Source: Ruegeria marina
GTDB taxonomy: Bacteria; Pseudomonadota; Alphaproteobacteria; Rhodobacterales; Rhodobacteraceae
DNA length: 44,614 bases
NCBI RefSeq assembly: GCF_900101475.1
Contig: NZ_FMZV01000026.1
Coordinates: 1-44,614 of the forward strand
Reading direction: 5' to 3'
A program made the translations under genes and the position numbers. Positions 1-44,614 of the stretch are shown here, piece by piece. Numbering within the stretch: the first letter of the stretch is position 1; every line of letters begins with the position of its first letter. The notes beneath the pieces were generated by a model. That model ran no database searches. It had not been told where the DNA came from and saw only the letters and a list, made by a program, of their open reading frames with translations.

Positions 1-321
1 CAGGTGAGCGATTATACCGGGGCAGCGGCGCTGCTGGGCAGCTTGCCGAAAGCTGACTGGTTGCTCGCGGATCGCGGTTATGATGCCGATTGGTACCGAG
101 AAGCATTGAAAGACAAGGGGATAAAGGTCTGCATCCCGGGCCGAAAGTCCCGCAAGAAGACGGTCAAGTACGACAAGCGCCGATACAAACGCCGGAACCG
201 GATCGAGGTCATGTTTGGACGCCTGAAAGACTGGAGACGCGTCGCGACCCGATACGACCGATGCCCGGAAACCTTCTTCTCAGCCATCGCTCTCGCCGCA
301 ACCGTTTTGTTCTGGCTATGA
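1..321 (+). CDS. IS5-family transposase, C-terminal part (partial at window edge)
   Basis: The reading frame is open from the first base, so this is the 3' part of a gene that starts outside the window. The protein catalyses cut-and-paste movement of an insertion sequence. The visible piece has the second catalytic aspartate region (LLADRGYDAD) and, near residues 60-85, a full YREK signature: Tyr, two residues, Arg, three, Glu, six, Lys (YKRRNRIE followed by GRLKDWRR). This is the DDE transposase hallmark of the IS4/IS5 superfamily; the ending resembles the second ORF of IS427-group elements. The next gene, malonyl-CoA decarboxylase, begins within 50 bases and seems to have lost its native start to this insertion. 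Whether the element is intact cannot be judged here. Confidence 0.85.
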   Translation, partial: QVSDYTGAAALLGSLPKADWLLADRGYDADWYREALKDKGIKVCIPGRKSRKKTVKYDKRRYKRRNRIEVMFGRLKDWRRVATRYDRCPETFFSAIALAATVLFWL

Positions 322-344
322 AAAAGAACGAGTCTGGAGCCTAG
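1..344 (+). mobile_element. 3' end of an IS5-family insertion sequence
   Basis: The element consists of the transposase tail plus about 20 bases of non-coding end. Its right terminus is probably in the stretch gagtctggagcctag (331-345), after which sequence homologous to malonyl-CoA decarboxylase begins. A CTAG at 341-344 would suit the TA or CTAG target preference of IS427-group elements, but the left end is outside the window, so the target duplication cannot be confirmed. Confidence 0.6.
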
Positions 345-366
345 TGATCAGCGCAGCCTTGAGGAC

Positions 367-1554
367 ATGTGTCTGGCGCTTCTCGACGCCGAAGGTGAGG
401 TGTCCGGTATCCATCTGGCGAAAGCCATTCTAGAGCGTTACGCGAAGCTGAGCGCCGGTGAGAAGCTCACCTTCTTTGACTTTCTGAACGAGGCGCTAGA
501 GGTCGATCTCTTGGCGCTGGAGGCGGCGGTGCAAACTTATGCCCAGTCGCGATCTACGAATGATTACCGTGACCTTTCGGTTGCGGCTGAACCACGCAGG
601 CAGGAATTGCTGCGGCGGCTGAACCAACCCACCGGAGCAACCCGCGCTCTCGTTCAGATGCGTACAGACTTGCTTTCGATGCTCCGCGACGCGCCTGCGC
701 TTTCGCGGATTGATCTCGACTTCCAACACTTGCTGCGTAGCTGGTTCAACCGTGGTTTTTTGGTTCTGCGCCGGATAAACTGGGATACCCCCGCAAGCAT
801 CCTCGAAAAGATCGTCGAATACGAAGCCGTTCATGCAATCGAAAGCTGGAACGACCTGCGACGGAGGCTTTATCCCACTGATCGAAGGTGCTTTGCCTAT
901 TTCCATCCGGTCATGCCGGACGAACCGCTGATCTTCGTCGAGGTTGCCCTGACTTTGGACATTCCCGACTCGATCCAAAAGGTGTTGGCGGATGATCGTG
1001 CAGTTCTCGAAGCGCAAGATACAAACGTCGCGGTATTCTATTCAATATCCAACTGCCAGACGGGCCTGAAAGGCATCAGCTTTGGTAACCTTCTGATCAA
1101 ACAAGTGGTAGACGAGTTGCGACAGGAATTGCCGCAACTCTCCACATTCGTGACCCTGTCCCCGATCCCCAGACTGATGCCCTGGCTTGAGCAGCAAGAC
1201 GACGAAGCCTCAAGGCGACTTTTGCACGGAACCGCAACCCAGGAAGAGATCCAGGCGGTTGCCTCAGACTACTTGTTGAATGCCAAGACCGCGCGGGGAG
1301 ACCCCTTCGATCCCGTCGCGCGCTTTCATCTCGGCAACGGCGCACAGATCCATGCGGTCCATCCCGCTGCCGATATCAGCGAAAACGGCCTTCGGCAGTC
1401 AGGTGGGGCGATGGTGAACTACCACTACGATCTCGCATTGATCGAACGAAACCACGAACGCTTCGTTCAGGACGGAGAGATATCAACGGCGCCCTCGTTC
1501 CGTGAGGCAAACCAGAAATCAAATGCGCGCAAGCAAAAGGGACGATCCTCATGA
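367..1554 (+). CDS. matA: Malonyl-CoA decarboxylase, probably 5'-truncated by the IS
   Basis: Decarboxylates malonyl-CoA to acetyl-CoA and CO2 in the cytoplasm, the second step of malonate use. The 395-residue product has the helical N-terminal region and the acetyltransferase-like catalytic domain. Family hallmarks are EKIVEYEAVHAI (about 147-158), FHPVMPDEPLIFVEVAL (179-195), the putative catalytic Ser in GISFGN (Ser238) and the putative catalytic His in FHLGNGA (His321). The frame stays open upstream to 322 and family-like residues (DQRSLEDM) precede the ATG at 367, which has no good ribosome site. About 30-40 N-terminal residues expected from relatives are replaced by IS sequence. The missing part is outside the catalytic domain, so activity may persist, but expression would need a promoter from the IS or beyond. 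The stop overlaps the matB start (ATGA), so the two are translationally coupled. Confidence 0.85.
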   Translation: MCLALLDAEGEVSGIHLAKAILERYAKLSAGEKLTFFDFLNEALEVDLLALEAAVQTYAQSRSTNDYRDLSVAAEPRRQELLRRLNQPTGATRALVQMRTDLLSMLRDAPALSRIDLDFQHLLRSWFNRGFLVLRRINWDTPASILEKIVEYEAVHAIESWNDLRRRLYPTDRRCFAYFHPVMPDEPLIFVEVALTLDIPDSIQKVLADDRAVLEAQDTNVAVFYSISNCQTGLKGISFGNLLIKQVVDELRQELPQLSTFVTLSPIPRLMPWLEQQDDEASRRLLHGTATQEEIQAVASDYLLNAKTARGDPFDPVARFHLGNGAQIHAVHPAADISENGLRQSGGAMVNYHYDLALIERNHERFVQDGEISTAPSFREANQKSNARKQKGRSS

Positions 1555-3062
1555 CAAACCATCTCTACGACGCGTTGATCGCGCCCCATGCGGTGGTGCC
1601 GTCGGTCTTTTTGAAGCGACCCGAAGCGCCGGACCTGACATTCGAGGACTTCGTGGCACTGGCGGCACGCATCGCACATGTTCTCAAGAAGCGCGGGCTT
1701 GCTCCAGGCGACCGCGTTGTGGTTCAGGCTGAGAAGTCGGTTGAGATGGTTGCGCTCTACGCCGCAACAATACAGGCAGGCGGCGTCTTTCTGCCCCTGA
1801 ACACCGGGTACACGACGGACGAGGTCAGTTATTTCGTCACCGATGCGGCTCCACGGATCATCATTTGCGACACGCGAAGCGAAGCCTCGCTCTCCAGCCT
1901 TGCCAAAGAGGTGGGGGCCACTTTGCTGACCTTGAATGCAGATGGCTCTGGCCGCTTGACCGAGGAGCTTCAGGCGCATCCTTCGACATTCGAGACGGTG
2001 GTCCGCGGCCCGGAAGACCTGGCCGCCCTGCTCTATACCTCAGGAACAACCGGCCGATCCAAGGGCGCAATGCTGACCCATGACAACCTGTTGTCCAACG
2101 CCAAGACACTGGTGGACCAGTGGCGGATCACCAAGGACGACACGCTTATCCACGCCTTGCCGATCTTTCATACCCATGGTCTTTTCGTGGCACTCAACAC
2201 CTCGCTTCTCGCTGGCACTTCGGTTCACTTCATGCGGTCGTTCAATCTGGACGCCATCCTGTCGGCAATGCCCCAATCGACAGTGCTGATGGGCGTGCCC
2301 ACGTTCTATACCCGGCTCCTCGGCGATCATCGCCTGACCCGCGAAGCCGTGCGCAATATGCGCCTTTTCATTTCTGGCAGCGCTCCTCTTCTGGCCGAAA
2401 CCCACGTCGCATTCACTGATCGAACCGGCCACCATATCCTTGAGCGATATGGCATGACCGAAACCAACATGATCGCCTCCAACCCATATGACGGGGAACG
2501 CCGCGCGGGCACCGTTGGTCAGCCGCTTTCTGGCGTCGAGCTCCGCCTCACGAATCCCGACACAGGGGACCCTGTCCCCAGTGGAGACGTCGGCATGATA
2601 GAAGTGCGAGGCCCCAACGTCTTCAAAGGCTACTGGCAGATGCCGGAGAAGACAGCAGCCGAACTGCGCGAGAACGGTTTCTTCATTACCGGCGACCTTG
2701 GCCAGTTCAGCGAGGATGGCTATTTGTCCATAGTCGGTCGCGCCAAGGACCTGATCATTACGGGAGGATACAACGTCTACCCCAAGGAAATCGAAGACGT
2801 TCTAAACGATATCGACGGTGTGAGCGAATCCGCTGTCTTCGGCGTGCCAGACGCCGATTTTGGCGAGGCGATCATTGCGGCAATTGTCCCCAAAGATGGC
2901 ACCCAAGTCGATCCATCAGTGATCGCAGATACGGTGAAGAACCGCCTTGCGCGCTTCAAGCATCCCCGCAGCTATGAGATCCTGGACGCTCTGCCACGCA
3001 ACACGATGGGTAAGGTGCAAAAGAACGTCCTCCGCGATCTTTTCCGAGGTGATGGTTCCTGA
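1551..3062 (+). CDS. matB: Malonyl-CoA synthetase (malonate-CoA ligase)
   Basis: ATP-dependent acyl-adenylate ligase that joins malonate and CoA to malonyl-CoA, feeding the decarboxylase just upstream. The 503 residues match the usual length of the family. Visible ANL-superfamily motifs are YTSGTTGRSKG (162-172, phosphate-binding loop), ERYGMTET (299-306), TGDLG (380-384) and the C-terminal catalytic Lys in NTMGKVQK (Lys488). The start overlaps the matA stop by four bases, indicating one operon. The matA-matB order and the TRAP transporter 1.6 kb downstream agree with the rhizobial malonate locus. A methylmalonate or other short dicarboxylate preference is the main alternative. Confidence 0.92.
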   Translation: MTNHLYDALIAPHAVVPSVFLKRPEAPDLTFEDFVALAARIAHVLKKRGLAPGDRVVVQAEKSVEMVALYAATIQAGGVFLPLNTGYTTDEVSYFVTDAAPRIIICDTRSEASLSSLAKEVGATLLTLNADGSGRLTEELQAHPSTFETVVRGPEDLAALLYTSGTTGRSKGAMLTHDNLLSNAKTLVDQWRITKDDTLIHALPIFHTHGLFVALNTSLLAGTSVHFMRSFNLDAILSAMPQSTVLMGVPTFYTRLLGDHRLTREAVRNMRLFISGSAPLLAETHVAFTDRTGHHILERYGMTETNMIASNPYDGERRAGTVGQPLSGVELRLTNPDTGDPVPSGDVGMIEVRGPNVFKGYWQMPEKTAAELRENGFFITGDLGQFSEDGYLSIVGRAKDLIITGGYNVYPKEIEDVLNDIDGVSESAVFGVPDADFGEAIIAAIVPKDGTQVDPSVIADTVKNRLARFKHPRSYEILDALPRNTMGKVQKNVLRDLFRGDGS

Positions 3063-3166
3063 TTTTCTCCGGAAAGGCGACAGCATCGCTAACCCGCAAG
3101 TGGGACAACCGCTACTTGATCAGCTTTATGAGCATATCCCCAAGAAATCCGTACCAGGCCACGACG

Positions 3167-3553
3167 TCAGCCAAACTTCACGTTTTGCGCAGACAGTGAG
3201 ACGGACAGTGAAAGTGATCCTTCATTGATCAACCAGCGGCGCAGAACGAAACTGCGCGCGCCCTTCACGTGCATCGGATCGGCCTCGGCCAGTTTTCGGG
3301 CCTCGTCGAAGGACGCAGCGCGATAGATAATCAGGCCGATACCCTGCATCAGCTCGCCCGTCTCGTCCGAGATTGGCCCAGCAAGGAACAGGGCTCCACG
3401 CGCTTCGAGGTCAGCCTGAAAGGCTAAATGCTCGGGAAGTGTGTCTTTGACTTTGGCCGGATCGCCCGCGGGCGTTGAGAGAACCATGTACAGTTCGTGG
3501 GCCAGTGCCCCACGCGCGCGGGCTTCGGCCTCGTATTCATTCCAGCTGGGCAT
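3167..3553 (-). CDS. YciI-like small protein (YCII/DGPF-related domain)
   Basis: A 128-residue cytoplasmic protein with the pattern of YciI-type ferredoxin-like proteins: MYVLSTPAG-like strand, LPEHLAFQADLEARGALFLAGPI, IIYRAASFDEARKLAEADPM and a final strand region FVLRRWLI. The conserved His in PEHLAFQ and the Asp in AEADPMH match family positions proposed as active-site residues; the reaction is generally unknown. The chosen ATG has a GGAGG ribosome site seven bases upstream, whereas in-frame starts further out do not. The gene faces the RutE-like operon across a shared promoter region. It may assist degradation of a reactive semialdehyde or lactone, but this is inference. Confidence 0.75.
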   Translation of the reverse strand: MPSWNEYEAEARARGALAHELYMVLSTPAGDPAKVKDTLPEHLAFQADLEARGALFLAGPISDETGELMQGIGLIIYRAASFDEARKLAEADPMHVKGARSFVLRRWLINEGSLSLSVSLSAQNVKFG

Positions 3554-3643
3554 GTGCTCCTCCGGTTGGATCATAAATATCGATATTATTTGACATTGTG
3601 ATTCTTTATCGCTAAAATATAGTATGTCAACGTGGAGTCTGAA
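3554..3643. promoter_or_regulatory. Divergent promoter region with palindrome
   Basis: On the plus strand TTGACA (3590-3595) and TAAAAT (3613-3618) are separated by exactly 17 bases, a near-consensus sigma70 promoter for the genes starting at 3644 and 3886. A perfect 12-bp palindrome AATATCGATATT (3576-3587) lies just upstream of the -35 box, and TTGACAT (3590-3596) is repeated inverted as ATGTCAA (3624-3630), bracketing the promoter. This arrangement suits binding of a dimeric repressor or activator controlling both directions; no regulator gene is adjacent. Confidence 0.6.
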
Positions 3644-3889
3644 ATGCATTTTCTCGACGATCCCGTCGGTAGCGTGCACAGTCTTGTCGCCTTAGAGGCT
3701 GATCGGGCCACTGATCTCTTGTTCGGCGATGCGCACGCCAAGAAACCTGAAGCGCGCTGGTTGCGCCCAGGCGAGCTCATTGAGGTCGAGACTGAAAGCA
3801 TCGGCATTTGCGCAAACCGCGTGGTCGACGAAGACAATTTTGCGACAAGAACAGCGGCCGAACGATGCGGGGCGGGCCGGATGAAATGA
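3644..3889 (+). CDS. Small protein resembling the C-terminal tail of a fumarylacetoacetate-hydrolase-family enzyme
   Basis: An 81-residue ORF with a plausible GGAG ribosome site six bases before its ATG and the best promoter of the region upstream. Residues about 40-64 (RWLRPGELIEVETESIG, then ICANRVVDED) match the closing segment of fumarylacetoacetate hydrolase-type enzymes (typically W-L-K-P-G-D-x-V-x-x-E-I-x-G-I-G). The first 35 residues are not recognisable and the catalytic metal-binding core is absent, so it is probably a remnant left by a deletion. Its stop overlaps the start of the next gene (ATGA), so it may now act mainly as a translated leader for the reductase. A GTG at 3632 is an alternative start. 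Confidence 0.45.
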   Translation: MHFLDDPVGSVHSLVALEADRATDLLFGDAHAKKPEARWLRPGELIEVETESIGICANRVVDEDNFATRTAAERCGAGRMK

Positions 3890-4527
3890 CCGACCTCCGT
3901 CAGCAGGCCCAAAAGGCGGTCCGCAGCCTGCGGGCGCGCAAGCCGCATCTGGATGACGCCTCTATCGACGTCATCCTGCGAGATGCCCGATCACATTATT
4001 CCTGGACCGACAAGCCTGTCGACGACGAGATGCTGCACACTCTGTTCGACATTGCTATTCAGGGTCCAACCAGCATGAACACCTGCCCGGCACGGATCGT
4101 GTTTGTCAAAAGCGGTGCCGCGAAGGATCGTCTGGCCAAATCGCTGAAGGCTAAAAATATCGACAAGATGCGCGCAGCCCCCGTGACGGCAATCATCGCG
4201 TGGGATCCGCTCTACTGGCAAAAGCTGGATTTCCTTTTCCCACACGAGGATCGCAAACCACTGTTCGAGGGCAAGCAAGAATACGCCCACGACACCGCGT
4301 TCCGCAATTCAACCCTGCAAGGCGCGTATTTCATGATCGCGGCAAGGGCGATGGGACTTGATGTTGGCGCGATGTCCGGATTCTCCAACAAGATCGTGGA
4401 CGAGGAGTTCTTTTCTGAAAACGGATGGAAATCGAATTTTCTGTGCAACATCGGCCATGCGGACGAAACCGCACTTTTTCAAAAGCTCCCCCGGTTTGAA
4501 TTTGATGATGTGTGCGAGGTGATTTGA
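3886..4527 (+). CDS. Nitroreductase-family protein, RutE-like (putative malonic semialdehyde reductase)
   Basis: A 213-residue FMN-dependent nitroreductase-fold protein of the RutE/HadB branch, which in E. coli reduces malonic semialdehyde to 3-hydroxypropionate in pyrimidine breakdown. Family marks are SHYSWTDKPVDDEML, GPTSMNTCPARIVFVKS (phosphate/FMN contact), KNIDKMRAAPVTAIIAWD, ETAFRNSTLQGAYFMIAARAMGLDVG-type core (read as segments) and WKSNFLCNIGH near the C-terminus. The start chosen overlaps the preceding ORF by four bases; an upstream in-frame start exists but extends into unrelated sequence. Beside malonate genes the malonic semialdehyde assignment is attractive, but no pyrimidine (rut) genes are present and the substrate is inferred. 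Confidence 0.8.
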   Translation: MTDLRQQAQKAVRSLRARKPHLDDASIDVILRDARSHYSWTDKPVDDEMLHTLFDIAIQGPTSMNTCPARIVFVKSGAAKDRLAKSLKAKNIDKMRAAPVTAIIAWDPLYWQKLDFLFPHEDRKPLFEGKQEYAHDTAFRNSTLQGAYFMIAARAMGLDVGAMSGFSNKIVDEEFFSENGWKSNFLCNIGHADETALFQKLPRFEFDDVCEVI

Positions 4528-4642
4528 AGCCTTCGGGGCAAAGGCAACCGGCATAGAGACGCCGCATATCTGCAAGGATGGGTGGCGACAGACTGACACC
4601 GATAATCCGGGCGCAAGTGCCCAAATTCATGGGAGGAAATTC

Positions 4643-5716
4643 ATGGCACACACGACAAAAAGTGGCTTGATCGCCGCGGCTTTGGCAACCTGCATAGCGC
4701 TGCCTGTGATGGCGCAGGAAAAGATCTCGGCGGTCGTCATCGATGGCTACCCGGCGCGCGCGCTTTGGGTGCGGGAGTTCACTGATTTCTTCATTCCTGA
4801 AGTCGACAAACGCCTTGCCGAAACAGGCAATTATCAAATGGAGTGGCAGGAAAACTACGGGGGCTCGATCGTCAAGCCGCGTGGCGTTCTGGAAGGCATC
4901 CAGCTTGGCCTTGGTGACATCGGTATCGTGACGACGATCTTCCACTCGTCGAAACTGCCCAGCCAGGGTATCGCGGGTTCTACACCTTTCGTGTCGTCCG
5001 ATGCGCGCGCCGTGGCGAAAGCCGTGGACGAGATCGCTCGCGAATTCCCGGCGATGAACAACGAATTCGAAGCGCAGAACCAGGTCTATCTGGCGACGGG
5101 AGTTGTGCTGGATACCTACCAGATCTTCTGTTCGTCCGAGGTGTCCTCGGTCGCCGACCTCGAAGGCAAGAAGATCGCCGGAGCGGGTCTGAACCTGCGG
5201 TATCTCGAAGGGATCAAGGACGCGGCCGGTGTGCGCGGCGGCCTGACTGATTTTTACAACATGGTCCAGACGGGCCTGGTGGATTGCGCGATGCTCTGGC
5301 CAGAAGCAGCGGCGACGTTCAAGATCGCCGAAGTGGCGCCCTACATGCTGCAGGCCGATCTGGGTGCGGTGAACACCAAGACCGTGACCGTGAACGCCGG
5401 CTATTGGAGCGGCCTGCCGGATGAGGTCAAGGACGTGCTGCGAGCCGTCGCCATCGACTACCGCAACCACGTGGCAAGCATTGCGATGGACATCGCGGCG
5501 GCATCCAAAGCAGCCTATATCGAGGCCGGTGGCACGATTGTCGAAGTCTCTGCCGAAGACCGCGCAGTCTGGGCAAACTCCATGCCCAACATCGCGCAGG
5601 AATGGGCGGAAACGCTGAACGCCAATGGCGAGCAGGGCACGGAAATGCTGTCTGCCTACCTCGCTAAGTTGGCGGATGCGGGCTTTTCAGGCGTACGTGA
5701 CTGGACCGCAAACTAA
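4643..5716 (+). CDS. dctP: TRAP transporter substrate-binding protein (DctP type; likely malonate)
   Basis: Periplasmic solute-binding subunit of a tripartite ATP-independent periplasmic transporter. Residues 1-24 form a signal peptide ending in LPVMA-QE. The mature part has the DctP fold pattern, including VLEGIQLGLGDIGIVTT, CSSEVSSVADLEGKKIAGAG and the MVQTGLVDCAMLWPEAA segment that precedes the carboxylate-contacting region. A strong GGGAGGA ribosome site lies seven bases before the ATG. The membrane subunits follow directly. In Sinorhizobium the malonate transporter MatPQM is a TRAP system beside matAB, so malonate is the best guess here; the symbol given is a family name only. Confidence 0.85.
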   Translation: MAHTTKSGLIAAALATCIALPVMAQEKISAVVIDGYPARALWVREFTDFFIPEVDKRLAETGNYQMEWQENYGGSIVKPRGVLEGIQLGLGDIGIVTTIFHSSKLPSQGIAGSTPFVSSDARAVAKAVDEIAREFPAMNNEFEAQNQVYLATGVVLDTYQIFCSSEVSSVADLEGKKIAGAGLNLRYLEGIKDAAGVRGGLTDFYNMVQTGLVDCAMLWPEAAATFKIAEVAPYMLQADLGAVNTKTVTVNAGYWSGLPDEVKDVLRAVAIDYRNHVASIAMDIAAASKAAYIEAGGTIVEVSAEDRAVWANSMPNIAQEWAETLNANGEQGTEMLSAYLAKLADAGFSGVRDWTAN

Positions 5717-5744
5717 ATCTTTGGCGATCCGGGGGAACGCAACC

Positions 5745-6290
5745 ATGTTCAAGTCCGCAGTCGCCGGTCTGTCCCGGATCACCAATACGCTTGCGATCGC
5801 GACCAACGCCTTGGGTACCCTTGTGGTGCTGGCGCTGGTCGTCATCCTGAATGTTGACGTGATCTCCCGCGGGGTGTTTTCGGCCCCGCTCAAGGGCACC
5901 TACGAGATGGTACAATTCTCGGTCGTACTCATCGTTTTTCTGCAATTGGCGGATGTGGTCAGGGTGGACCGGCTGACGCGTTCCGACGGCTTCCTGAATG
6001 TTGTCCACGCGCGCCGACCTCTGGTCGCGGCGAACCTGCGACGGATCATCAACGCGATTTCGGCCATCTTCATGGGTCTGATCGCCTACATCACCTTTCC
6101 CGAATTCCTGCACATGTGGAGCACACAGGACTACTTCGGCGTACCCGGCCTCTTCACCTTGCCGTGGTGGCCGGTAAAACTCGTTATCTCTATGGGAACG
6201 ACACTGTCCTGCCTGATTTTCGTGCTCAAAGTGATCGCGGGCAAAGACCGCTCGGAGCTAGTGCGCACGCCCGAACACGATGAGTCCTGA
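5745..6290 (+). CDS. dctQ: TRAP transporter small membrane subunit (DctQ type)
   Basis: A 181-residue inner-membrane protein with four predicted helices (about residues 20-43, 52-70, 99-120, 138-160) and the DctQ-like sequence ISRGVFSAPLKGTYEMVQFSVV. It joins the periplasmic binding protein to the large permease in sodium-driven solute uptake. The ATG at 5745 is preceded by GGGGGAA; longer in-frame starts would overlap the binding-protein gene. Only 28 bases separate it from dctP and 2 bases from dctM, so the three form one operon. Confidence 0.85.
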   Translation: MFKSAVAGLSRITNTLAIATNALGTLVVLALVVILNVDVISRGVFSAPLKGTYEMVQFSVVLIVFLQLADVVRVDRLTRSDGFLNVVHARRPLVAANLRRIINAISAIFMGLIAYITFPEFLHMWSTQDYFGVPGLFTLPWWPVKLVISMGTTLSCLIFVLKVIAGKDRSELVRTPEHDES

Positions 6291-6292
6291 CA

Positions 6293-7597
6293 ATGTCCCC
6301 CATTGAAATTGGCCTCATTTCGGTCGTCGCAATCGTCTTTCTGATCTACTCGGGCGTCTACATCCCCGTTGCGCTCGGCATGGTGTCCTTCGTGTCGATC
6401 TGGTTGATGCGGGACAACTTCACGCTTGCGTTGAACTTGCTCAAGATCGCGGTTGGCGACAGCGCGATGGAATACAGCTTCGCCACCATCCCGCTGTTCA
6501 CTTTCATGGGGTTAATCGTGTCGAAAGCTGGGTTGGGAAGGGACATCTACGCAGTCATGACCATGCGGTTTCGCAAGGTCAAAGGCGGAATTGGTATGGC
6601 CACGGTGGGCGCGAACGCCGTGTTCGCCGCCGTGACCGGATCGTCTATCGCGTCGGCTTCGGTCTTCACCAAGGTGTCCGTGCCGCAGATGATGGCGCAG
6701 GATTACAACTCCCGCTTCGCGGTGGGGGTCGTGGCTGGGTCGTCCGTGCTGGGCATGATTATCCCGCCCTCAGCCATGCTGATCATATACTCCTTTGTAG
6801 CCGAACAATCGGTGGGCGACATGTTCCTCGCCGGCGTCATTCCAGGCATCCTGCTGGCCATCGCTTATGTTGCCGCGATCTGGTTCATGGGCCGCTTCAC
6901 ACCGAACTTTGTCGGCGGACGGGTGGTCGAAGACACCGAGTGGATGTCCGCCCGTGAAATCGCGTCGAAGACTCTGCCGACCCTATTCCTGATCACTGTC
7001 GTTCTGGGCGGCATTTACACAGGCTGGCTCACAGCCGTCGAAGCCGGGGCAGCCGGGGCGCTTGTGGCACTAATCATCGCGTTCTTCCGCAGGTCGATGA
7101 CGCCCAAGGCCTTCTGGAACGCATTGCTGGAAACCGGCCACATCACAGCGGCGATCCTGTTCCTGATTACCGCCGCATCGATCTACAGCCGGATGTTGGG
7201 CCTCGCCGGTCTGCCAAATCAGCTCGAAGACCTGCTTGCAGGGAGTTCGGCATCCTTCTGGACGGTCATGTTGCTTTACGTCCTGCTTATGCTGTTCCTC
7301 GGCACGCTGCTGGACACCGCCTCGATCATCCTGATCGTCGTGCCGCTTTTCCTGCCTCTGGTAGAGGCGCTCGACATGTCGCTGATCTGGTTCGGTATCA
7401 TCACCGTGGTCGGTGCGGAGATTGGGCTTCTGACGCCACCACTAGGCATTTCGTGTTTCGTCATCAAATCTACCATCGACGACGATCGCATCTCGCTCAA
7501 GGATGTGTTCATGGGCGCCCTGCCCTTCGCATTCGTGATGCTGATCGTACTCTTTATCCTGATCGAGTTCCCGATCCTCAGTCTTGCGCTCATCTAA
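6293..7597 (+). CDS. dctM: TRAP transporter large permease (DctM type)
   Basis: A 434-residue polytopic inner-membrane permease of the ion-transporter superfamily with about 12 hydrophobic segments. Family landmarks are FATIPLFTFMGLIVSKAGLG, GANAVFAAVTGSSIASASVF (first helical hairpin with the substrate and sodium site), GSSVLGMIIPPSAMLIIYS, and LGTLLDTASIILIVVPLFLP followed by GAEIGLLTPPLG near the C-terminus. It is the transport channel of the putative malonate TRAP system and closes the operon; the following 210 bases up to the convergent CoA-transferase gene hold no recognisable gene. Confidence 0.9.
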   Translation: MSPIEIGLISVVAIVFLIYSGVYIPVALGMVSFVSIWLMRDNFTLALNLLKIAVGDSAMEYSFATIPLFTFMGLIVSKAGLGRDIYAVMTMRFRKVKGGIGMATVGANAVFAAVTGSSIASASVFTKVSVPQMMAQDYNSRFAVGVVAGSSVLGMIIPPSAMLIIYSFVAEQSVGDMFLAGVIPGILLAIAYVAAIWFMGRFTPNFVGGRVVEDTEWMSAREIASKTLPTLFLITVVLGGIYTGWLTAVEAGAAGALVALIIAFFRRSMTPKAFWNALLETGHITAAILFLITAASIYSRMLGLAGLPNQLEDLLAGSSASFWTVMLLYVLLMLFLGTLLDTASIILIVVPLFLPLVEALDMSLIWFGIITVVGAEIGLLTPPLGISCFVIKSTIDDDRISLKDVFMGALPFAFVMLIVLFILIEFPILSLALI

Positions 7598-7807
7598 TAG
7601 GCCGCCGACAAAGACGGGGTCAGAAATGGTTTCCCGTTGAAGCGGCTGCCGATGTTGCGTCAGGAGCCCGGCGAGATCAGCATCACCGCTCGGTACATTC
7701 ACGACCTGGAGAGTATTTCAGTCATGAAACTCAGTATGCGCGGCAGGCGATTTAACATTGTCGGCTGGTCGGCATTGCGCGTGATTTTCTGTAGCTTCCT
7801 CGAGACT

Positions 7808-8971
7808 TCATGCAGTTTCAGGCGTTTCTATATGCTCACCCAGCAGTGGCGCGTGACACCGATCCTGTCTGAGAGCGCCGTCGCTGCGAAAACCAGGCAT
7901 AAGAGCCGTTGGTTCTTCGGGAACATTCAAGCCCGGGGTCTTGGGGTGCAACTCTGTCAAGAACTCGTGCAGATCGCGGACTCGTGCGGCTGCAACGCCC
8001 CCTGCGATGAGTGCATTTTCGAACTCGGCTGCTTCCAGTTTTCGAATTTCTGCTGACAATTCAGAGCCAAGTTCGGGGCTGGCAAGGTTGAACAAAAAAT
8101 CGGTGTTGGACAATCCGCCCGGCAGGTATGGCGGAAGTGCCAGGTCCGGTCGGCCCACGATGCTGCACAATGTTCGAAACTGACCCATTGTATTGGCGGC
8201 AATCGACACATGGCCATCAGCGGTTTCGAAGGTGCTCGCGCCCGGACTGCCAACAAACCCTCGATTGCCCACGCGGGGAGGTGCGGCGTTTGTCGCGATT
8301 GTCTGCGCATAGACGGTTGCCATCAGGAGCATCGCGCTGTCGACCATGGACACATCAATTTCGATGTCCGATGTATCGCCGTTGGCGCGGCGCAACAAAG
8401 CCGCCAGGATCGCAGTGGCTGCCGACATGCCAGTTGCCGTATCGACGACCGGGAAACCGACTTTGACAGGTGGGCCCTCTGAGCCCTGCATCGCCATCAT
8501 TCCTGTCGCGGCTTGTATGACATGGTCGTATGCCGGTAGGCGAGACAGCTCCCCGGTTTGCCCCCAGCCAGAGATTGAGCAATATATTACGTCAGGGCGA
8601 ACGCGCCGGATATCACTCGCAGACAAGCCGAGGCGCTTGGCGGCACCGGGTCTGAAGTTTTCCACGAACACGTGGCAGGACTTGGCCAACGCGAGCAGAT
8701 GATCCCGATCTTTTGCAGCTTTCAGGTCCAACACGACCGATTTCTTTCCGGCGTTCAGGGCACGGAATGCAGGTGGTACTCCGTTTTGGTCTGGTTGTGT
8801 GCGGATCGCACGCATGCCGTCGCCTTCCCCCGGACGTTCGACTTTGATCACCTCGGCCCCCATCATGCACAATTGATGCGTTGCCATCGGACCCGCGATC
8901 ACGTGGGTCAGATCAAGAATTCTCACGCCGTCAAGTGGCAAGTGCGAAGCGGGGGGAGTCCTGTTGGTCAT
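7808..8971 (-). CDS. Class III (CaiB/BaiF-type) acyl-CoA transferase
   Basis: A 387-residue cytoplasmic enzyme that moves CoA between carboxylic acids. The N-terminal Rossmann segment reads GVRILDLTHVIAGPMATHQL, followed by GAEVIKVERPGEGD and NAGKKSVVLDLK; the nucleophilic aspartate expected for the family is Asp149 in LPAYDHVIQAATG. Its start overlaps the stop of the upstream marR gene by four bases, so regulator and enzyme are co-transcribed, divergent from a tricarboxylate-type transporter. The context suggests activation of the imported carboxylate, as for itaconate- or succinate-CoA type transferases. No lyase partner is nearby, so the acid cannot be named. Confidence 0.88.
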   Translation of the reverse strand: MTNRTPPASHLPLDGVRILDLTHVIAGPMATHQLCMMGAEVIKVERPGEGDGMRAIRTQPDQNGVPPAFRALNAGKKSVVLDLKAAKDRDHLLALAKSCHVFVENFRPGAAKRLGLSASDIRRVRPDVIYCSISGWGQTGELSRLPAYDHVIQAATGMMAMQGSEGPPVKVGFPVVDTATGMSAATAILAALLRRANGDTSDIEIDVSMVDSAMLLMATVYAQTIATNAAPPRVGNRGFVGSPGASTFETADGHVSIAANTMGQFRTLCSIVGRPDLALPPYLPGGLSNTDFLFNLASPELGSELSAEIRKLEAAEFENALIAGGVAAARVRDLHEFLTELHPKTPGLNVPEEPTALMPGFRSDGALRQDRCHAPLLGEHIETPETA

Positions 8972-9459
8972 TCAATGAACCTCTGTAAATCCTCATCGAT
9001 TTCATCCATGCGCTTGTCCAGTTTGGCCAATAGCGCGTTTAACGTGTTCCGCTCCTCTTCGCTGAGAGCATCATGAACGGCGACACGGCGGCGGTGCATA
9101 CTTGGTCGCATCCGCTCATAGAGCACACTTCCCTCCTGGCTGAGTGTGAGCTTGCTGGCTCTGCGATCCTTGGGATCAGGCGTGCTTTGCAAAAGGCCTT
9201 TGCTCAGCATCGTTTTCACTGTTCGGCTGATCAAAGAGTCGTCGGATTGCAGATATCTTGCGATTTCGGCGGCTGTGCCGGGTCCATAGGTCGCCAAAAG
9301 CATCAAGACCCTCCACTCTGATAGCGGTGGGCCCGACAATTCCCGCAGAACTCTTGACGCCTGAGAGGCATGTCTTTGACTGAGCCGGGATATCTTGAAT
9401 GTCACAGATTCCTGAAGGGGCTCATTCGTGTCAAACGGTTTTGGGCGTTTTTGCTCCAT
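8968..9459 (-). CDS. MarR-family transcriptional regulator
   Basis: A 163-residue DNA-binding protein with a winged helix-turn-helix: LSEWRVLMLLATYGPGTAAEIARYL-like helices (seen as consecutive segments), the recognition helix around DDSLISRTVKTMLSKGLL, and the wing DPKDRRASKLTLS carrying the DxRxxxLxLT pattern. The start at 9459 has an AAGGA ribosome site; an in-frame start further upstream would run through the operator. It is the first gene of a two-gene operon with the CoA-transferase and probably represses itself and the divergent tctCBA operon through two palindromes at 9499-9531. The ligand may be the transported acid or its CoA ester. Confidence 0.9.
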   Translation of the reverse strand: MEQKRPKPFDTNEPLQESVTFKISRLSQRHASQASRVLRELSGPPLSEWRVLMLLATYGPGTAAEIARYLQSDDSLISRTVKTMLSKGLLQSTPDPKDRRASKLTLSQEGSVLYERMRPSMHRRRVAVHDALSEEERNTLNALLAKLDKRMDEIDEDLQRFIE

Positions 9460-9481
9460 GGGTAATCCTTCGTTTAAGTGA

Positions 9482-9531
9482 CTAATACGAACATTTACCG
9501 GACATGTCCAGTAAAAGGTTGACATGTCCGG
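9482..9531. promoter_or_regulatory. Twin MarR operator between divergent promoters
   Basis: Two palindromes with the core GACATGTC lie at 9501-9508 and 9521-9528, centres exactly 20 bp apart (two helical turns, same DNA face). The flanks make each nearly CGGACATGTCCG, and the pair is arranged as an inverted repeat. The leftward promoter is TGGACA/TATTAG on the minus strand (9510-9505 and 9487-9482, 17-base spacer), so palindrome 1 covers its -35 box. Palindrome 2 overlaps a plus-strand TTGACA (9519-9524), which would serve tctC although its -10 box is weak. Confidence 0.75.
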
Positions 9532-9578
9532 CTTATTGCTGCTACCGCTCCAACATGGAGATTTTGGGAGGAACTACC

Positions 9579-10529
9579 ATGAAAAAATTTCTCGCCTTTG
9601 GGGCAATTGCGCTTGGGTATTCCATAGCAGCAACGGCGAGCCTTGCTGAAGACTGGACTCCGCCGGGGCCAATCACGATGCACATTGCGTTCCCGCCTGG
9701 GGGCGGTTCCGACAGCCAGGCGCGGCTGATCGCGGAAGAGCTGGAAACCCGTTACGGGTGGACAATTACGCCGCAGAATACGCCCGGTAAAGCGGGCCTT
9801 ATCATGGCAAAGGAAATGCAGGGGGCCCCAGCGGATGGCACCGTCTTTGGCATTGGTATTTCAGAAGCCCTTGACTACGGAATGGCGGACGGGACCGCCG
9901 ACATGACGCCGGATGATGTCACGCCGATTGTGACCACAACGCTGGCTGAAGTTGCATTCGTCGTGCCCGCCTCGAAAGGTTGGAAAACCTTTGATGATTT
10001 TGTCGCTGCCGCCAAGGCCGGCGCGCCTTTGAGAGTTGGCGCCATTACGCCAAAAATCGCTGATGTGACCTATCTGATGGGCAAAGAAGCCGGCATCGAC
10101 ATGAACATCACGATGGTCAAAGGCGGGCGCGGGATGTTGAACGCGCTTTATGCTGGCGATCTTGACGCCGGATTTGTTGCCGGAGCGCATTCAAAGGGCG
10201 TCAAAGCTGGCGAACTGGTAGAGCTGGTCTCGGGCATGTCACGCAAGCTGAGCCTGACGCCGGATGCACCGTTGTTGGGTGATCTGGGCGTGCCGTACAA
10301 TCTTGATATCTATTTCATGTACTTTGGACCAAAGGGTATGGACGGCGCGGCGCAGGCGACGCTGGCACAATCGATTTCGGAAATCGTGCTGGACGAGAGC
10401 ACGAAGGCTGGCGCCCTGCTCAAAGCGAATTTCGGAGGAGGTGAGGCCATTTCGGGTGAGGAGCTCCAAGCCTTTATCGACAGCAGCTTTGCATCCGCCA
10501 AGGAACTGATGCAGGCGGCTTCCGAATAG
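9579..10529 (+). CDS. tctC: Tripartite tricarboxylate transporter substrate-binding protein (TctC/Bug family)
   Basis: A 316-residue periplasmic binding protein. A signal peptide covers about residues 1-23, ending SLA-ED. Bug/TctC landmarks are IAFPPGGGSDSQARLIAEEL (ligand-binding loop), TPGKAGLIMAKEM, and GAITPKIADVTYLMGKEAG. An excellent GGGAGG ribosome site precedes the ATG at 9579; an in-frame ATG at 9504 would begin inside the operator and is rejected. It delivers a carboxylate to the TctAB membrane complex encoded next. Divergent from marR and the CoA-transferase gene, and likely co-regulated with them. Confidence 0.88.
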   Translation: MKKFLAFGAIALGYSIAATASLAEDWTPPGPITMHIAFPPGGGSDSQARLIAEELETRYGWTITPQNTPGKAGLIMAKEMQGAPADGTVFGIGISEALDYGMADGTADMTPDDVTPIVTTTLAEVAFVVPASKGWKTFDDFVAAAKAGAPLRVGAITPKIADVTYLMGKEAGIDMNITMVKGGRGMLNALYAGDLDAGFVAGAHSKGVKAGELVELVSGMSRKLSLTPDAPLLGDLGVPYNLDIYFMYFGPKGMDGAAQATLAQSISEIVLDESTKAGALLKANFGGGEAISGEELQAFIDSSFASAKELMQAASE

Positions 10530-10592
10530 TTTTTGCCTCTGGGTCGCGCCTGCTTGCGTTGGCGCGACCAACAGCCTTGTGAGGAAGATCGG

Positions 10593-11147
10593 ATGTACCG
10601 ATTGAACATTTATATCGGAAGTGGCGCGGTGCTTTTTGCGCTTGTCGGCTTGTTCCTTTGGGTTCCTCAGGACACAGGCACGGGCCTGGTCGTTCAGGTT
10701 CGTCGGCAAGTCACCATCGGGGACGCATTTGCGCCGACCATCGCCTTTTCCCTGATGGCAATCGGCGGTGCGCTTCTGCTGATCGAACAGCGACAGCACA
10801 CGAGCATCAAGGTGCCCCTGGCGCCTTTCTTGCATACGGCTGCACTTGTCGCTGTCATCGCCTTTGGTCTTTTACTCATGCGGCATGCAGGCCCGGGCCT
10901 TCTGTTCGTTGCCGAAGGATTCGGCGGCACAGACACAGAGTACCGCCTGTTGCGAGAAACCTTCCCATGGAAATACATCGGTTATTTCCTTGGAGGTGTC
11001 ACAATGATTGGTGGAATGGCGTCTTTGTCCGCTGGACGCCTGCAGGCCCGCACCGCCCTGATTGCGGTCGCAGTGACAATGGGCTTGATTGCGCTGGTCG
11101 ATGTGCCATTCGATGATCTTTTGCTGCCGCCCAACGGTGATTATTGA
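10593..11147 (+). CDS. tctB: Tripartite tricarboxylate transporter small membrane subunit (TctB)
   Basis: A 184-residue membrane protein with four hydrophobic stretches (about 7-26, 49-66, 82-100 and 124-162, the last possibly two helices), as usual for TctB. Sequence identity in this family is low, so the call rests on size, topology and position between tctC and tctA. GAGGAAG precedes the ATG. The stop codon overlaps the tctA start (TGATG), indicating coupled translation. Confidence 0.8.
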   Translation: MYRLNIYIGSGAVLFALVGLFLWVPQDTGTGLVVQVRRQVTIGDAFAPTIAFSLMAIGGALLLIEQRQHTSIKVPLAPFLHTAALVAVIAFGLLLMRHAGPGLLFVAEGFGGTDTEYRLLRETFPWKYIGYFLGGVTMIGGMASLSAGRLQARTALIAVAVTMGLIALVDVPFDDLLLPPNGDY

Positions 11148-12745
11148 TGCAGCCGCTGGAGTACATCTTAGCCGGGATGCAGGCGGTCATTTTTGGCCCG
11201 GCCGCTTTCGAACTGCTCGGTGTTCCAATTCCACTGACGTTGGTAATGGTCTTTGCCGGCGTAGTCACAGGCATCTTGGTTGGCGCAACACCTGGTCTGG
11301 CCGGGCCGATGGCGATGGCGATCTCGCTTCCGATCCTTATTTCGTTCTTTGGATACAACGTCGAAGCCTTGCTGCCCGTTTTGGGGTTTCTGATCGGTAT
11401 CATGAAAGGCGCGACGCTCGGAGGGGCGGTTCCAGCCATTCTGTTCAACACACCCGGGACACCGGATGCCTATATGACCACATTGGATGGCTACCCTCTG
11501 ACGCAACGCGGCCAGTCTCGCAAGGCATTGAAGGTCGCACATCTGTCGTCTGTGTCTGGTGATACGTTTTCCGATATTGCGCTGTTCGTATGCGCGCCAT
11601 TCGTTGCCTTGATGGTCGAGCGGCATCTGGATTTTCCCGAGAAAACCGCGCTTCTGATCCTGTCGCTCAGCTTTATTGCGGCAGTTATCGGCGGCTCTCC
11701 CGGCAAGGGGCTGATTTCGGTCGCATTGGGATTGATTGCTGTTTTCATCGGCGGTGGCGAAGACTTCTACCCTCGCCTGTCTTTGGGAACCGACGCTTTG
11801 GCGGGCGGGTTTTCAATAATGACGGCAATTCTGGGGGTATTGATCGTCGGCGCGGTCCTGAAAGAATATGAAGACCTTTGGCACAGAAGCAATCTGTCTG
11901 GAGCGCGTGAACGGATTGTCGATCACGGGGACCAGCGCTTAACGCGCGCGGAAGTTCTGCGCATTGCTCCCTACATTGGCCAGTCATCACTCGTGGGCAC
12001 GATCATTGGTGCCCTTCCCGGCATTGGAACGACGCTGGCAGCGGCGCTTGGTTACCAGTTGGGACGGGCGCGCTATGTGCGCCGCCGCCCAGAAGGCGCG
12101 CCCGCCTTTGGGGAAGGGGCCATCGAGGGCGTGGCCGCGACCGAGGCGGCGAACAGTTCCGTCTCTGGATCGAACCTGATCCCGGTTCTTGGCTTGGGCA
12201 TCCCCGGCAATGCGGCGGCGGTGTTCATCATTCTCGCCACGGATTCCATCGGCGGGTTCACCCCTGGCCCTTCGGTCTTTCGCTTCAGTGAAAGCGTTGT
12301 GAACACTGAACTCGTTTTGGTTTTCGGATTGTTCACGGCGATGTTGTTTGCCAATCTCGTCAACTGGACGTTTGGCGGGGCGTTCATGCGGGCCGCAACA
12401 GTCATGGTACGGGTGCCCAAAAGAACCTTGCTGCCGGTGGTTTTGCTTCTGACCTTTACGGCTGTCTATGCCCAGGAACCAAGCATGGAGTCGCTCTGGT
12501 TTACCCTCGGCTTCGGAATATTGGGCTATCTGATGCGCAAGGTCGATATGTCCCCTCTGCCTTTCGTCATTGCGTTCGTTTTGGGAGGAAGCCTTGAAAA
12601 CAGCGCGCGGCAGGCATTCTCGGCCACGGGCGGAGATCCTTACTTCCTGTTTTCCAGCTGGATCTCGATCATTTTTCTGGCTGGGTCCGTGGTGACTGTT
12701 GTGCTCGCACTGCGGCAGAAACGGACCAACAGTACGCGGGCATAA
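11147..12745 (+). CDS. tctA: Tripartite tricarboxylate transporter large permease (TctA)
   Basis: A 532-residue polytopic permease with the two TctA signature repeats: GILVGATPGLAGPMAMAISLP plus GGAVPAILFNTPGTPDA in the N-terminal half, and GTIIGALPGIGTTLAAALGY plus GSNLIPVLGLGIPGNAAAV in the second half. About 11-12 hydrophobic helices are visible. It forms the channel of the secondary, cation-driven TTT transporter. The start at 11147 overlaps the tctB stop. The C-terminal end is intact; about 70 bases later a degenerate IS6-type element begins. Confidence 0.92.
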   Translation: MQPLEYILAGMQAVIFGPAAFELLGVPIPLTLVMVFAGVVTGILVGATPGLAGPMAMAISLPILISFFGYNVEALLPVLGFLIGIMKGATLGGAVPAILFNTPGTPDAYMTTLDGYPLTQRGQSRKALKVAHLSSVSGDTFSDIALFVCAPFVALMVERHLDFPEKTALLILSLSFIAAVIGGSPGKGLISVALGLIAVFIGGGEDFYPRLSLGTDALAGGFSIMTAILGVLIVGAVLKEYEDLWHRSNLSGARERIVDHGDQRLTRAEVLRIAPYIGQSSLVGTIIGALPGIGTTLAAALGYQLGRARYVRRRPEGAPAFGEGAIEGVAATEAANSSVSGSNLIPVLGLGIPGNAAAVFIILATDSIGGFTPGPSVFRFSESVVNTELVLVFGLFTAMLFANLVNWTFGGAFMRAATVMVRVPKRTLLPVVLLLTFTAVYAQEPSMESLWFTLGFGILGYLMRKVDMSPLPFVIAFVLGGSLENSARQAFSATGGDPYFLFSSWISIIFLAGSVVTVVLALRQKRTNSTRA

Positions 12746-12815
12746 CCATCGATGCCCATCTTGGGCCCGATACGGCAGGCGCCTTCAAATCCTCCGACAC
12801 TAACCATGCCACTAC

Positions 12816-13254
12816 GGAACTGTCCGAATTCAGAAAACTGACCGCATCTGATCATGGAGGACCCGATGTCACGGCGCAAGAACCCCTTTAAGCGGCACCG
12901 GTTTCCGCGCGAGATCATCCTGATGGCTGTGCGCTGGTACTGCCGATACCCCCTTTCGTGTCGCGATGTCCGGGATATGCTTGCTGAGCGAGGGGGACGG
13001 TCGACGCTTCAACGATCCATCGTTGGGTTCGCAAGTTCGGCCCCGAAATACGCAAGCGCTCCTATGGGGCGCATCGTTCCTGGCGAGGGCTTCAGTGGCA
13101 CGTCGATGAGACTTACGTCCGAGTTGGCGGACGGTGGTGTTATCTGTGGCGCGCTGTTGATCAGTTTGGCCAGCTTATTGATTTCAGGCTGACGGCGAAG
13201 CGAAACGCCAATGCAGCAAGGGCATTTCTACGGCAGGCGTCAGAAACTGTTGGG
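12816..13254 (+). pseudogene. IS6-family transposase remnant (frameshifted and truncated)
   Basis: The ATG at 12866 opens an N-terminus typical of IS6 transposases (MSRRKNPFKRHRFPREIIL, RWYCRYPLSCRDVRDMLAERG). One base is missing in the G-run near 12993-12996; reading the other frame afterwards restores TVDASTIHRWVRKFGPEIR, the catalytic WHVDETYVRVGGRW segment and LWRAVDQFGQLIDF. Homology stops at about 13254 (AFLRQASETV), losing the second Asp and the Glu of the DDE triad. The left inverted repeat is probably at ggaactgtccgaatt (12816-). The element is dead and cut off by the ISKra4 element to its right. Confidence 0.85.
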
Positions 13255-13273
13255 AGTGGGCGAAACCTGGGGG

Positions 13274-14631
13274 TTAGGCTTCGGTCCTGCGATATGCGCT
13301 GGTCAACTTTCCGTCGAGAACGGCGGCCCGCACGACAGCGACGCGATGGGCGCCTTTGGTGACCATCTCATGCGTCGGCGTTTTCCCATGCGTGTGTTGC
13401 CGATGTCGTCCACGCAGCCTTCTGCGCGGGACGAGGAGATCGGAAGACCATTGCGATATCGCCTCCCATAGTTGGTCAAGCTGTCCATATTGTTTGCCAG
13501 ATGGGTGTAGAGTTCCCGGCAACGCGCTTGAACACGCGCAGCGGCGTCGCGCACTCCAGGATCATCTTTACAGAGCCGCCCGCTGTCGGTCATCAGCCAT
13601 TGAACGTCTGTGGTGGCTGCTCGAACTTTTCCATGCCACAGATACCATCGCAGTCTCTCGGCGGGGCGTTCGAACAGCACAGGAATGCCCGGGAAATTCT
13701 TGGCTTCCAGCAGCCCCCTTACGGCGTTCTCAACATGCTTAACCCGCATCGAGATATGCCACCAATCAAGGATATGGCGAACCGAGCCGCCGACGGCGAG
13801 GCGCACAAGATTGGGCAAGGCAGGTTCTCCATCTGAAATCACGGTAACTGGGCTATTTCTGTCCCAGCCAATTTCTTGCAGGCCATGCCGTAGTTGCCTG
13901 AAAGGTGATCCAGCTGCCTGCGGCACAAGCCCGAAACATTGGCACATTTGCGAGCTCTCGATCTTGCCAACCACAACATCGAGATGTCGCTTCTGGTATT
14001 CCGGTCTACATCGAACATGCGCACCGTCCAAATAGACCGTCACCGGCACCGCACTCTTGTCTGTGGACGAGACGGCCGGTTCCACATACTCGCTGTCGCT
14101 GATGTCCCTGGCGATCTTGCCGAGGCGGTTACGCACCGAGGTGTTCGCCTGCTTGGCGCATGGCAGAAATATCTCCATGATACGCGCGGCTTCTCGAAAC
14201 GAATGTCGCGCCCCAAGCTCGGCTTGGAGGCGCTGCAATTCAGGTTTTGATCGGTCCGGGAAGAAACGGGCCAGCGGCGACAATGGTCCACCCAGGGTGA
14301 CCTCAGACTTGGCGTTGCAGGCGCAGCGGCGAATGCGTGGCACCTTGACTTGGAACCGGCCAAACAGAGTGTCCAGAACCCTGGGTCGATAGTCATGGAT
14401 CGCTCTGACCTTGTTGCAGTCAGGACAGACCCTACTCGCCTCCGAGATCTCCTCGACTTGGTCAAGAAGGATCGCTTGCTGCAATTGCCAAAGCATGGAT
14501 TTCGCATCTTCGAGCAGCAGTCCGAAGCCCTCCGGCTGTGTACTCCGAAAGGGGCGGGAAAAGCTTCCTACGCGCCGCGTCCTTGTGGTTCCGTTCTCAA
14601 ATGTCGTCTGGACGATGATCCGCACATCCAT
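13274..14631 (-). pseudogene. ISKra4-family transposase with a late frameshift
   Basis: The product starts MDVRIIVQTTFENG at 14631 and carries ISKra4-type features: a CPDC zinc-knuckle-like pair (SRVCPDCNKVRAIHDY), VKVPRIRRCACNA, VYLDGAHVRCR with the first catalytic Asp, VTVISDGEPALPN with the second, and DWWHISMRVKHVENAVRGLL. Near 13357 one G seems to be missing: the frame ends early at 13303 (KAPIASLSCGPPFSTES), whereas the next frame gives the expected family ending KGAHRVAVVRAAVLDGKLT to a stop at 13274. The lesion affects only the last 25 or so residues, so activity is uncertain. An upstream in-frame extension crosses into the neighbouring IS3 leader and is not used. Confidence 0.8.
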
Positions 14632-14651
14632 GGCAATTCCTCTGAACCGCG

Positions 14652-14900
14652 CCGGGTTTGCCGGAGGCTCCAACTCCTGAGTAGGATGGAGCATCATGAG
14701 CAAGACGACGAACAAGTATTCCCCCGAAGTGCGCGAACGAGCCGTTCGCCTGGTTCTGGACAATCCCGGGCAGCATGAGAGCCGCTGGTCGGCGATCCTG
14801 TCGATTTCCTCGAAGATTGGTTGCGCGCCGCAGACCCTGAACGAATGGGTCAAGAAGGCCGAGGTCGATCGCGGCGATCGCGCCGGTGTCACGACCGAGA
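14652..14900 (+). pseudogene. IS3-family OrfA remnant
   Basis: The ORF at 14696 encodes an IS3-type helix-turn-helix protein: NKYSPEVRERAVRLVLDNPG, SRWSAILSISSKIGCAPQTL and NEWVKKAEVDRGDRAGVTTEM. Homology ends at about 14900, before the leucine zipper and OrfB, and the frame then runs into unrelated sequence. The 40 bases before the ATG look like the usual IS3 leader; the left inverted repeat is probably lost to the ISKra4 element. The remnant abuts a piece of a sugar-kinase gene. Confidence 0.8.
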
Positions 14901-15048
14901 TGCCCCACCAAGTCGGGCGGCAAGATAGGCGCCATTGAAGCTGTCGCCAGCCCCGGTCGTGTCTACTGCAATCGCGGGGGCCACAGGACGAATGCTGACC
15001 TCACCGTCACACTCAAAAACGGTTGATTGTTGACGTGATCCGCATTTG
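14890..15048 (-). pseudogene. C-terminal fragment of a PfkB-family kinase (2-keto-3-deoxygluconate kinase type)
   Basis: Translation of the minus strand gives LYKCGSRQQSTVFECDGEVS, then IRPVAPAIAVDTTGAGDSFN and GAYLAARLGG. The DTTGAGDSFNGA motif is the PfkB signature 2 with the catalytic Asp, and KCG ahead of it matches the KxG strand of KDG kinases. No start, no N-terminal sugar-binding part and no stop are present: the 5' side ends where the backbone leader begins (about 15050) and the 3' side is cut by the IS3 remnant. KDG kinase phosphorylates 2-keto-3-deoxy sugar acids, the product type of the dehydratase encoded at 22.2-23.4 kb on the same strand. Confidence 0.75.
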
Positions 15049-15052
15049 TAGA

Positions 15053-15132
15053 GAGCCAGAGAAAGGGAAGCCCGGGTGCCGGGCTTGAAAGGATAGAGAG
15101 AGGCTCATCCGGGTCCGGCGCGACAAGGACCC
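15053..15132 (+). promoter_or_regulatory. Two-hairpin 5' leader of the ParB-like gene
   Basis: The leader opens with GAGCCAGAGAAAGGG (15053-15067), matching 14 of 15 bases at 27712-27726 before the methylase-helicase gene. Directly after it comes a perfect 8-bp stem AAGCCCGG/CCGGGCTT (15068-15075 with 15079-15086) closed by a three-base loop. A second stem GGGTCC/GGACCC (15111-15116 with 15127-15132) includes the AAGGA (15125-15129) that serves as ribosome site for the ATG at 15139. Structure could limit translation until the stem opens. Confidence 0.6.
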
Positions 15133-15138
15133 TGACCC

Positions 15139-17310
15139 ATGGCCAAGACCTCGACCCGCTCGAAACCCACCACCTCAAAGAAGACCGAAGCCGCCGGATC
15201 GGCAACGCCTTACGGCGCTGCCGACATTCGCCTGATCCCGATCGACCAGCTGGAGCCGAGCCCGCTCAACGTCCGAAAGGTAGCCGCGAGCGCCAGTGAC
15301 GACGCTGAACTTCTCGCCAGTATTCGCGAGACTGGCATCAAACAGAACCTGGTGGTTCATGCGCTGTCTGAGACACGTTTTGCTGTCGATGCTGGCGGCC
15401 GCCGCCTCAAGGCGCTGAAGCAGCTCGTCGAGGACGGTGTGATCCCCGCAGACCACCCGGTGCCATGCCTCGTTGAAGACGAGCGCAACGCCGTTCTTAC
15501 CTCCGCCACGGAGAACCTCCAGCGCGCGGCGATGCATCCGGCCGACCAGTTCGAAGCCTTCGACAAGATGATCGCCGAAGGCCGCAGCGAGGATGAGATT
15601 GCGCTGAAGTTCGGCGTCTCTGTCGACCTGGTGCGCCGCCGCCTCAAACTCGCCCGTGTCGCGCCCGAGATCATCGAGCAGTTCCGCGCGGGCGATCTGA
15701 CCCTCGAATGCGTCATGGCCTTCACCCTGACCGACGACCATGATCGCCAACTGGCGGTCTGGAACGCCGTGAAGGGCGGCTATCACATCCATCCGCAAAG
15801 CATCAAACGCCAGCTGACCGAAACCGCGCATTCGGCGAACTCGGCCCTCGGGCGCTTTGTCGGCATCGAAGCCTATGAGGCGGCGGGCGGTGTTCTGCTA
15901 CGCGATCTCTTTGACGACCGGGCCAGCGCCCATATGGAAAACCCCGAACTCCTGGAGCGCCTTGCCATCGAGAAGTTGCAAGCCGCCGCCCAACCCTTCG
16001 AGGCGGCGTGGAAATGGGTCGAGGTGCATCTCTCGGTGGATTACGGCGCGTTTCGCAGTTTCGGGCGGGTCTATCCACAGGACATCGAACCCGACCCGGG
16101 CCTGCTTGCCGAGGAAGAGCGTCTCATCGCGCGCGAGGAAGAACTGGCGGTGAAGAATGACGGTGAGGATTGGATGGACGCGGAAACGGACGAATACTAC
16201 GCCATCGAGCCGCGGCTGCGCGAGATCGAGGCTCTGCAGCGTGAGCGGAAGCCCTATGCCGACGCAGATCGGGCTATCGCCGGTGTGGTTTTGACCATCG
16301 GTCATGACGGGGCGCTGCGCGTCGAGAAGGGCCTGGTGCGGCCTGAGGAAATTCCAGCCGCACCAGAGCGCGACGAGGTCACCGCAGATGCGGATGGCGC
16401 CCCATCCCCTGCCCGTCCACAGGTGACGCCGCCTACCTCCTCCACGCCGGTGCCGAGCTCGGACCCGGCCGCGACGTTGCGCAAGGCGGACGGGATTTCG
16501 GCGAGTCTCGCCGACGATCTGCGCGCGACGCGTCAGCATATCCTGCGGGCGCATCTGGCGGCGGATTTCGAGGTGGCGTTCGATGCGATGCTCTACGCGC
16601 TCTGCGAGCAGACTTTGGCGCGGTCCTACAATAACGAGGCGCTTGATATCTCGATCCGGCCCTTCCAGGCGCAAAACCGCGAGGTGCTGCATGCGGACAC
16701 TGTCGCCCAGAAGATGCTCGAGGCGCTGGAACAGGACCTTGCCACAGATTGGATGAAGCTGGAGAAACCCGATGACTTCCGGGCAATGTCAGCGCTGCCG
16801 ATCGAAGACAAGCAGGCGCTTTTCGCCTGGGCGACGGGTCTGGCGGTCAAACCGCAGCTCTCCTCCGACAATCGCCCCTCCCCAATCATCGAGGAGATCG
16901 GTGCGCGGCTTGATGTCGATGTGGCGGCTTGCTGGCGCCCGACCGCGCAGAACTACTGGGGTCGGGTCAACAAGGGCCATGCCGTGGCCACAGCGAGAAA
17001 ACTGATCGGCGACGACTACGCCGAGGATCGCAATCGCGAGCGCAAGGGCGATCTCGCCGCGGCCATGGAGCGGGCTTTCGCGGAAACGGCCGGTGAGACG
17101 GAAGGATTCGACGCGGCGACGGTTGTCAGGACGACGCGCTGGCTGCCCGACGGAATGGTGTTTGCCGGTGCGACGGACGCCGGTGCCGACATGGTGGGTG
17201 ACGGGTCGAAGACCGAGGAAGGCGATGTGCCTGCAGCAGATCCGCTGACCGATGCCGAGAATGAGGGCCCGTCATCCTTGCCCGCTTTCTTCAACGGCGA
17301 TGCGGCCTGA
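15139..17310 (+). CDS. Giant ParB/Spo0J-domain protein of a plasmid backbone module
   Basis: A 723-residue protein whose first 190 residues form a ParB-like unit: start of the ParB/Srx-type domain at RLIPIDQLEPSPLNVRK (31-47), the nucleotide-binding GGRRLKAL (86-93), ENLQRAAMHPADQFEAF (125-141) and a helix-turn-helix at SEDEIALKFGVSVDLVRRRL (150-169). The remaining 500 residues are acidic, helical and Pro/Ala-rich around 410-450, without a recognised domain. It is far longer than the plasmid's own RepB (331 aa), and no ParA gene is beside it, so a role in partition is doubtful. Such proteins head conserved gene blocks in alphaproteobacterial plasmids; CTP-dependent DNA loading or gene silencing are possibilities. 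It shares its leader type with the methylase-helicase gene. Confidence 0.8.
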   Translation: MAKTSTRSKPTTSKKTEAAGSATPYGAADIRLIPIDQLEPSPLNVRKVAASASDDAELLASIRETGIKQNLVVHALSETRFAVDAGGRRLKALKQLVEDGVIPADHPVPCLVEDERNAVLTSATENLQRAAMHPADQFEAFDKMIAEGRSEDEIALKFGVSVDLVRRRLKLARVAPEIIEQFRAGDLTLECVMAFTLTDDHDRQLAVWNAVKGGYHIHPQSIKRQLTETAHSANSALGRFVGIEAYEAAGGVLLRDLFDDRASAHMENPELLERLAIEKLQAAAQPFEAAWKWVEVHLSVDYGAFRSFGRVYPQDIEPDPGLLAEEERLIAREEELAVKNDGEDWMDAETDEYYAIEPRLREIEALQRERKPYADADRAIAGVVLTIGHDGALRVEKGLVRPEEIPAAPERDEVTADADGAPSPARPQVTPPTSSTPVPSSDPAATLRKADGISASLADDLRATRQHILRAHLAADFEVAFDAMLYALCEQTLARSYNNEALDISIRPFQAQNREVLHADTVAQKMLEALEQDLATDWMKLEKPDDFRAMSALPIEDKQALFAWATGLAVKPQLSSDNRPSPIIEEIGARLDVDVAACWRPTAQNYWGRVNKGHAVATARKLIGDDYAEDRNRERKGDLAAAMERAFAETAGETEGFDAATVVRTTRWLPDGMVFAGATDAGADMVGDGSKTEEGDVPAADPLTDAENEGPSSLPAFFNGDAA

Positions 17311-17347
17311 CGGAACGGTTGCCACATCCGATCATGACATGAGCTTT

Positions 17348-17416
17348 GGGCCGCCCTCACATCGAGGGCGGCCCTATTCGGCTGACGGGTTGCCTACAGC
17401 CGATATCGGATCGGCT
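17348..17416 (+). other. Tandem intergenic hairpins before the DUF3768 gene
   Basis: An 11-bp perfect stem GGGCCGCCCTC/GAGGGCGGCCC (17348-17374, loop acatc) is followed by a 7-bp stem AGCCGAT/ATCGGCT (17398-17416). The first lacks a clear T-tract, so it may stabilise or process the mRNA rather than end transcription. The ribosome site CGGAG and the ATG at 17438 follow. Confidence 0.6.
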
Positions 17417-17437
17417 GGCCCGTCCCGGAGATATCTC

Positions 17438-17818
17438 ATGTCCACCGCACTCGACCTTGATCCCGTTCGGGAAGCCGCGCTGATCGCTGCGCAGAACGAT
17501 GCGTTTCGACGTTCCATCCTCGGCACTACCCCTGTCGCGGATGCCCCGCAGGGCCAGTTCGTGATGACACGCGGCGTCGCGGCGCTCGGAATTGATGCGC
17601 AACTGGAACTGAGCCGCCGCGTTGCCGTCTTCGATACCTTCAATGCCGACAGCGATCCCCATGGCTGGCATGAGATGGGTGTCATCGAGTTTGAGGACAC
17701 GACGGTCTGGTTCAAACTGGACCTCTACGATGTCGATTATCAGTATGGCTCGCCGGATCCCTCCGACCCCGAGCAGACGCGACGCGTGCTGACCCTGCTG
17801 CTGCCGTCGGAATACTGA
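17438..17818 (+). CDS. DUF3768 domain protein
   Basis: A 126-residue soluble protein with the DUF3768 pattern: IAAQNDAFRRSILG, FVMTRGVAALG, RVAVFDTFNADSDPHGWHEM and a final EDTTVWFKLDLYDVDYQYGS. The conserved NDPHG/HDPHG-like core (DSDPHGWHE) and the YD-D-Y segment are the family's invariant parts; function is unknown. It recurs next to ParB-like and other small genes in alphaproteobacterial mobile elements. The start at 17438 follows CCGGAGATATCTC; longer in-frame starts run into the upstream hairpin and gene end. Confidence 0.75.
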   Translation: MSTALDLDPVREAALIAAQNDAFRRSILGTTPVADAPQGQFVMTRGVAALGIDAQLELSRRVAVFDTFNADSDPHGWHEMGVIEFEDTTVWFKLDLYDVDYQYGSPDPSDPEQTRRVLTLLLPSEY

Positions 17819-17843
17819 CGACCTCTCTTTCCAACGCTTCCCT

Positions 17844-17913
17844 GGATCGCCCTTGCACAAAGGGCGGTCCTTTCGCGCTGCCGGGTTTTGAAGGGGCGCG
17901 ATACCCGCGCCCC
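17844..17913 (+). other. Tandem intergenic hairpins before the next small gene
   Basis: Stem GGATCGCCCTT/AAGGGCGGTCC (17844-17870, 11 pairs including one G-T, loop gcaca) followed by T3 resembles a weak intrinsic terminator. A second perfect 8-bp stem GGGGCGCG/CGCGCCCC (17893-17913) follows, then CAGGAG and the ATG at 17935. The sequences differ from the previous hairpins, but the two-stem plan is the same. Confidence 0.6.
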
Positions 17914-17934
17914 GCCCGCCACAGGAGACCAGAA

Positions 17935-18231
17935 ATGGCCAAGACACTCGAGTATCAGATCACCCTCTATCCCGCGCATCGTGATGGCGCCTTCGTCGTC
18001 ACCGAATTCCAGATGCTTGGGAGCTACCCTACGAGGCGTATTCAGGCCGCAGGCATGGATGACCTGATCGAAAAGGTGACGCAGTTCGCGATGGAGCACG
18101 GCGAGAGCTGCAGCGCCTCGGTGCGCTGCCTCGCCCCGCGCAAACCCCCAGGGTTCAAGCGCGCGACCGAGAACCTCTATTTCAACCTGGTTGACCGGAC
18201 GGCTGAGAAACGCGGCGACGCTGCAGCCTGA
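17935..18231 (+). CDS. Conserved small protein of unknown function
   Basis: A 98-residue protein with no domain that I can name. It has an initial beta-strand run (LEYQITLYPAHRDGAFVVTEF), a middle helix (MDDLIEKVTQFAMEHGESC) and a basic C-terminal tail. No signal peptide or membrane segment is present. The ATG has a good AGGAG site. Position inside the backbone module, with the same hairpin-spaced layout as its neighbours, supports a real gene of shared function. Confidence 0.65.
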   Translation: MAKTLEYQITLYPAHRDGAFVVTEFQMLGSYPTRRIQAAGMDDLIEKVTQFAMEHGESCSASVRCLAPRKPPGFKRATENLYFNLVDRTAEKRGDAAA

Positions 18232-18252
18232 AGCCCGCACAGGAAACCTTCG

Positions 18253-18277
18253 GGGCGGCCTCGCGCAAGGGTCGCCC
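18253..18277 (+). other. Intergenic hairpin
   Basis: An 8-pair stem GGGCGGCC/GGGTCGCCC-type (18253-18260 with 18270-18277, one G-T pair, nine-base loop) followed by tccctttccc. It lies in the gap before the gene at 18310, in the same place as the other stems of this module. Confidence 0.45.
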
Positions 18278-18309
18278 TCCCTTTCCCTTTGTTCTGAAGG
18301 ACCAAAGAC

Positions 18310-18693
18310 ATGACACAAGAGACTGATTTTTACGCGCAGATACTCGACTCCCTGAGACGTGCTGCCGAACAGCGGGTGGAGACCCGCGCGGCCCTTCTCT
18401 CAGAGCTGCGCGCCCTCGGTGCGGTGAGCATCGAGGTGCAATACGAAGGTTACGGCGATTCCGGCAATGTCGAGGACGTTGTCGTGACGCCTGACACGAT
18501 CACCCTCACGGAAGAGCTACGGCGCCGTGTCGAAGACTTCGGCTGGGATTTCGCCTATGCGCTGAGCCCCGGCTTTGAGAACAACGAAGGCGGCTACGGC
18601 GAACTGACTTGGTCGCTTGAGGCGGACAAGATCGATGTCAGCCACTCGAACCGCTATATCGAAACCAACACCACCGAACATGAGGGGCTCTGA
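18310..18693 (+). CDS. DUF6878-like small protein
   Basis: A 127-residue acidic soluble protein. The N-terminal helix (YAQILDSLRRAAEQRVETRA) leads into ALLSELRALGAVSIEVQYEG, then YGDSGNVEDVVV and a C-terminal DVSHSNRYIETNTTEHEGL. The YxGYGDSGxxE core followed by an N-x-G-x-G-E strand is what I remember of the DUF6878 family, which is common in alphaproteobacterial plasmids; the function is unknown. An AAGGA site precedes the ATG. The stop lies one base before the next ATG, so the two genes are coupled. Confidence 0.65.
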   Translation: MTQETDFYAQILDSLRRAAEQRVETRAALLSELRALGAVSIEVQYEGYGDSGNVEDVVVTPDTITLTEELRRRVEDFGWDFAYALSPGFENNEGGYGELTWSLEADKIDVSHSNRYIETNTTEHEGL

Positions 18694-18694
18694 C

Positions 18695-19171
18695 ATGGCA
18701 CATCCCCTCCACCACGCCGAAAGCTCCGCCCGAAAGTTTGGCGGTGTTCCAGAGGATTACCAGCAGGTGCATGATTGGTTCGATTCATCCAAAGAGCACC
18801 TGGCCCTCTTCGTTCACAGAGCCTATCGTCATCATACGGCGGGGGTCTATGATGCTCAACGCGTTTTCGGCCAAAGCCTGACCAACAGCGCGGGCCGAGT
18901 CGTCCCGATCCGCTGGATTGGCGAGCAGCATGTGCGCGAAGACTGTCAGGGGCGGATTCCGTCGCTGGCGGACTGGCTCGGACGCATTCAGCCCGAACCG
19001 TGGATGGCCAATGGCCGGATCGACAACGATCCGATGCAGATCTGCAGCGATCCGCGCGCGGCTTGGGTCGCGGCAGTGGCCAATCACCAAACCATTCTCG
19101 GCTTCGAGGACTGGCTTCTCAAGGTCTCTGTCGAGCACGTCCAGCACCGCCAGAACCGCGCCGCCGCCTGA
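18695..19171 (+). CDS. DUF6915-like protein
   Basis: A 158-residue protein beginning MAHPLHHAESSARKFGG, with DYQQVHDWFDSSKEHLALFVHR and RAYRHHTAGVYDAQRVFG, a His-rich helical unit that resembles the family annotated as DUF6915. The C-terminal part includes VVPIRWIGEQHVREDCQGRI and a long helix. Several conserved histidines could bind a metal, but no catalytic role is known. It is coupled to the preceding gene with a one-base gap and was chosen over a longer frame that begins inside that gene. Confidence 0.65.
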   Translation: MAHPLHHAESSARKFGGVPEDYQQVHDWFDSSKEHLALFVHRAYRHHTAGVYDAQRVFGQSLTNSAGRVVPIRWIGEQHVREDCQGRIPSLADWLGRIQPEPWMANGRIDNDPMQICSDPRAAWVAAVANHQTILGFEDWLLKVSVEHVQHRQNRAAA

Positions 19172-19211
19172 TCCGCCAGTCGGCAAACTCGCCAACCATC
19201 TGACCATTTCC

Positions 19212-19255
19212 CAATCGACCCGCCTGCGGCCTCAACCGGCTCGGCGGGTCGATTG
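19212..19255 (+). other. 13-bp perfect intergenic stem
   Basis: CAATCGACCCGCC (19212-19224) pairs perfectly with GGCGGGTCGATTG (19243-19255) around an 18-base loop. A ribosome site AAAGGA and the ATG at 19278 follow. This is the strongest of the four gap-associated stems in the module. Confidence 0.6.
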
Positions 19256-19277
19256 CGTTTCAAGAAAGGACATCGAC

Positions 19278-19922
19278 ATGCAAGACCCTGTCTACGAGGA
19301 GGCCTATCAAGGCCATATCATCAAGATCCACCACGACCCCGATACTGAGAGCCCACGGGAGTGGTCCAACCTCGGTACGCTGATCTGTTGGCATCGGCGC
19401 TATCGGCTGGGCGACAGCCATCCCTTCGACAGCCCAGATGCGTTCCTGCGCGATCTCTCGGGCGTCACAGACCAGAGCGACCTCTCGATGGAGCAGCTGC
19501 GCGAGCGCGCCGAGCGCAAGGCGATCTTACTGCCCGTGTTTCTCTACGATCATTCCGGTCTCGCGATGAACACGATCGGGTTTCACTGCCCGTGGGATTC
19601 CGGCCAGGTCGGCTACGTTTACGTGACGCTGGAGGCGGTCCGGAAAGAATTCGGTGTGAAACGCGTCACCAAGGCGCTGCGCGAAAAGGCCAAAGACATT
19701 CTGCGCGCTGAGATCGTCACCTTCGATGCCTACCTCGGCGGCCGGGTTTATGGCTATGTCGCCGAGCGTGACGGCGAGGAGGTCGATGCCTGCTGGGGTT
19801 TCTTCGGGCACTATGAGTTGGACTGCCTGTCCGAGGCACGAGCATTTGTAGATCACCTGACTTTGCGAGAGCTGCACAGACCTGCCGGCGCCGAACAGGG
19901 CGCAAGCCCACCCCCGAGTTGA
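19278..19922 (+). CDS. Conserved protein of unknown function (phage/plasmid type)
   Basis: A 214-residue soluble protein. Readable landmarks are YQGHIIKIHHDPDTESPREW, LGTLICWHRRYRLGDSHPF, LPVFLYDHSGLAMNT, CPWDSGQVGYVYVTLEAVR and a C-terminal LGGRVYGYVAERDGEEVDACWG. I recognise this type from phage and plasmid genomes, where it is unnamed; the repeated W, C and H residues suggest a compact beta-rich fold. The ATG at 19278 follows AAAGGACATCGAC. It is the last gene of the hairpin-spaced series before the toxin-antitoxin pair. Confidence 0.65.
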   Translation: MQDPVYEEAYQGHIIKIHHDPDTESPREWSNLGTLICWHRRYRLGDSHPFDSPDAFLRDLSGVTDQSDLSMEQLRERAERKAILLPVFLYDHSGLAMNTIGFHCPWDSGQVGYVYVTLEAVRKEFGVKRVTKALREKAKDILRAEIVTFDAYLGGRVYGYVAERDGEEVDACWGFFGHYELDCLSEARAFVDHLTLRELHRPAGAEQGASPPPS

Positions 19923-19972
19923 AATGCCCGAAATACTCATATATCTTATTCATGCGTATTCCGGAGGTGAGC

Positions 19973-20224
19973 ATGGCAAGCACAAGCGTCACACTTGGCC
20001 CCCATTGGGACGAATTCATCGCCCTGATGCTGAAGGAGGGGCGTTATGGGTCAACCAGCGAGTTGATCCGCGCCTCTTTGCGCCTGATGGAAGAGCAGGA
20101 AGGCCAGCGGGCGCGGCTTCGGGTTGCGTTGATGGAGGGCAAACAGTCCGGTGATGCTGGCCCGCTCGATATGGATGAGATCAAGCGCGAGGCACGGAGC
20201 CGCTCCGGCGCTCCGGATGCGTGA
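19973..20224 (+). CDS. parD: ParD-type antitoxin (CC2985 family)
   Basis: An 83-residue ribbon-helix-helix antitoxin: the DNA-binding strand and helices read TSVTLGPHWDEFIALMLKEG, then RYGSTSELIRASLRLMEEQE, and a variable acidic C-terminal arm that would wrap the toxin. It should neutralise the ParE toxin encoded next and repress the operon. CCGGAGGTGAGC gives a good ribosome site for the ATG at 19973. The gene overlaps the toxin gene by eight bases, typical for the pair. The AT-rich stretch at 19930-19955 is the likely promoter and operator. Confidence 0.9.
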   Translation: MASTSVTLGPHWDEFIALMLKEGRYGSTSELIRASLRLMEEQEGQRARLRVALMEGKQSGDAGPLDMDEIKREARSRSGAPDA

Positions 20225-20516
20225 CATCCATCATTCCCAGGCGGCAAAATCCGATCTCGTCGATATCTGGACCGAAACATATCGACAGTGGGGCGAGGCG
20301 CAGGCGGACCGCTATCTCGACGACATCGATCGCGCCCTAAAAGGGCTCATCGTCAATCCGCAAATGGGGTCTGACTGTTCGGATCTCTTGCCGGGTGCGC
20401 GCAAACTGATCACGGGTCGGCACCTCGTGTTCTACGAGGTCGGCCCGGACAGGATATTCGTGATCCGGGTCCTTCATCAATCCATGGATGTGCCGCGCCA
20501 TCTGCGGTCGTCCTGA
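20217..20516 (+). CDS. parE: ParE/RelE-superfamily toxin
   Basis: A 99-residue toxin of the ParE type, which generally inhibits DNA gyrase. Family features are SQAAKSDLVDIWTETYRQWG, AQADRYLDDIDRALKGL, NPQMGSDCSDLLPGARKL, and the C-terminal strand HLVFYEVGPDRIFVIRVLHQ with SMDVPRHL at the end. The start at 20217 overlaps the antitoxin gene. On a repABC plasmid the pair would act as an addiction module that kills plasmid-free daughters. Confidence 0.9.
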   Translation: MRDIHHSQAAKSDLVDIWTETYRQWGEAQADRYLDDIDRALKGLIVNPQMGSDCSDLLPGARKLITGRHLVFYEVGPDRIFVIRVLHQSMDVPRHLRSS

Positions 20517-20729
20517 AGTTGGCAAATTGGGATCGCTAACGGCCCAGAGCCGACCTTGTCGCCGCCGCCCTGCTTTACGGTGCAGCTTCCTGCAAGCTGC
20601 CGTTCATGCATCTCGCAGAAACTCGGTTGGAGCTCTTGATACGGGAGCGTAAGGTCAATGCGAACTCGTTTCTGGTCGAACCGTGTATGCACGTACACCT
20701 TCATGGCGTGATTGACCCCGGTGCGGGTT

Positions 20730-22160
20730 TCATAGTTTGAACTGCGGTCTGACCTTCAGTTCCTGATAATCCTCCAGTCCGAATACTCCGCCCTCGCGGC
20801 CATTTCCGGACTGCTTGTAGCCTCCGAAGGGTGACCCATAGCCCGCACCGCGCCCATTGATATGTATGCCGCCCGCACGCAACCGGTCCGCAACCCTTGC
20901 CGCACGCTTTGGATCACCGGTCTGCACGTAGGCCGCGAGGCCGTAGTCGGTGTCGTTGGCGAGCCTTACGGCCTCGTCTTCGCTGTCGAACGGCATGATC
21001 ACCAGCACCGGGCCAAAGATCTCTTCCCGAGCGATGCGCATGTCGTTGGTGACATCGGCGAAAATCGTCGGCTTGACAAACCAGCCTTGCGACAATCCTT
21101 CAGGCTTGCCCAATCCTCCGACTAGGAGCCGCGCTCCATCTTCGATGCCCGCCTGAATCATGGCCTGCACCCGGTCATATTGAATCCTGTCGAAGAGTGG
21201 GCCGATGTGGTCGCCTTCCTGGCTTGGGTCGCCGACACTCTGGGTCCGGCCCGCCCGCGCCGCGATCTCTAGCGCCTCGTCGTAACAGGCGCGTTCCACG
21301 AGCATTCGGGTCGGCGCATCGCAGGACTGGCCGGTATTGTAGAAACACTGTGCGACTCCTTCGGCAACACGCTTTTCCAGATCGCAGTCGGCGAAGACGA
21401 GGTTGGGCGATTTGCCGCCCAGTTCCAGAGTGACACGTTTCACGGTTTCGGCAGCGTCCTTGCTTACCTGGATGCCTGCGCGGGTCGAACCGGTGAACGA
21501 CATCATGGCAATGTCAGCGTGGCGAGATATAGCGGATCCAACGGTCGGCCCATCACCATGCACAAGATTGAAGACACCGGCCGGAAAACCAGCTTCATGA
21601 ACGATTTCGGCATAGATATCTGCCGATAGCGGCGTGTGCTCCGAGGGTTTCAGAACGCAGGCACACCCGGTGGCAAGAGCCGGGATGACCTTTTGCGCGA
21701 TCTGATTGATCGGCCAGTTCCACGGGGTGATCAGGCCGCAGACGCCTATGGGTTCGCGGGTCAGAGCGTCGCCGTTCGGCAGAGTTTCCCGCTCTTCCTG
21801 CGCTTTCAGCGCGGCAATGTAGCCTTCGAGATGTCCGATCCCGCAATCCGCCTGTGCGTCGCGCGACATGGTGATCGGTGCGCCCATTTCGGCAGTGATT
21901 GCCTGTGCCAGATCCTCCTTTCTTGCCCTTGTGGCAGCCAGCAGGCGCTCCAGAAGCATCAGACGCTCGGTCTTCGTGCTGCACGAGAAAGTCTCGAAAG
22001 CGCGCTGTGCAGCAGCGACCGCCCTGTCCACGTCCGCCTCGTTGCCCAATGACAATGTGCCGATCCGGCTGTTTGTAGCCGGGTTCATGATCGGCATTGT
22101 CGAGGTTGAAACCGGATCGACCCAAGCTCCATCTATGTAAAATTTGTTCAGCTTTTTCAT
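20730..22160 (-). CDS. NAD(P)-dependent aldehyde dehydrogenase
   Basis: A 476-residue enzyme of the aldehyde dehydrogenase superfamily, oxidising an aldehyde to the acid. Visible features: oxyanion-hole Asn148 in TPWNWP, cofactor loop SFTGSTRAG (221-229), general base Glu246 in LELGGKSPN, and nucleophile Cys280 in NTGQSCDAPTR. The start at 22160 has an AAGGC site just upstream; a start 12 codons earlier would overlap the dehydratase end. It is the third gene of a leftward operon with the dehydratase and GMC oxidoreductase. In this context it may oxidise an aldose or a semialdehyde derived from a keto-deoxy acid. The 210 bases beyond its stop hold no supported gene. Confidence 0.9.
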   Translation of the reverse strand: MKKLNKFYIDGAWVDPVSTSTMPIMNPATNSRIGTLSLGNEADVDRAVAAAQRAFETFSCSTKTERLMLLERLLAATRARKEDLAQAITAEMGAPITMSRDAQADCGIGHLEGYIAALKAQEERETLPNGDALTREPIGVCGLITPWNWPINQIAQKVIPALATGCACVLKPSEHTPLSADIYAEIVHEAGFPAGVFNLVHGDGPTVGSAISRHADIAMMSFTGSTRAGIQVSKDAAETVKRVTLELGGKSPNLVFADCDLEKRVAEGVAQCFYNTGQSCDAPTRMLVERACYDEALEIAARAGRTQSVGDPSQEGDHIGPLFDRIQYDRVQAMIQAGIEDGARLLVGGLGKPEGLSQGWFVKPTIFADVTNDMRIAREEIFGPVLVIMPFDSEDEAVRLANDTDYGLAAYVQTGDPKRAARVADRLRAGGIHINGRGAGYGSPFGGYKQSGNGREGGVFGLEDYQELKVRPQFKL

Positions 22161-22192
22161 GCCTTGCTTCCTGCGCTCCAAGAGTTCCGGCT

Positions 22193-23401
22193 TCACTGGA
22201 CGACCGGCTCGCGTGCCATATCGAGATGCAGTTCCGTACCGGTATAGGGATTGGCGGCGATCACCTCGTCGTTAAGCTCGATACCCAAGCCCGGTGTGGT
22301 TGGCGGAATAACGTATCCTTCCTGCCAATCGATTTTTGTCGACACGACCGACATGTACGGGCCGTCAAAGGTGCCGATGCTTTCAAGGATCAGGAAATTC
22401 GGGCTGCAGGTGGAAATCTGAATATTGGCCGCCGCCGTCACCGGCCCGCAATAGAGATGCGGAGCGATCTGCGCCTGCCGGGTTTCCGCCATCGACGCGA
22501 TCTTCTTGGCCTCCAGCAAGCCGCCCACGCGACCGAGGTCCATTTGCAGGATCGATGCCGCGCCGGTCTCGAGGAGGCGGGCAAATTCGTGCTTGGTGCA
22601 GAGCCGTTCGCCCGTGGCAACAGGGATCGAGGTGTAGCGCGCGATTTCGGCCATGTCGGCGGGGTTTTCCGGTGTCGTGGGCTCCTCAAACCAGAGCGGT
22701 TCGTATTTCTCCAATCTCCGCGCCAGTCGTTTGGCGCCTGACACGGTGAACTGGCCATGGGTGCCGAACAAGATGTCCGCACGAGTCCCAACGGCCTCGC
22801 GGATGCGCTTGCAAAACTGTTCGCTGCGCTCCAGGTCTTCTAGGCGCGGCTGGTGACCGTCATAAATCGTATAAGGGCCGGAGGGGTCGAACTTCACCGC
22901 CGTGAACCCGTTTTCGACCATTCTGACCGCGACTTCAGCGGCAATATCCGGATCGTTGTAGACATTGGGTGTGCCGGGATCGGGGTAAACGTCGCCCTCC
23001 GGCGGATAGAGATAGGTATAGCTGCGCAGACGCTCGTGCACCTTGCCGCCCAAAAGCTCGTAAACCGGTTTGTCGGCCGCCTTGCCGATGATATCCCAAC
23101 AGGCCATTTCAAGGCCGCTGAGCACGCCCATCACAGTGACATCGGGGCGCAGCGTGTATCCTGCGCCATAGGTGCGCCGCCAGAGCCGTTCGATATGGTG
23201 CGGGTCGCTGCCTGCGAAGTGGCGCTCGAACACATCGACCGCCATGGCCGCGCAGAGGTCGGGACCGAAGGTCGCGTTGTAGATCTCGCCGACCCCGGTG
23301 ATCCCGCAGGCTGTTGTCAGGCGCAGAAAGATGAAATAGCGGCCACCATGGCGTGGAGGCGGGTTGGCGACGACGAAGGTTTCGATTTTTTCCAGGCGCA
23401 T
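22193..23401 (-). CDS. Mandelate racemase/muconate lactonizing-type enolase superfamily protein (putative sugar-acid dehydratase)
   Basis: A 402-residue enzyme with the N-terminal capping domain (start to about 115, including VMGVLSGLEMACWDIIGKA) and a TIM-barrel. Barrel-end residues are Lys170 in AVKFDP, the GTHGQ segment (213-217, His215), metal ligands Glu239/240 in LWFEEP and Glu265 in ATGERL, and His315 in IAPHLYCGP. The layout recalls D-galactonate or mannonate dehydratases, which abstract the alpha proton of a sugar acid and release water to give a 2-keto-3-deoxy acid. The usual Asp of the D-x-H motif is Gly here. A KDG-kinase fragment on the same strand at 14.9 kb supports a sugar-acid pathway. 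The exact substrate is unknown. Confidence 0.85.
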   Translation of the reverse strand: MRLEKIETFVVANPPPRHGGRYFIFLRLTTACGITGVGEIYNATFGPDLCAAMAVDVFERHFAGSDPHHIERLWRRTYGAGYTLRPDVTVMGVLSGLEMACWDIIGKAADKPVYELLGGKVHERLRSYTYLYPPEGDVYPDPGTPNVYNDPDIAAEVAVRMVENGFTAVKFDPSGPYTIYDGHQPRLEDLERSEQFCKRIREAVGTRADILFGTHGQFTVSGAKRLARRLEKYEPLWFEEPTTPENPADMAEIARYTSIPVATGERLCTKHEFARLLETGAASILQMDLGRVGGLLEAKKIASMAETRQAQIAPHLYCGPVTAAANIQISTCSPNFLILESIGTFDGPYMSVVSTKIDWQEGYVIPPTTPGLGIELNDEVIAANPYTGTELHLDMAREPVVQ

Positions 23402-23424
23402 GTGGTCCTCATGAATTCGGTTGT

Positions 23425-25056
23425 TCAGTTGCGCTGCCGGGCCAATGCCATGTCTTCAATGATCAGATCGGCAGCCCGCATGGCCAGCATCATGGTCGGA
23501 GCGTTGGTGTTTCCTGAGGTGACATTGGGAAACGCAGAAGCGTCCACAACGCGCAATCCTTGAACCCCATGAACTCTTAGCCGAGCATCCAGCACCGAAT
23601 CCGAGGCGTCACGCCCCATGCGGCAGGTGCAGGTCGGGTGGAAATTGGTGGAGGCTCTGGCGCGGAAATTCTCCAGCATCTCGGCATCGTTCATGTTATT
23701 GATGTCAGGGGATTTGGGCGCCTTTGTCACCCGAACGATTGTTGTTGCATTGGCTAGCGTCCTCAGCAATTTGCACGCCTGCACAGCATCCTCGAGATCT
23801 TTTTTGGTCGAGAGCGAGTTGGGTTGGATGAGCGGCGCCTGTGCTGGATCTGCTGATGCTATCCGGATCTCGCCGCGGCTCGTCGGCCGGCAAGGTTGCA
23901 CCGACAGGATGAAACCCGGTGCCCGATCCATGGTGGGCTTGCCGTTTGCTGGCGTCGTATAGGACGCCGGGTTGCAATATATTTGCATGTCCGGCACAGC
24001 TTGGGCGGCATCGGACCGGACAAAACCGCCCACCTGATTGACCGGGACGCTCAACGGGCCTTTCCGCGTCAGCACATATTCTATACCGGCCAAGAGTTGC
24101 CCGAACTTTCGCCCCAGCCTGTTGTTCAGTGTCGGCTCATTTGCTGCGAAATGATGGGTGATCGCCAAGTGGTCCTGCAGCCCTTTGCCGACCTGCCCGA
24201 GATCCTGAACCACCTCGATCTCGTGGGACTTCAAAAGCTCCGCAGGCCCTATGCCCGACAGTTGCAGGATCTGTGGCGAGTTGATGGCCCCGGCACTGAC
24301 AATGACTTCACCCTTTGCCCGTGCCAGAATACGCTGGTTCCCGACGCGGTAATGCACACCGGTTGCGCGCCCGTTCCGGATTTCCAGTTTTTCCACCAGC
24401 GCATTTGTCACGACTTTCACATTGCGACGTTTCAAGGCCGGCCTGAGAAATGCGTCTGCCGCCGAGCATCGCAGGCCCTTACGCACAGTGCTGCGAAAAT
24501 AGGACACCCCCTCGGAGGACACGCCATTCATGTCGTCCTTGGTCGGCCAGCCAAGATCGTGAGCAGCTTCGAGAAATCGCGCCGAAAAGGGATGCATATG
24601 TTCACGAAGATCCGAGATGCGTAACGGACCATCGCCCCGAATTCGCATCCTGTCATCGGTCCCGATTTCGCAGTGGCTTTCCAAGCGCTCGAAGGCCCAT
24701 CGCGCCGTTTCCCAGTTCCACCCCGCCGCGCCGGCCTTTTCCCAGTCGTCGAAATCCTGGGCCAACCCGCGTACGTAAGCCATGGCATTGATTGAGCTCG
24801 ATCCGCCGATCACGCGCCCACGAGGCCAATAGGCGATCCGCGAATTCAAACCTGCGTCAGGTTCGGCATTGTAACACCAGTTCACCTTTGGATTGGAGTA
24901 AGTGAAACCGTAACCCACGGGCACCTTGATCCAGAAGCGAGCATCGGAGCCGCCAGCTTCGATTACCAGAACCTTGGAGCTCGTTTTTTCGCTCAACCGG
25001 TCCGCCAATACGCATCCCGCCGAGCCTGCGCCTACGATTATGTAGTCGAATTCCAT
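23425..25056 (-). CDS. GMC-family FAD oxidoreductase (choline-dehydrogenase-like)
   Basis: A 543-residue flavoprotein. The FAD-binding motif is IIVGAGSAGCVLADRLSE (6-23); GMC signature 1 is WPRGRVIGGSSSINAMAYVR (about 77-96) and signature 2 GAINSPQILQLSGIGP. The C-terminal active-site part reads NFHPTCTCRMGRD and FPNVTSGNTNAPTMMLAMRA, with the catalytic His and Asn. It oxidises an alcohol, or a sugar to its lactone, probably feeding the aldehyde dehydrogenase and dehydratase downstream (24 bases to the next gene). First gene of the operon, divergent from lysR. Substrate cannot be read from sequence. Confidence 0.9.
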   Translation of the reverse strand: MEFDYIIVGAGSAGCVLADRLSEKTSSKVLVIEAGGSDARFWIKVPVGYGFTYSNPKVNWCYNAEPDAGLNSRIAYWPRGRVIGGSSSINAMAYVRGLAQDFDDWEKAGAAGWNWETARWAFERLESHCEIGTDDRMRIRGDGPLRISDLREHMHPFSARFLEAAHDLGWPTKDDMNGVSSEGVSYFRSTVRKGLRCSAADAFLRPALKRRNVKVVTNALVEKLEIRNGRATGVHYRVGNQRILARAKGEVIVSAGAINSPQILQLSGIGPAELLKSHEIEVVQDLGQVGKGLQDHLAITHHFAANEPTLNNRLGRKFGQLLAGIEYVLTRKGPLSVPVNQVGGFVRSDAAQAVPDMQIYCNPASYTTPANGKPTMDRAPGFILSVQPCRPTSRGEIRIASADPAQAPLIQPNSLSTKKDLEDAVQACKLLRTLANATTIVRVTKAPKSPDINNMNDAEMLENFRARASTNFHPTCTCRMGRDASDSVLDARLRVHGVQGLRVVDASAFPNVTSGNTNAPTMMLAMRAADLIIEDMALARQRN

Positions 25057-25291
25057 GCCCGTATTACCCTGTAATTCGATTGGTCACCCATCTTTCCCGG
25101 TAAATGGACCACGCGCCCTCCTTTAAGCAAACAATGCCTTTGACTGCTTAGGCCCAAAATTATTTAACTCTGTATACGGGATCAGCGCAGCGATTAGGGC
25201 CACATCCCATTCGCTTCGCAAAGCGGTCGGCGCAGAGATGCACCGCGCTTGGCAAAATAGGCGACTGATAAGAGCTAATAGGGAGAAGAGG

Positions 25292-26185
25292 ATGACGAAA
25301 CTTCCGCATGTGACATGGCTCAGAGCCTTTGAAGCGGCCGCACGAAACAGCAGTTTCACTTCGGCTGCCGATGAACTGAACCTCACGCCAGCTGCCGTCA
25401 GCCAGCAGATCAAACTGCTCGAGCAGCACTTCGGTGTGCAATTGTTTACACGTCAGCCGCGTGGCGTTGCCTTGACCGACATGGGCCATGCCTATGCGCA
25501 ACCCATCCGCAAGGCGTTCGCCGAAATGCAGGAAGCCACCAACGGCCTTTTTGGATCGAAAAAGAAACGGATCGTGCGCGCGCGTGCTTCTATCAGTTAC
25601 GCGGCGATTGTCCTGGCGCCACAGCTTGGCGGCTTTCATGAAGCTCACCCCGACATTGAAGTCCAACTGACGACTGCCGTTTGGACTGACCGTATTGATG
25701 ATGAGGCGATCGACGTCGAGATCCGATATGGGCACGGAGATTGGGACGAGCGGGACATCAGGCACCTGTCGGGTCATCGGCTTGCAGAAGTCGTCTGCCA
25801 CCCGGCCTTCGCCGCGTCTTTCGGAGAAGATCTCAGCATTCAGACGCTTGCCGCACACGCGGTTCAGGTTATTGGCTCAGAGTCGGACTGGAGCCTTATG
25901 TCCGAGCAATTCGGGCTCGAATTGCCGCCTGTCGCCGGCGCGATCAAGGCCGACTCCTCTTTGATTGCCCTGCAGATGATTTCCAGCGGAATCGGTGCCG
26001 CTATCATTTCCGAGGACTTTTCGAGCCGCTACATTGAGCAAGGTCTTCTGATCTCTCCCTTCGAATATCGGCTCCCTCTACAGCGGAGCTTCTTCCTAGT
26101 CGTTCAGGACAATCTTCAAGAGCGGAGCGAGGTAAATCAATTCTGCGAGTGGCTGTCAGAACAACACAGGAAGGTGTCACCTTGA
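25292..26185 (+). CDS. LysR-family regulator (GcvA-like)
   Basis: A 297-residue transcription factor. The N-terminal helix-turn-helix is LRAFEAAARNSSFTSAADEL followed by NLTPAAVSQQIKLLEQHFGV; the effector-binding domain includes DEAIDVEIRYGHGDWD and ADSSLIALQMISSGIGAAII. The GDW and SSLIALQMI-GxG features resemble the GcvA branch. GGGAGAAGAGG precedes the ATG at 25292. It is transcribed away from the GMC-MR-ALDH operon, the classic arrangement for a LysR activator of the neighbouring catabolic genes. The 235-base gap (25057-25291) should hold the binding site and both promoters. Confidence 0.9.
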   Translation: MTKLPHVTWLRAFEAAARNSSFTSAADELNLTPAAVSQQIKLLEQHFGVQLFTRQPRGVALTDMGHAYAQPIRKAFAEMQEATNGLFGSKKKRIVRARASISYAAIVLAPQLGGFHEAHPDIEVQLTTAVWTDRIDDEAIDVEIRYGHGDWDERDIRHLSGHRLAEVVCHPAFAASFGEDLSIQTLAAHAVQVIGSESDWSLMSEQFGLELPPVAGAIKADSSLIALQMISSGIGAAIISEDFSSRYIEQGLLISPFEYRLPLQRSFFLVVQDNLQERSEVNQFCEWLSEQHRKVSP

Positions 26186-26346
26186 AAAGCTTGTCACAGA
26201 AGCTCCGAAGTCGAACGGCGGTTTTGGGGTAACCGCCGGGGTGCTCTTGCACCTGTAGCGAACGACCACTGCCCGCCCTGACTCCCGAATGTATTGAACG
26301 GCCCACAGCCGACGTTCGAGCAACATGCAGCGCATGACCGGAACGA

Positions 26347-26501
26347 GCCGAGGCTGTGTGAAAACTCCCGCGGTCTGGCGCGTCGGGTCAAAATCCCGAG
26401 ATATCTGCGCTTTCTCGTCAAGCTGAGCGGAAATTCCGAAGAGTTGCAGGAGCGAGCTCGACGAGAGAGATCGCGTCGCCCAGTTTTCACACACCCTCAG
26501 C
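26347..26501. repeat. MITE-like element with 20-bp terminal inverted repeats
   Basis: gccgaggctgtgtgaaaact (26347-26366) is repeated inverted at 26482-26501 with 18 of 20 matches, the inner 12 bases being perfect. The 115 bases between contain no convincing gene. The size (155 bp) and paired ends suit a non-autonomous miniature element or an internally deleted insertion sequence. The flanks 26186-26346 and 26502-26623 contain nothing else I can identify. Confidence 0.55.
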
Positions 26502-26623
26502 CCAATGTGGACGTAACGCGTTCGAACCCAGATTGAATCATCTGAACGAATTGACCCAGATCATTGCCTTGGAACAAAGTGGCGCTTCAACTATGCGCGG
26601 GGAACTCAATTGGGGGAGATGCT

Positions 26624-27340
26624 ATGAGGTGGCTTCGGATTGGGCTTGTGATCACCACTTTGCTGTCAGGATGCATCGAGTCCTACACACGAACCCTATC
26701 TGCCGAGCAGAGAGAGGATCTAGGTAGAGAGTTTACCTTCTCCATATATTTCCCCGAGCTGAAAGCCAATGGGGCTGATACTCGCCCTAAAGAAATCCGG
26801 GGGCTGGAGAAAGTCACTTATCGATTTCGGCGGCAAGAGGATCTGAGTTATTCTCTCGCGCTGTCGCCTGCGAAAATCTTAAATGGAGAAGGCAATGGAG
26901 AAATTGATTTATCCAATGACATTCCGGGATTGAACGCTTCGATTGCAAGTCTAGATAAAACCAAGGAATTCAATCTTTTGGTTGTTGATATATTCGCTCC
27001 GATTAATGGGGAGGAGCTAGGGGCTGGCGCAGGAATGATAACGATGTTCGTGTTAACAGCAGCCGAGGAAGAAGCGTTTCTTGGATTCCTAAGTTGTGAA
27101 GGTGAGAGCAGATTGCAGATTCTTGAGTGTGGTGAAGAGATTAGCGAATGGCTTCACCCGACCCCCCTCTTTGAACTTTCAATTTGGGGTGAATACCAAG
27201 ACTTGTACTCAGTGTACCGAAAGTTTGCTCGTGAGAAGTCTTTCTATTTTGCGGTCGATTGCAGCCGTTTCCCACAATATTCAAGCTCACTGCATGGCTT
27301 TAGAACGAAGTGCTACGAGTGGTCTCAGATCGTCCAGTAG
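26624..27340 (+). CDS. Lipoprotein of unknown function (low GC)
   Basis: A 238-residue secreted protein. The first 17 residues MRWLRIGLVITTLLSGC form a lipoprotein signal peptide with lipobox LSGC, so Cys17 would be lipidated. The rest is acidic with predicted beta strands and several paired cysteines (LGFLSCEGE, ILECGEE, FAVDCSRF, TKCYEW), suggesting disulfides in the periplasm. A GGGGGAGA site precedes the ATG at 26624. Base composition is clearly more AT-rich than the catabolic genes either side, and it lies between a MITE-like repeat and the methylase-helicase leader, so recent acquisition is likely. I do not recognise the family. Confidence 0.65.
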   Translation: MRWLRIGLVITTLLSGCIESYTRTLSAEQREDLGREFTFSIYFPELKANGADTRPKEIRGLEKVTYRFRRQEDLSYSLALSPAKILNGEGNGEIDLSNDIPGLNASIASLDKTKEFNLLVVDIFAPINGEELGAGAGMITMFVLTAAEEEAFLGFLSCEGESRLQILECGEEISEWLHPTPLFELSIWGEYQDLYSVYRKFAREKSFYFAVDCSRFPQYSSSLHGFRTKCYEWSQIVQ

Positions 27341-27711
27341 GTCTTTTACAGGCAGGAAAGCTAATTTACTTGGTTCGTTTTGAGCGTTGACGCGCACTCT
27401 GGGTGTATTCCTTGGAGATAGGGAATTTCCTGCCTCCGGTCAGCTTGGGCCGCACAGCAAACTCCGGTGCAATTCGCAGCGAAGTTCAGGAATCCGCCCA
27501 AACTGGCCTTTGGTGTGAAGCGCAGCCGACTGCCGATCGCAGTACCTCGCCTGAGGAATTGTTCGCAGCGGTCTCGAAGCGTTCAAACCTACCGTGAGTA
27601 CATATGCGGCCAAAGCCCATATTATCCGCAGTGTTGGCCGACACCATAGATTGAGATGTTGGCGCTTGAGGTGGTTGGGGTTGGCAATTGTCTTATTCAC
27701 GAGCCATGAAA
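27341..27711. other. Intergenic stretch without supported gene
   Basis: About 370 bases between the lipoprotein gene and the methylase-helicase leader. Short frames here lack ribosome sites and family-like sequence. I see no terminator, repeat or RNA gene of note. Confidence 0.4.
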
Positions 27712-27790
27712 GAGCGAGAGAAAGGGTGGGAGGGGTGACCCCTCCCGGGTGAGAGATTGCGCGCGGGGCTTGGGGCCAACCCTCAACCCC
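27712..27790 (+). promoter_or_regulatory. Two-hairpin 5' leader of the methylase-helicase gene
   Basis: It begins GAGCGAGAGAAAGGG (27712-27726), nearly identical to the leader of the ParB-like gene. An 8-bp perfect stem GGGAGGGG/CCCCTCCC with a three-base loop follows (27728-27746). A second imperfect stem pairs GGGGcTTG (27765-27772) with CAAcCCC-type sequence ending at 27790, directly before the ribosome site GGAG (27791-27794). ATG is at 27802, so leader length (90 bases) almost equals that of the ParB-like gene (86). Confidence 0.6.
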
Positions 27791-27801
27791 GGAGATTGCC
27801 G

Positions 27802-30800
27802 ATGAACGCTCACACCTATTCCGTCCCTATTGCGCAAGAGGCCGAGCCCCCTGCCCGCCTCACGGCCTCGCGCTTCGCCCACAACATAATCCAGGCTGCG
27901 AGAACCCTCGCCCCCATGTTCGAGACGGGCAGGTCCATCGACGCCGCTGCCCTGCGCGCCGCGATGGAAGAAGCTTTCGGTGCCAGCGACGCCAGCGGTG
28001 CCTGGGTCTGGAAGGATGCCTACGAGGCCGCCGAGGTGGCTCAGATATTGATACTCGCGCGCTACGGCGCGCTGATGCAGCGCCGGGCAGCCTCTCCGCA
28101 GGCTTTCCTCACCATGATCAAACGCCTCGCCGGTCTGGCACCGTCCCACACACGGCGCTCCGAAGACAGTGTCCGTCTGCAACAGTTTTCGACCCCTCTG
28201 CCGCTCGCAGCCATCGTCGCGCAGGCGGTGGGGTTTCGAGATGACGACCTGGTGCTCGAGCCCTCGGCCGGCACCGGCATGCTGGCGATCTTCGCCCGGA
28301 TTGCAGGCGCGCGGCTGGCGCTGAATGAACTCGCTGAAACCCGCCGCGCCTTGCTGGGACATCTGTTTCCGGAGGCGGTCCTGTCTGATCACGATGCCGC
28401 CTCGATCGACGACCGGCTGGATCGGTCGATCACGCCCTCTGTCATCGTTATGAACCCGCCCTTCTCTGCTGCGAACCATGTCGAGGGCCGGTTCCGGCAG
28501 GCAACCAGCCAACATGTGCTTTCCGCCCTGGCGCGACTCGCACCCGGTGGGCGTCTTGTCGTCATCACTGGCGAGAGCTTCGGCCCCTCCACGAAATCCT
28601 TCCAGTCGACGTTTCAACGGATTGGCCAAAGCGCCGACGTGGTGTTTTCCGCCGCGATCGACGGCAAGGTCTTCACGCGGCATGGCACTGCGATCGACAC
28701 GCGGCTCACGGTGATCGACAAGCGCGTGGCTGGCGATGAAGCGACCGCGCCGGTCGACATAGAGGCCGCCTATCATCCTATCTGCGCTACCACCGCCGAT
28801 CTCCTTGCGTCAGTTCTGGCCCACTGCCCGGAGCGCCGCAGCCTTCCGCCCTGCCCTACCAGTTCAGCCCTGTCGGTTCCGTCCCGCCCGACCCGAACGA
28901 ACCTGCACGCCCTGCGCAATGCCGCCCGTAAGGAAACCCGCGCTCTCGCCGAGGAACGCGCGAAACATCCCTTTGACGACATCGAGACGGCCCCGCTCGA
29001 CTATCTGCCGAAAACCTGGAGCGAACCCGACGGCACGCTGCAGGACACGGTCTACGAGGCCTATGATCTGCAGGCGATCCATATAGACGGCGGGGCGGAA
29101 CATCCGACAGCGCTTGTCCAATCCGCGGCCATGGCCTCGGTCTCGCCGCCCGTGCCGACCTATCGTCCCATCCTTCCGAAGAGCCTCGTCGCGGATGGCC
29201 TTCTCTCCGCGCCGCAGCTCGAAAGCGTCATCTATGCAGGCAATGCCCATAAGACGCACCTGAAGGGCTGGTTCAAGCGCGGCGAGATCGAAGGCAAGCT
29301 GATGGCAGCGGCCGAGAGCGACGAAGATGCCTTTCGCCTGCGCAAGGGCTGGTTTCTGGGCGATGGCACCGGTTGCGGCAAGGGGCGGCAGGTCGCTGGC
29401 ATCATTCTCGACAATTGGCTGAACGGGCGCCGCCGCGCGGTCTGGGTCTCAAAAAGCGACAAGCTCATCGAGGATGCCCGCCGCGACTGGATGGCGCTCG
29501 GTGGCCGTGAAAGCGATATCGTGCCGCTCTCAAAATTCCGCCAGGGCAGCGAAATCCGCCTGCCCGAGGGCATCCTCTTTGTCACCTATGCCACGCTGCG
29601 CTCCACTGAGCGCCAGGGGAAAGCCTCCCGCCTCGATCAGGTGACGGCCTGGCTCGGGGAAGGGTTCGACGGGGTTATTGCCTTCGACGAAAGCCACGCC
29701 ATGGCGAACGCCACCGGCGAAAAGTCCGACCGCGGCGACAAAAAGGCGTCCCAGCAGGGCCTCGCCGGCCTCGCGCTGCAGAACGCCGTGCCCGATGCGC
29801 GCGTGCTCTACGTCTCGGCCACTGGCGCGACAGTCGTCGGCAATCTCGCCTATGCCTCGCGCCTCGGCCTTTGGGGCACCGGGGATTTCCCCTTCGTGAC
29901 GCGGGCCGAGTTTGTCGCCGCGATGGAGGCCGGGGGTATTGCCGCCATGGAGATGATCTCGCGCGACCTGAAGGCGCTCGGGCTCTATCTCGCGCGCTCG
30001 CTTTCCTATGCCGGGGTCGAATACGAGATGCTGGTCCATGAGCTGACGCCTGCCCAGATCGCGATCTACGACAGCTATGCTGATGCGTATCAGATCATCC
30101 ACAATAACCTCGAGGCCGCCCTTCAGGCCTCGGGCGTCACCTCCGAGACTGGCACGCTGAACCCCCAGGCGAAATCCGCCGCGCGGTCTGCCTTCGAGAG
30201 CAACAAGCAGCGCTTCTTCAACCATCTCATCACCGCCATGAAATGCCCCTCGCTGATCCGTTCGATCGAGGCGGACCTGGCAGCGGGGCACTCGGCCGTC
30301 ATTCAAGTGGTCTCGACCAGCGAAGCGGTGATGGAGCGTCGCCTCGAAGAGATCCCGCCCTCGGATTGGGATGATTTGCAGGTCGATTTTACGCCGCGTG
30401 AGAACATCATGGACTACCTGATGCACAGCTTCCCGACGCAGCTCTTTGAGCCCTACACCGACGAAAATGGTGACCTCCGCTCTCGCCCTGCCCTTGATGG
30501 AGACGGCAATCCGATCATCTGCCGCGAGGCGGAGCGGCGGCGGGATGATCTGATCGAGCATCTTGGTGCCCTCGCCCCGGTGCAGGGCGCGCTCGACCAG
30601 ATCCTTTGGCATTTCGGCGGAGATGCTGTTGCCGAGGTCACGGGGCGCAAGCGGCGCATCGTGAAGACGCGCGAGGGGCGGCTCAAGGTCGAGAACCGCC
30701 CCGCCTCCTCCAACCTCGGCGAAACCCAAGCCTTCATGGATGATACCAAGCGCATCCTGATATTCTCCGATGCCGGTGGCACCGGGCGCAGCTATCACGC

Positions 30801-32199
30801 CGATCTTGGGGCAAAGAATCAGCGTCTGCGGGTGCATTACCTGCTTGAGCCCGGCTGGAAGGCCGACAATGCGATCCAGGGGCTGGGGCGGACCAACCGA
30901 ACCAATCAGGCGCAGCCGCCGCTCTTTCGACCCGTCGCCACAGACGTGAAGGGCGAGAAGCGGTTTCTCTCCACCATCGCGCGCCGCCTCGACACGCTCG
31001 GGGCCATCACCAAGGGCCAGCGGGAGACCGGCGGGCAGAACATGTTTCGTGCTGAGGACAACCTCGAGAGTACCTACGCGCGCGCAGCTCTGCGGCAGTT
31101 CTTCTACAAGCTGCGCGCGGGCAATATCGCGGCTTGCTCCTACGCGAAGTTTCAGGAGATGACCGGGCTGACGCTCGATGAGGCGGATGGCACCATGAAA
31201 GAAAACCTGCCGCCGATCCAGCAGTTCCTGAACCGCTGCCTCGCGCTCCGGATCGACATGCAGGACGTGATTTTCGAGGCCTTTGGCGGGTTCCTCTCGG
31301 CCATCATCGAAGATGCGCGCCAAGCGGGTACGCTCGATGTCGGCCTCGAAACCCTGCGCGCCGAGAAGTTCGAGATCGTCGATCGCAAGGTCATTTTTGA
31401 GCATGAGGCGACGGGGGCGACGGCCACCGCCCTGACCGTGGAGCGCACCGATCGCAACGATCCGCTCACCCTGCCCCGGGTTAGAGCGATCTGCGCAAAC
31501 ACGGAAGGCGCCACGCTCTGCTGGAACAAGACTTCCAAACGCGCGGCGCTGATGGTGAATGCGCCGGCCTTCATGGACGAGGATGGTGTGCCGATCCTGC
31601 GGGTGAAACTGTTGCGACCCATGACCACCGAGATCCTCGCGCTTTCCGAGTTCTCGAAATCACACTGGGAAGAGATCGATGATGCGATGTTCGAGCATCT
31701 CTGGCAGGCCGAGGTCGAGGCGGTGCCGGAGTTCACCACGTCGAGGATTACGCTGATCTGCGGTCTCCTTCTGCCGATCTGGGACCGGCTGCCCGCCGAC
31801 AACATGCGCATCTATCGCCTGCAGACCGAGGACGGCGAGCGCGCCATCGGCCGCTTGGTCAGCCAGGAACAGCTTCTCAATGTCTATGCGCGGCTCGGCC
31901 TCGACTGCCAGATCGAGATGACGCCGCAGGAGGTCGTCGCAGCGGTCATGGATGCGAGGACGACCCTGAACCTGCTTGGCGGTTACCAACTGCGCCGGTC
32001 GCTGGTCATGGGACAGCCGAGGCTCGAGCTCATCGGTGCATGGGGCGCGGTCCTGCCCTCTCTGAAGGCTTTGGGATGCTTCACCGAGGTGATTCAGTGG
32101 AAGACGCGTGTGTTCATCCCGGTGGATGGCATCGACGTGCTGGCGCGGGTACTCACCGAACACCCGGTTGGCGCCAGCGCCGCGGATGCCGCCGCATGA
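27802..32199 (+). CDS. DNA methylase-helicase fusion with strawberry-notch-type helicase (DarB-like)
   Basis: A 1465-residue protein. The N-terminal part is an adenine-type methyltransferase: QQFSTPLPLA (127-136), SAM-binding EPSAGTGML (153-161) and catalytic NPPF (218-221). The helicase part is strawberry-notch-like: Walker A GDGTGCGKG (520-528), DESH box (629-632), YVSATGA, and the C-terminal FSDAGGTGRSYHAD with QGLGRTNRTNQ (about 1026-1036, arginine-finger motif). Related methylase-helicase fusions include DarB of phage P1, which protects incoming DNA from restriction. A similar guard role during plasmid entry is plausible here, but chromatin-like remodelling or plasmid-specific methylation are alternatives. 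The stop overlaps the next start, and a special two-hairpin leader precedes it. Confidence 0.88.
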   Translation: MNAHTYSVPIAQEAEPPARLTASRFAHNIIQAARTLAPMFETGRSIDAAALRAAMEEAFGASDASGAWVWKDAYEAAEVAQILILARYGALMQRRAASPQAFLTMIKRLAGLAPSHTRRSEDSVRLQQFSTPLPLAAIVAQAVGFRDDDLVLEPSAGTGMLAIFARIAGARLALNELAETRRALLGHLFPEAVLSDHDAASIDDRLDRSITPSVIVMNPPFSAANHVEGRFRQATSQHVLSALARLAPGGRLVVITGESFGPSTKSFQSTFQRIGQSADVVFSAAIDGKVFTRHGTAIDTRLTVIDKRVAGDEATAPVDIEAAYHPICATTADLLASVLAHCPERRSLPPCPTSSALSVPSRPTRTNLHALRNAARKETRALAEERAKHPFDDIETAPLDYLPKTWSEPDGTLQDTVYEAYDLQAIHIDGGAEHPTALVQSAAMASVSPPVPTYRPILPKSLVADGLLSAPQLESVIYAGNAHKTHLKGWFKRGEIEGKLMAAAESDEDAFRLRKGWFLGDGTGCGKGRQVAGIILDNWLNGRRRAVWVSKSDKLIEDARRDWMALGGRESDIVPLSKFRQGSEIRLPEGILFVTYATLRSTERQGKASRLDQVTAWLGEGFDGVIAFDESHAMANATGEKSDRGDKKASQQGLAGLALQNAVPDARVLYVSATGATVVGNLAYASRLGLWGTGDFPFVTRAEFVAAMEAGGIAAMEMISRDLKALGLYLARSLSYAGVEYEMLVHELTPAQIAIYDSYADAYQIIHNNLEAALQASGVTSETGTLNPQAKSAARSAFESNKQRFFNHLITAMKCPSLIRSIEADLAAGHSAVIQVVSTSEAVMERRLEEIPPSDWDDLQVDFTPRENIMDYLMHSFPTQLFEPYTDENGDLRSRPALDGDGNPIICREAERRRDDLIEHLGALAPVQGALDQILWHFGGDAVAEVTGRKRRIVKTREGRLKVENRPASSNLGETQAFMDDTKRILIFSDAGGTGRSYHADLGAKNQRLRVHYLLEPGWKADNAIQGLGRTNRTNQAQPPLFRPVATDVKGEKRFLSTIARRLDTLGAITKGQRETGGQNMFRAEDNLESTYARAALRQFFYKLRAGNIAACSYAKFQEMTGLTLDEADGTMKENLPPIQQFLNRCLALRIDMQDVIFEAFGGFLSAIIEDARQAGTLDVGLETLRAEKFEIVDRKVIFEHEATGATATALTVERTDRNDPLTLPRVRAICANTEGATLCWNKTSKRAALMVNAPAFMDEDGVPILRVKLLRPMTTEILALSEFSKSHWEEIDDAMFEHLWQAEVEAVPEFTTSRITLICGLLLPIWDRLPADNMRIYRLQTEDGERAIGRLVSQEQLLNVYARLGLDCQIEMTPQEVVAAVMDARTTLNLLGGYQLRRSLVMGQPRLELIGAWGAVLPSLKALGCFTEVIQWKTRVFIPVDGIDVLARVLTEHPVGASAADAAA

Positions 32200-33242
32200 G
32201 CGCGCGGCGCAGCATCGCAGACCTCTCGGTCGACCTCTCAGACCGCGCCGAGAGTTTCTGCCGCCGGTATTTCCCCGAGGGGCGCAAACAGGGCAACTAT
32301 TGGCAGGTCGGCGATACCTCTGGCGCCAAGGGGCAGAGTCTCGCGATCCGACTGCAGGCGCAGGACGGGCGCAAGGCCGGGTCCTGGACCGACTACGCGA
32401 CGGGTGAATATGGCGATCTGATCGACCTGCTGCATGAACGGCTTGGATCGGTCACACTCAAAGAGACGCTGAGGGAAGCCCGGTCCTTTCTCGGCGAAGC
32501 CTCCTGCCCCACCGTACCTCTTGAACCCCGAAAGGCGGAGCGCCCGGATGCTGCCTCCTGCAAACGCATCGCGCGGGCGCGCAAACTTTTCGCCGCCGGC
32601 AAGCCGGTTCTTGGCACCCTGGCCGCCACCTATCTGCAGGGGCGCGGGATCACACGACTTGGACCTGCCCTCCGTTATCACCCTCGGGTTTTTCTGCAGC
32701 AAGGCCAGGACGACGCCGATCCGCCGCAAAGGACCCCTGCCCTTTTGGCAAAGATCACCGACAATCGGGGCCAGATCACCGGCTGCGCGCGGCTCTATCT
32801 CGATCCGTCCACCGGCGGTTTGGCTGCGATCGAGAGCCCGAAGCGGATCCTCGGACAGCTGCACGGCCATGCCATCCGCTTCTGGTCCGGCTCACCTCGC
32901 AGCGATCTCATCGTCGGCGAAGGGCTCGAGAACACCCTCTCTGCCGGCACTGCTCTCCCCGAGTTCGATCTCGCCTCCTGTCTCACCGCTACCCATCTCA
33001 GCCTCTTCATCCCGCCACCGGGGATCAAGCGCATCTGGATCGCGCGGGACAATGACGAAGCCGGACGCAACGCATCAAAGATACTGCGTAACAAACTGGA
33101 ATCGCTTGGAATTGCCTGTGGTGACTTCGTGCCGAGCATGGGCGATTTCAACGACGATCTGCGGGCACTTGGCAGAGATGCGCTGCGCCGGTCCCTGCTC
33201 AAGGCCATGAAAGCACAAGGTCTGGAGATCGAGGACGGGTGA
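32196..33242 (+). CDS. Toprim-domain protein (DUF7146/primase-like)
   Basis: A 348-residue protein. The N-terminal region has the primase-like GNYWQVGDTSG and SWTDYATGEYGDLIDLL segments of DUF7146-type proteins; there is no CHC2 zinc finger. The C-terminal Toprim fold shows the catalytic Glu242 in VGEGLENTLSA and the metal-binding Asp285-Asn-Asp287 in ARDNDEAGRNAS. It may prime DNA or cleave/rejoin strands on incoming single-stranded plasmid. The start overlaps the methylase-helicase stop (ATGA), so the two products are made together and may work as one complex. Confidence 0.85.
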   Translation: MSARRSIADLSVDLSDRAESFCRRYFPEGRKQGNYWQVGDTSGAKGQSLAIRLQAQDGRKAGSWTDYATGEYGDLIDLLHERLGSVTLKETLREARSFLGEASCPTVPLEPRKAERPDAASCKRIARARKLFAAGKPVLGTLAATYLQGRGITRLGPALRYHPRVFLQQGQDDADPPQRTPALLAKITDNRGQITGCARLYLDPSTGGLAAIESPKRILGQLHGHAIRFWSGSPRSDLIVGEGLENTLSAGTALPEFDLASCLTATHLSLFIPPPGIKRIWIARDNDEAGRNASKILRNKLESLGIACGDFVPSMGDFNDDLRALGRDALRRSLLKAMKAQGLEIEDG

Positions 33243-33379
33243 CCGCCAACTTCCTCAGCGAAGTCCGAACGGGCAAAGGTTCCGCGGGTTCGATCTGATC
33301 CCGTTTGGAAAAGGGGTGCGATGGACCCGCGGGTCGGGGCTGAGTGCCCCTCGCCCGGGCAGCAATGCCCCCCGCACCA

Positions 33380-33426
33380 GAAAATTCCCCTGCCCCTTTG
33401 GGCCATTCCTCGCGGGGCCAATTTTC
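33380..33426 (+). ncRNA. Candidate structured leader element, copy A (upstream of DUF2493)
   Basis: A 7-bp outer stem GAAAATT/AATTTTC (33380-33386 with 33420-33426), a two-C bulge on the 3' side, a CCCC/GGGG inner stem (33387-33390 with 33414-33417) and a small CCC-TTT-GGG hairpin inside. The loop GGGCCATTCCTCGCG (33400-33414) is identical to copy B at 36047-36061, while the outer stem has no sequence in common. The gene starts 115 bases downstream. The rest of the 33243-33540 gap has no gene. Confidence 0.55.
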
Positions 33427-33540
33427 CGGCCCGCGGCGCATTCTCCGCTGCGCTCCGATCCTGACGGATGCGGCCCGGTCGCCGCCGGTCCTTTTATCGC
33501 CCCATCCAAATCGGGTCAGATCAAACAGAGGAACCAGACA

Positions 33541-34452
33541 ATGCCCCATCAGACAGACATCCAAGAAGAGACCGGCGTGACCTCCGCCATCCTCGACCAC
33601 CTGGCACTTCACGGCGCAACGCCCGGGCCCGGCGAGACCGATCATCGCCCCCTGCCCCAGCCCGACGAGGTCGAGCTCGCCATGGCGACGCTCTTTGACA
33701 CCACTATCGGCCTCCTCACCGGCAGCCAGTTGGAAGACAATCTCGAAGAGATGCTCTGGTCCCTCACCTCGATCTTCCATCGCAGGCTTACCCATATCCA
33801 GAAGCTCCTCGATGACAACGAATTCGAGGTCCGGGAAAGTCTGGCCATCCAGGACGGCTCCGAGGTCGCTTCGGTCGAGCTTGAGCGCCTCCGGATGATC
33901 GGGCTCAAACTCTGGGACCACCGCGACGCCTTCGAGCAGATGCGCGATCTGGCCGTGGGCCACTTCTCGGCTGCCACCGGGTCTCCCTGGCTGCCACGCA
34001 CCGGATCCAAAGTCTCGCATCGCGGCTTGACCTCCGCCGTCGTGGACAGCCGGGCCTATCTCTCGGCCAAACGACGTAAGGAGACCGAGGTGCACTGCCC
34101 TGAAGGCACGCGGATCGCCTTTTCGGGCGGGGACTACCAGGCCTACGATCTGATCTGGTCCGTCCTCGATGCCACCCACACGAAATACCCCGACATGGTG
34201 CTCCTGCATGGCGGCACGCCCAAGGGTGCCGAGATGATCGCCGCTCGTTGGGCAGATACCCGTGGCGTCACCCAGGTGGTCTTCAAACCCGACTGGAAAA
34301 GCCACGGGAAGGCCGCCCCCTTCAAGCGCAACGACAAGATGCTTGAGACGATGCCGCAGGGTCTGATCGCCACTCCCGGTTCGGGTATCACCGAGAACAT
34401 CGTCGACAAGGCCCGCAAGCTCGGGATCCGCATCAAGAGGATCGGGGCTTAG
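33541..34452 (+). CDS. DUF2493 domain protein (SLOG-like Rossmann fold)
   Basis: A 303-residue protein. The N-terminal 170 residues are helical (LEEMLWSLTSIFHRRLTHIQ, AFEQMRDLAVGHFSAATG); the C-terminal DUF2493 domain has TRIAFSGGDYQAYDLIWSVL, MVLLHGGTPKGAEMIAARWA and QVVFKPDWKSHGKAAPFKRN. The HGGxxKGAExxA loop is the nucleotide-binding feature of SLOG/YpsA-like domains, which sense or process nucleotide ligands. Its partners in the module (methylase-helicase, Toprim) suggest a DNA-entry or defence-signal role; the reaction is unknown. The ATG at 33541 has a GAGGAA site; the long in-frame extension upstream is the leader. The TAG stop sits in the loop of its terminator. Confidence 0.8.
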   Translation: MPHQTDIQEETGVTSAILDHLALHGATPGPGETDHRPLPQPDEVELAMATLFDTTIGLLTGSQLEDNLEEMLWSLTSIFHRRLTHIQKLLDDNEFEVRESLAIQDGSEVASVELERLRMIGLKLWDHRDAFEQMRDLAVGHFSAATGSPWLPRTGSKVSHRGLTSAVVDSRAYLSAKRRKETEVHCPEGTRIAFSGGDYQAYDLIWSVLDATHTKYPDMVLLHGGTPKGAEMIAARWADTRGVTQVVFKPDWKSHGKAAPFKRNDKMLETMPQGLIATPGSGITENIVDKARKLGIRIKRIGA

Positions 34453-34469
34453 GCCCCGATTTTCTTTTG
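34441..34469 (+). terminator. Intrinsic terminator overlapping the DUF2493 stop
   Basis: ATCGGGGC (34441-34448) pairs with GCCCCGAT (34453-34460), loop TTAG, followed by TTTCTTTT. The stop codon lies inside the loop, so the last codons of the gene form the stem. Confidence 0.85.
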
Positions 34470-34727
34470 ATCAGCACGTTGTCGCCAAAGGATTGAGTTT
34501 CGGAGATGGTTTGTCGTGTGGGACGAGGCGGCCTTTCGAGCATCAACGGTCAATAGCGGCAGGGCTGAAGCGCTGCTAAGTTCCTCCGTACCCGAGGCTT
34601 CAGCCTGGTCGCTGATGGTTGCGTCATATGCTCATAAGTGTATGACTTCGGTGTGAATTTGATCGGTCGGCTCTTGTTGCAAGAGGCTACGAAAAGCGCT
34701 CTAATTCCGAAAAACAAGGAATTTAGT

Positions 34728-35585
34728 ATGAGCTGGACACTTTTCGTCGACGAATCCGGGCAGGATCAGCGGGAATCTCCCTACGAGGTGTTAGCCGGGG
34801 TCGCGATCGAGGACAGACAGATCTGGCCCCTGATCTGTCAGATATCGGACGCACAGCAGCACTTTTTTGGCATGCGGCTATTCGAAGCCTACGGTTATGA
34901 GGCGAAAGCCAAGGAGCTTCTGAAGAAGAAGACCTTCAAGCACGCCGGGCAGATGGACCTAATCGACAATGGCGAGCGGATGCGCCTCGCGAAGGAGATT
35001 TTGGAGGACGGGACTGCCGTGTCCCGGGCGCGGCTTACAGCATTGGCCCAAGCAAAAATCAGTTACTGCGAATTCGTCCTGGACCTGACCCGGCGACACG
35101 GTGGCAAGATTTTCGCCACAATGGTCCCGCAGTCAGCACCTCGGCCTCCGAATGGCGACGAGATGCGGAAGGACTATGCGTTCTTCCTCGAGCGCTACTA
35201 CCACTTTCTTAATCAAACCCCGAGCGATCCGATGGGCTTCCTCGTGTTTGATGAGCTGGACAAGACCGCTAGCCATGTCCTTCTCGGACAGATATCGCGC
35301 TACTTTCTGAAGACTAAGAACGGTCGGACAAGATCACGGCTTATTGTGCCGGAGCCAATGTTCGTGCACTCAGATCTCACGTCCCTCGTTCAACTCGCTG
35401 ACTTGGTGGCCTACATCATCAGTTGGGGTCTGCGACTGAACCGAATGCCGAGGAGTGCACGACCGGAACTCGCTTCGCTCTTCGAGATCGTTAAGCGCAT
35501 GAGATACAAGCACGTAACCGAAGGCGGGGATATTGTCTGGGGGATCAAGGAGATCAAGGATCTTAGGCCGCGTGATCAGGCCTGA
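34728..35585 (+). CDS. DUF3800 domain protein
   Basis: A 285-residue protein of the RNase H-like DUF3800 family. The opening strand has the expected LFVDESGQDQ with acidic residues, a mid-domain Asp/Glu pair in LVFDELDK, and the C-terminal QLADLVAYIISWGLRLNR helix with the conserved D-L-x-A-Y. Acidic residues at these places could bind metal for nucleic-acid cleavage. AAGGA lies seven bases before the ATG at 34728. DUF3800 proteins are often in defence islands or mobile elements; none has a firmly known role. It has its own upstream gap (34461-34727), so it is probably an independent cassette inserted between DUF2493 and DUF736. Confidence 0.8.
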   Translation: MSWTLFVDESGQDQRESPYEVLAGVAIEDRQIWPLICQISDAQQHFFGMRLFEAYGYEAKAKELLKKKTFKHAGQMDLIDNGERMRLAKEILEDGTAVSRARLTALAQAKISYCEFVLDLTRRHGGKIFATMVPQSAPRPPNGDEMRKDYAFFLERYYHFLNQTPSDPMGFLVFDELDKTASHVLLGQISRYFLKTKNGRTRSRLIVPEPMFVHSDLTSLVQLADLVAYIISWGLRLNRMPRSARPELASLFEIVKRMRYKHVTEGGDIVWGIKEIKDLRPRDQA

Positions 35586-36026
35586 CGAGGGCGCATAAAA
35601 AAAGGCAATGCAACGTTACCGTTCCAAAGCCTCCGGGAATCTATATGATGCCGGATAACAAGTGAGTCAAGACTTTTGTGGTTCCAATGTCGCTAGCACA
35701 CGATATATGTACGGGTTAGCGCGCACCTTGTTTTGCATGCTGGCCGCCGATAGATCCTTCCTAATTTCTATGCAATGAGCGCTCAGAAGGCCAACTACAA
35801 TCGCCGCGTACTGAGCTATCTAGGGATGATGGCCATGGGTCGGTCTCGATCGCTACGAGATCTCGGATGCCCAAATTCAAACGCGCGGTACGAACCTAGG
35901 TTGTCGCCCGGTATTTCCCTCGGCTGTTCCTTCAGTTTCCTTCGTGGCCACCGCTCTTCTCCTTTTGTCTGAGTTGCATGACATGCTGGTCGCAGCTGTC
36001 GTCCCGTCCACAAAGGATGTCGCCGA
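35586..36026. other. Intergenic stretch
   Basis: Roughly 440 bases between DUF3800 and the leader of DUF736. An A7 run follows the DUF3800 stop. Frames across this region lack ribosome sites and recognisable protein features. The long open frame on the opposite strand through DUF736 is a high-GC artefact. Confidence 0.4.
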
Positions 36027-36072
36027 TCTTTTTCCCCTGTCCCTGCGGGCCATTCCTCGCGCGCCAAAAAGA
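36027..36072 (+). ncRNA. Candidate structured leader element, copy B (upstream of DUF736)
   Basis: A 7-bp outer stem TCTTTTT/AAAAAGA (36027-36033 with 36066-36072), the same two-C bulge on the 3' side, CCC-TGC-GGG hairpin (36041-36049), and the shared loop GGGCCATTCCTCGCG (36047-36061). A second shared segment, CTCCGCTGCGCTYCG, follows both copies. The gene starts 100 bases downstream. Confidence 0.55.
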
Positions 36073-36172
36073 CCGGCGCCTGCCCCTCTCCGCTGCGCTT
36101 CGCCTTCGGTGTGGCCGGGCCTTGGCCAGCTGCAAGGTGACCATCATTGCAACGCAAACAAGGAGAAGAGCA

Positions 36173-36511
36173 ATGACCACGAACTGCATCAAATTCACCA
36201 GCGCCGACATCGAAACCGCCAAGGGCACAGGCTCCATCTCGACCCTGACCTTCGACCTCGACATCACGGTCGAACCTGTCGCGAGCGCGAACCCGATGGC
36301 CCCCACGCACCGCGTCCTCGGCCGCTCCCCGCGCGGCAAGCTGGTCGAGTGCGGCGGCATCTGGAAGAAGCAGAACAAGGAGACCGGTGCCGACTACTAC
36401 ACGCTGACCATCCGCGACCACGGCTTCAGCGCCAACCTCGGCAAGGCCGCGAACCAGGAAGATCTGTCCCTGCAGGCCGTCATCCCCTGGGGCCCGAAAG
36501 ACGCCGCGTAA
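36173..36511 (+). CDS. DUF736-family protein
   Basis: A 112-residue protein. The C-terminal half carries the family pattern: CGGIWKKQNKETGADYYTLT, then a DHGFSANLGK strand and LQAVIPWGP. DUF736 proteins are small single-domain products found on alphaproteobacterial conjugative plasmids and integrative elements; an OB-like nucleic-acid-binding fold has been guessed but function is unproven. The ATG at 36173 follows AAGGAGAAGAGCA, an excellent ribosome site; the longer open frame upstream is leader. A strong terminator follows. Confidence 0.8.
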   Translation: MTTNCIKFTSADIETAKGTGSISTLTFDLDITVEPVASANPMAPTHRVLGRSPRGKLVECGGIWKKQNKETGADYYTLTIRDHGFSANLGKAANQEDLSLQAVIPWGPKDAA

Positions 36512-36518
36512 CGTAAAG

Positions 36519-36550
36519 AATCGGCTGGGGCAACCCAGCCGATTTCCTCT
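36519..36550 (+). terminator. Intrinsic terminator after DUF736
   Basis: AATCGGCTGGG (36519-36529) pairs perfectly with CCCAGCCGATT (36534-36544), an 11-bp stem capped by a GCAA tetraloop and followed by tcctctgtttccc. Confidence 0.75.
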
Positions 36551-36718
36551 GTTTCCCTTCGCGCTGACACGCATTCCCCGCATCTTGGAGCCAGGGGTTA
36601 GTGCGCTTGGTGGAAGCAACTGATCACTGAATTGGCGCAAGGTGATGATGACGCAATCCCTTTCGGAGGAGACGGGTTCGTGGCTCCCCTAGCGTTCTGA
36701 GGCTTCGAGTATCTTTCA

Positions 36719-36737
36719 TTTTGACAGCCGTGCAGAG
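36719..36737 (+). repeat. Partition-site-like repeat, copy 1 (upstream of repA)
   Basis: TTTTGACAGCCGTGCAGAG occurs here and, base for base, at 38222-38240 between repA and repB; a 16-base version is at 38247. Such repeats flanking repA are typical RepB-binding (parS) or RepA-operator sites of repABC replicons. The surrounding gap 36551-37003 also holds an A/T-rich run (36738-36765) and a GAAAA-loop hairpin (36970-36986) just before repA; no gene is seen. Confidence 0.6.
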
Positions 36738-37003
36738 TGGAAAAATAAAAGAAAAACAAATAGTTAAGATGCGTCGGGCGCAGGACTAAAGTTGACTGCA
36801 CATCCGAGCCAGAGACAGTTTGCCCTAGATATTGGGTAGCTACATTCTTCGATCGCTACACCTTGTCGAGACATCTAGGAACGCCGGTAGATTGGGTAAG
36901 ATCTAGCCGCCGGGCGAAAATCGTTGTTAAGACTCAGTTTTCCGTGTAGATGACACTTTAGTGAGCGAAATCGCTGAAAAAGCGATATTTAGAGGGCAGG
37001 CGG

Positions 37004-38215
37004 ATGCGAGAACGGTCTTTTGCGGCTGATACGAAGGATCAACCCTTCGACGAGATCATCCTACAGCAAGGAGAGTTGATTTCCGACCGTCTCAATATGT
37101 TGCGGCAGGAACAGTATCCTCCGGACGCCCAAAAAGGTCTACGTCAGTTTTCATTGGCCGAGGTTGCCTACTATCTCGGCGTCACGCAGTCGACCATCAA
37201 GAAGCTTCATCTCGAAGGCAAAGGTCCTGAACCTGAGACATCGTCGTCCGGGAGGCGCAGCTACTCGGCCGAGCAGATGCTGGAACTGAGAGCTTATCTC
37301 GACAAGCATGGCCGCCCCGGAAAACGCCGTTATGTCCCCTATCGGCAGCCTGGCGAAGAACTACACGTCGTGTCCGTCGTGAACTTCAAAGGGGGTTCCG
37401 GAAAGACCACTACCGCCGCCCACCTTGCGCAGCACTTGGCGTTGAAAGGGCATCGAGTTCTTGCGATCGACTTGGACCCTCAAGCCTCGCTTACAGCTTT
37501 GCACGGCATTCAGCCTGAACTCGACGACGTGCCTTCGCTCTACGAGACACTTCGGTACGATGACGAGCGTAAGCCGATCTCAGAGGTGATCCGGCCAACA
37601 AACTTTCCCAACCTAGATATCGTTCCGGCAAGTCTCGAGCTTCAAGAGTACGAATACGATACCCCGGTTGCTTTGACGAGCAGCGATCCCCACGAAGGCC
37701 GTACCTTCTTCACTCGCATATCGAAGGCGCTTAGCGAGGTTGATGACCGCTATGACGTTGTTGTGATCGATTGCCCTCCTCAACTGGGCTACCTCACGCT
37801 CACTGCTCTCACGGCTTCTTCCTCAGTCATTGTGACGGTCCATCCTCAGATGCTGGACGTCATGTCGATGAGCCAGTTTCTCCTGATGCTGGGCGGGATC
37901 ATGAAGACGATCCGTGACGCTGGAGCGAACATGCGCTTGAAGTGGTTCCGTTACCTAGTAACGCGATTTGAACCAACGGACGGTCCCCAAAAGCAGATGG
38001 TTGGGTTCCTCCAGGCGATGTTCCCAAATCAGATGCTGTCAGCTCCTGTGCTGAAGTCTACGGCGATCTCCGACGCTGGGATTACCAAGCAGACGCTTTA
38101 CGAAGTTGAACGGTCTCAGTTCGTGCGGACTACTTACGACCGTGCAGTGACATCTTTGAATGACGTGAACGACGAAATCGCCGAACTGATCCACAAGGCT
38201 TGGGGGCGTGAATGA
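37004..38215 (+). CDS. repA: Plasmid partitioning protein RepA (ParA-type ATPase)
   Basis: A 403-residue type Ib ParA ATPase. The N-terminal extension has the repABC marks FDEIILQQGELISDRLNMLR and a MerR-like helix-turn-helix (FSLAEVAYYLGVTQSTIKKL, 49-68). The deviant Walker A is FKGGSGKTTT (128-137), Walker A' region IDLDPQASLT (155-164), Walker B VVVIDCPPQLG. It drives plasmid segregation with RepB and represses the operon. AGGGCAGG lies just upstream of the ATG. First gene of repABC; flanked by the three TTTTGACAGCCGTGCA repeats. Confidence 0.95.
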   Translation: MRERSFAADTKDQPFDEIILQQGELISDRLNMLRQEQYPPDAQKGLRQFSLAEVAYYLGVTQSTIKKLHLEGKGPEPETSSSGRRSYSAEQMLELRAYLDKHGRPGKRRYVPYRQPGEELHVVSVVNFKGGSGKTTTAAHLAQHLALKGHRVLAIDLDPQASLTALHGIQPELDDVPSLYETLRYDDERKPISEVIRPTNFPNLDIVPASLELQEYEYDTPVALTSSDPHEGRTFFTRISKALSEVDDRYDVVVIDCPPQLGYLTLTALTASSSVIVTVHPQMLDVMSMSQFLLMLGGIMKTIRDAGANMRLKWFRYLVTRFEPTDGPQKQMVGFLQAMFPNQMLSAPVLKSTAISDAGITKQTLYEVERSQFVRTTYDRAVTSLNDVNDEIAELIHKAWGRE

Positions 38216-38221
38216 GTAAGG

Positions 38222-38272
38222 TTTTGACAGCCGTGCAGAGAGCCAGTTTTGACAGCCGTGCAACTGTCGAAA
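38222..38272 (+). repeat. Partition-site-like repeats, copies 2 and 3 (between repA and repB)
   Basis: TTTTGACAGCCGTGCA at 38222-38237 and 38247-38262, start points 25 bases apart. Copy 3 is part of a longer inverted repeat, GTTTTGACAG (38246-38255) with CTGTCGAAAC (38263-38272), nine of ten pairs. Location in the repA-repB gap is a known site for repABC centromeres. Confidence 0.65.
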
Positions 38273-38318
38273 CGCGCGCAGCGCGTAGGTTGGATTCTGA
38301 CGAAAAGGAGATGGCTTG

Positions 38319-39314
38319 ATGGCTCGCAAAGACCTCCTGAAGAGCGTCATGGCCGGCTCGCCGGAGCAGCCCAAGGATTCCGGTCGCTCTGGATATGCAA
38401 TGCGCGGTGCTTCGAAATCGATGAAGGTTTCGATTGATAGCCTTGCAGAGAACTCGAAACGTCTCCTTGAAGGCGAAACCATTGTCGAGATCGATCCGCA
38501 ATTGATCGATGTGTCATTCGTTTCGGATCGGCTTAGTGATGACGATGTTGCTTTCGACGAACTGAAAGCATCGATCGCAGCGGGTCGTCAGGACACACCG
38601 GTATTGCTTCGACCGCATCCGGAAGCGGATGGCCGCTATATGATCGTCTTCGGGCATCGCCGTGTGCGAGTTGCATCGGCGCTAGGCCGTAAGGTTCGCG
38701 CGGTTGTAAAACCAATGGACGATGTGGCCCACATTCTTGCTCAAGGGCAGGAAAACACTGCGCGTGCAGATCTTTCTTTTATTGAGAAGGCCCTATTTGC
38801 GAAGAGCCTCTTGGATATGGGGCAAGCGAAGGACGTGATTCAGTCCGCACTTACCATCGATGGGACGTTGCTTTCACGGATGCTGTCAGTGGCGCAGAAC
38901 GTCCCTCGACACGTCATCGAACAGATTGGGCCGGCCAAGCAGATTGGGCGTGATCGCTGGGAAGACTTTAAGAAGTTGGCTTCGGAACCATCGAATGACA
39001 AGATCCTCAAGGGAGCTTTGGAGTTTGACGGGTTTCAGAACCTCGATAGTGATGCTCGCTTTGAGCTCCTGCACAGCAAGCTGGCAGAAGCGGGTAGGGT
39101 GCCGAAGCGCCAAAAAACGCGTGCCGCGCCCAAGAAACGGACCTGGACCGCTGGCAAAGGCCGCATCAAGGGTGTCATCGGTCGGTCCGGAAAGGCATTC
39201 AGCATTTCGCTTACGGCACAAGATTCAACCGAGTTCGGGGACTTTCTCTCGGGTCGGCTTGATCAGCTGTACAGCGAATTCCTCGCGACGAAAGAGGAGC
39301 AGTCAGAACAATGA
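38319..39314 (+). CDS. repB: Plasmid partitioning protein RepB (ParB-type)
   Basis: A 331-residue centromere-binding protein. It starts MARKDLLKSVMAG, as repABC RepB proteins do. The ParB domain shows VLLRPHPEADGRYMIVFGHR (nucleotide-binding GHRR), the GQENTARADLSFIEKALFAK motif and a helix-turn-helix around DVIQSALTIDGTLLSRMLSV. The C-terminal part is basic then acidic and should dimerise. AAAGGAG precedes the ATG at 38319; a TTG one codon earlier is an alternative. Binds the repeats described above and partners RepA. Confidence 0.94.
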   Translation: MARKDLLKSVMAGSPEQPKDSGRSGYAMRGASKSMKVSIDSLAENSKRLLEGETIVEIDPQLIDVSFVSDRLSDDDVAFDELKASIAAGRQDTPVLLRPHPEADGRYMIVFGHRRVRVASALGRKVRAVVKPMDDVAHILAQGQENTARADLSFIEKALFAKSLLDMGQAKDVIQSALTIDGTLLSRMLSVAQNVPRHVIEQIGPAKQIGRDRWEDFKKLASEPSNDKILKGALEFDGFQNLDSDARFELLHSKLAEAGRVPKRQKTRAAPKKRTWTAGKGRIKGVIGRSGKAFSISLTAQDSTEFGDFLSGRLDQLYSEFLATKEEQSEQ

Positions 39315-39474
39315 TCTAGGCAAAAGAAAAGCCCCCAAGCAGCGTGGCCTGAGAGCTAATCTGAGAAGTTTGGTCGCTTAGAAGATATCTCTCCCGCGAA
39401 TCACTGTCAACAAGAACGCCACTTCGGCGAACGGCTTTCTTTTGCCTCTGCGTAACTGGAGGTGAGAAACAGGC
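39315..39474. ncRNA. repB-repC intergenic region, expected to encode the antisense RNA that controls RepC
   Basis: repABC plasmids carry a small antisense RNA here, on the minus strand. A plausible minus-strand terminator lies at 39320-39338, where GGGGGC is followed by TTTTCTTTT. On the plus strand GGCAAAAGAAAAGCC (39319-39333) can pair with GGCTTTCTTTTGCC (39433-39446), 14 pairs with one bulged A, in the repC leader just before its ribosome site GGAGGTGA. The antisense promoter was not pinned down. Confidence 0.5.
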
Positions 39475-40755
39475 ATGAAACATACAGGTTGGCGCAAGCC
39501 GACACCGGGTCTTGGCATTGCAGAGCAGCTTGCCCAAGCCGGTGAACAGGTGGCTGTACCCAAAACACGGGCCTTCGTGGCTGTGAAGCGGGTGGGGGCC
39601 TACATTGGCCTCAAGGCCGGAGACATGATGCTTCTCGACACGCTCGGGGCCTTTACGCAGGCCCAAGACTGGGAGGAGGGGCAGCGTCCGATCGTCTGGG
39701 CGTCGAACGCCTATCTGATGGAGCAGACGGGGTTCTCGCTCTCCGCGCTCAAGCGCCATGCCCGGCGCCTGGCCGAGATTGGCGTGATCTCCTTCCAGGA
39801 CAGCCCGAACGGCAAGCGGTGGGGCCGCAGGGACGCCGAGGGGCGCATTGTCGAGGCCTATGGCTTTGATTTGTCGCCGCTGTCGGCGCGTGTCGAGGAG
39901 TTCGAGGAGCTTCATGCCGATTTGCAGGCCGAGCGCGAGCTCTGTCAGCGCCTGAAGCGCCAGATCACGGTTGCACGCCGTATGATCCGCGCTCGGATTG
40001 AGGCGGCCGTCAGCAGCGCGCTGCGCGGCCCTTGGACGCAATTCACAGGCCTTTACGAGGAGCTTCTGGACCGGCTTCCTCGCCATCACGAAGCCTCAGA
40101 ACAGCTTGTGCGGCTGCTAACCTGGTTCAAGGAGCTTCAGGAGCGCGTCGAAGCTGCGTATCTCAAGGCAACTGAGGTTGTGCAACCTGTGGAAAACACG
40201 CGGGAAGCCAAGGAACAAGTTACTAAGAAGACTCAAGAAATGAACCCCAGGGAGGTCATTTCTGACCCTCATATACTAATTACAAACCAACTTGATCCTG
40301 TAACTAGTAATTCCTCAGAAAATGAGGAAGTCGCGGCGGCGGTGCCCAATGCTCAGCCCGAAGATCAAGTTGATAGGGAGCTGGAAGAATGGGTCGCCGA
40401 AGTGCGCAAGAAGCGCGCAGCGCTGGATCTGCCTACGATCATGCAGGCTTGCCCTGAATTTGCGTCTTGGGCGCGCAATATGGGCGGGTTCCTGAAGGAT
40501 TGGGGCGATCTGCACCGGGTCGCTGGTCAACTCAGGCCGATGATCGGCATTTCTGAACATGCCTGGAACGTGGCACAGGACCGGCTGGGCAAACAGGTGG
40601 CGACAGCGGCGCTCGCGCTCGTCTTCGAGAAGCATTGCGCGGGCGAAGTGTCCTCGCCGGGCGGCTATCTGCGCGGCATGGTCGAAAAGGCCGGGGCAGG
40701 GGAGCTGCACCTTGAGCGCAGCTTCTATGGCAGGCTCGGCGGGCAGGCAGCATGA
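39475..40755 (+). CDS. repC: Plasmid replication initiator RepC
   Basis: A 426-residue initiator. The N-terminal DNA-binding part reads FVAVKRVGAYIGLKAGDMML, SNAYLMEQTGFSLSALKRHA and RRLAEIGVISFQDSPNGKRW, a winged-helix typical for RepC; the C-terminal domain includes LGKQVATAALALVFEKHCAG and SPGGYLRGMVEKA. GGAGGTGAGAAACAGGC gives a strong ribosome site. The region 40195-40330 in the linker is distinctly AT-rich against its surroundings, and repABC origins are known to lie in such a stretch inside repC, so oriV is probably there. The gene ends 12 bases before the convergent recombinase gene. Confidence 0.94.
   Translation: MKHTGWRKPTPGLGIAEQLAQAGEQVAVPKTRAFVAVKRVGAYIGLKAGDMMLLDTLGAFTQAQDWEEGQRPIVWASNAYLMEQTGFSLSALKRHARRLAEIGVISFQDSPNGKRWGRRDAEGRIVEAYGFDLSPLSARVEEFEELHADLQAERELCQRLKRQITVARRMIRARIEAAVSSALRGPWTQFTGLYEELLDRLPRHHEASEQLVRLLTWFKELQERVEAAYLKATEVVQPVENTREAKEQVTKKTQEMNPREVISDPHILITNQLDPVTSNSSENEEVAAAVPNAQPEDQVDRELEEWVAEVRKKRAALDLPTIMQACPEFASWARNMGGFLKDWGDLHRVAGQLRPMIGISEHAWNVAQDRLGKQVATAALALVFEKHCAGEVSSPGGYLRGMVEKAGAGELHLERSFYGRLGGQAA
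40195..40330 (+). other. Probable oriV (AT-rich stretch in repC)
   Basis: Within the RepC linker, sequences such as catatactaattacaaacc and gtaactagtaattcc stand out against GC-rich flanks. In studied repABC plasmids the replication origin is inside repC in an A+T-rich region. Position is inferred from composition only. Confidence 0.45.
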
Positions 40756-40767
40756 TGGGGCAGGGGG

Positions 40768-41865
40768 TCAGAGTCCGGCGGCTTTGGTCAGGTTCACGCG
40801 GAACCGGTCGCGTCGGCGCTGGTAGCGACGGGTCATCTCGGCTGAGGCGTGTCCCAGTTGCTTTTGCACGTAGCGTTCGTCGACTTCCGCCGAACTGGCG
40901 AGGCCGGCACGCAGCGAGTGACCTGAGAACAGTGCCAGGCGCTCTTTCTCGGGCAATTCGGATCGGATACCGCCATCCAGAACCGTGCGCTTGATCAGCC
41001 GCGCGACATGCTTGTCGTTGAGCCTCGTTTCGGATGCCTTCTTACCATCGCGCGAGGTGCCGACGAAGACCGGACCGAAGTCGATCTTCGCGAAGTGCAG
41101 CCATTGCTCCAGCGCATGCACGGGGCAGGTCTGATCCTTGGAGCCGCGGCCGATCTCGACTTCACGCCAACCGGTCTTGGCGTTGAGGGTCAGGAGGGCG
41201 CCTTTCTCCATGATCTCAATCCATCCGCCGGAATCTGGCGTGTCATCTTTATGTACATCGAGGCTTACGATTTCCGAGCGGCGCAAGCCTCCGGCGTATC
41301 CAAGCAGCAGGATCGCCCGATCCCTCAACCCGCGCAGGTCGAAAGGAAGGGTGGCGACCATCGCGACGATATCCTCGGCCAGGATCGCTTCCTTCTGAAC
41401 CGACGGTCGCGCGTGTTTTCGCTTGATCCCCGCCAGCACCGTGGCGATGTGCCGGTTCTTGCGGTCGAGGGTGAATCCCCGCTGCGCGTAGTTCCAGGCG
41501 AGACCCGACAGGCGCCGGTCTATGGTGCTGACCGAAAGGGTAGGGGAGGGGCCTGACCCGGACGCAAGATCCGCGAGGTAGAGACCGATCATCTCCGGCG
41601 ACGGAGGTAGCGCCTCCGCGCCCTTCATCCGGCACCAGCGCGCAAAATGCGCCCAATCCTTGGCATACGCTTTCAGCGTGTTCTCTGAGGCCGCGGCACG
41701 TGCGTAGTCTCGGGCGGTGTCCACCAGTCGATCAAGCGTGCCGGAGCCAGCGACATGGGAGGGCAAAGCAATGCCCTCGCTTTCCTCTTGATCTCTCTCG
41801 TCGACGCGAGCATCATCCAACCCACCAGAGGGCGCTGACGTCGATTTCTCAGTCTCTGAGGGCAT
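40768..41865 (-). CDS. Tyrosine site-specific recombinase (XerC/D-like, plasmid-borne)
   Basis: A 365-residue integrase. An N-terminal core-binding domain (ENTLKAYAKDWAHFARWCRM, 61-80) precedes the catalytic domain with Arg195 in GGLRRSE, Lys230 in LNAKTGW, His316-x-x-Arg319 in GHSLRAG, His339 in QLGHAS and nucleophile Tyr348 in TRRYQRR; the full R-K-H-R-H-Y set is present. The start at 41865 has GTGGAAAG upstream; an ATG at 41946 would add 27 residues but overlaps a symmetric 27-bp site. Adjacent to repC, it probably resolves plasmid multimers or catalyses integration. It is divergent from DUF1403. Confidence 0.9.
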   Translation of the reverse strand: MPSETEKSTSAPSGGLDDARVDERDQEESEGIALPSHVAGSGTLDRLVDTARDYARAAASENTLKAYAKDWAHFARWCRMKGAEALPPSPEMIGLYLADLASGSGPSPTLSVSTIDRRLSGLAWNYAQRGFTLDRKNRHIATVLAGIKRKHARPSVQKEAILAEDIVAMVATLPFDLRGLRDRAILLLGYAGGLRRSEIVSLDVHKDDTPDSGGWIEIMEKGALLTLNAKTGWREVEIGRGSKDQTCPVHALEQWLHFAKIDFGPVFVGTSRDGKKASETRLNDKHVARLIKRTVLDGGIRSELPEKERLALFSGHSLRAGLASSAEVDERYVQKQLGHASAEMTRRYQRRRDRFRVNLTKAAGL

Positions 41866-41918
41866 CTTTCCACTGAATCCGGCTATGAAATTGGACTGCT
41901 TCCCAGCATATCTTGTTG

Positions 41919-41945
41919 TGTCCGATAAGGCAAACTTATTGGACA
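41919..41945. promoter_or_regulatory. Candidate recombinase core site
   Basis: TGTCCGATAAG (41919-41929) and CTTATTGGACA (41935-41945) are 11-bp inverted arms with 10 of 11 matches around a 5-base centre GCAAA. This is the size and geometry of tyrosine-recombinase crossover sites (dif has 11-bp arms and a 6-base centre). It lies 54 bases upstream of the chosen recombinase start. An operator for the recombinase gene is the alternative. Confidence 0.5.
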
Positions 41946-42022
41946 TAATCGAGAACAGCAAGGCTAGGCGGTTTATACGCTATTTGCTGGCAGAAAGCGC
42001 CGCGACGATGTAGGCTTCCGGC

Positions 42023-42907
42023 ATGACATTTGCCCGGCCCGATCACATGAGCGACCTCGACACGATACCCCGAATGCCCGCGTGGGTCACCTCCGGGCGT
42101 GTGGAAACCCTTGAAACTGTGGCCTTTCTGTCGGGCGCCGCGCTGAGCCATCTGCATGTAGTGCTGAGCCGCGAGGACGTTCCCCAAACCTTGTTGCGAG
42201 ACAGGCTTGCGCTGCGCGCGGCCGAGGCTTGTATCGCGTTCTCTGGGCGCCCAGAGAGGGCAGGGGAGTTGCGCGACGCCGTACATCTTCTGCGCCCCGA
42301 CGATCTGCCCGGCCCGGCGGGGGAAACCTACCTGGCCTGGCAGCGCGCTGTGGAAAAGCCGGTGTCGGTCAAGGCTCTGGGCCGAGCCCTGCCGAACGTT
42401 GAGCCGGGCCAGATTGCTACATGGTTCGATACGGGGCAGGGTGGGCCGGTCGGCCGTGCCGCGATGGTGCTGGAGGCCGTGCTGCGCGAGGCGCCGCGTG
42501 CGGAAGTAACAGCGCTGATCCTGGCGGATGCGGCCATCGCCCAAGCACTTGGTTGGGATCATCTGATGCCGCTACTCGCCGCGGGCCTGAAACGCGCCGA
42601 CCTGCGCAAGCGCGGCGATGACCTTCGCTTGGCCTGTCATCGCGCGATTGTTTCTTCGGTGGCTGAGGCCGTGCATCTTTCAGCAGATCTCGCTCGGCGG
42701 GCCGCGCACCTGAAAGCGGTCGCTCCGAAACTCCGAGCCAAGGGCGCGTGCGACGCTGTCGAGATGTTCCTGACCCGCGATGCTGTTGCTCCCTCGGCGC
42801 TACCCCTGCCGGATCGCGCCGCGCGGCGGCTCTGCGACCGGCTGGTCGACCTCGGCGCAGTGCGCGAGCTGACCGGGCGCGACATCTTCCGGCTTTACGG
42901 GGTGTAG
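42023..42907 (+). CDS. DUF1403 family protein
   Basis: A 294-residue mostly helical protein: VETLETVAFLSGAALSHLHV, RDRLALRAAEACIAFSGRPE, DLRLACHRAIVSSVAEAVHL and a C-terminal winged-helix-like end LCDRLVDLGAVRELTGRDIF. DUF1403 proteins are found on rhizobial and rhodobacterial plasmids, usually upstream of a ScpB-like gene; the role is unknown. Here the stop is two bases before the scpB ATG, so the pair is one operon. It might replace ScpA as a kleisin-like partner, which is speculation. ATG at 42047 is an alternative start. Confidence 0.75.
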   Translation: MTFARPDHMSDLDTIPRMPAWVTSGRVETLETVAFLSGAALSHLHVVLSREDVPQTLLRDRLALRAAEACIAFSGRPERAGELRDAVHLLRPDDLPGPAGETYLAWQRAVEKPVSVKALGRALPNVEPGQIATWFDTGQGGPVGRAAMVLEAVLREAPRAEVTALILADAAIAQALGWDHLMPLLAAGLKRADLRKRGDDLRLACHRAIVSSVAEAVHLSADLARRAAHLKAVAPKLRAKGACDAVEMFLTRDAVAPSALPLPDRAARRLCDRLVDLGAVRELTGRDIFRLYGV

Positions 42908-42909
42908 CG

Positions 42910-43509
42910 ATGGCGAAGGATCGCTCTGACCCTGAATTGGATCGCGAGCTAGCCGACCTGCCGCCCGAGTTGCGGTGGCGGGAATGGATGCGCCGGATCG
43001 AAGCGGTGCTGTTTGCTTCGGCCTCGCCGGTCCCGCGCGAGGACCTGGCGCGCGTGGTGGGGCAGGGGGTGTCGGTCGATCTGCTGGTCGAGGACCTTGC
43101 CGCCGATCTGGAGGGGCGGGCCTTCGAGATCGCACAAGTCGCCGGCGGCTGGATGTTCCGCACGCGCGCCGCTTACGCGCCCGCGATCCGCGCAGCGGCA
43201 GATATCGGGGACCAATTGCTGGACCTGAGCGAATTCGACGTCGCGGTCCTGGCCGCCATCGCTTACCACCAGCCGATCACGCGCGACGGGCTCAAGGACA
43301 TCTTCGGCAAGGAAATCAGCCGCGACCTGATAGGCCGACTGCATGCGCGCGACCTGATCGGGACCGGGCCAAGGTCGCCGCGGCGCGGCGCTCCCTATAC
43401 CTTCGTCACCACGGAGCAGTTCCTTGTCGCGTTCGGGTTGGAGAGTCTGCATGACCTGCCCGACAGGGAGCAGTTGGAAGATGCCGGGGTTGTCGACGAA
43501 GCACCATAG
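42910..43509 (+). CDS. scpB: ScpB-like segregation and condensation protein (orphan plasmid copy)
   Basis: A 199-residue protein with two winged-helix domains typical of ScpB: WMRRIEAVLFASASPVPRED, FEIAQVAGGWMFRTRAAYAP, then LSEFDVAVLAAIAYHQPITR and the RDLIGTGPRSPRRGAPYTFV beta-hairpin. In chromosomes ScpB dimers bind ScpA and Smc in condensin. No smc or scpA gene is in this window, so this copy either joins the host complex or works with DUF1403. The start at 42910 follows directly on DUF1403. Confidence 0.85.
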   Translation: MAKDRSDPELDRELADLPPELRWREWMRRIEAVLFASASPVPREDLARVVGQGVSVDLLVEDLAADLEGRAFEIAQVAGGWMFRTRAAYAPAIRAAADIGDQLLDLSEFDVAVLAAIAYHQPITRDGLKDIFGKEISRDLIGRLHARDLIGTGPRSPRRGAPYTFVTTEQFLVAFGLESLHDLPDREQLEDAGVVDEAP

Positions 43510-43561
43510 GTCGATTTCGGGTAACGAGTTGGCGATGCGGAGCGTGAATCCACCATTCAGC

Positions 43562-43643
43562 TAATCGTTTCAATTGCCGTGCAACGATTCGTTCTCGGGT
43601 CAATAAAGCTTCATGACTTCAATATGATAATCGTTTCACGATT
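43562..43643. repeat. Direct and inverted AATCGTT repeats downstream of scpB
   Basis: TAATCGTTTCA occurs at 43562-43572 and 43628-43638. The first copy pairs with AACGATT at 43583-43589; the second forms the palindrome AATCGTTTCACGATT (43629-43643). The first also contains GCCGTGCAAC, shared with partition-like repeat 3. Could be operator or additional centromere half-sites. Confidence 0.35.
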
Positions 43644-44156
43644 TCTGAACGAAGCCTCGTGCGTTTATTAGCGACTAGGCATTCCCGCCTCATCGGTGTC
43701 GATGTGAGTCCAACCTTTTCCGCAATTGCGAAGTTGTTATCGACTGAAGGCTAGAGCGGACATTGAGCGACTGACTCGGTCTCCGGGCACCGACTGCTGC
43801 CCTTAGGGCAGGGAGCGGCTTGGCACTAGCAATAACTTAGTCAGGGCAGCCGGTCAGGCAGAGTGCAGCAAGGTCACAGTCGGATCAGCTTTGAAGGGCG
43901 GATTGCGGAGCGTCGAGGTCATCGGAGTTAGGGCGCAGAAGTCGACGCTGGCGACCGTCTGCGGGAACCAAAGTCACCGGGTCGACGCGCGGTGAGTCTC
44001 CGCAGGTCAGCTCCGAGCCACTTTCGCCATCAGGGTTTCCTAGCAGTTTCAGGCATATGGGCGTGCTGAAATGCATTTCTTTGGTCCTCGATCGCGTTCG
44101 AGGTCTCGGAAGACGAATGCTAGAGCGATAAGGGGGAGAATCACACAGGAGACTCC
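43644..44156. other. Intergenic stretch
   Basis: About 510 bases with no supported gene, RNA or terminator. A short minus-strand frame (43885-44076) has no family resemblance or ribosome site and is not called. Confidence 0.4.
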
Positions 44157-44267
44157 ATGCCTATTCTTGCCCTTTTATGGCTGTGCTTGACGGCTTGCGC
44201 ACTCGCACCTTGTCCGAGATTGACGCCGTCGCCTGGCACTCATGCTATGCTCGAATCGCGTCGTTGA
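44157..44267 (+). CDS. Possible tiny lipoprotein
   Basis: A 36-codon ORF, MPILALLWLCLTACALAPCP at the start, with a lipobox LTAC (Cys14) after a hydrophobic stretch and AGGAG six bases before the ATG. The first residue run lacks positive charge, which weakens the signal-peptide case. Small lipoproteins of this size include entry-exclusion, VirB7-like and lysis proteins, but I cannot assign it. The bases 44268-44614 to the window end show nothing else. Confidence 0.35.
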   Translation: MPILALLWLCLTACALAPCPRLTPSPGTHAMLESRR

Positions 44268-44614
44268 ACATATCGTAAGCTGAGCAAAGCCGTTTGGCTC
44301 TGCCGCGGCGGGCCGGGCGATATCGTCAAATAGTCGCGTAAAGTCTTGCGTGGGCGTTTGTTAACTGGGACGATAATCTTGGTGCATTCGCTTAGCACAA
44401 TCCAGCGCTTCGAAGTACCGGATTGTCCCTAAAGCCCATACATTATCGCAGGAGAGCCAAATCAGTTTCGTTCCGAAAAAAATTAGCGCCGCACAGTTCG
44501 CGACCGCCTTTACACTAAGATGTCCGTCGTCAGGGTTTTTCGGACTTCGCAGGCCGTTTCGTAACGGAGGCTCTGGTTCGGTTTCTGTTTAAGTTTAAGC
44601 GGCAGCTGCTTGGT

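Follow-up and report, generated by a model that had tools for sequence, protein, structure and literature searches.

The window, that is, the whole 44,614-nt stretch of Ruegeria marina DNA analyzed (contig NZ_FMZV01000026.1), contains two elements that are members of a large family. Similar predicted hairpins are located in many alphaproteobacterial plasmids and mobile elements, before genes linked to establishment in a new cell. What was computed is the family, its covariation, its position before the led genes, how it is oriented to the relaxase gene and the bias of its mismatches toward one strand. The sequences suggest that the hairpin forms on the first-entering single strand, where it may switch the led genes on early. 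With moderate confidence, the element can be regarded as a single-stranded-DNA hairpin, similar to Frpo in function, that would serve expression on entry. The features of the window are the following, the + strand being the gene strand of both elements and the − strand the one that probably folds:

27757..32199, +: Strawberry-notch-type helicase, same backbone block
32040..33242, +: Toprim-domain gene, immediately 5' of element 1
33380..33426, + (putative folding strand −): element 1, class A, 48.4 bits, leading DUF2493
Parts of element 1: P1, 33380-33386 / 33420-33426; CCCC, 33387-33390; P2, 33391-33405; TTCCTCGCG, 33406-33414
33443..33457, +: second conserved box CTCCGCTGCGCTCCG, 3' of element 1
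33541..34452, +: DUF2493 gene (Pfam YAcAr, SLOG family), led by element 1
36022..36077, + (putative folding strand −): element 2, class A, 76.2 bits, leading DUF736
Parts of element 2: P1, 36022-36033 / 36066-36077, with A.C at 36026/36073; CCCC, 36034-36037; P2, 36038-36052; TTCCTCGCG, 36053-36061
36088..36102, +: second conserved box CTCCGCTGCGCTTCG, 3' of element 2
36173..36511, +: DUF736 gene, led by element 2
37004..40755, +: RepABC replication block (ParA/RepA-like, RepB, RepC), downstream

A toprim gene was also present in the corresponding block of the Aminobacter plasmid L328.

A preliminary description of this DNA had reported two leader elements with a shared loop and different, still paired, outer stems, and both were found where it had placed them. 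The window contains exactly two copies of the 15-base loop GGGCCATTCCTCGCG (33400-33414 and 36047-36061), the outer stems are GAAAATT/AATTTTC in element 1 (33380-33386 / 33420-33426) and TCTTTTT/AAAAAGA in element 2 (36027-36033 / 36066-36072), and the second segment CTCCGCTGCGCTYCG follows both elements (33443-33457 and 36088-36102), the DUF2493 and DUF736 genes starting about 115 and 100 nt downstream, respectively. The stem of element 2 extends outward to 36022/36077 with the single A.C mismatch. What is conserved is a two-sided internal loop, with CCCC on one side and TTCCTCGCG on the other, and not a plain 15-nt loop, and the "two-C bulge" described as a shared feature is not conserved in the family, where the class A consensus is CGCGnGnCAA. 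When mismatches were allowed, the loop and box patterns were not strikingly rarer in shuffled sequences than in the window, and neither copy was strikingly stable singly when the − strand was folded as DNA (z of −1.6 and −3.1). It is the family, with its 136 model hits and the pairing found in the set collected by the loop pattern only, that raises the window elements above chance.

A member of the family is about 60 nt long. Its outer stem (P1) is followed by a conserved, asymmetric internal loop, in which CCCC faces TTCCTCGCG, and beyond this loop comes an inner hairpin (P2); the stems differ widely in sequence between copies. The 136 model matches, 128 of them distinct, came from 95 sources. 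Covariation in P1 and P2 was strong, with a score of 0.518 against 0.144 for shuffled and at most 0.118 for slid alignments, as the preliminary description had anticipated from two copies. This was confirmed in the loop-pattern-only set, in which P1 pairs 3-7 were Watson-Crick in 517/560 cells, about 307 being expected from column composition; hence, the outer stems do pair in the homologues. The hosts were alphaproteobacterial plasmids and chromosomes, together with some beta- and gammaproteobacteria. A second loop class (class B) leads DUF2493 in 23/26 cases. No match was obtained when phage records were searched with the 91-nt element, and the loop pattern gave 58 matches in viral contigs, 37 of them lacking the CAA anchor. 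In the open-licence literature of PubMed Central, no paper recognizable as describing the element was found.

Furthermore, the copies were not randomly placed relative to genes. An ORF started 50-140 nt downstream of 110/134 copies, compared with 8/131 on the other side and 15/360 for the controls, and the median distance to the start codon was 114 nt for class A and 120 nt for class B. Among the 118 first genes scanned, 60 encoded DUF736 and 32 YAcAr/DUF2493, in agreement with the expectation that matches would lie before these two families in many alphaproteobacteria; 7 encoded ArdC, and ArdA, SSB and ParD were found once each. ArdC of R388 is described as required in the recipient and not in the donor (PMC7213743). 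The AlphaFold2 model of DUF736 (mean pLDDT 70.6) gave no match in the PDB at E <= 0.001. Between the element and the start codon, the second conserved box and a hairpin follow, with G.T cells in places; this hairpin was parsed in 134/229 leaders, with an ambiguous register, and a portion of the module may function as RNA.

The orientation of the elements was then compared with the direction of transfer. Taking the relaxase gene as a proxy for oriT, 95/100 elements with a relaxase gene within 60 kb were upstream of it and on its strand, 39/139 elements having no relaxase match within that distance; neighboring copies agreed in strand in 47/49 pairs. In five plasmids that have a Ti-type nic motif next to traA, the T-strand was the template for 9/10 strong elements (9/11 when contig G669:C46 was included). 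The exceptions were G669:C46, with the opposite orientation, four other elements downstream of the nearest relaxase and one element of L007 contrary to its nic. A search of 71 genomes for the nic motif matched 7, and a nic with an element within 60 kb was found only in the contrary case, G669:C46. On the window's contig neither PF03432 nor PF03389 relaxases were detected. Since the elements lie upstream of the relaxase and on its strand, the transferred strand is probably the template strand in most of the loci where direction could be judged. Orientation alone is no proof of a single-strand function, because leading-region genes in general are described as sharing this orientation relative to the relaxase (PMC11541004).

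The mismatches tolerated in the stems gave an indication of which strand folds, given that an A.C on the gene strand is a G.T on the template strand. On the gene strand, A.C-type mismatches outnumbered G.T-type mismatches over P1 pairs 1-12 (138 vs 27). This asymmetry came mainly from P1 pairs 8-12 and P2, with 73 A.C vs 4 G.T at pairs 8-9 (26 vs 3 among cluster representatives) and 15 vs 2 in P2; none was seen at pairs 1-7 (12 vs 9), and it may be due in part to selection for a particular sequence at the left-arm A. Because A.C rather than G.T is tolerated on the gene strand, the template strand seems to be the one that folds. RNAalifold gave −9.3 for the template strand and −1.0 for the gene strand of class A (84 sequences), and −17.0 and −7.7, respectively, for class B (25 sequences); the TPP riboswitch, used as a control, showed a modest lean in the opposite direction (sense −14.1 vs −11.9). 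Folded as DNA, the template strand was the more stable one in 98/100 class A copies, with a weaker preference in class B (17/26, with 5 contrary cases and 4 ties).

These results bear directly on the possibility that the element is a structured mRNA 5' leader, in which a fold of the + strand RNA would act on the led gene at translation or termination, with the anti-Shine-Dalgarno-like TCCTC/TCCTCC stretches perhaps involved. The rather uniform spacing from the start codon, the continuation of the second box and its hairpin toward that codon, and a covariation compatible with any single strand are all consistent with such a leader. Nevertheless, the G-U pairs that would accompany covariation on a transcribed strand were few, A.C being tolerated instead; the + strand folded worse in the alignments of both classes; and the window copies, folded as + strand RNA, were not clearly above shuffles (z of −0.1 and −1.5). 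No Rfam family reached its gathering threshold in the whole window, nothing convincing appeared at a low threshold around its two elements, and one class B leader gave, at a low threshold, two matches only, far below gathering scores. An mRNA leader was thus considered unlikely, and less likely than a template-strand DNA hairpin. The preliminary description had named both a functional RNA and a hairpin DNA shared by backbone genes at plasmid entry; the second of these options is retained, and the first is less supported in view of the A.C bias, the RNAalifold results and the transferred strand.

According to the mechanism proposed, the element would be a hairpin on the T-strand entering the recipient in conjugation, ahead of the leading-region genes. 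On arrival of the single-stranded plasmid, the template strand of DUF2493, DUF736, ardC, ardA, ssb or parD would fold into P1 and P2 and expose the conserved internal loop, and a putative recipient polymerase or loading factor would recognize this structure and start RNA on the entering strand. The led genes would then be expressed before the second strand is made, and conversion to double strand would remove the hairpin and turn the signal off. We infer in vivo folding and an RNA start at the hairpin, and the on/off logic is adopted by analogy with Frpo of plasmid F.

The same strand and orientation evidence would be expected if the hairpin were a priming site for the second strand, to which a primase (either a host enzyme or the plasmid-encoded Toprim protein) or RNA polymerase would be recruited to begin DNA synthesis on the T-strand, with the position before genes being secondary. 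In L006, L007, L328 and the window, the block with the element also encodes a Toprim protein, and many genomes carry several copies of the element. However, priming needs neither the narrow spacing before ORFs (110/134) nor the recurrence of the same gene families, and a 17-kb plasmid (L005) carries the element and has no annotated primase; this explanation was judged quite unlikely. Frpo itself reportedly has both a promoter and a priming role, according to the title of a 1997 paper by Masai and Arai, so that priming may be an addition to early expression rather than an alternative to it.

A double-stranded operator, bound as an inverted repeat by a plasmid regulator that keeps the leading genes off in the donor, would agree with the symmetry of the element and with a conserved core shared before several gene families, but it is highly improbable, as a protein reading duplex bases would not require pairing to be kept while P1 and P2 vary, and neither a duplex nor a symmetric cruciform is expected to show a strand asymmetry in the mismatches. 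The least probable explanation, a spreading mobile or REP-like repeat with no function in cis, gains something from the 630-677 bp inverted repeats that contain the element and DUF736 in L007, L013 and L325, and that in L007 and L325 are next to annotated recombinase genes, but it is mostly refuted by the strand agreement (47/49 adjacent pairs), the position relative to the relaxase (95/100), the placement before ORFs and the wide divergence of P1 and P2. The preliminary description had named a mobile fragment among its refuting conditions; duplication does occur, but it cannot account for the covariation.

Returning to the hairpin on the entering strand, we propose tentatively that it may be a single-stranded-DNA promoter of a second kind, not related to the first and based on a conserved single-stranded internal loop instead of rebuilt −35 and −10 boxes. 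It would operate both in conjugative plasmids and in elements integrated into the chromosome, in Rhizobiales, Rhodobacterales, Sphingomonadales, Acetobacteraceae and other groups, with loop class A (DUF736, ardC, ssb, others and some DUF2493) and class B (mainly DUF2493), and would set an entry program in which DUF736 and DUF2493 are early establishment genes. If this were true, an alphaproteobacterial counterpart of the single-stranded-DNA promoters, with its own structure, would have been found by covariation, and it would offer a sequence marker by which leading regions and entry genes could be located in symbiotic, marine and soil plasmids and ICEs. Early establishment-related roles would also be predicted for DUF736 and DUF2493, two common families of unknown function. 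The A.C : G.T mismatch ratio is suggested as an aid to separate a template-strand DNA hairpin from an RNA leader.

Among known systems, the Rfam cis-regulatory RNAs of alphaproteobacteria resemble the element in being structured leaders with covarying stems before a gene family, but no Rfam family fits in the stretches searched, and the mismatch bias of the element points to the other strand. Single-stranded-DNA promoters are described as worked out in enterobacterial plasmids and later searched for by similarity or promoter boxes (PMC11541004, PMC12826799, PMC9849209). The Frpo-like candidates of Samuel et al. (2024), for instance, are described as obtained by BLAST with known Frpo/ssi and by −35/−10 consensus searches, and alphaproteobacteria, Agrobacterium, Ti plasmid, MOBQ, DUF736 and rhizobi- are all absent as words from the main text (PMC11541004). 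In plasmid F, a leader precedes ssb and is repeated 5.4 kb further on with unchanged orientation; both lie on the strand that carries ssb and psiB, and from their place these leaders are presumably the published Frpo copies. When 19.5 kb of F spanning the leading region were searched with model R1, no match was obtained with E values up to 10; thus, homology to Frpo at the sequence level was not found there. Unlike Frpo, the element is short, with an asymmetric conserved internal loop and variable stems, and its host range differs. According to the description of Frpo, its fold restores −10 and −35 boxes (PMC9849209), and none stand out in the element, where a scan for the canonical sigma-70 −35/−10 consensus showed no enrichment over shuffles, a result that says little because the same scan detected nothing above chance in F's own leaders. 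The anti-defense islands of Samuel et al. (2024) resemble the element's surroundings in that their entering strand carries genes for antirestriction, SSB and toxin-antitoxin systems (PMC11541004). As in Frpo-type systems, the element in most loci lies in the leading region, where the T-strand is the probable template of the genes that it leads, judged by the relaxase proxy and the nic loci, and its template strand is computed to fold into a conserved stem-loop, P1 pairs 1-7 showing no asymmetry. It thereby resembles Frpo/ssi of F and ColIb-P9, which are described as stem-loops of the entering strand in the leading region, before ssb and antirestriction genes and in more than one copy per plasmid (PMC9849209, PMC11541004).

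The two elements that the preliminary description had placed upstream of DUF2493 and DUF736 were confirmed at their positions in the window, and the led genes were identified as DUF2493 (Pfam YAcAr) and DUF736. A second conserved box with its hairpin was present before each of these different genes.

33380-33426, + strand: element 1, leading DUF2493
33443-33457: second box TCCTCCRCTGCGYTYCGG with hairpin
34638-35585: DUF3800 gene, between DUF2493 and DUF736
36022-36077, + strand: element 2, leading DUF736
36088-36102: second box TCCTCCRCTGCGYTYCGG with hairpin

Folded as DNA, the - strand of the two copies gave z-scores of -1.6 and -3.1, and the + strand folded as RNA gave -0.1 and -1.5. With such modest values the window pair by itself could be compatible with chance, and the case for the element comes from its family. 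The same genome has a third good copy, on contig C6, where a relaxase gene follows 2.7 kb downstream on the same strand. The gene order of the window (ParB, strawberry notch, toprim, DUF2493 and DUF736 with other genes between, then repABC) resembles that of Aminobacter pAA02 (ParB, strawberry notch, toprim, other genes with a recombinase trio, DUF2493, DUF736, traGDC, nic and traA), so, judged by gene order, the window appears to be a leading-region backbone. Since DUF2493 and DUF736 adjoin in the Aminobacter plasmid L328, the DUF3800 gene looks like inserted cargo. Relaxase matches (PF03432, PF03389) were not found on the window contig.

The covariance model R1, built from 14 copies, yielded 136 matches in 95 sources, 128 of them distinct and one being a reverse-strand match of record L015. 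Two classes were distinguished among 126 unique parsed copies (100 A and 26 B), and 3 matches were left unparsed. With P1 as outer stem and P2 as inner hairpin, class A is laid out as P1 - CCCC - P2 - TTCCTCGCG - short spacer - C - P1', and class B as P1 - CCGXC - P2 - TTTX'CATCGCG - spacer - C - P1', X covarying with X' (C/G in 12, G/C in 7 and T/A in 6; n = 26). P1 is A/T-rich beside the loop and G/C-rich further out. The covariation score of the R1-match alignment was 0.518, against 0.144 (sd 0.008) when shuffled and at most 0.118 when slid, with 483 double-change cells vs. 171.6. Because this alignment leans towards the model, the test was repeated on GTDB copies found by the loop pattern, a search that drew on P1 no further than its first two pairs; of its 122 matches, 9 were without the CAA anchor, and 112 unique copies were kept. 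At P1 pairs 3-7, 517 of 560 cells were Watson-Crick, against ~307 expected from column composition, in a set that may have species in common with the R1 matches. The covariation first proposed from two copies held in both sets.

A long extra hairpin, CACCCC...GGGGACCCCG, replaced the P2 loop in L008 (19934-20032), L063, L091, L117 and L118, and in L008 and L091 the motif recurred within the second hairpin. Another form, with P1 CCAGAATTTT (L014 22481, L326 8255, L325 10623), leads a small ORF of ~57-66 codons near transfer genes.

The 91-nt DUF736 element matched 181 plasmid records by blastn (E <= 1), the weakest including chance matches; 110 covered at least 80% of the query, and phage records gave no match. 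R1 matched in 14 of 61 whole genomes of the taxonomic family (E <= 0.01) and, at E <= 0.001, in 33 of 385 genomes of the class sample and 33 of 299 of the overlapping phylum sample, four of the latter lying outside the class. The loop pattern alone matched at least 119 stretches in GTDB genomes. Hosts among the matches listed included Rhizobiales, Rhodobacterales, Sphingomonadales, Acetobacteraceae and Caulobacterales, and also Oryzisolibacter, Thauera, Diaphorobacter, Hydrogenophaga, Thiobacillus and Stenotrophomonas maltophilia; in these last six, 7 to 9 of the first 9 P1 positions were paired, two being fixed by the pattern. A match on a Planctomycetota contig lacked the anchor and was probably due to chance. 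The pattern was also carried by 58 IMG/VR viral contigs (L267-L324), 37 without the CAA anchor; P1 was mostly paired in the 14 unique anchored contigs, which are perhaps conjugative elements catalogued as viruses.

For 110 of 134 elements, among which a few sites are counted twice, an ATG with a Shine-Dalgarno sequence opened an ORF of 50 codons or more 50-140 nt downstream, compared with 8/131 on the other side and 15/360 at random places; the random placement that would have spoken against the preliminary description was not seen. After 11 doubtful, broken, near-duplicate or transposase-like genes were removed from the 129 called first genes, the 118 scanned comprised DUF736 (60), YAcAr/DUF2493 (32), ArdC N-domain (7), ArdA, ParD and SSB (1 each), and some with no domain match, in line with the association anticipated for a covariance-model search. 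Class A leads DUF736 (60), DUF2493 (9), ArdC (7) and other or unrecognised ORFs (24); DUF2493 is the gene led by 23 of the 26 class B copies.

A G.T pair is tolerated on the folding strand and reads as A.C on the opposite one. Read on the gene strand, P1 pairs 8-9 held 73 A.C-type vs. 4 G.T-type cells (187 unique arm pairs), or 26 vs. 3 in 68 cluster representatives, and P2 held 15 vs. 2; the few mismatches at P1 pairs 1-7 were unbiased (12 vs. 9). This bias could be raised further if the left-arm A at P1 pair 8 is constrained in sequence. RNAalifold favored the template strand in both classes, for the core (rows with longer inserts excluded, leaving 84 of class A and 25 of class B) and the longer leader; control TPP riboswitches of the same genomes (23 of 30 loci used, long ones excluded) leaned modestly to their own sense strand. 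With DNA parameters, stability favored the template strand in 98 of the 100 class A elements; in class B it did so in 17 of 26 and favored the gene strand in 5. Together, mismatch bias, RNAalifold and DNA stability favor a template-strand hairpin over an mRNA leader. Between the functional RNA and the hairpin DNA originally suggested, the evidence leans to the DNA option. The second box, found with its hairpin ~10 nt past the element in the 134 leaders, out of 229, that could be parsed, looks like an anti-Shine-Dalgarno stretch, and this part may act in RNA.

The positions of 139 elements were compared with those of relaxase genes (PF03432, PF03389) from a search of 62 genomes, 11 listed matches being excluded (four family matches with E > 0.001, and G137, G244, G382, G259, G191, G543 and G476, outside the relaxase search). 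A relaxase gene lay within 60 kb of 100 elements, with none in reach for the other 39; the element was upstream on the same strand in 95, downstream on the same strand in 4 and on the opposite strand in 1. In Ti-type plasmids oriT is described between traA and traC (PMC8627217), and the relaxase is described as typically in the lagging region (PMC11541004). Combined with the 95 upstream cases, this placement indicates that the led genes have the entering strand (T-strand) as their template. Beside traA, five plasmids carry what we take to be a Ti-type nic motif, and with its assumed polarity 9 of 10 strong elements agreed (T-strand = template), the tenth lying within a 630-bp inverted repeat of L007. 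The one element that faces away from both the relaxase and the nic-like motif of its contig is that of G669:C46 (16492-16564), which brings the tally to 9/11. Inverted repeats of 630-677 bp, 97-99% complementary, were found in three records.

L325, 12922-13598 / 19835-20511: element and DUF736
L007, 15756-16385 / 19882-20511: element and DUF736, one arm seemingly decayed
L013, 3424-4094 / 5686-6356: element and DUF736

Tyrosine recombinase genes lie inside the pairs of L007 and L325, and the cassette is perhaps carried or captured by a recombinase-in-trio element.

The position and orientation of the element, the strand that folds and the genes it leads are jointly consistent with a candidate role as a single-stranded-DNA signal for gene expression during entry. 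Possibly, the element primes second-strand synthesis, beside or in place of this role. Canonical promoter boxes were not found at the element, and the same scan gave nothing above chance in the leaders of plasmid F either. A role in entry expression would liken the element to Frpo of F, described as a single-stranded-DNA signal of this type (PMC9849209), but the two are unlike in sequence as far as compared: a search of the F leading region with R1 found nothing. No recognisable description of the element was found in the open-licence literature.
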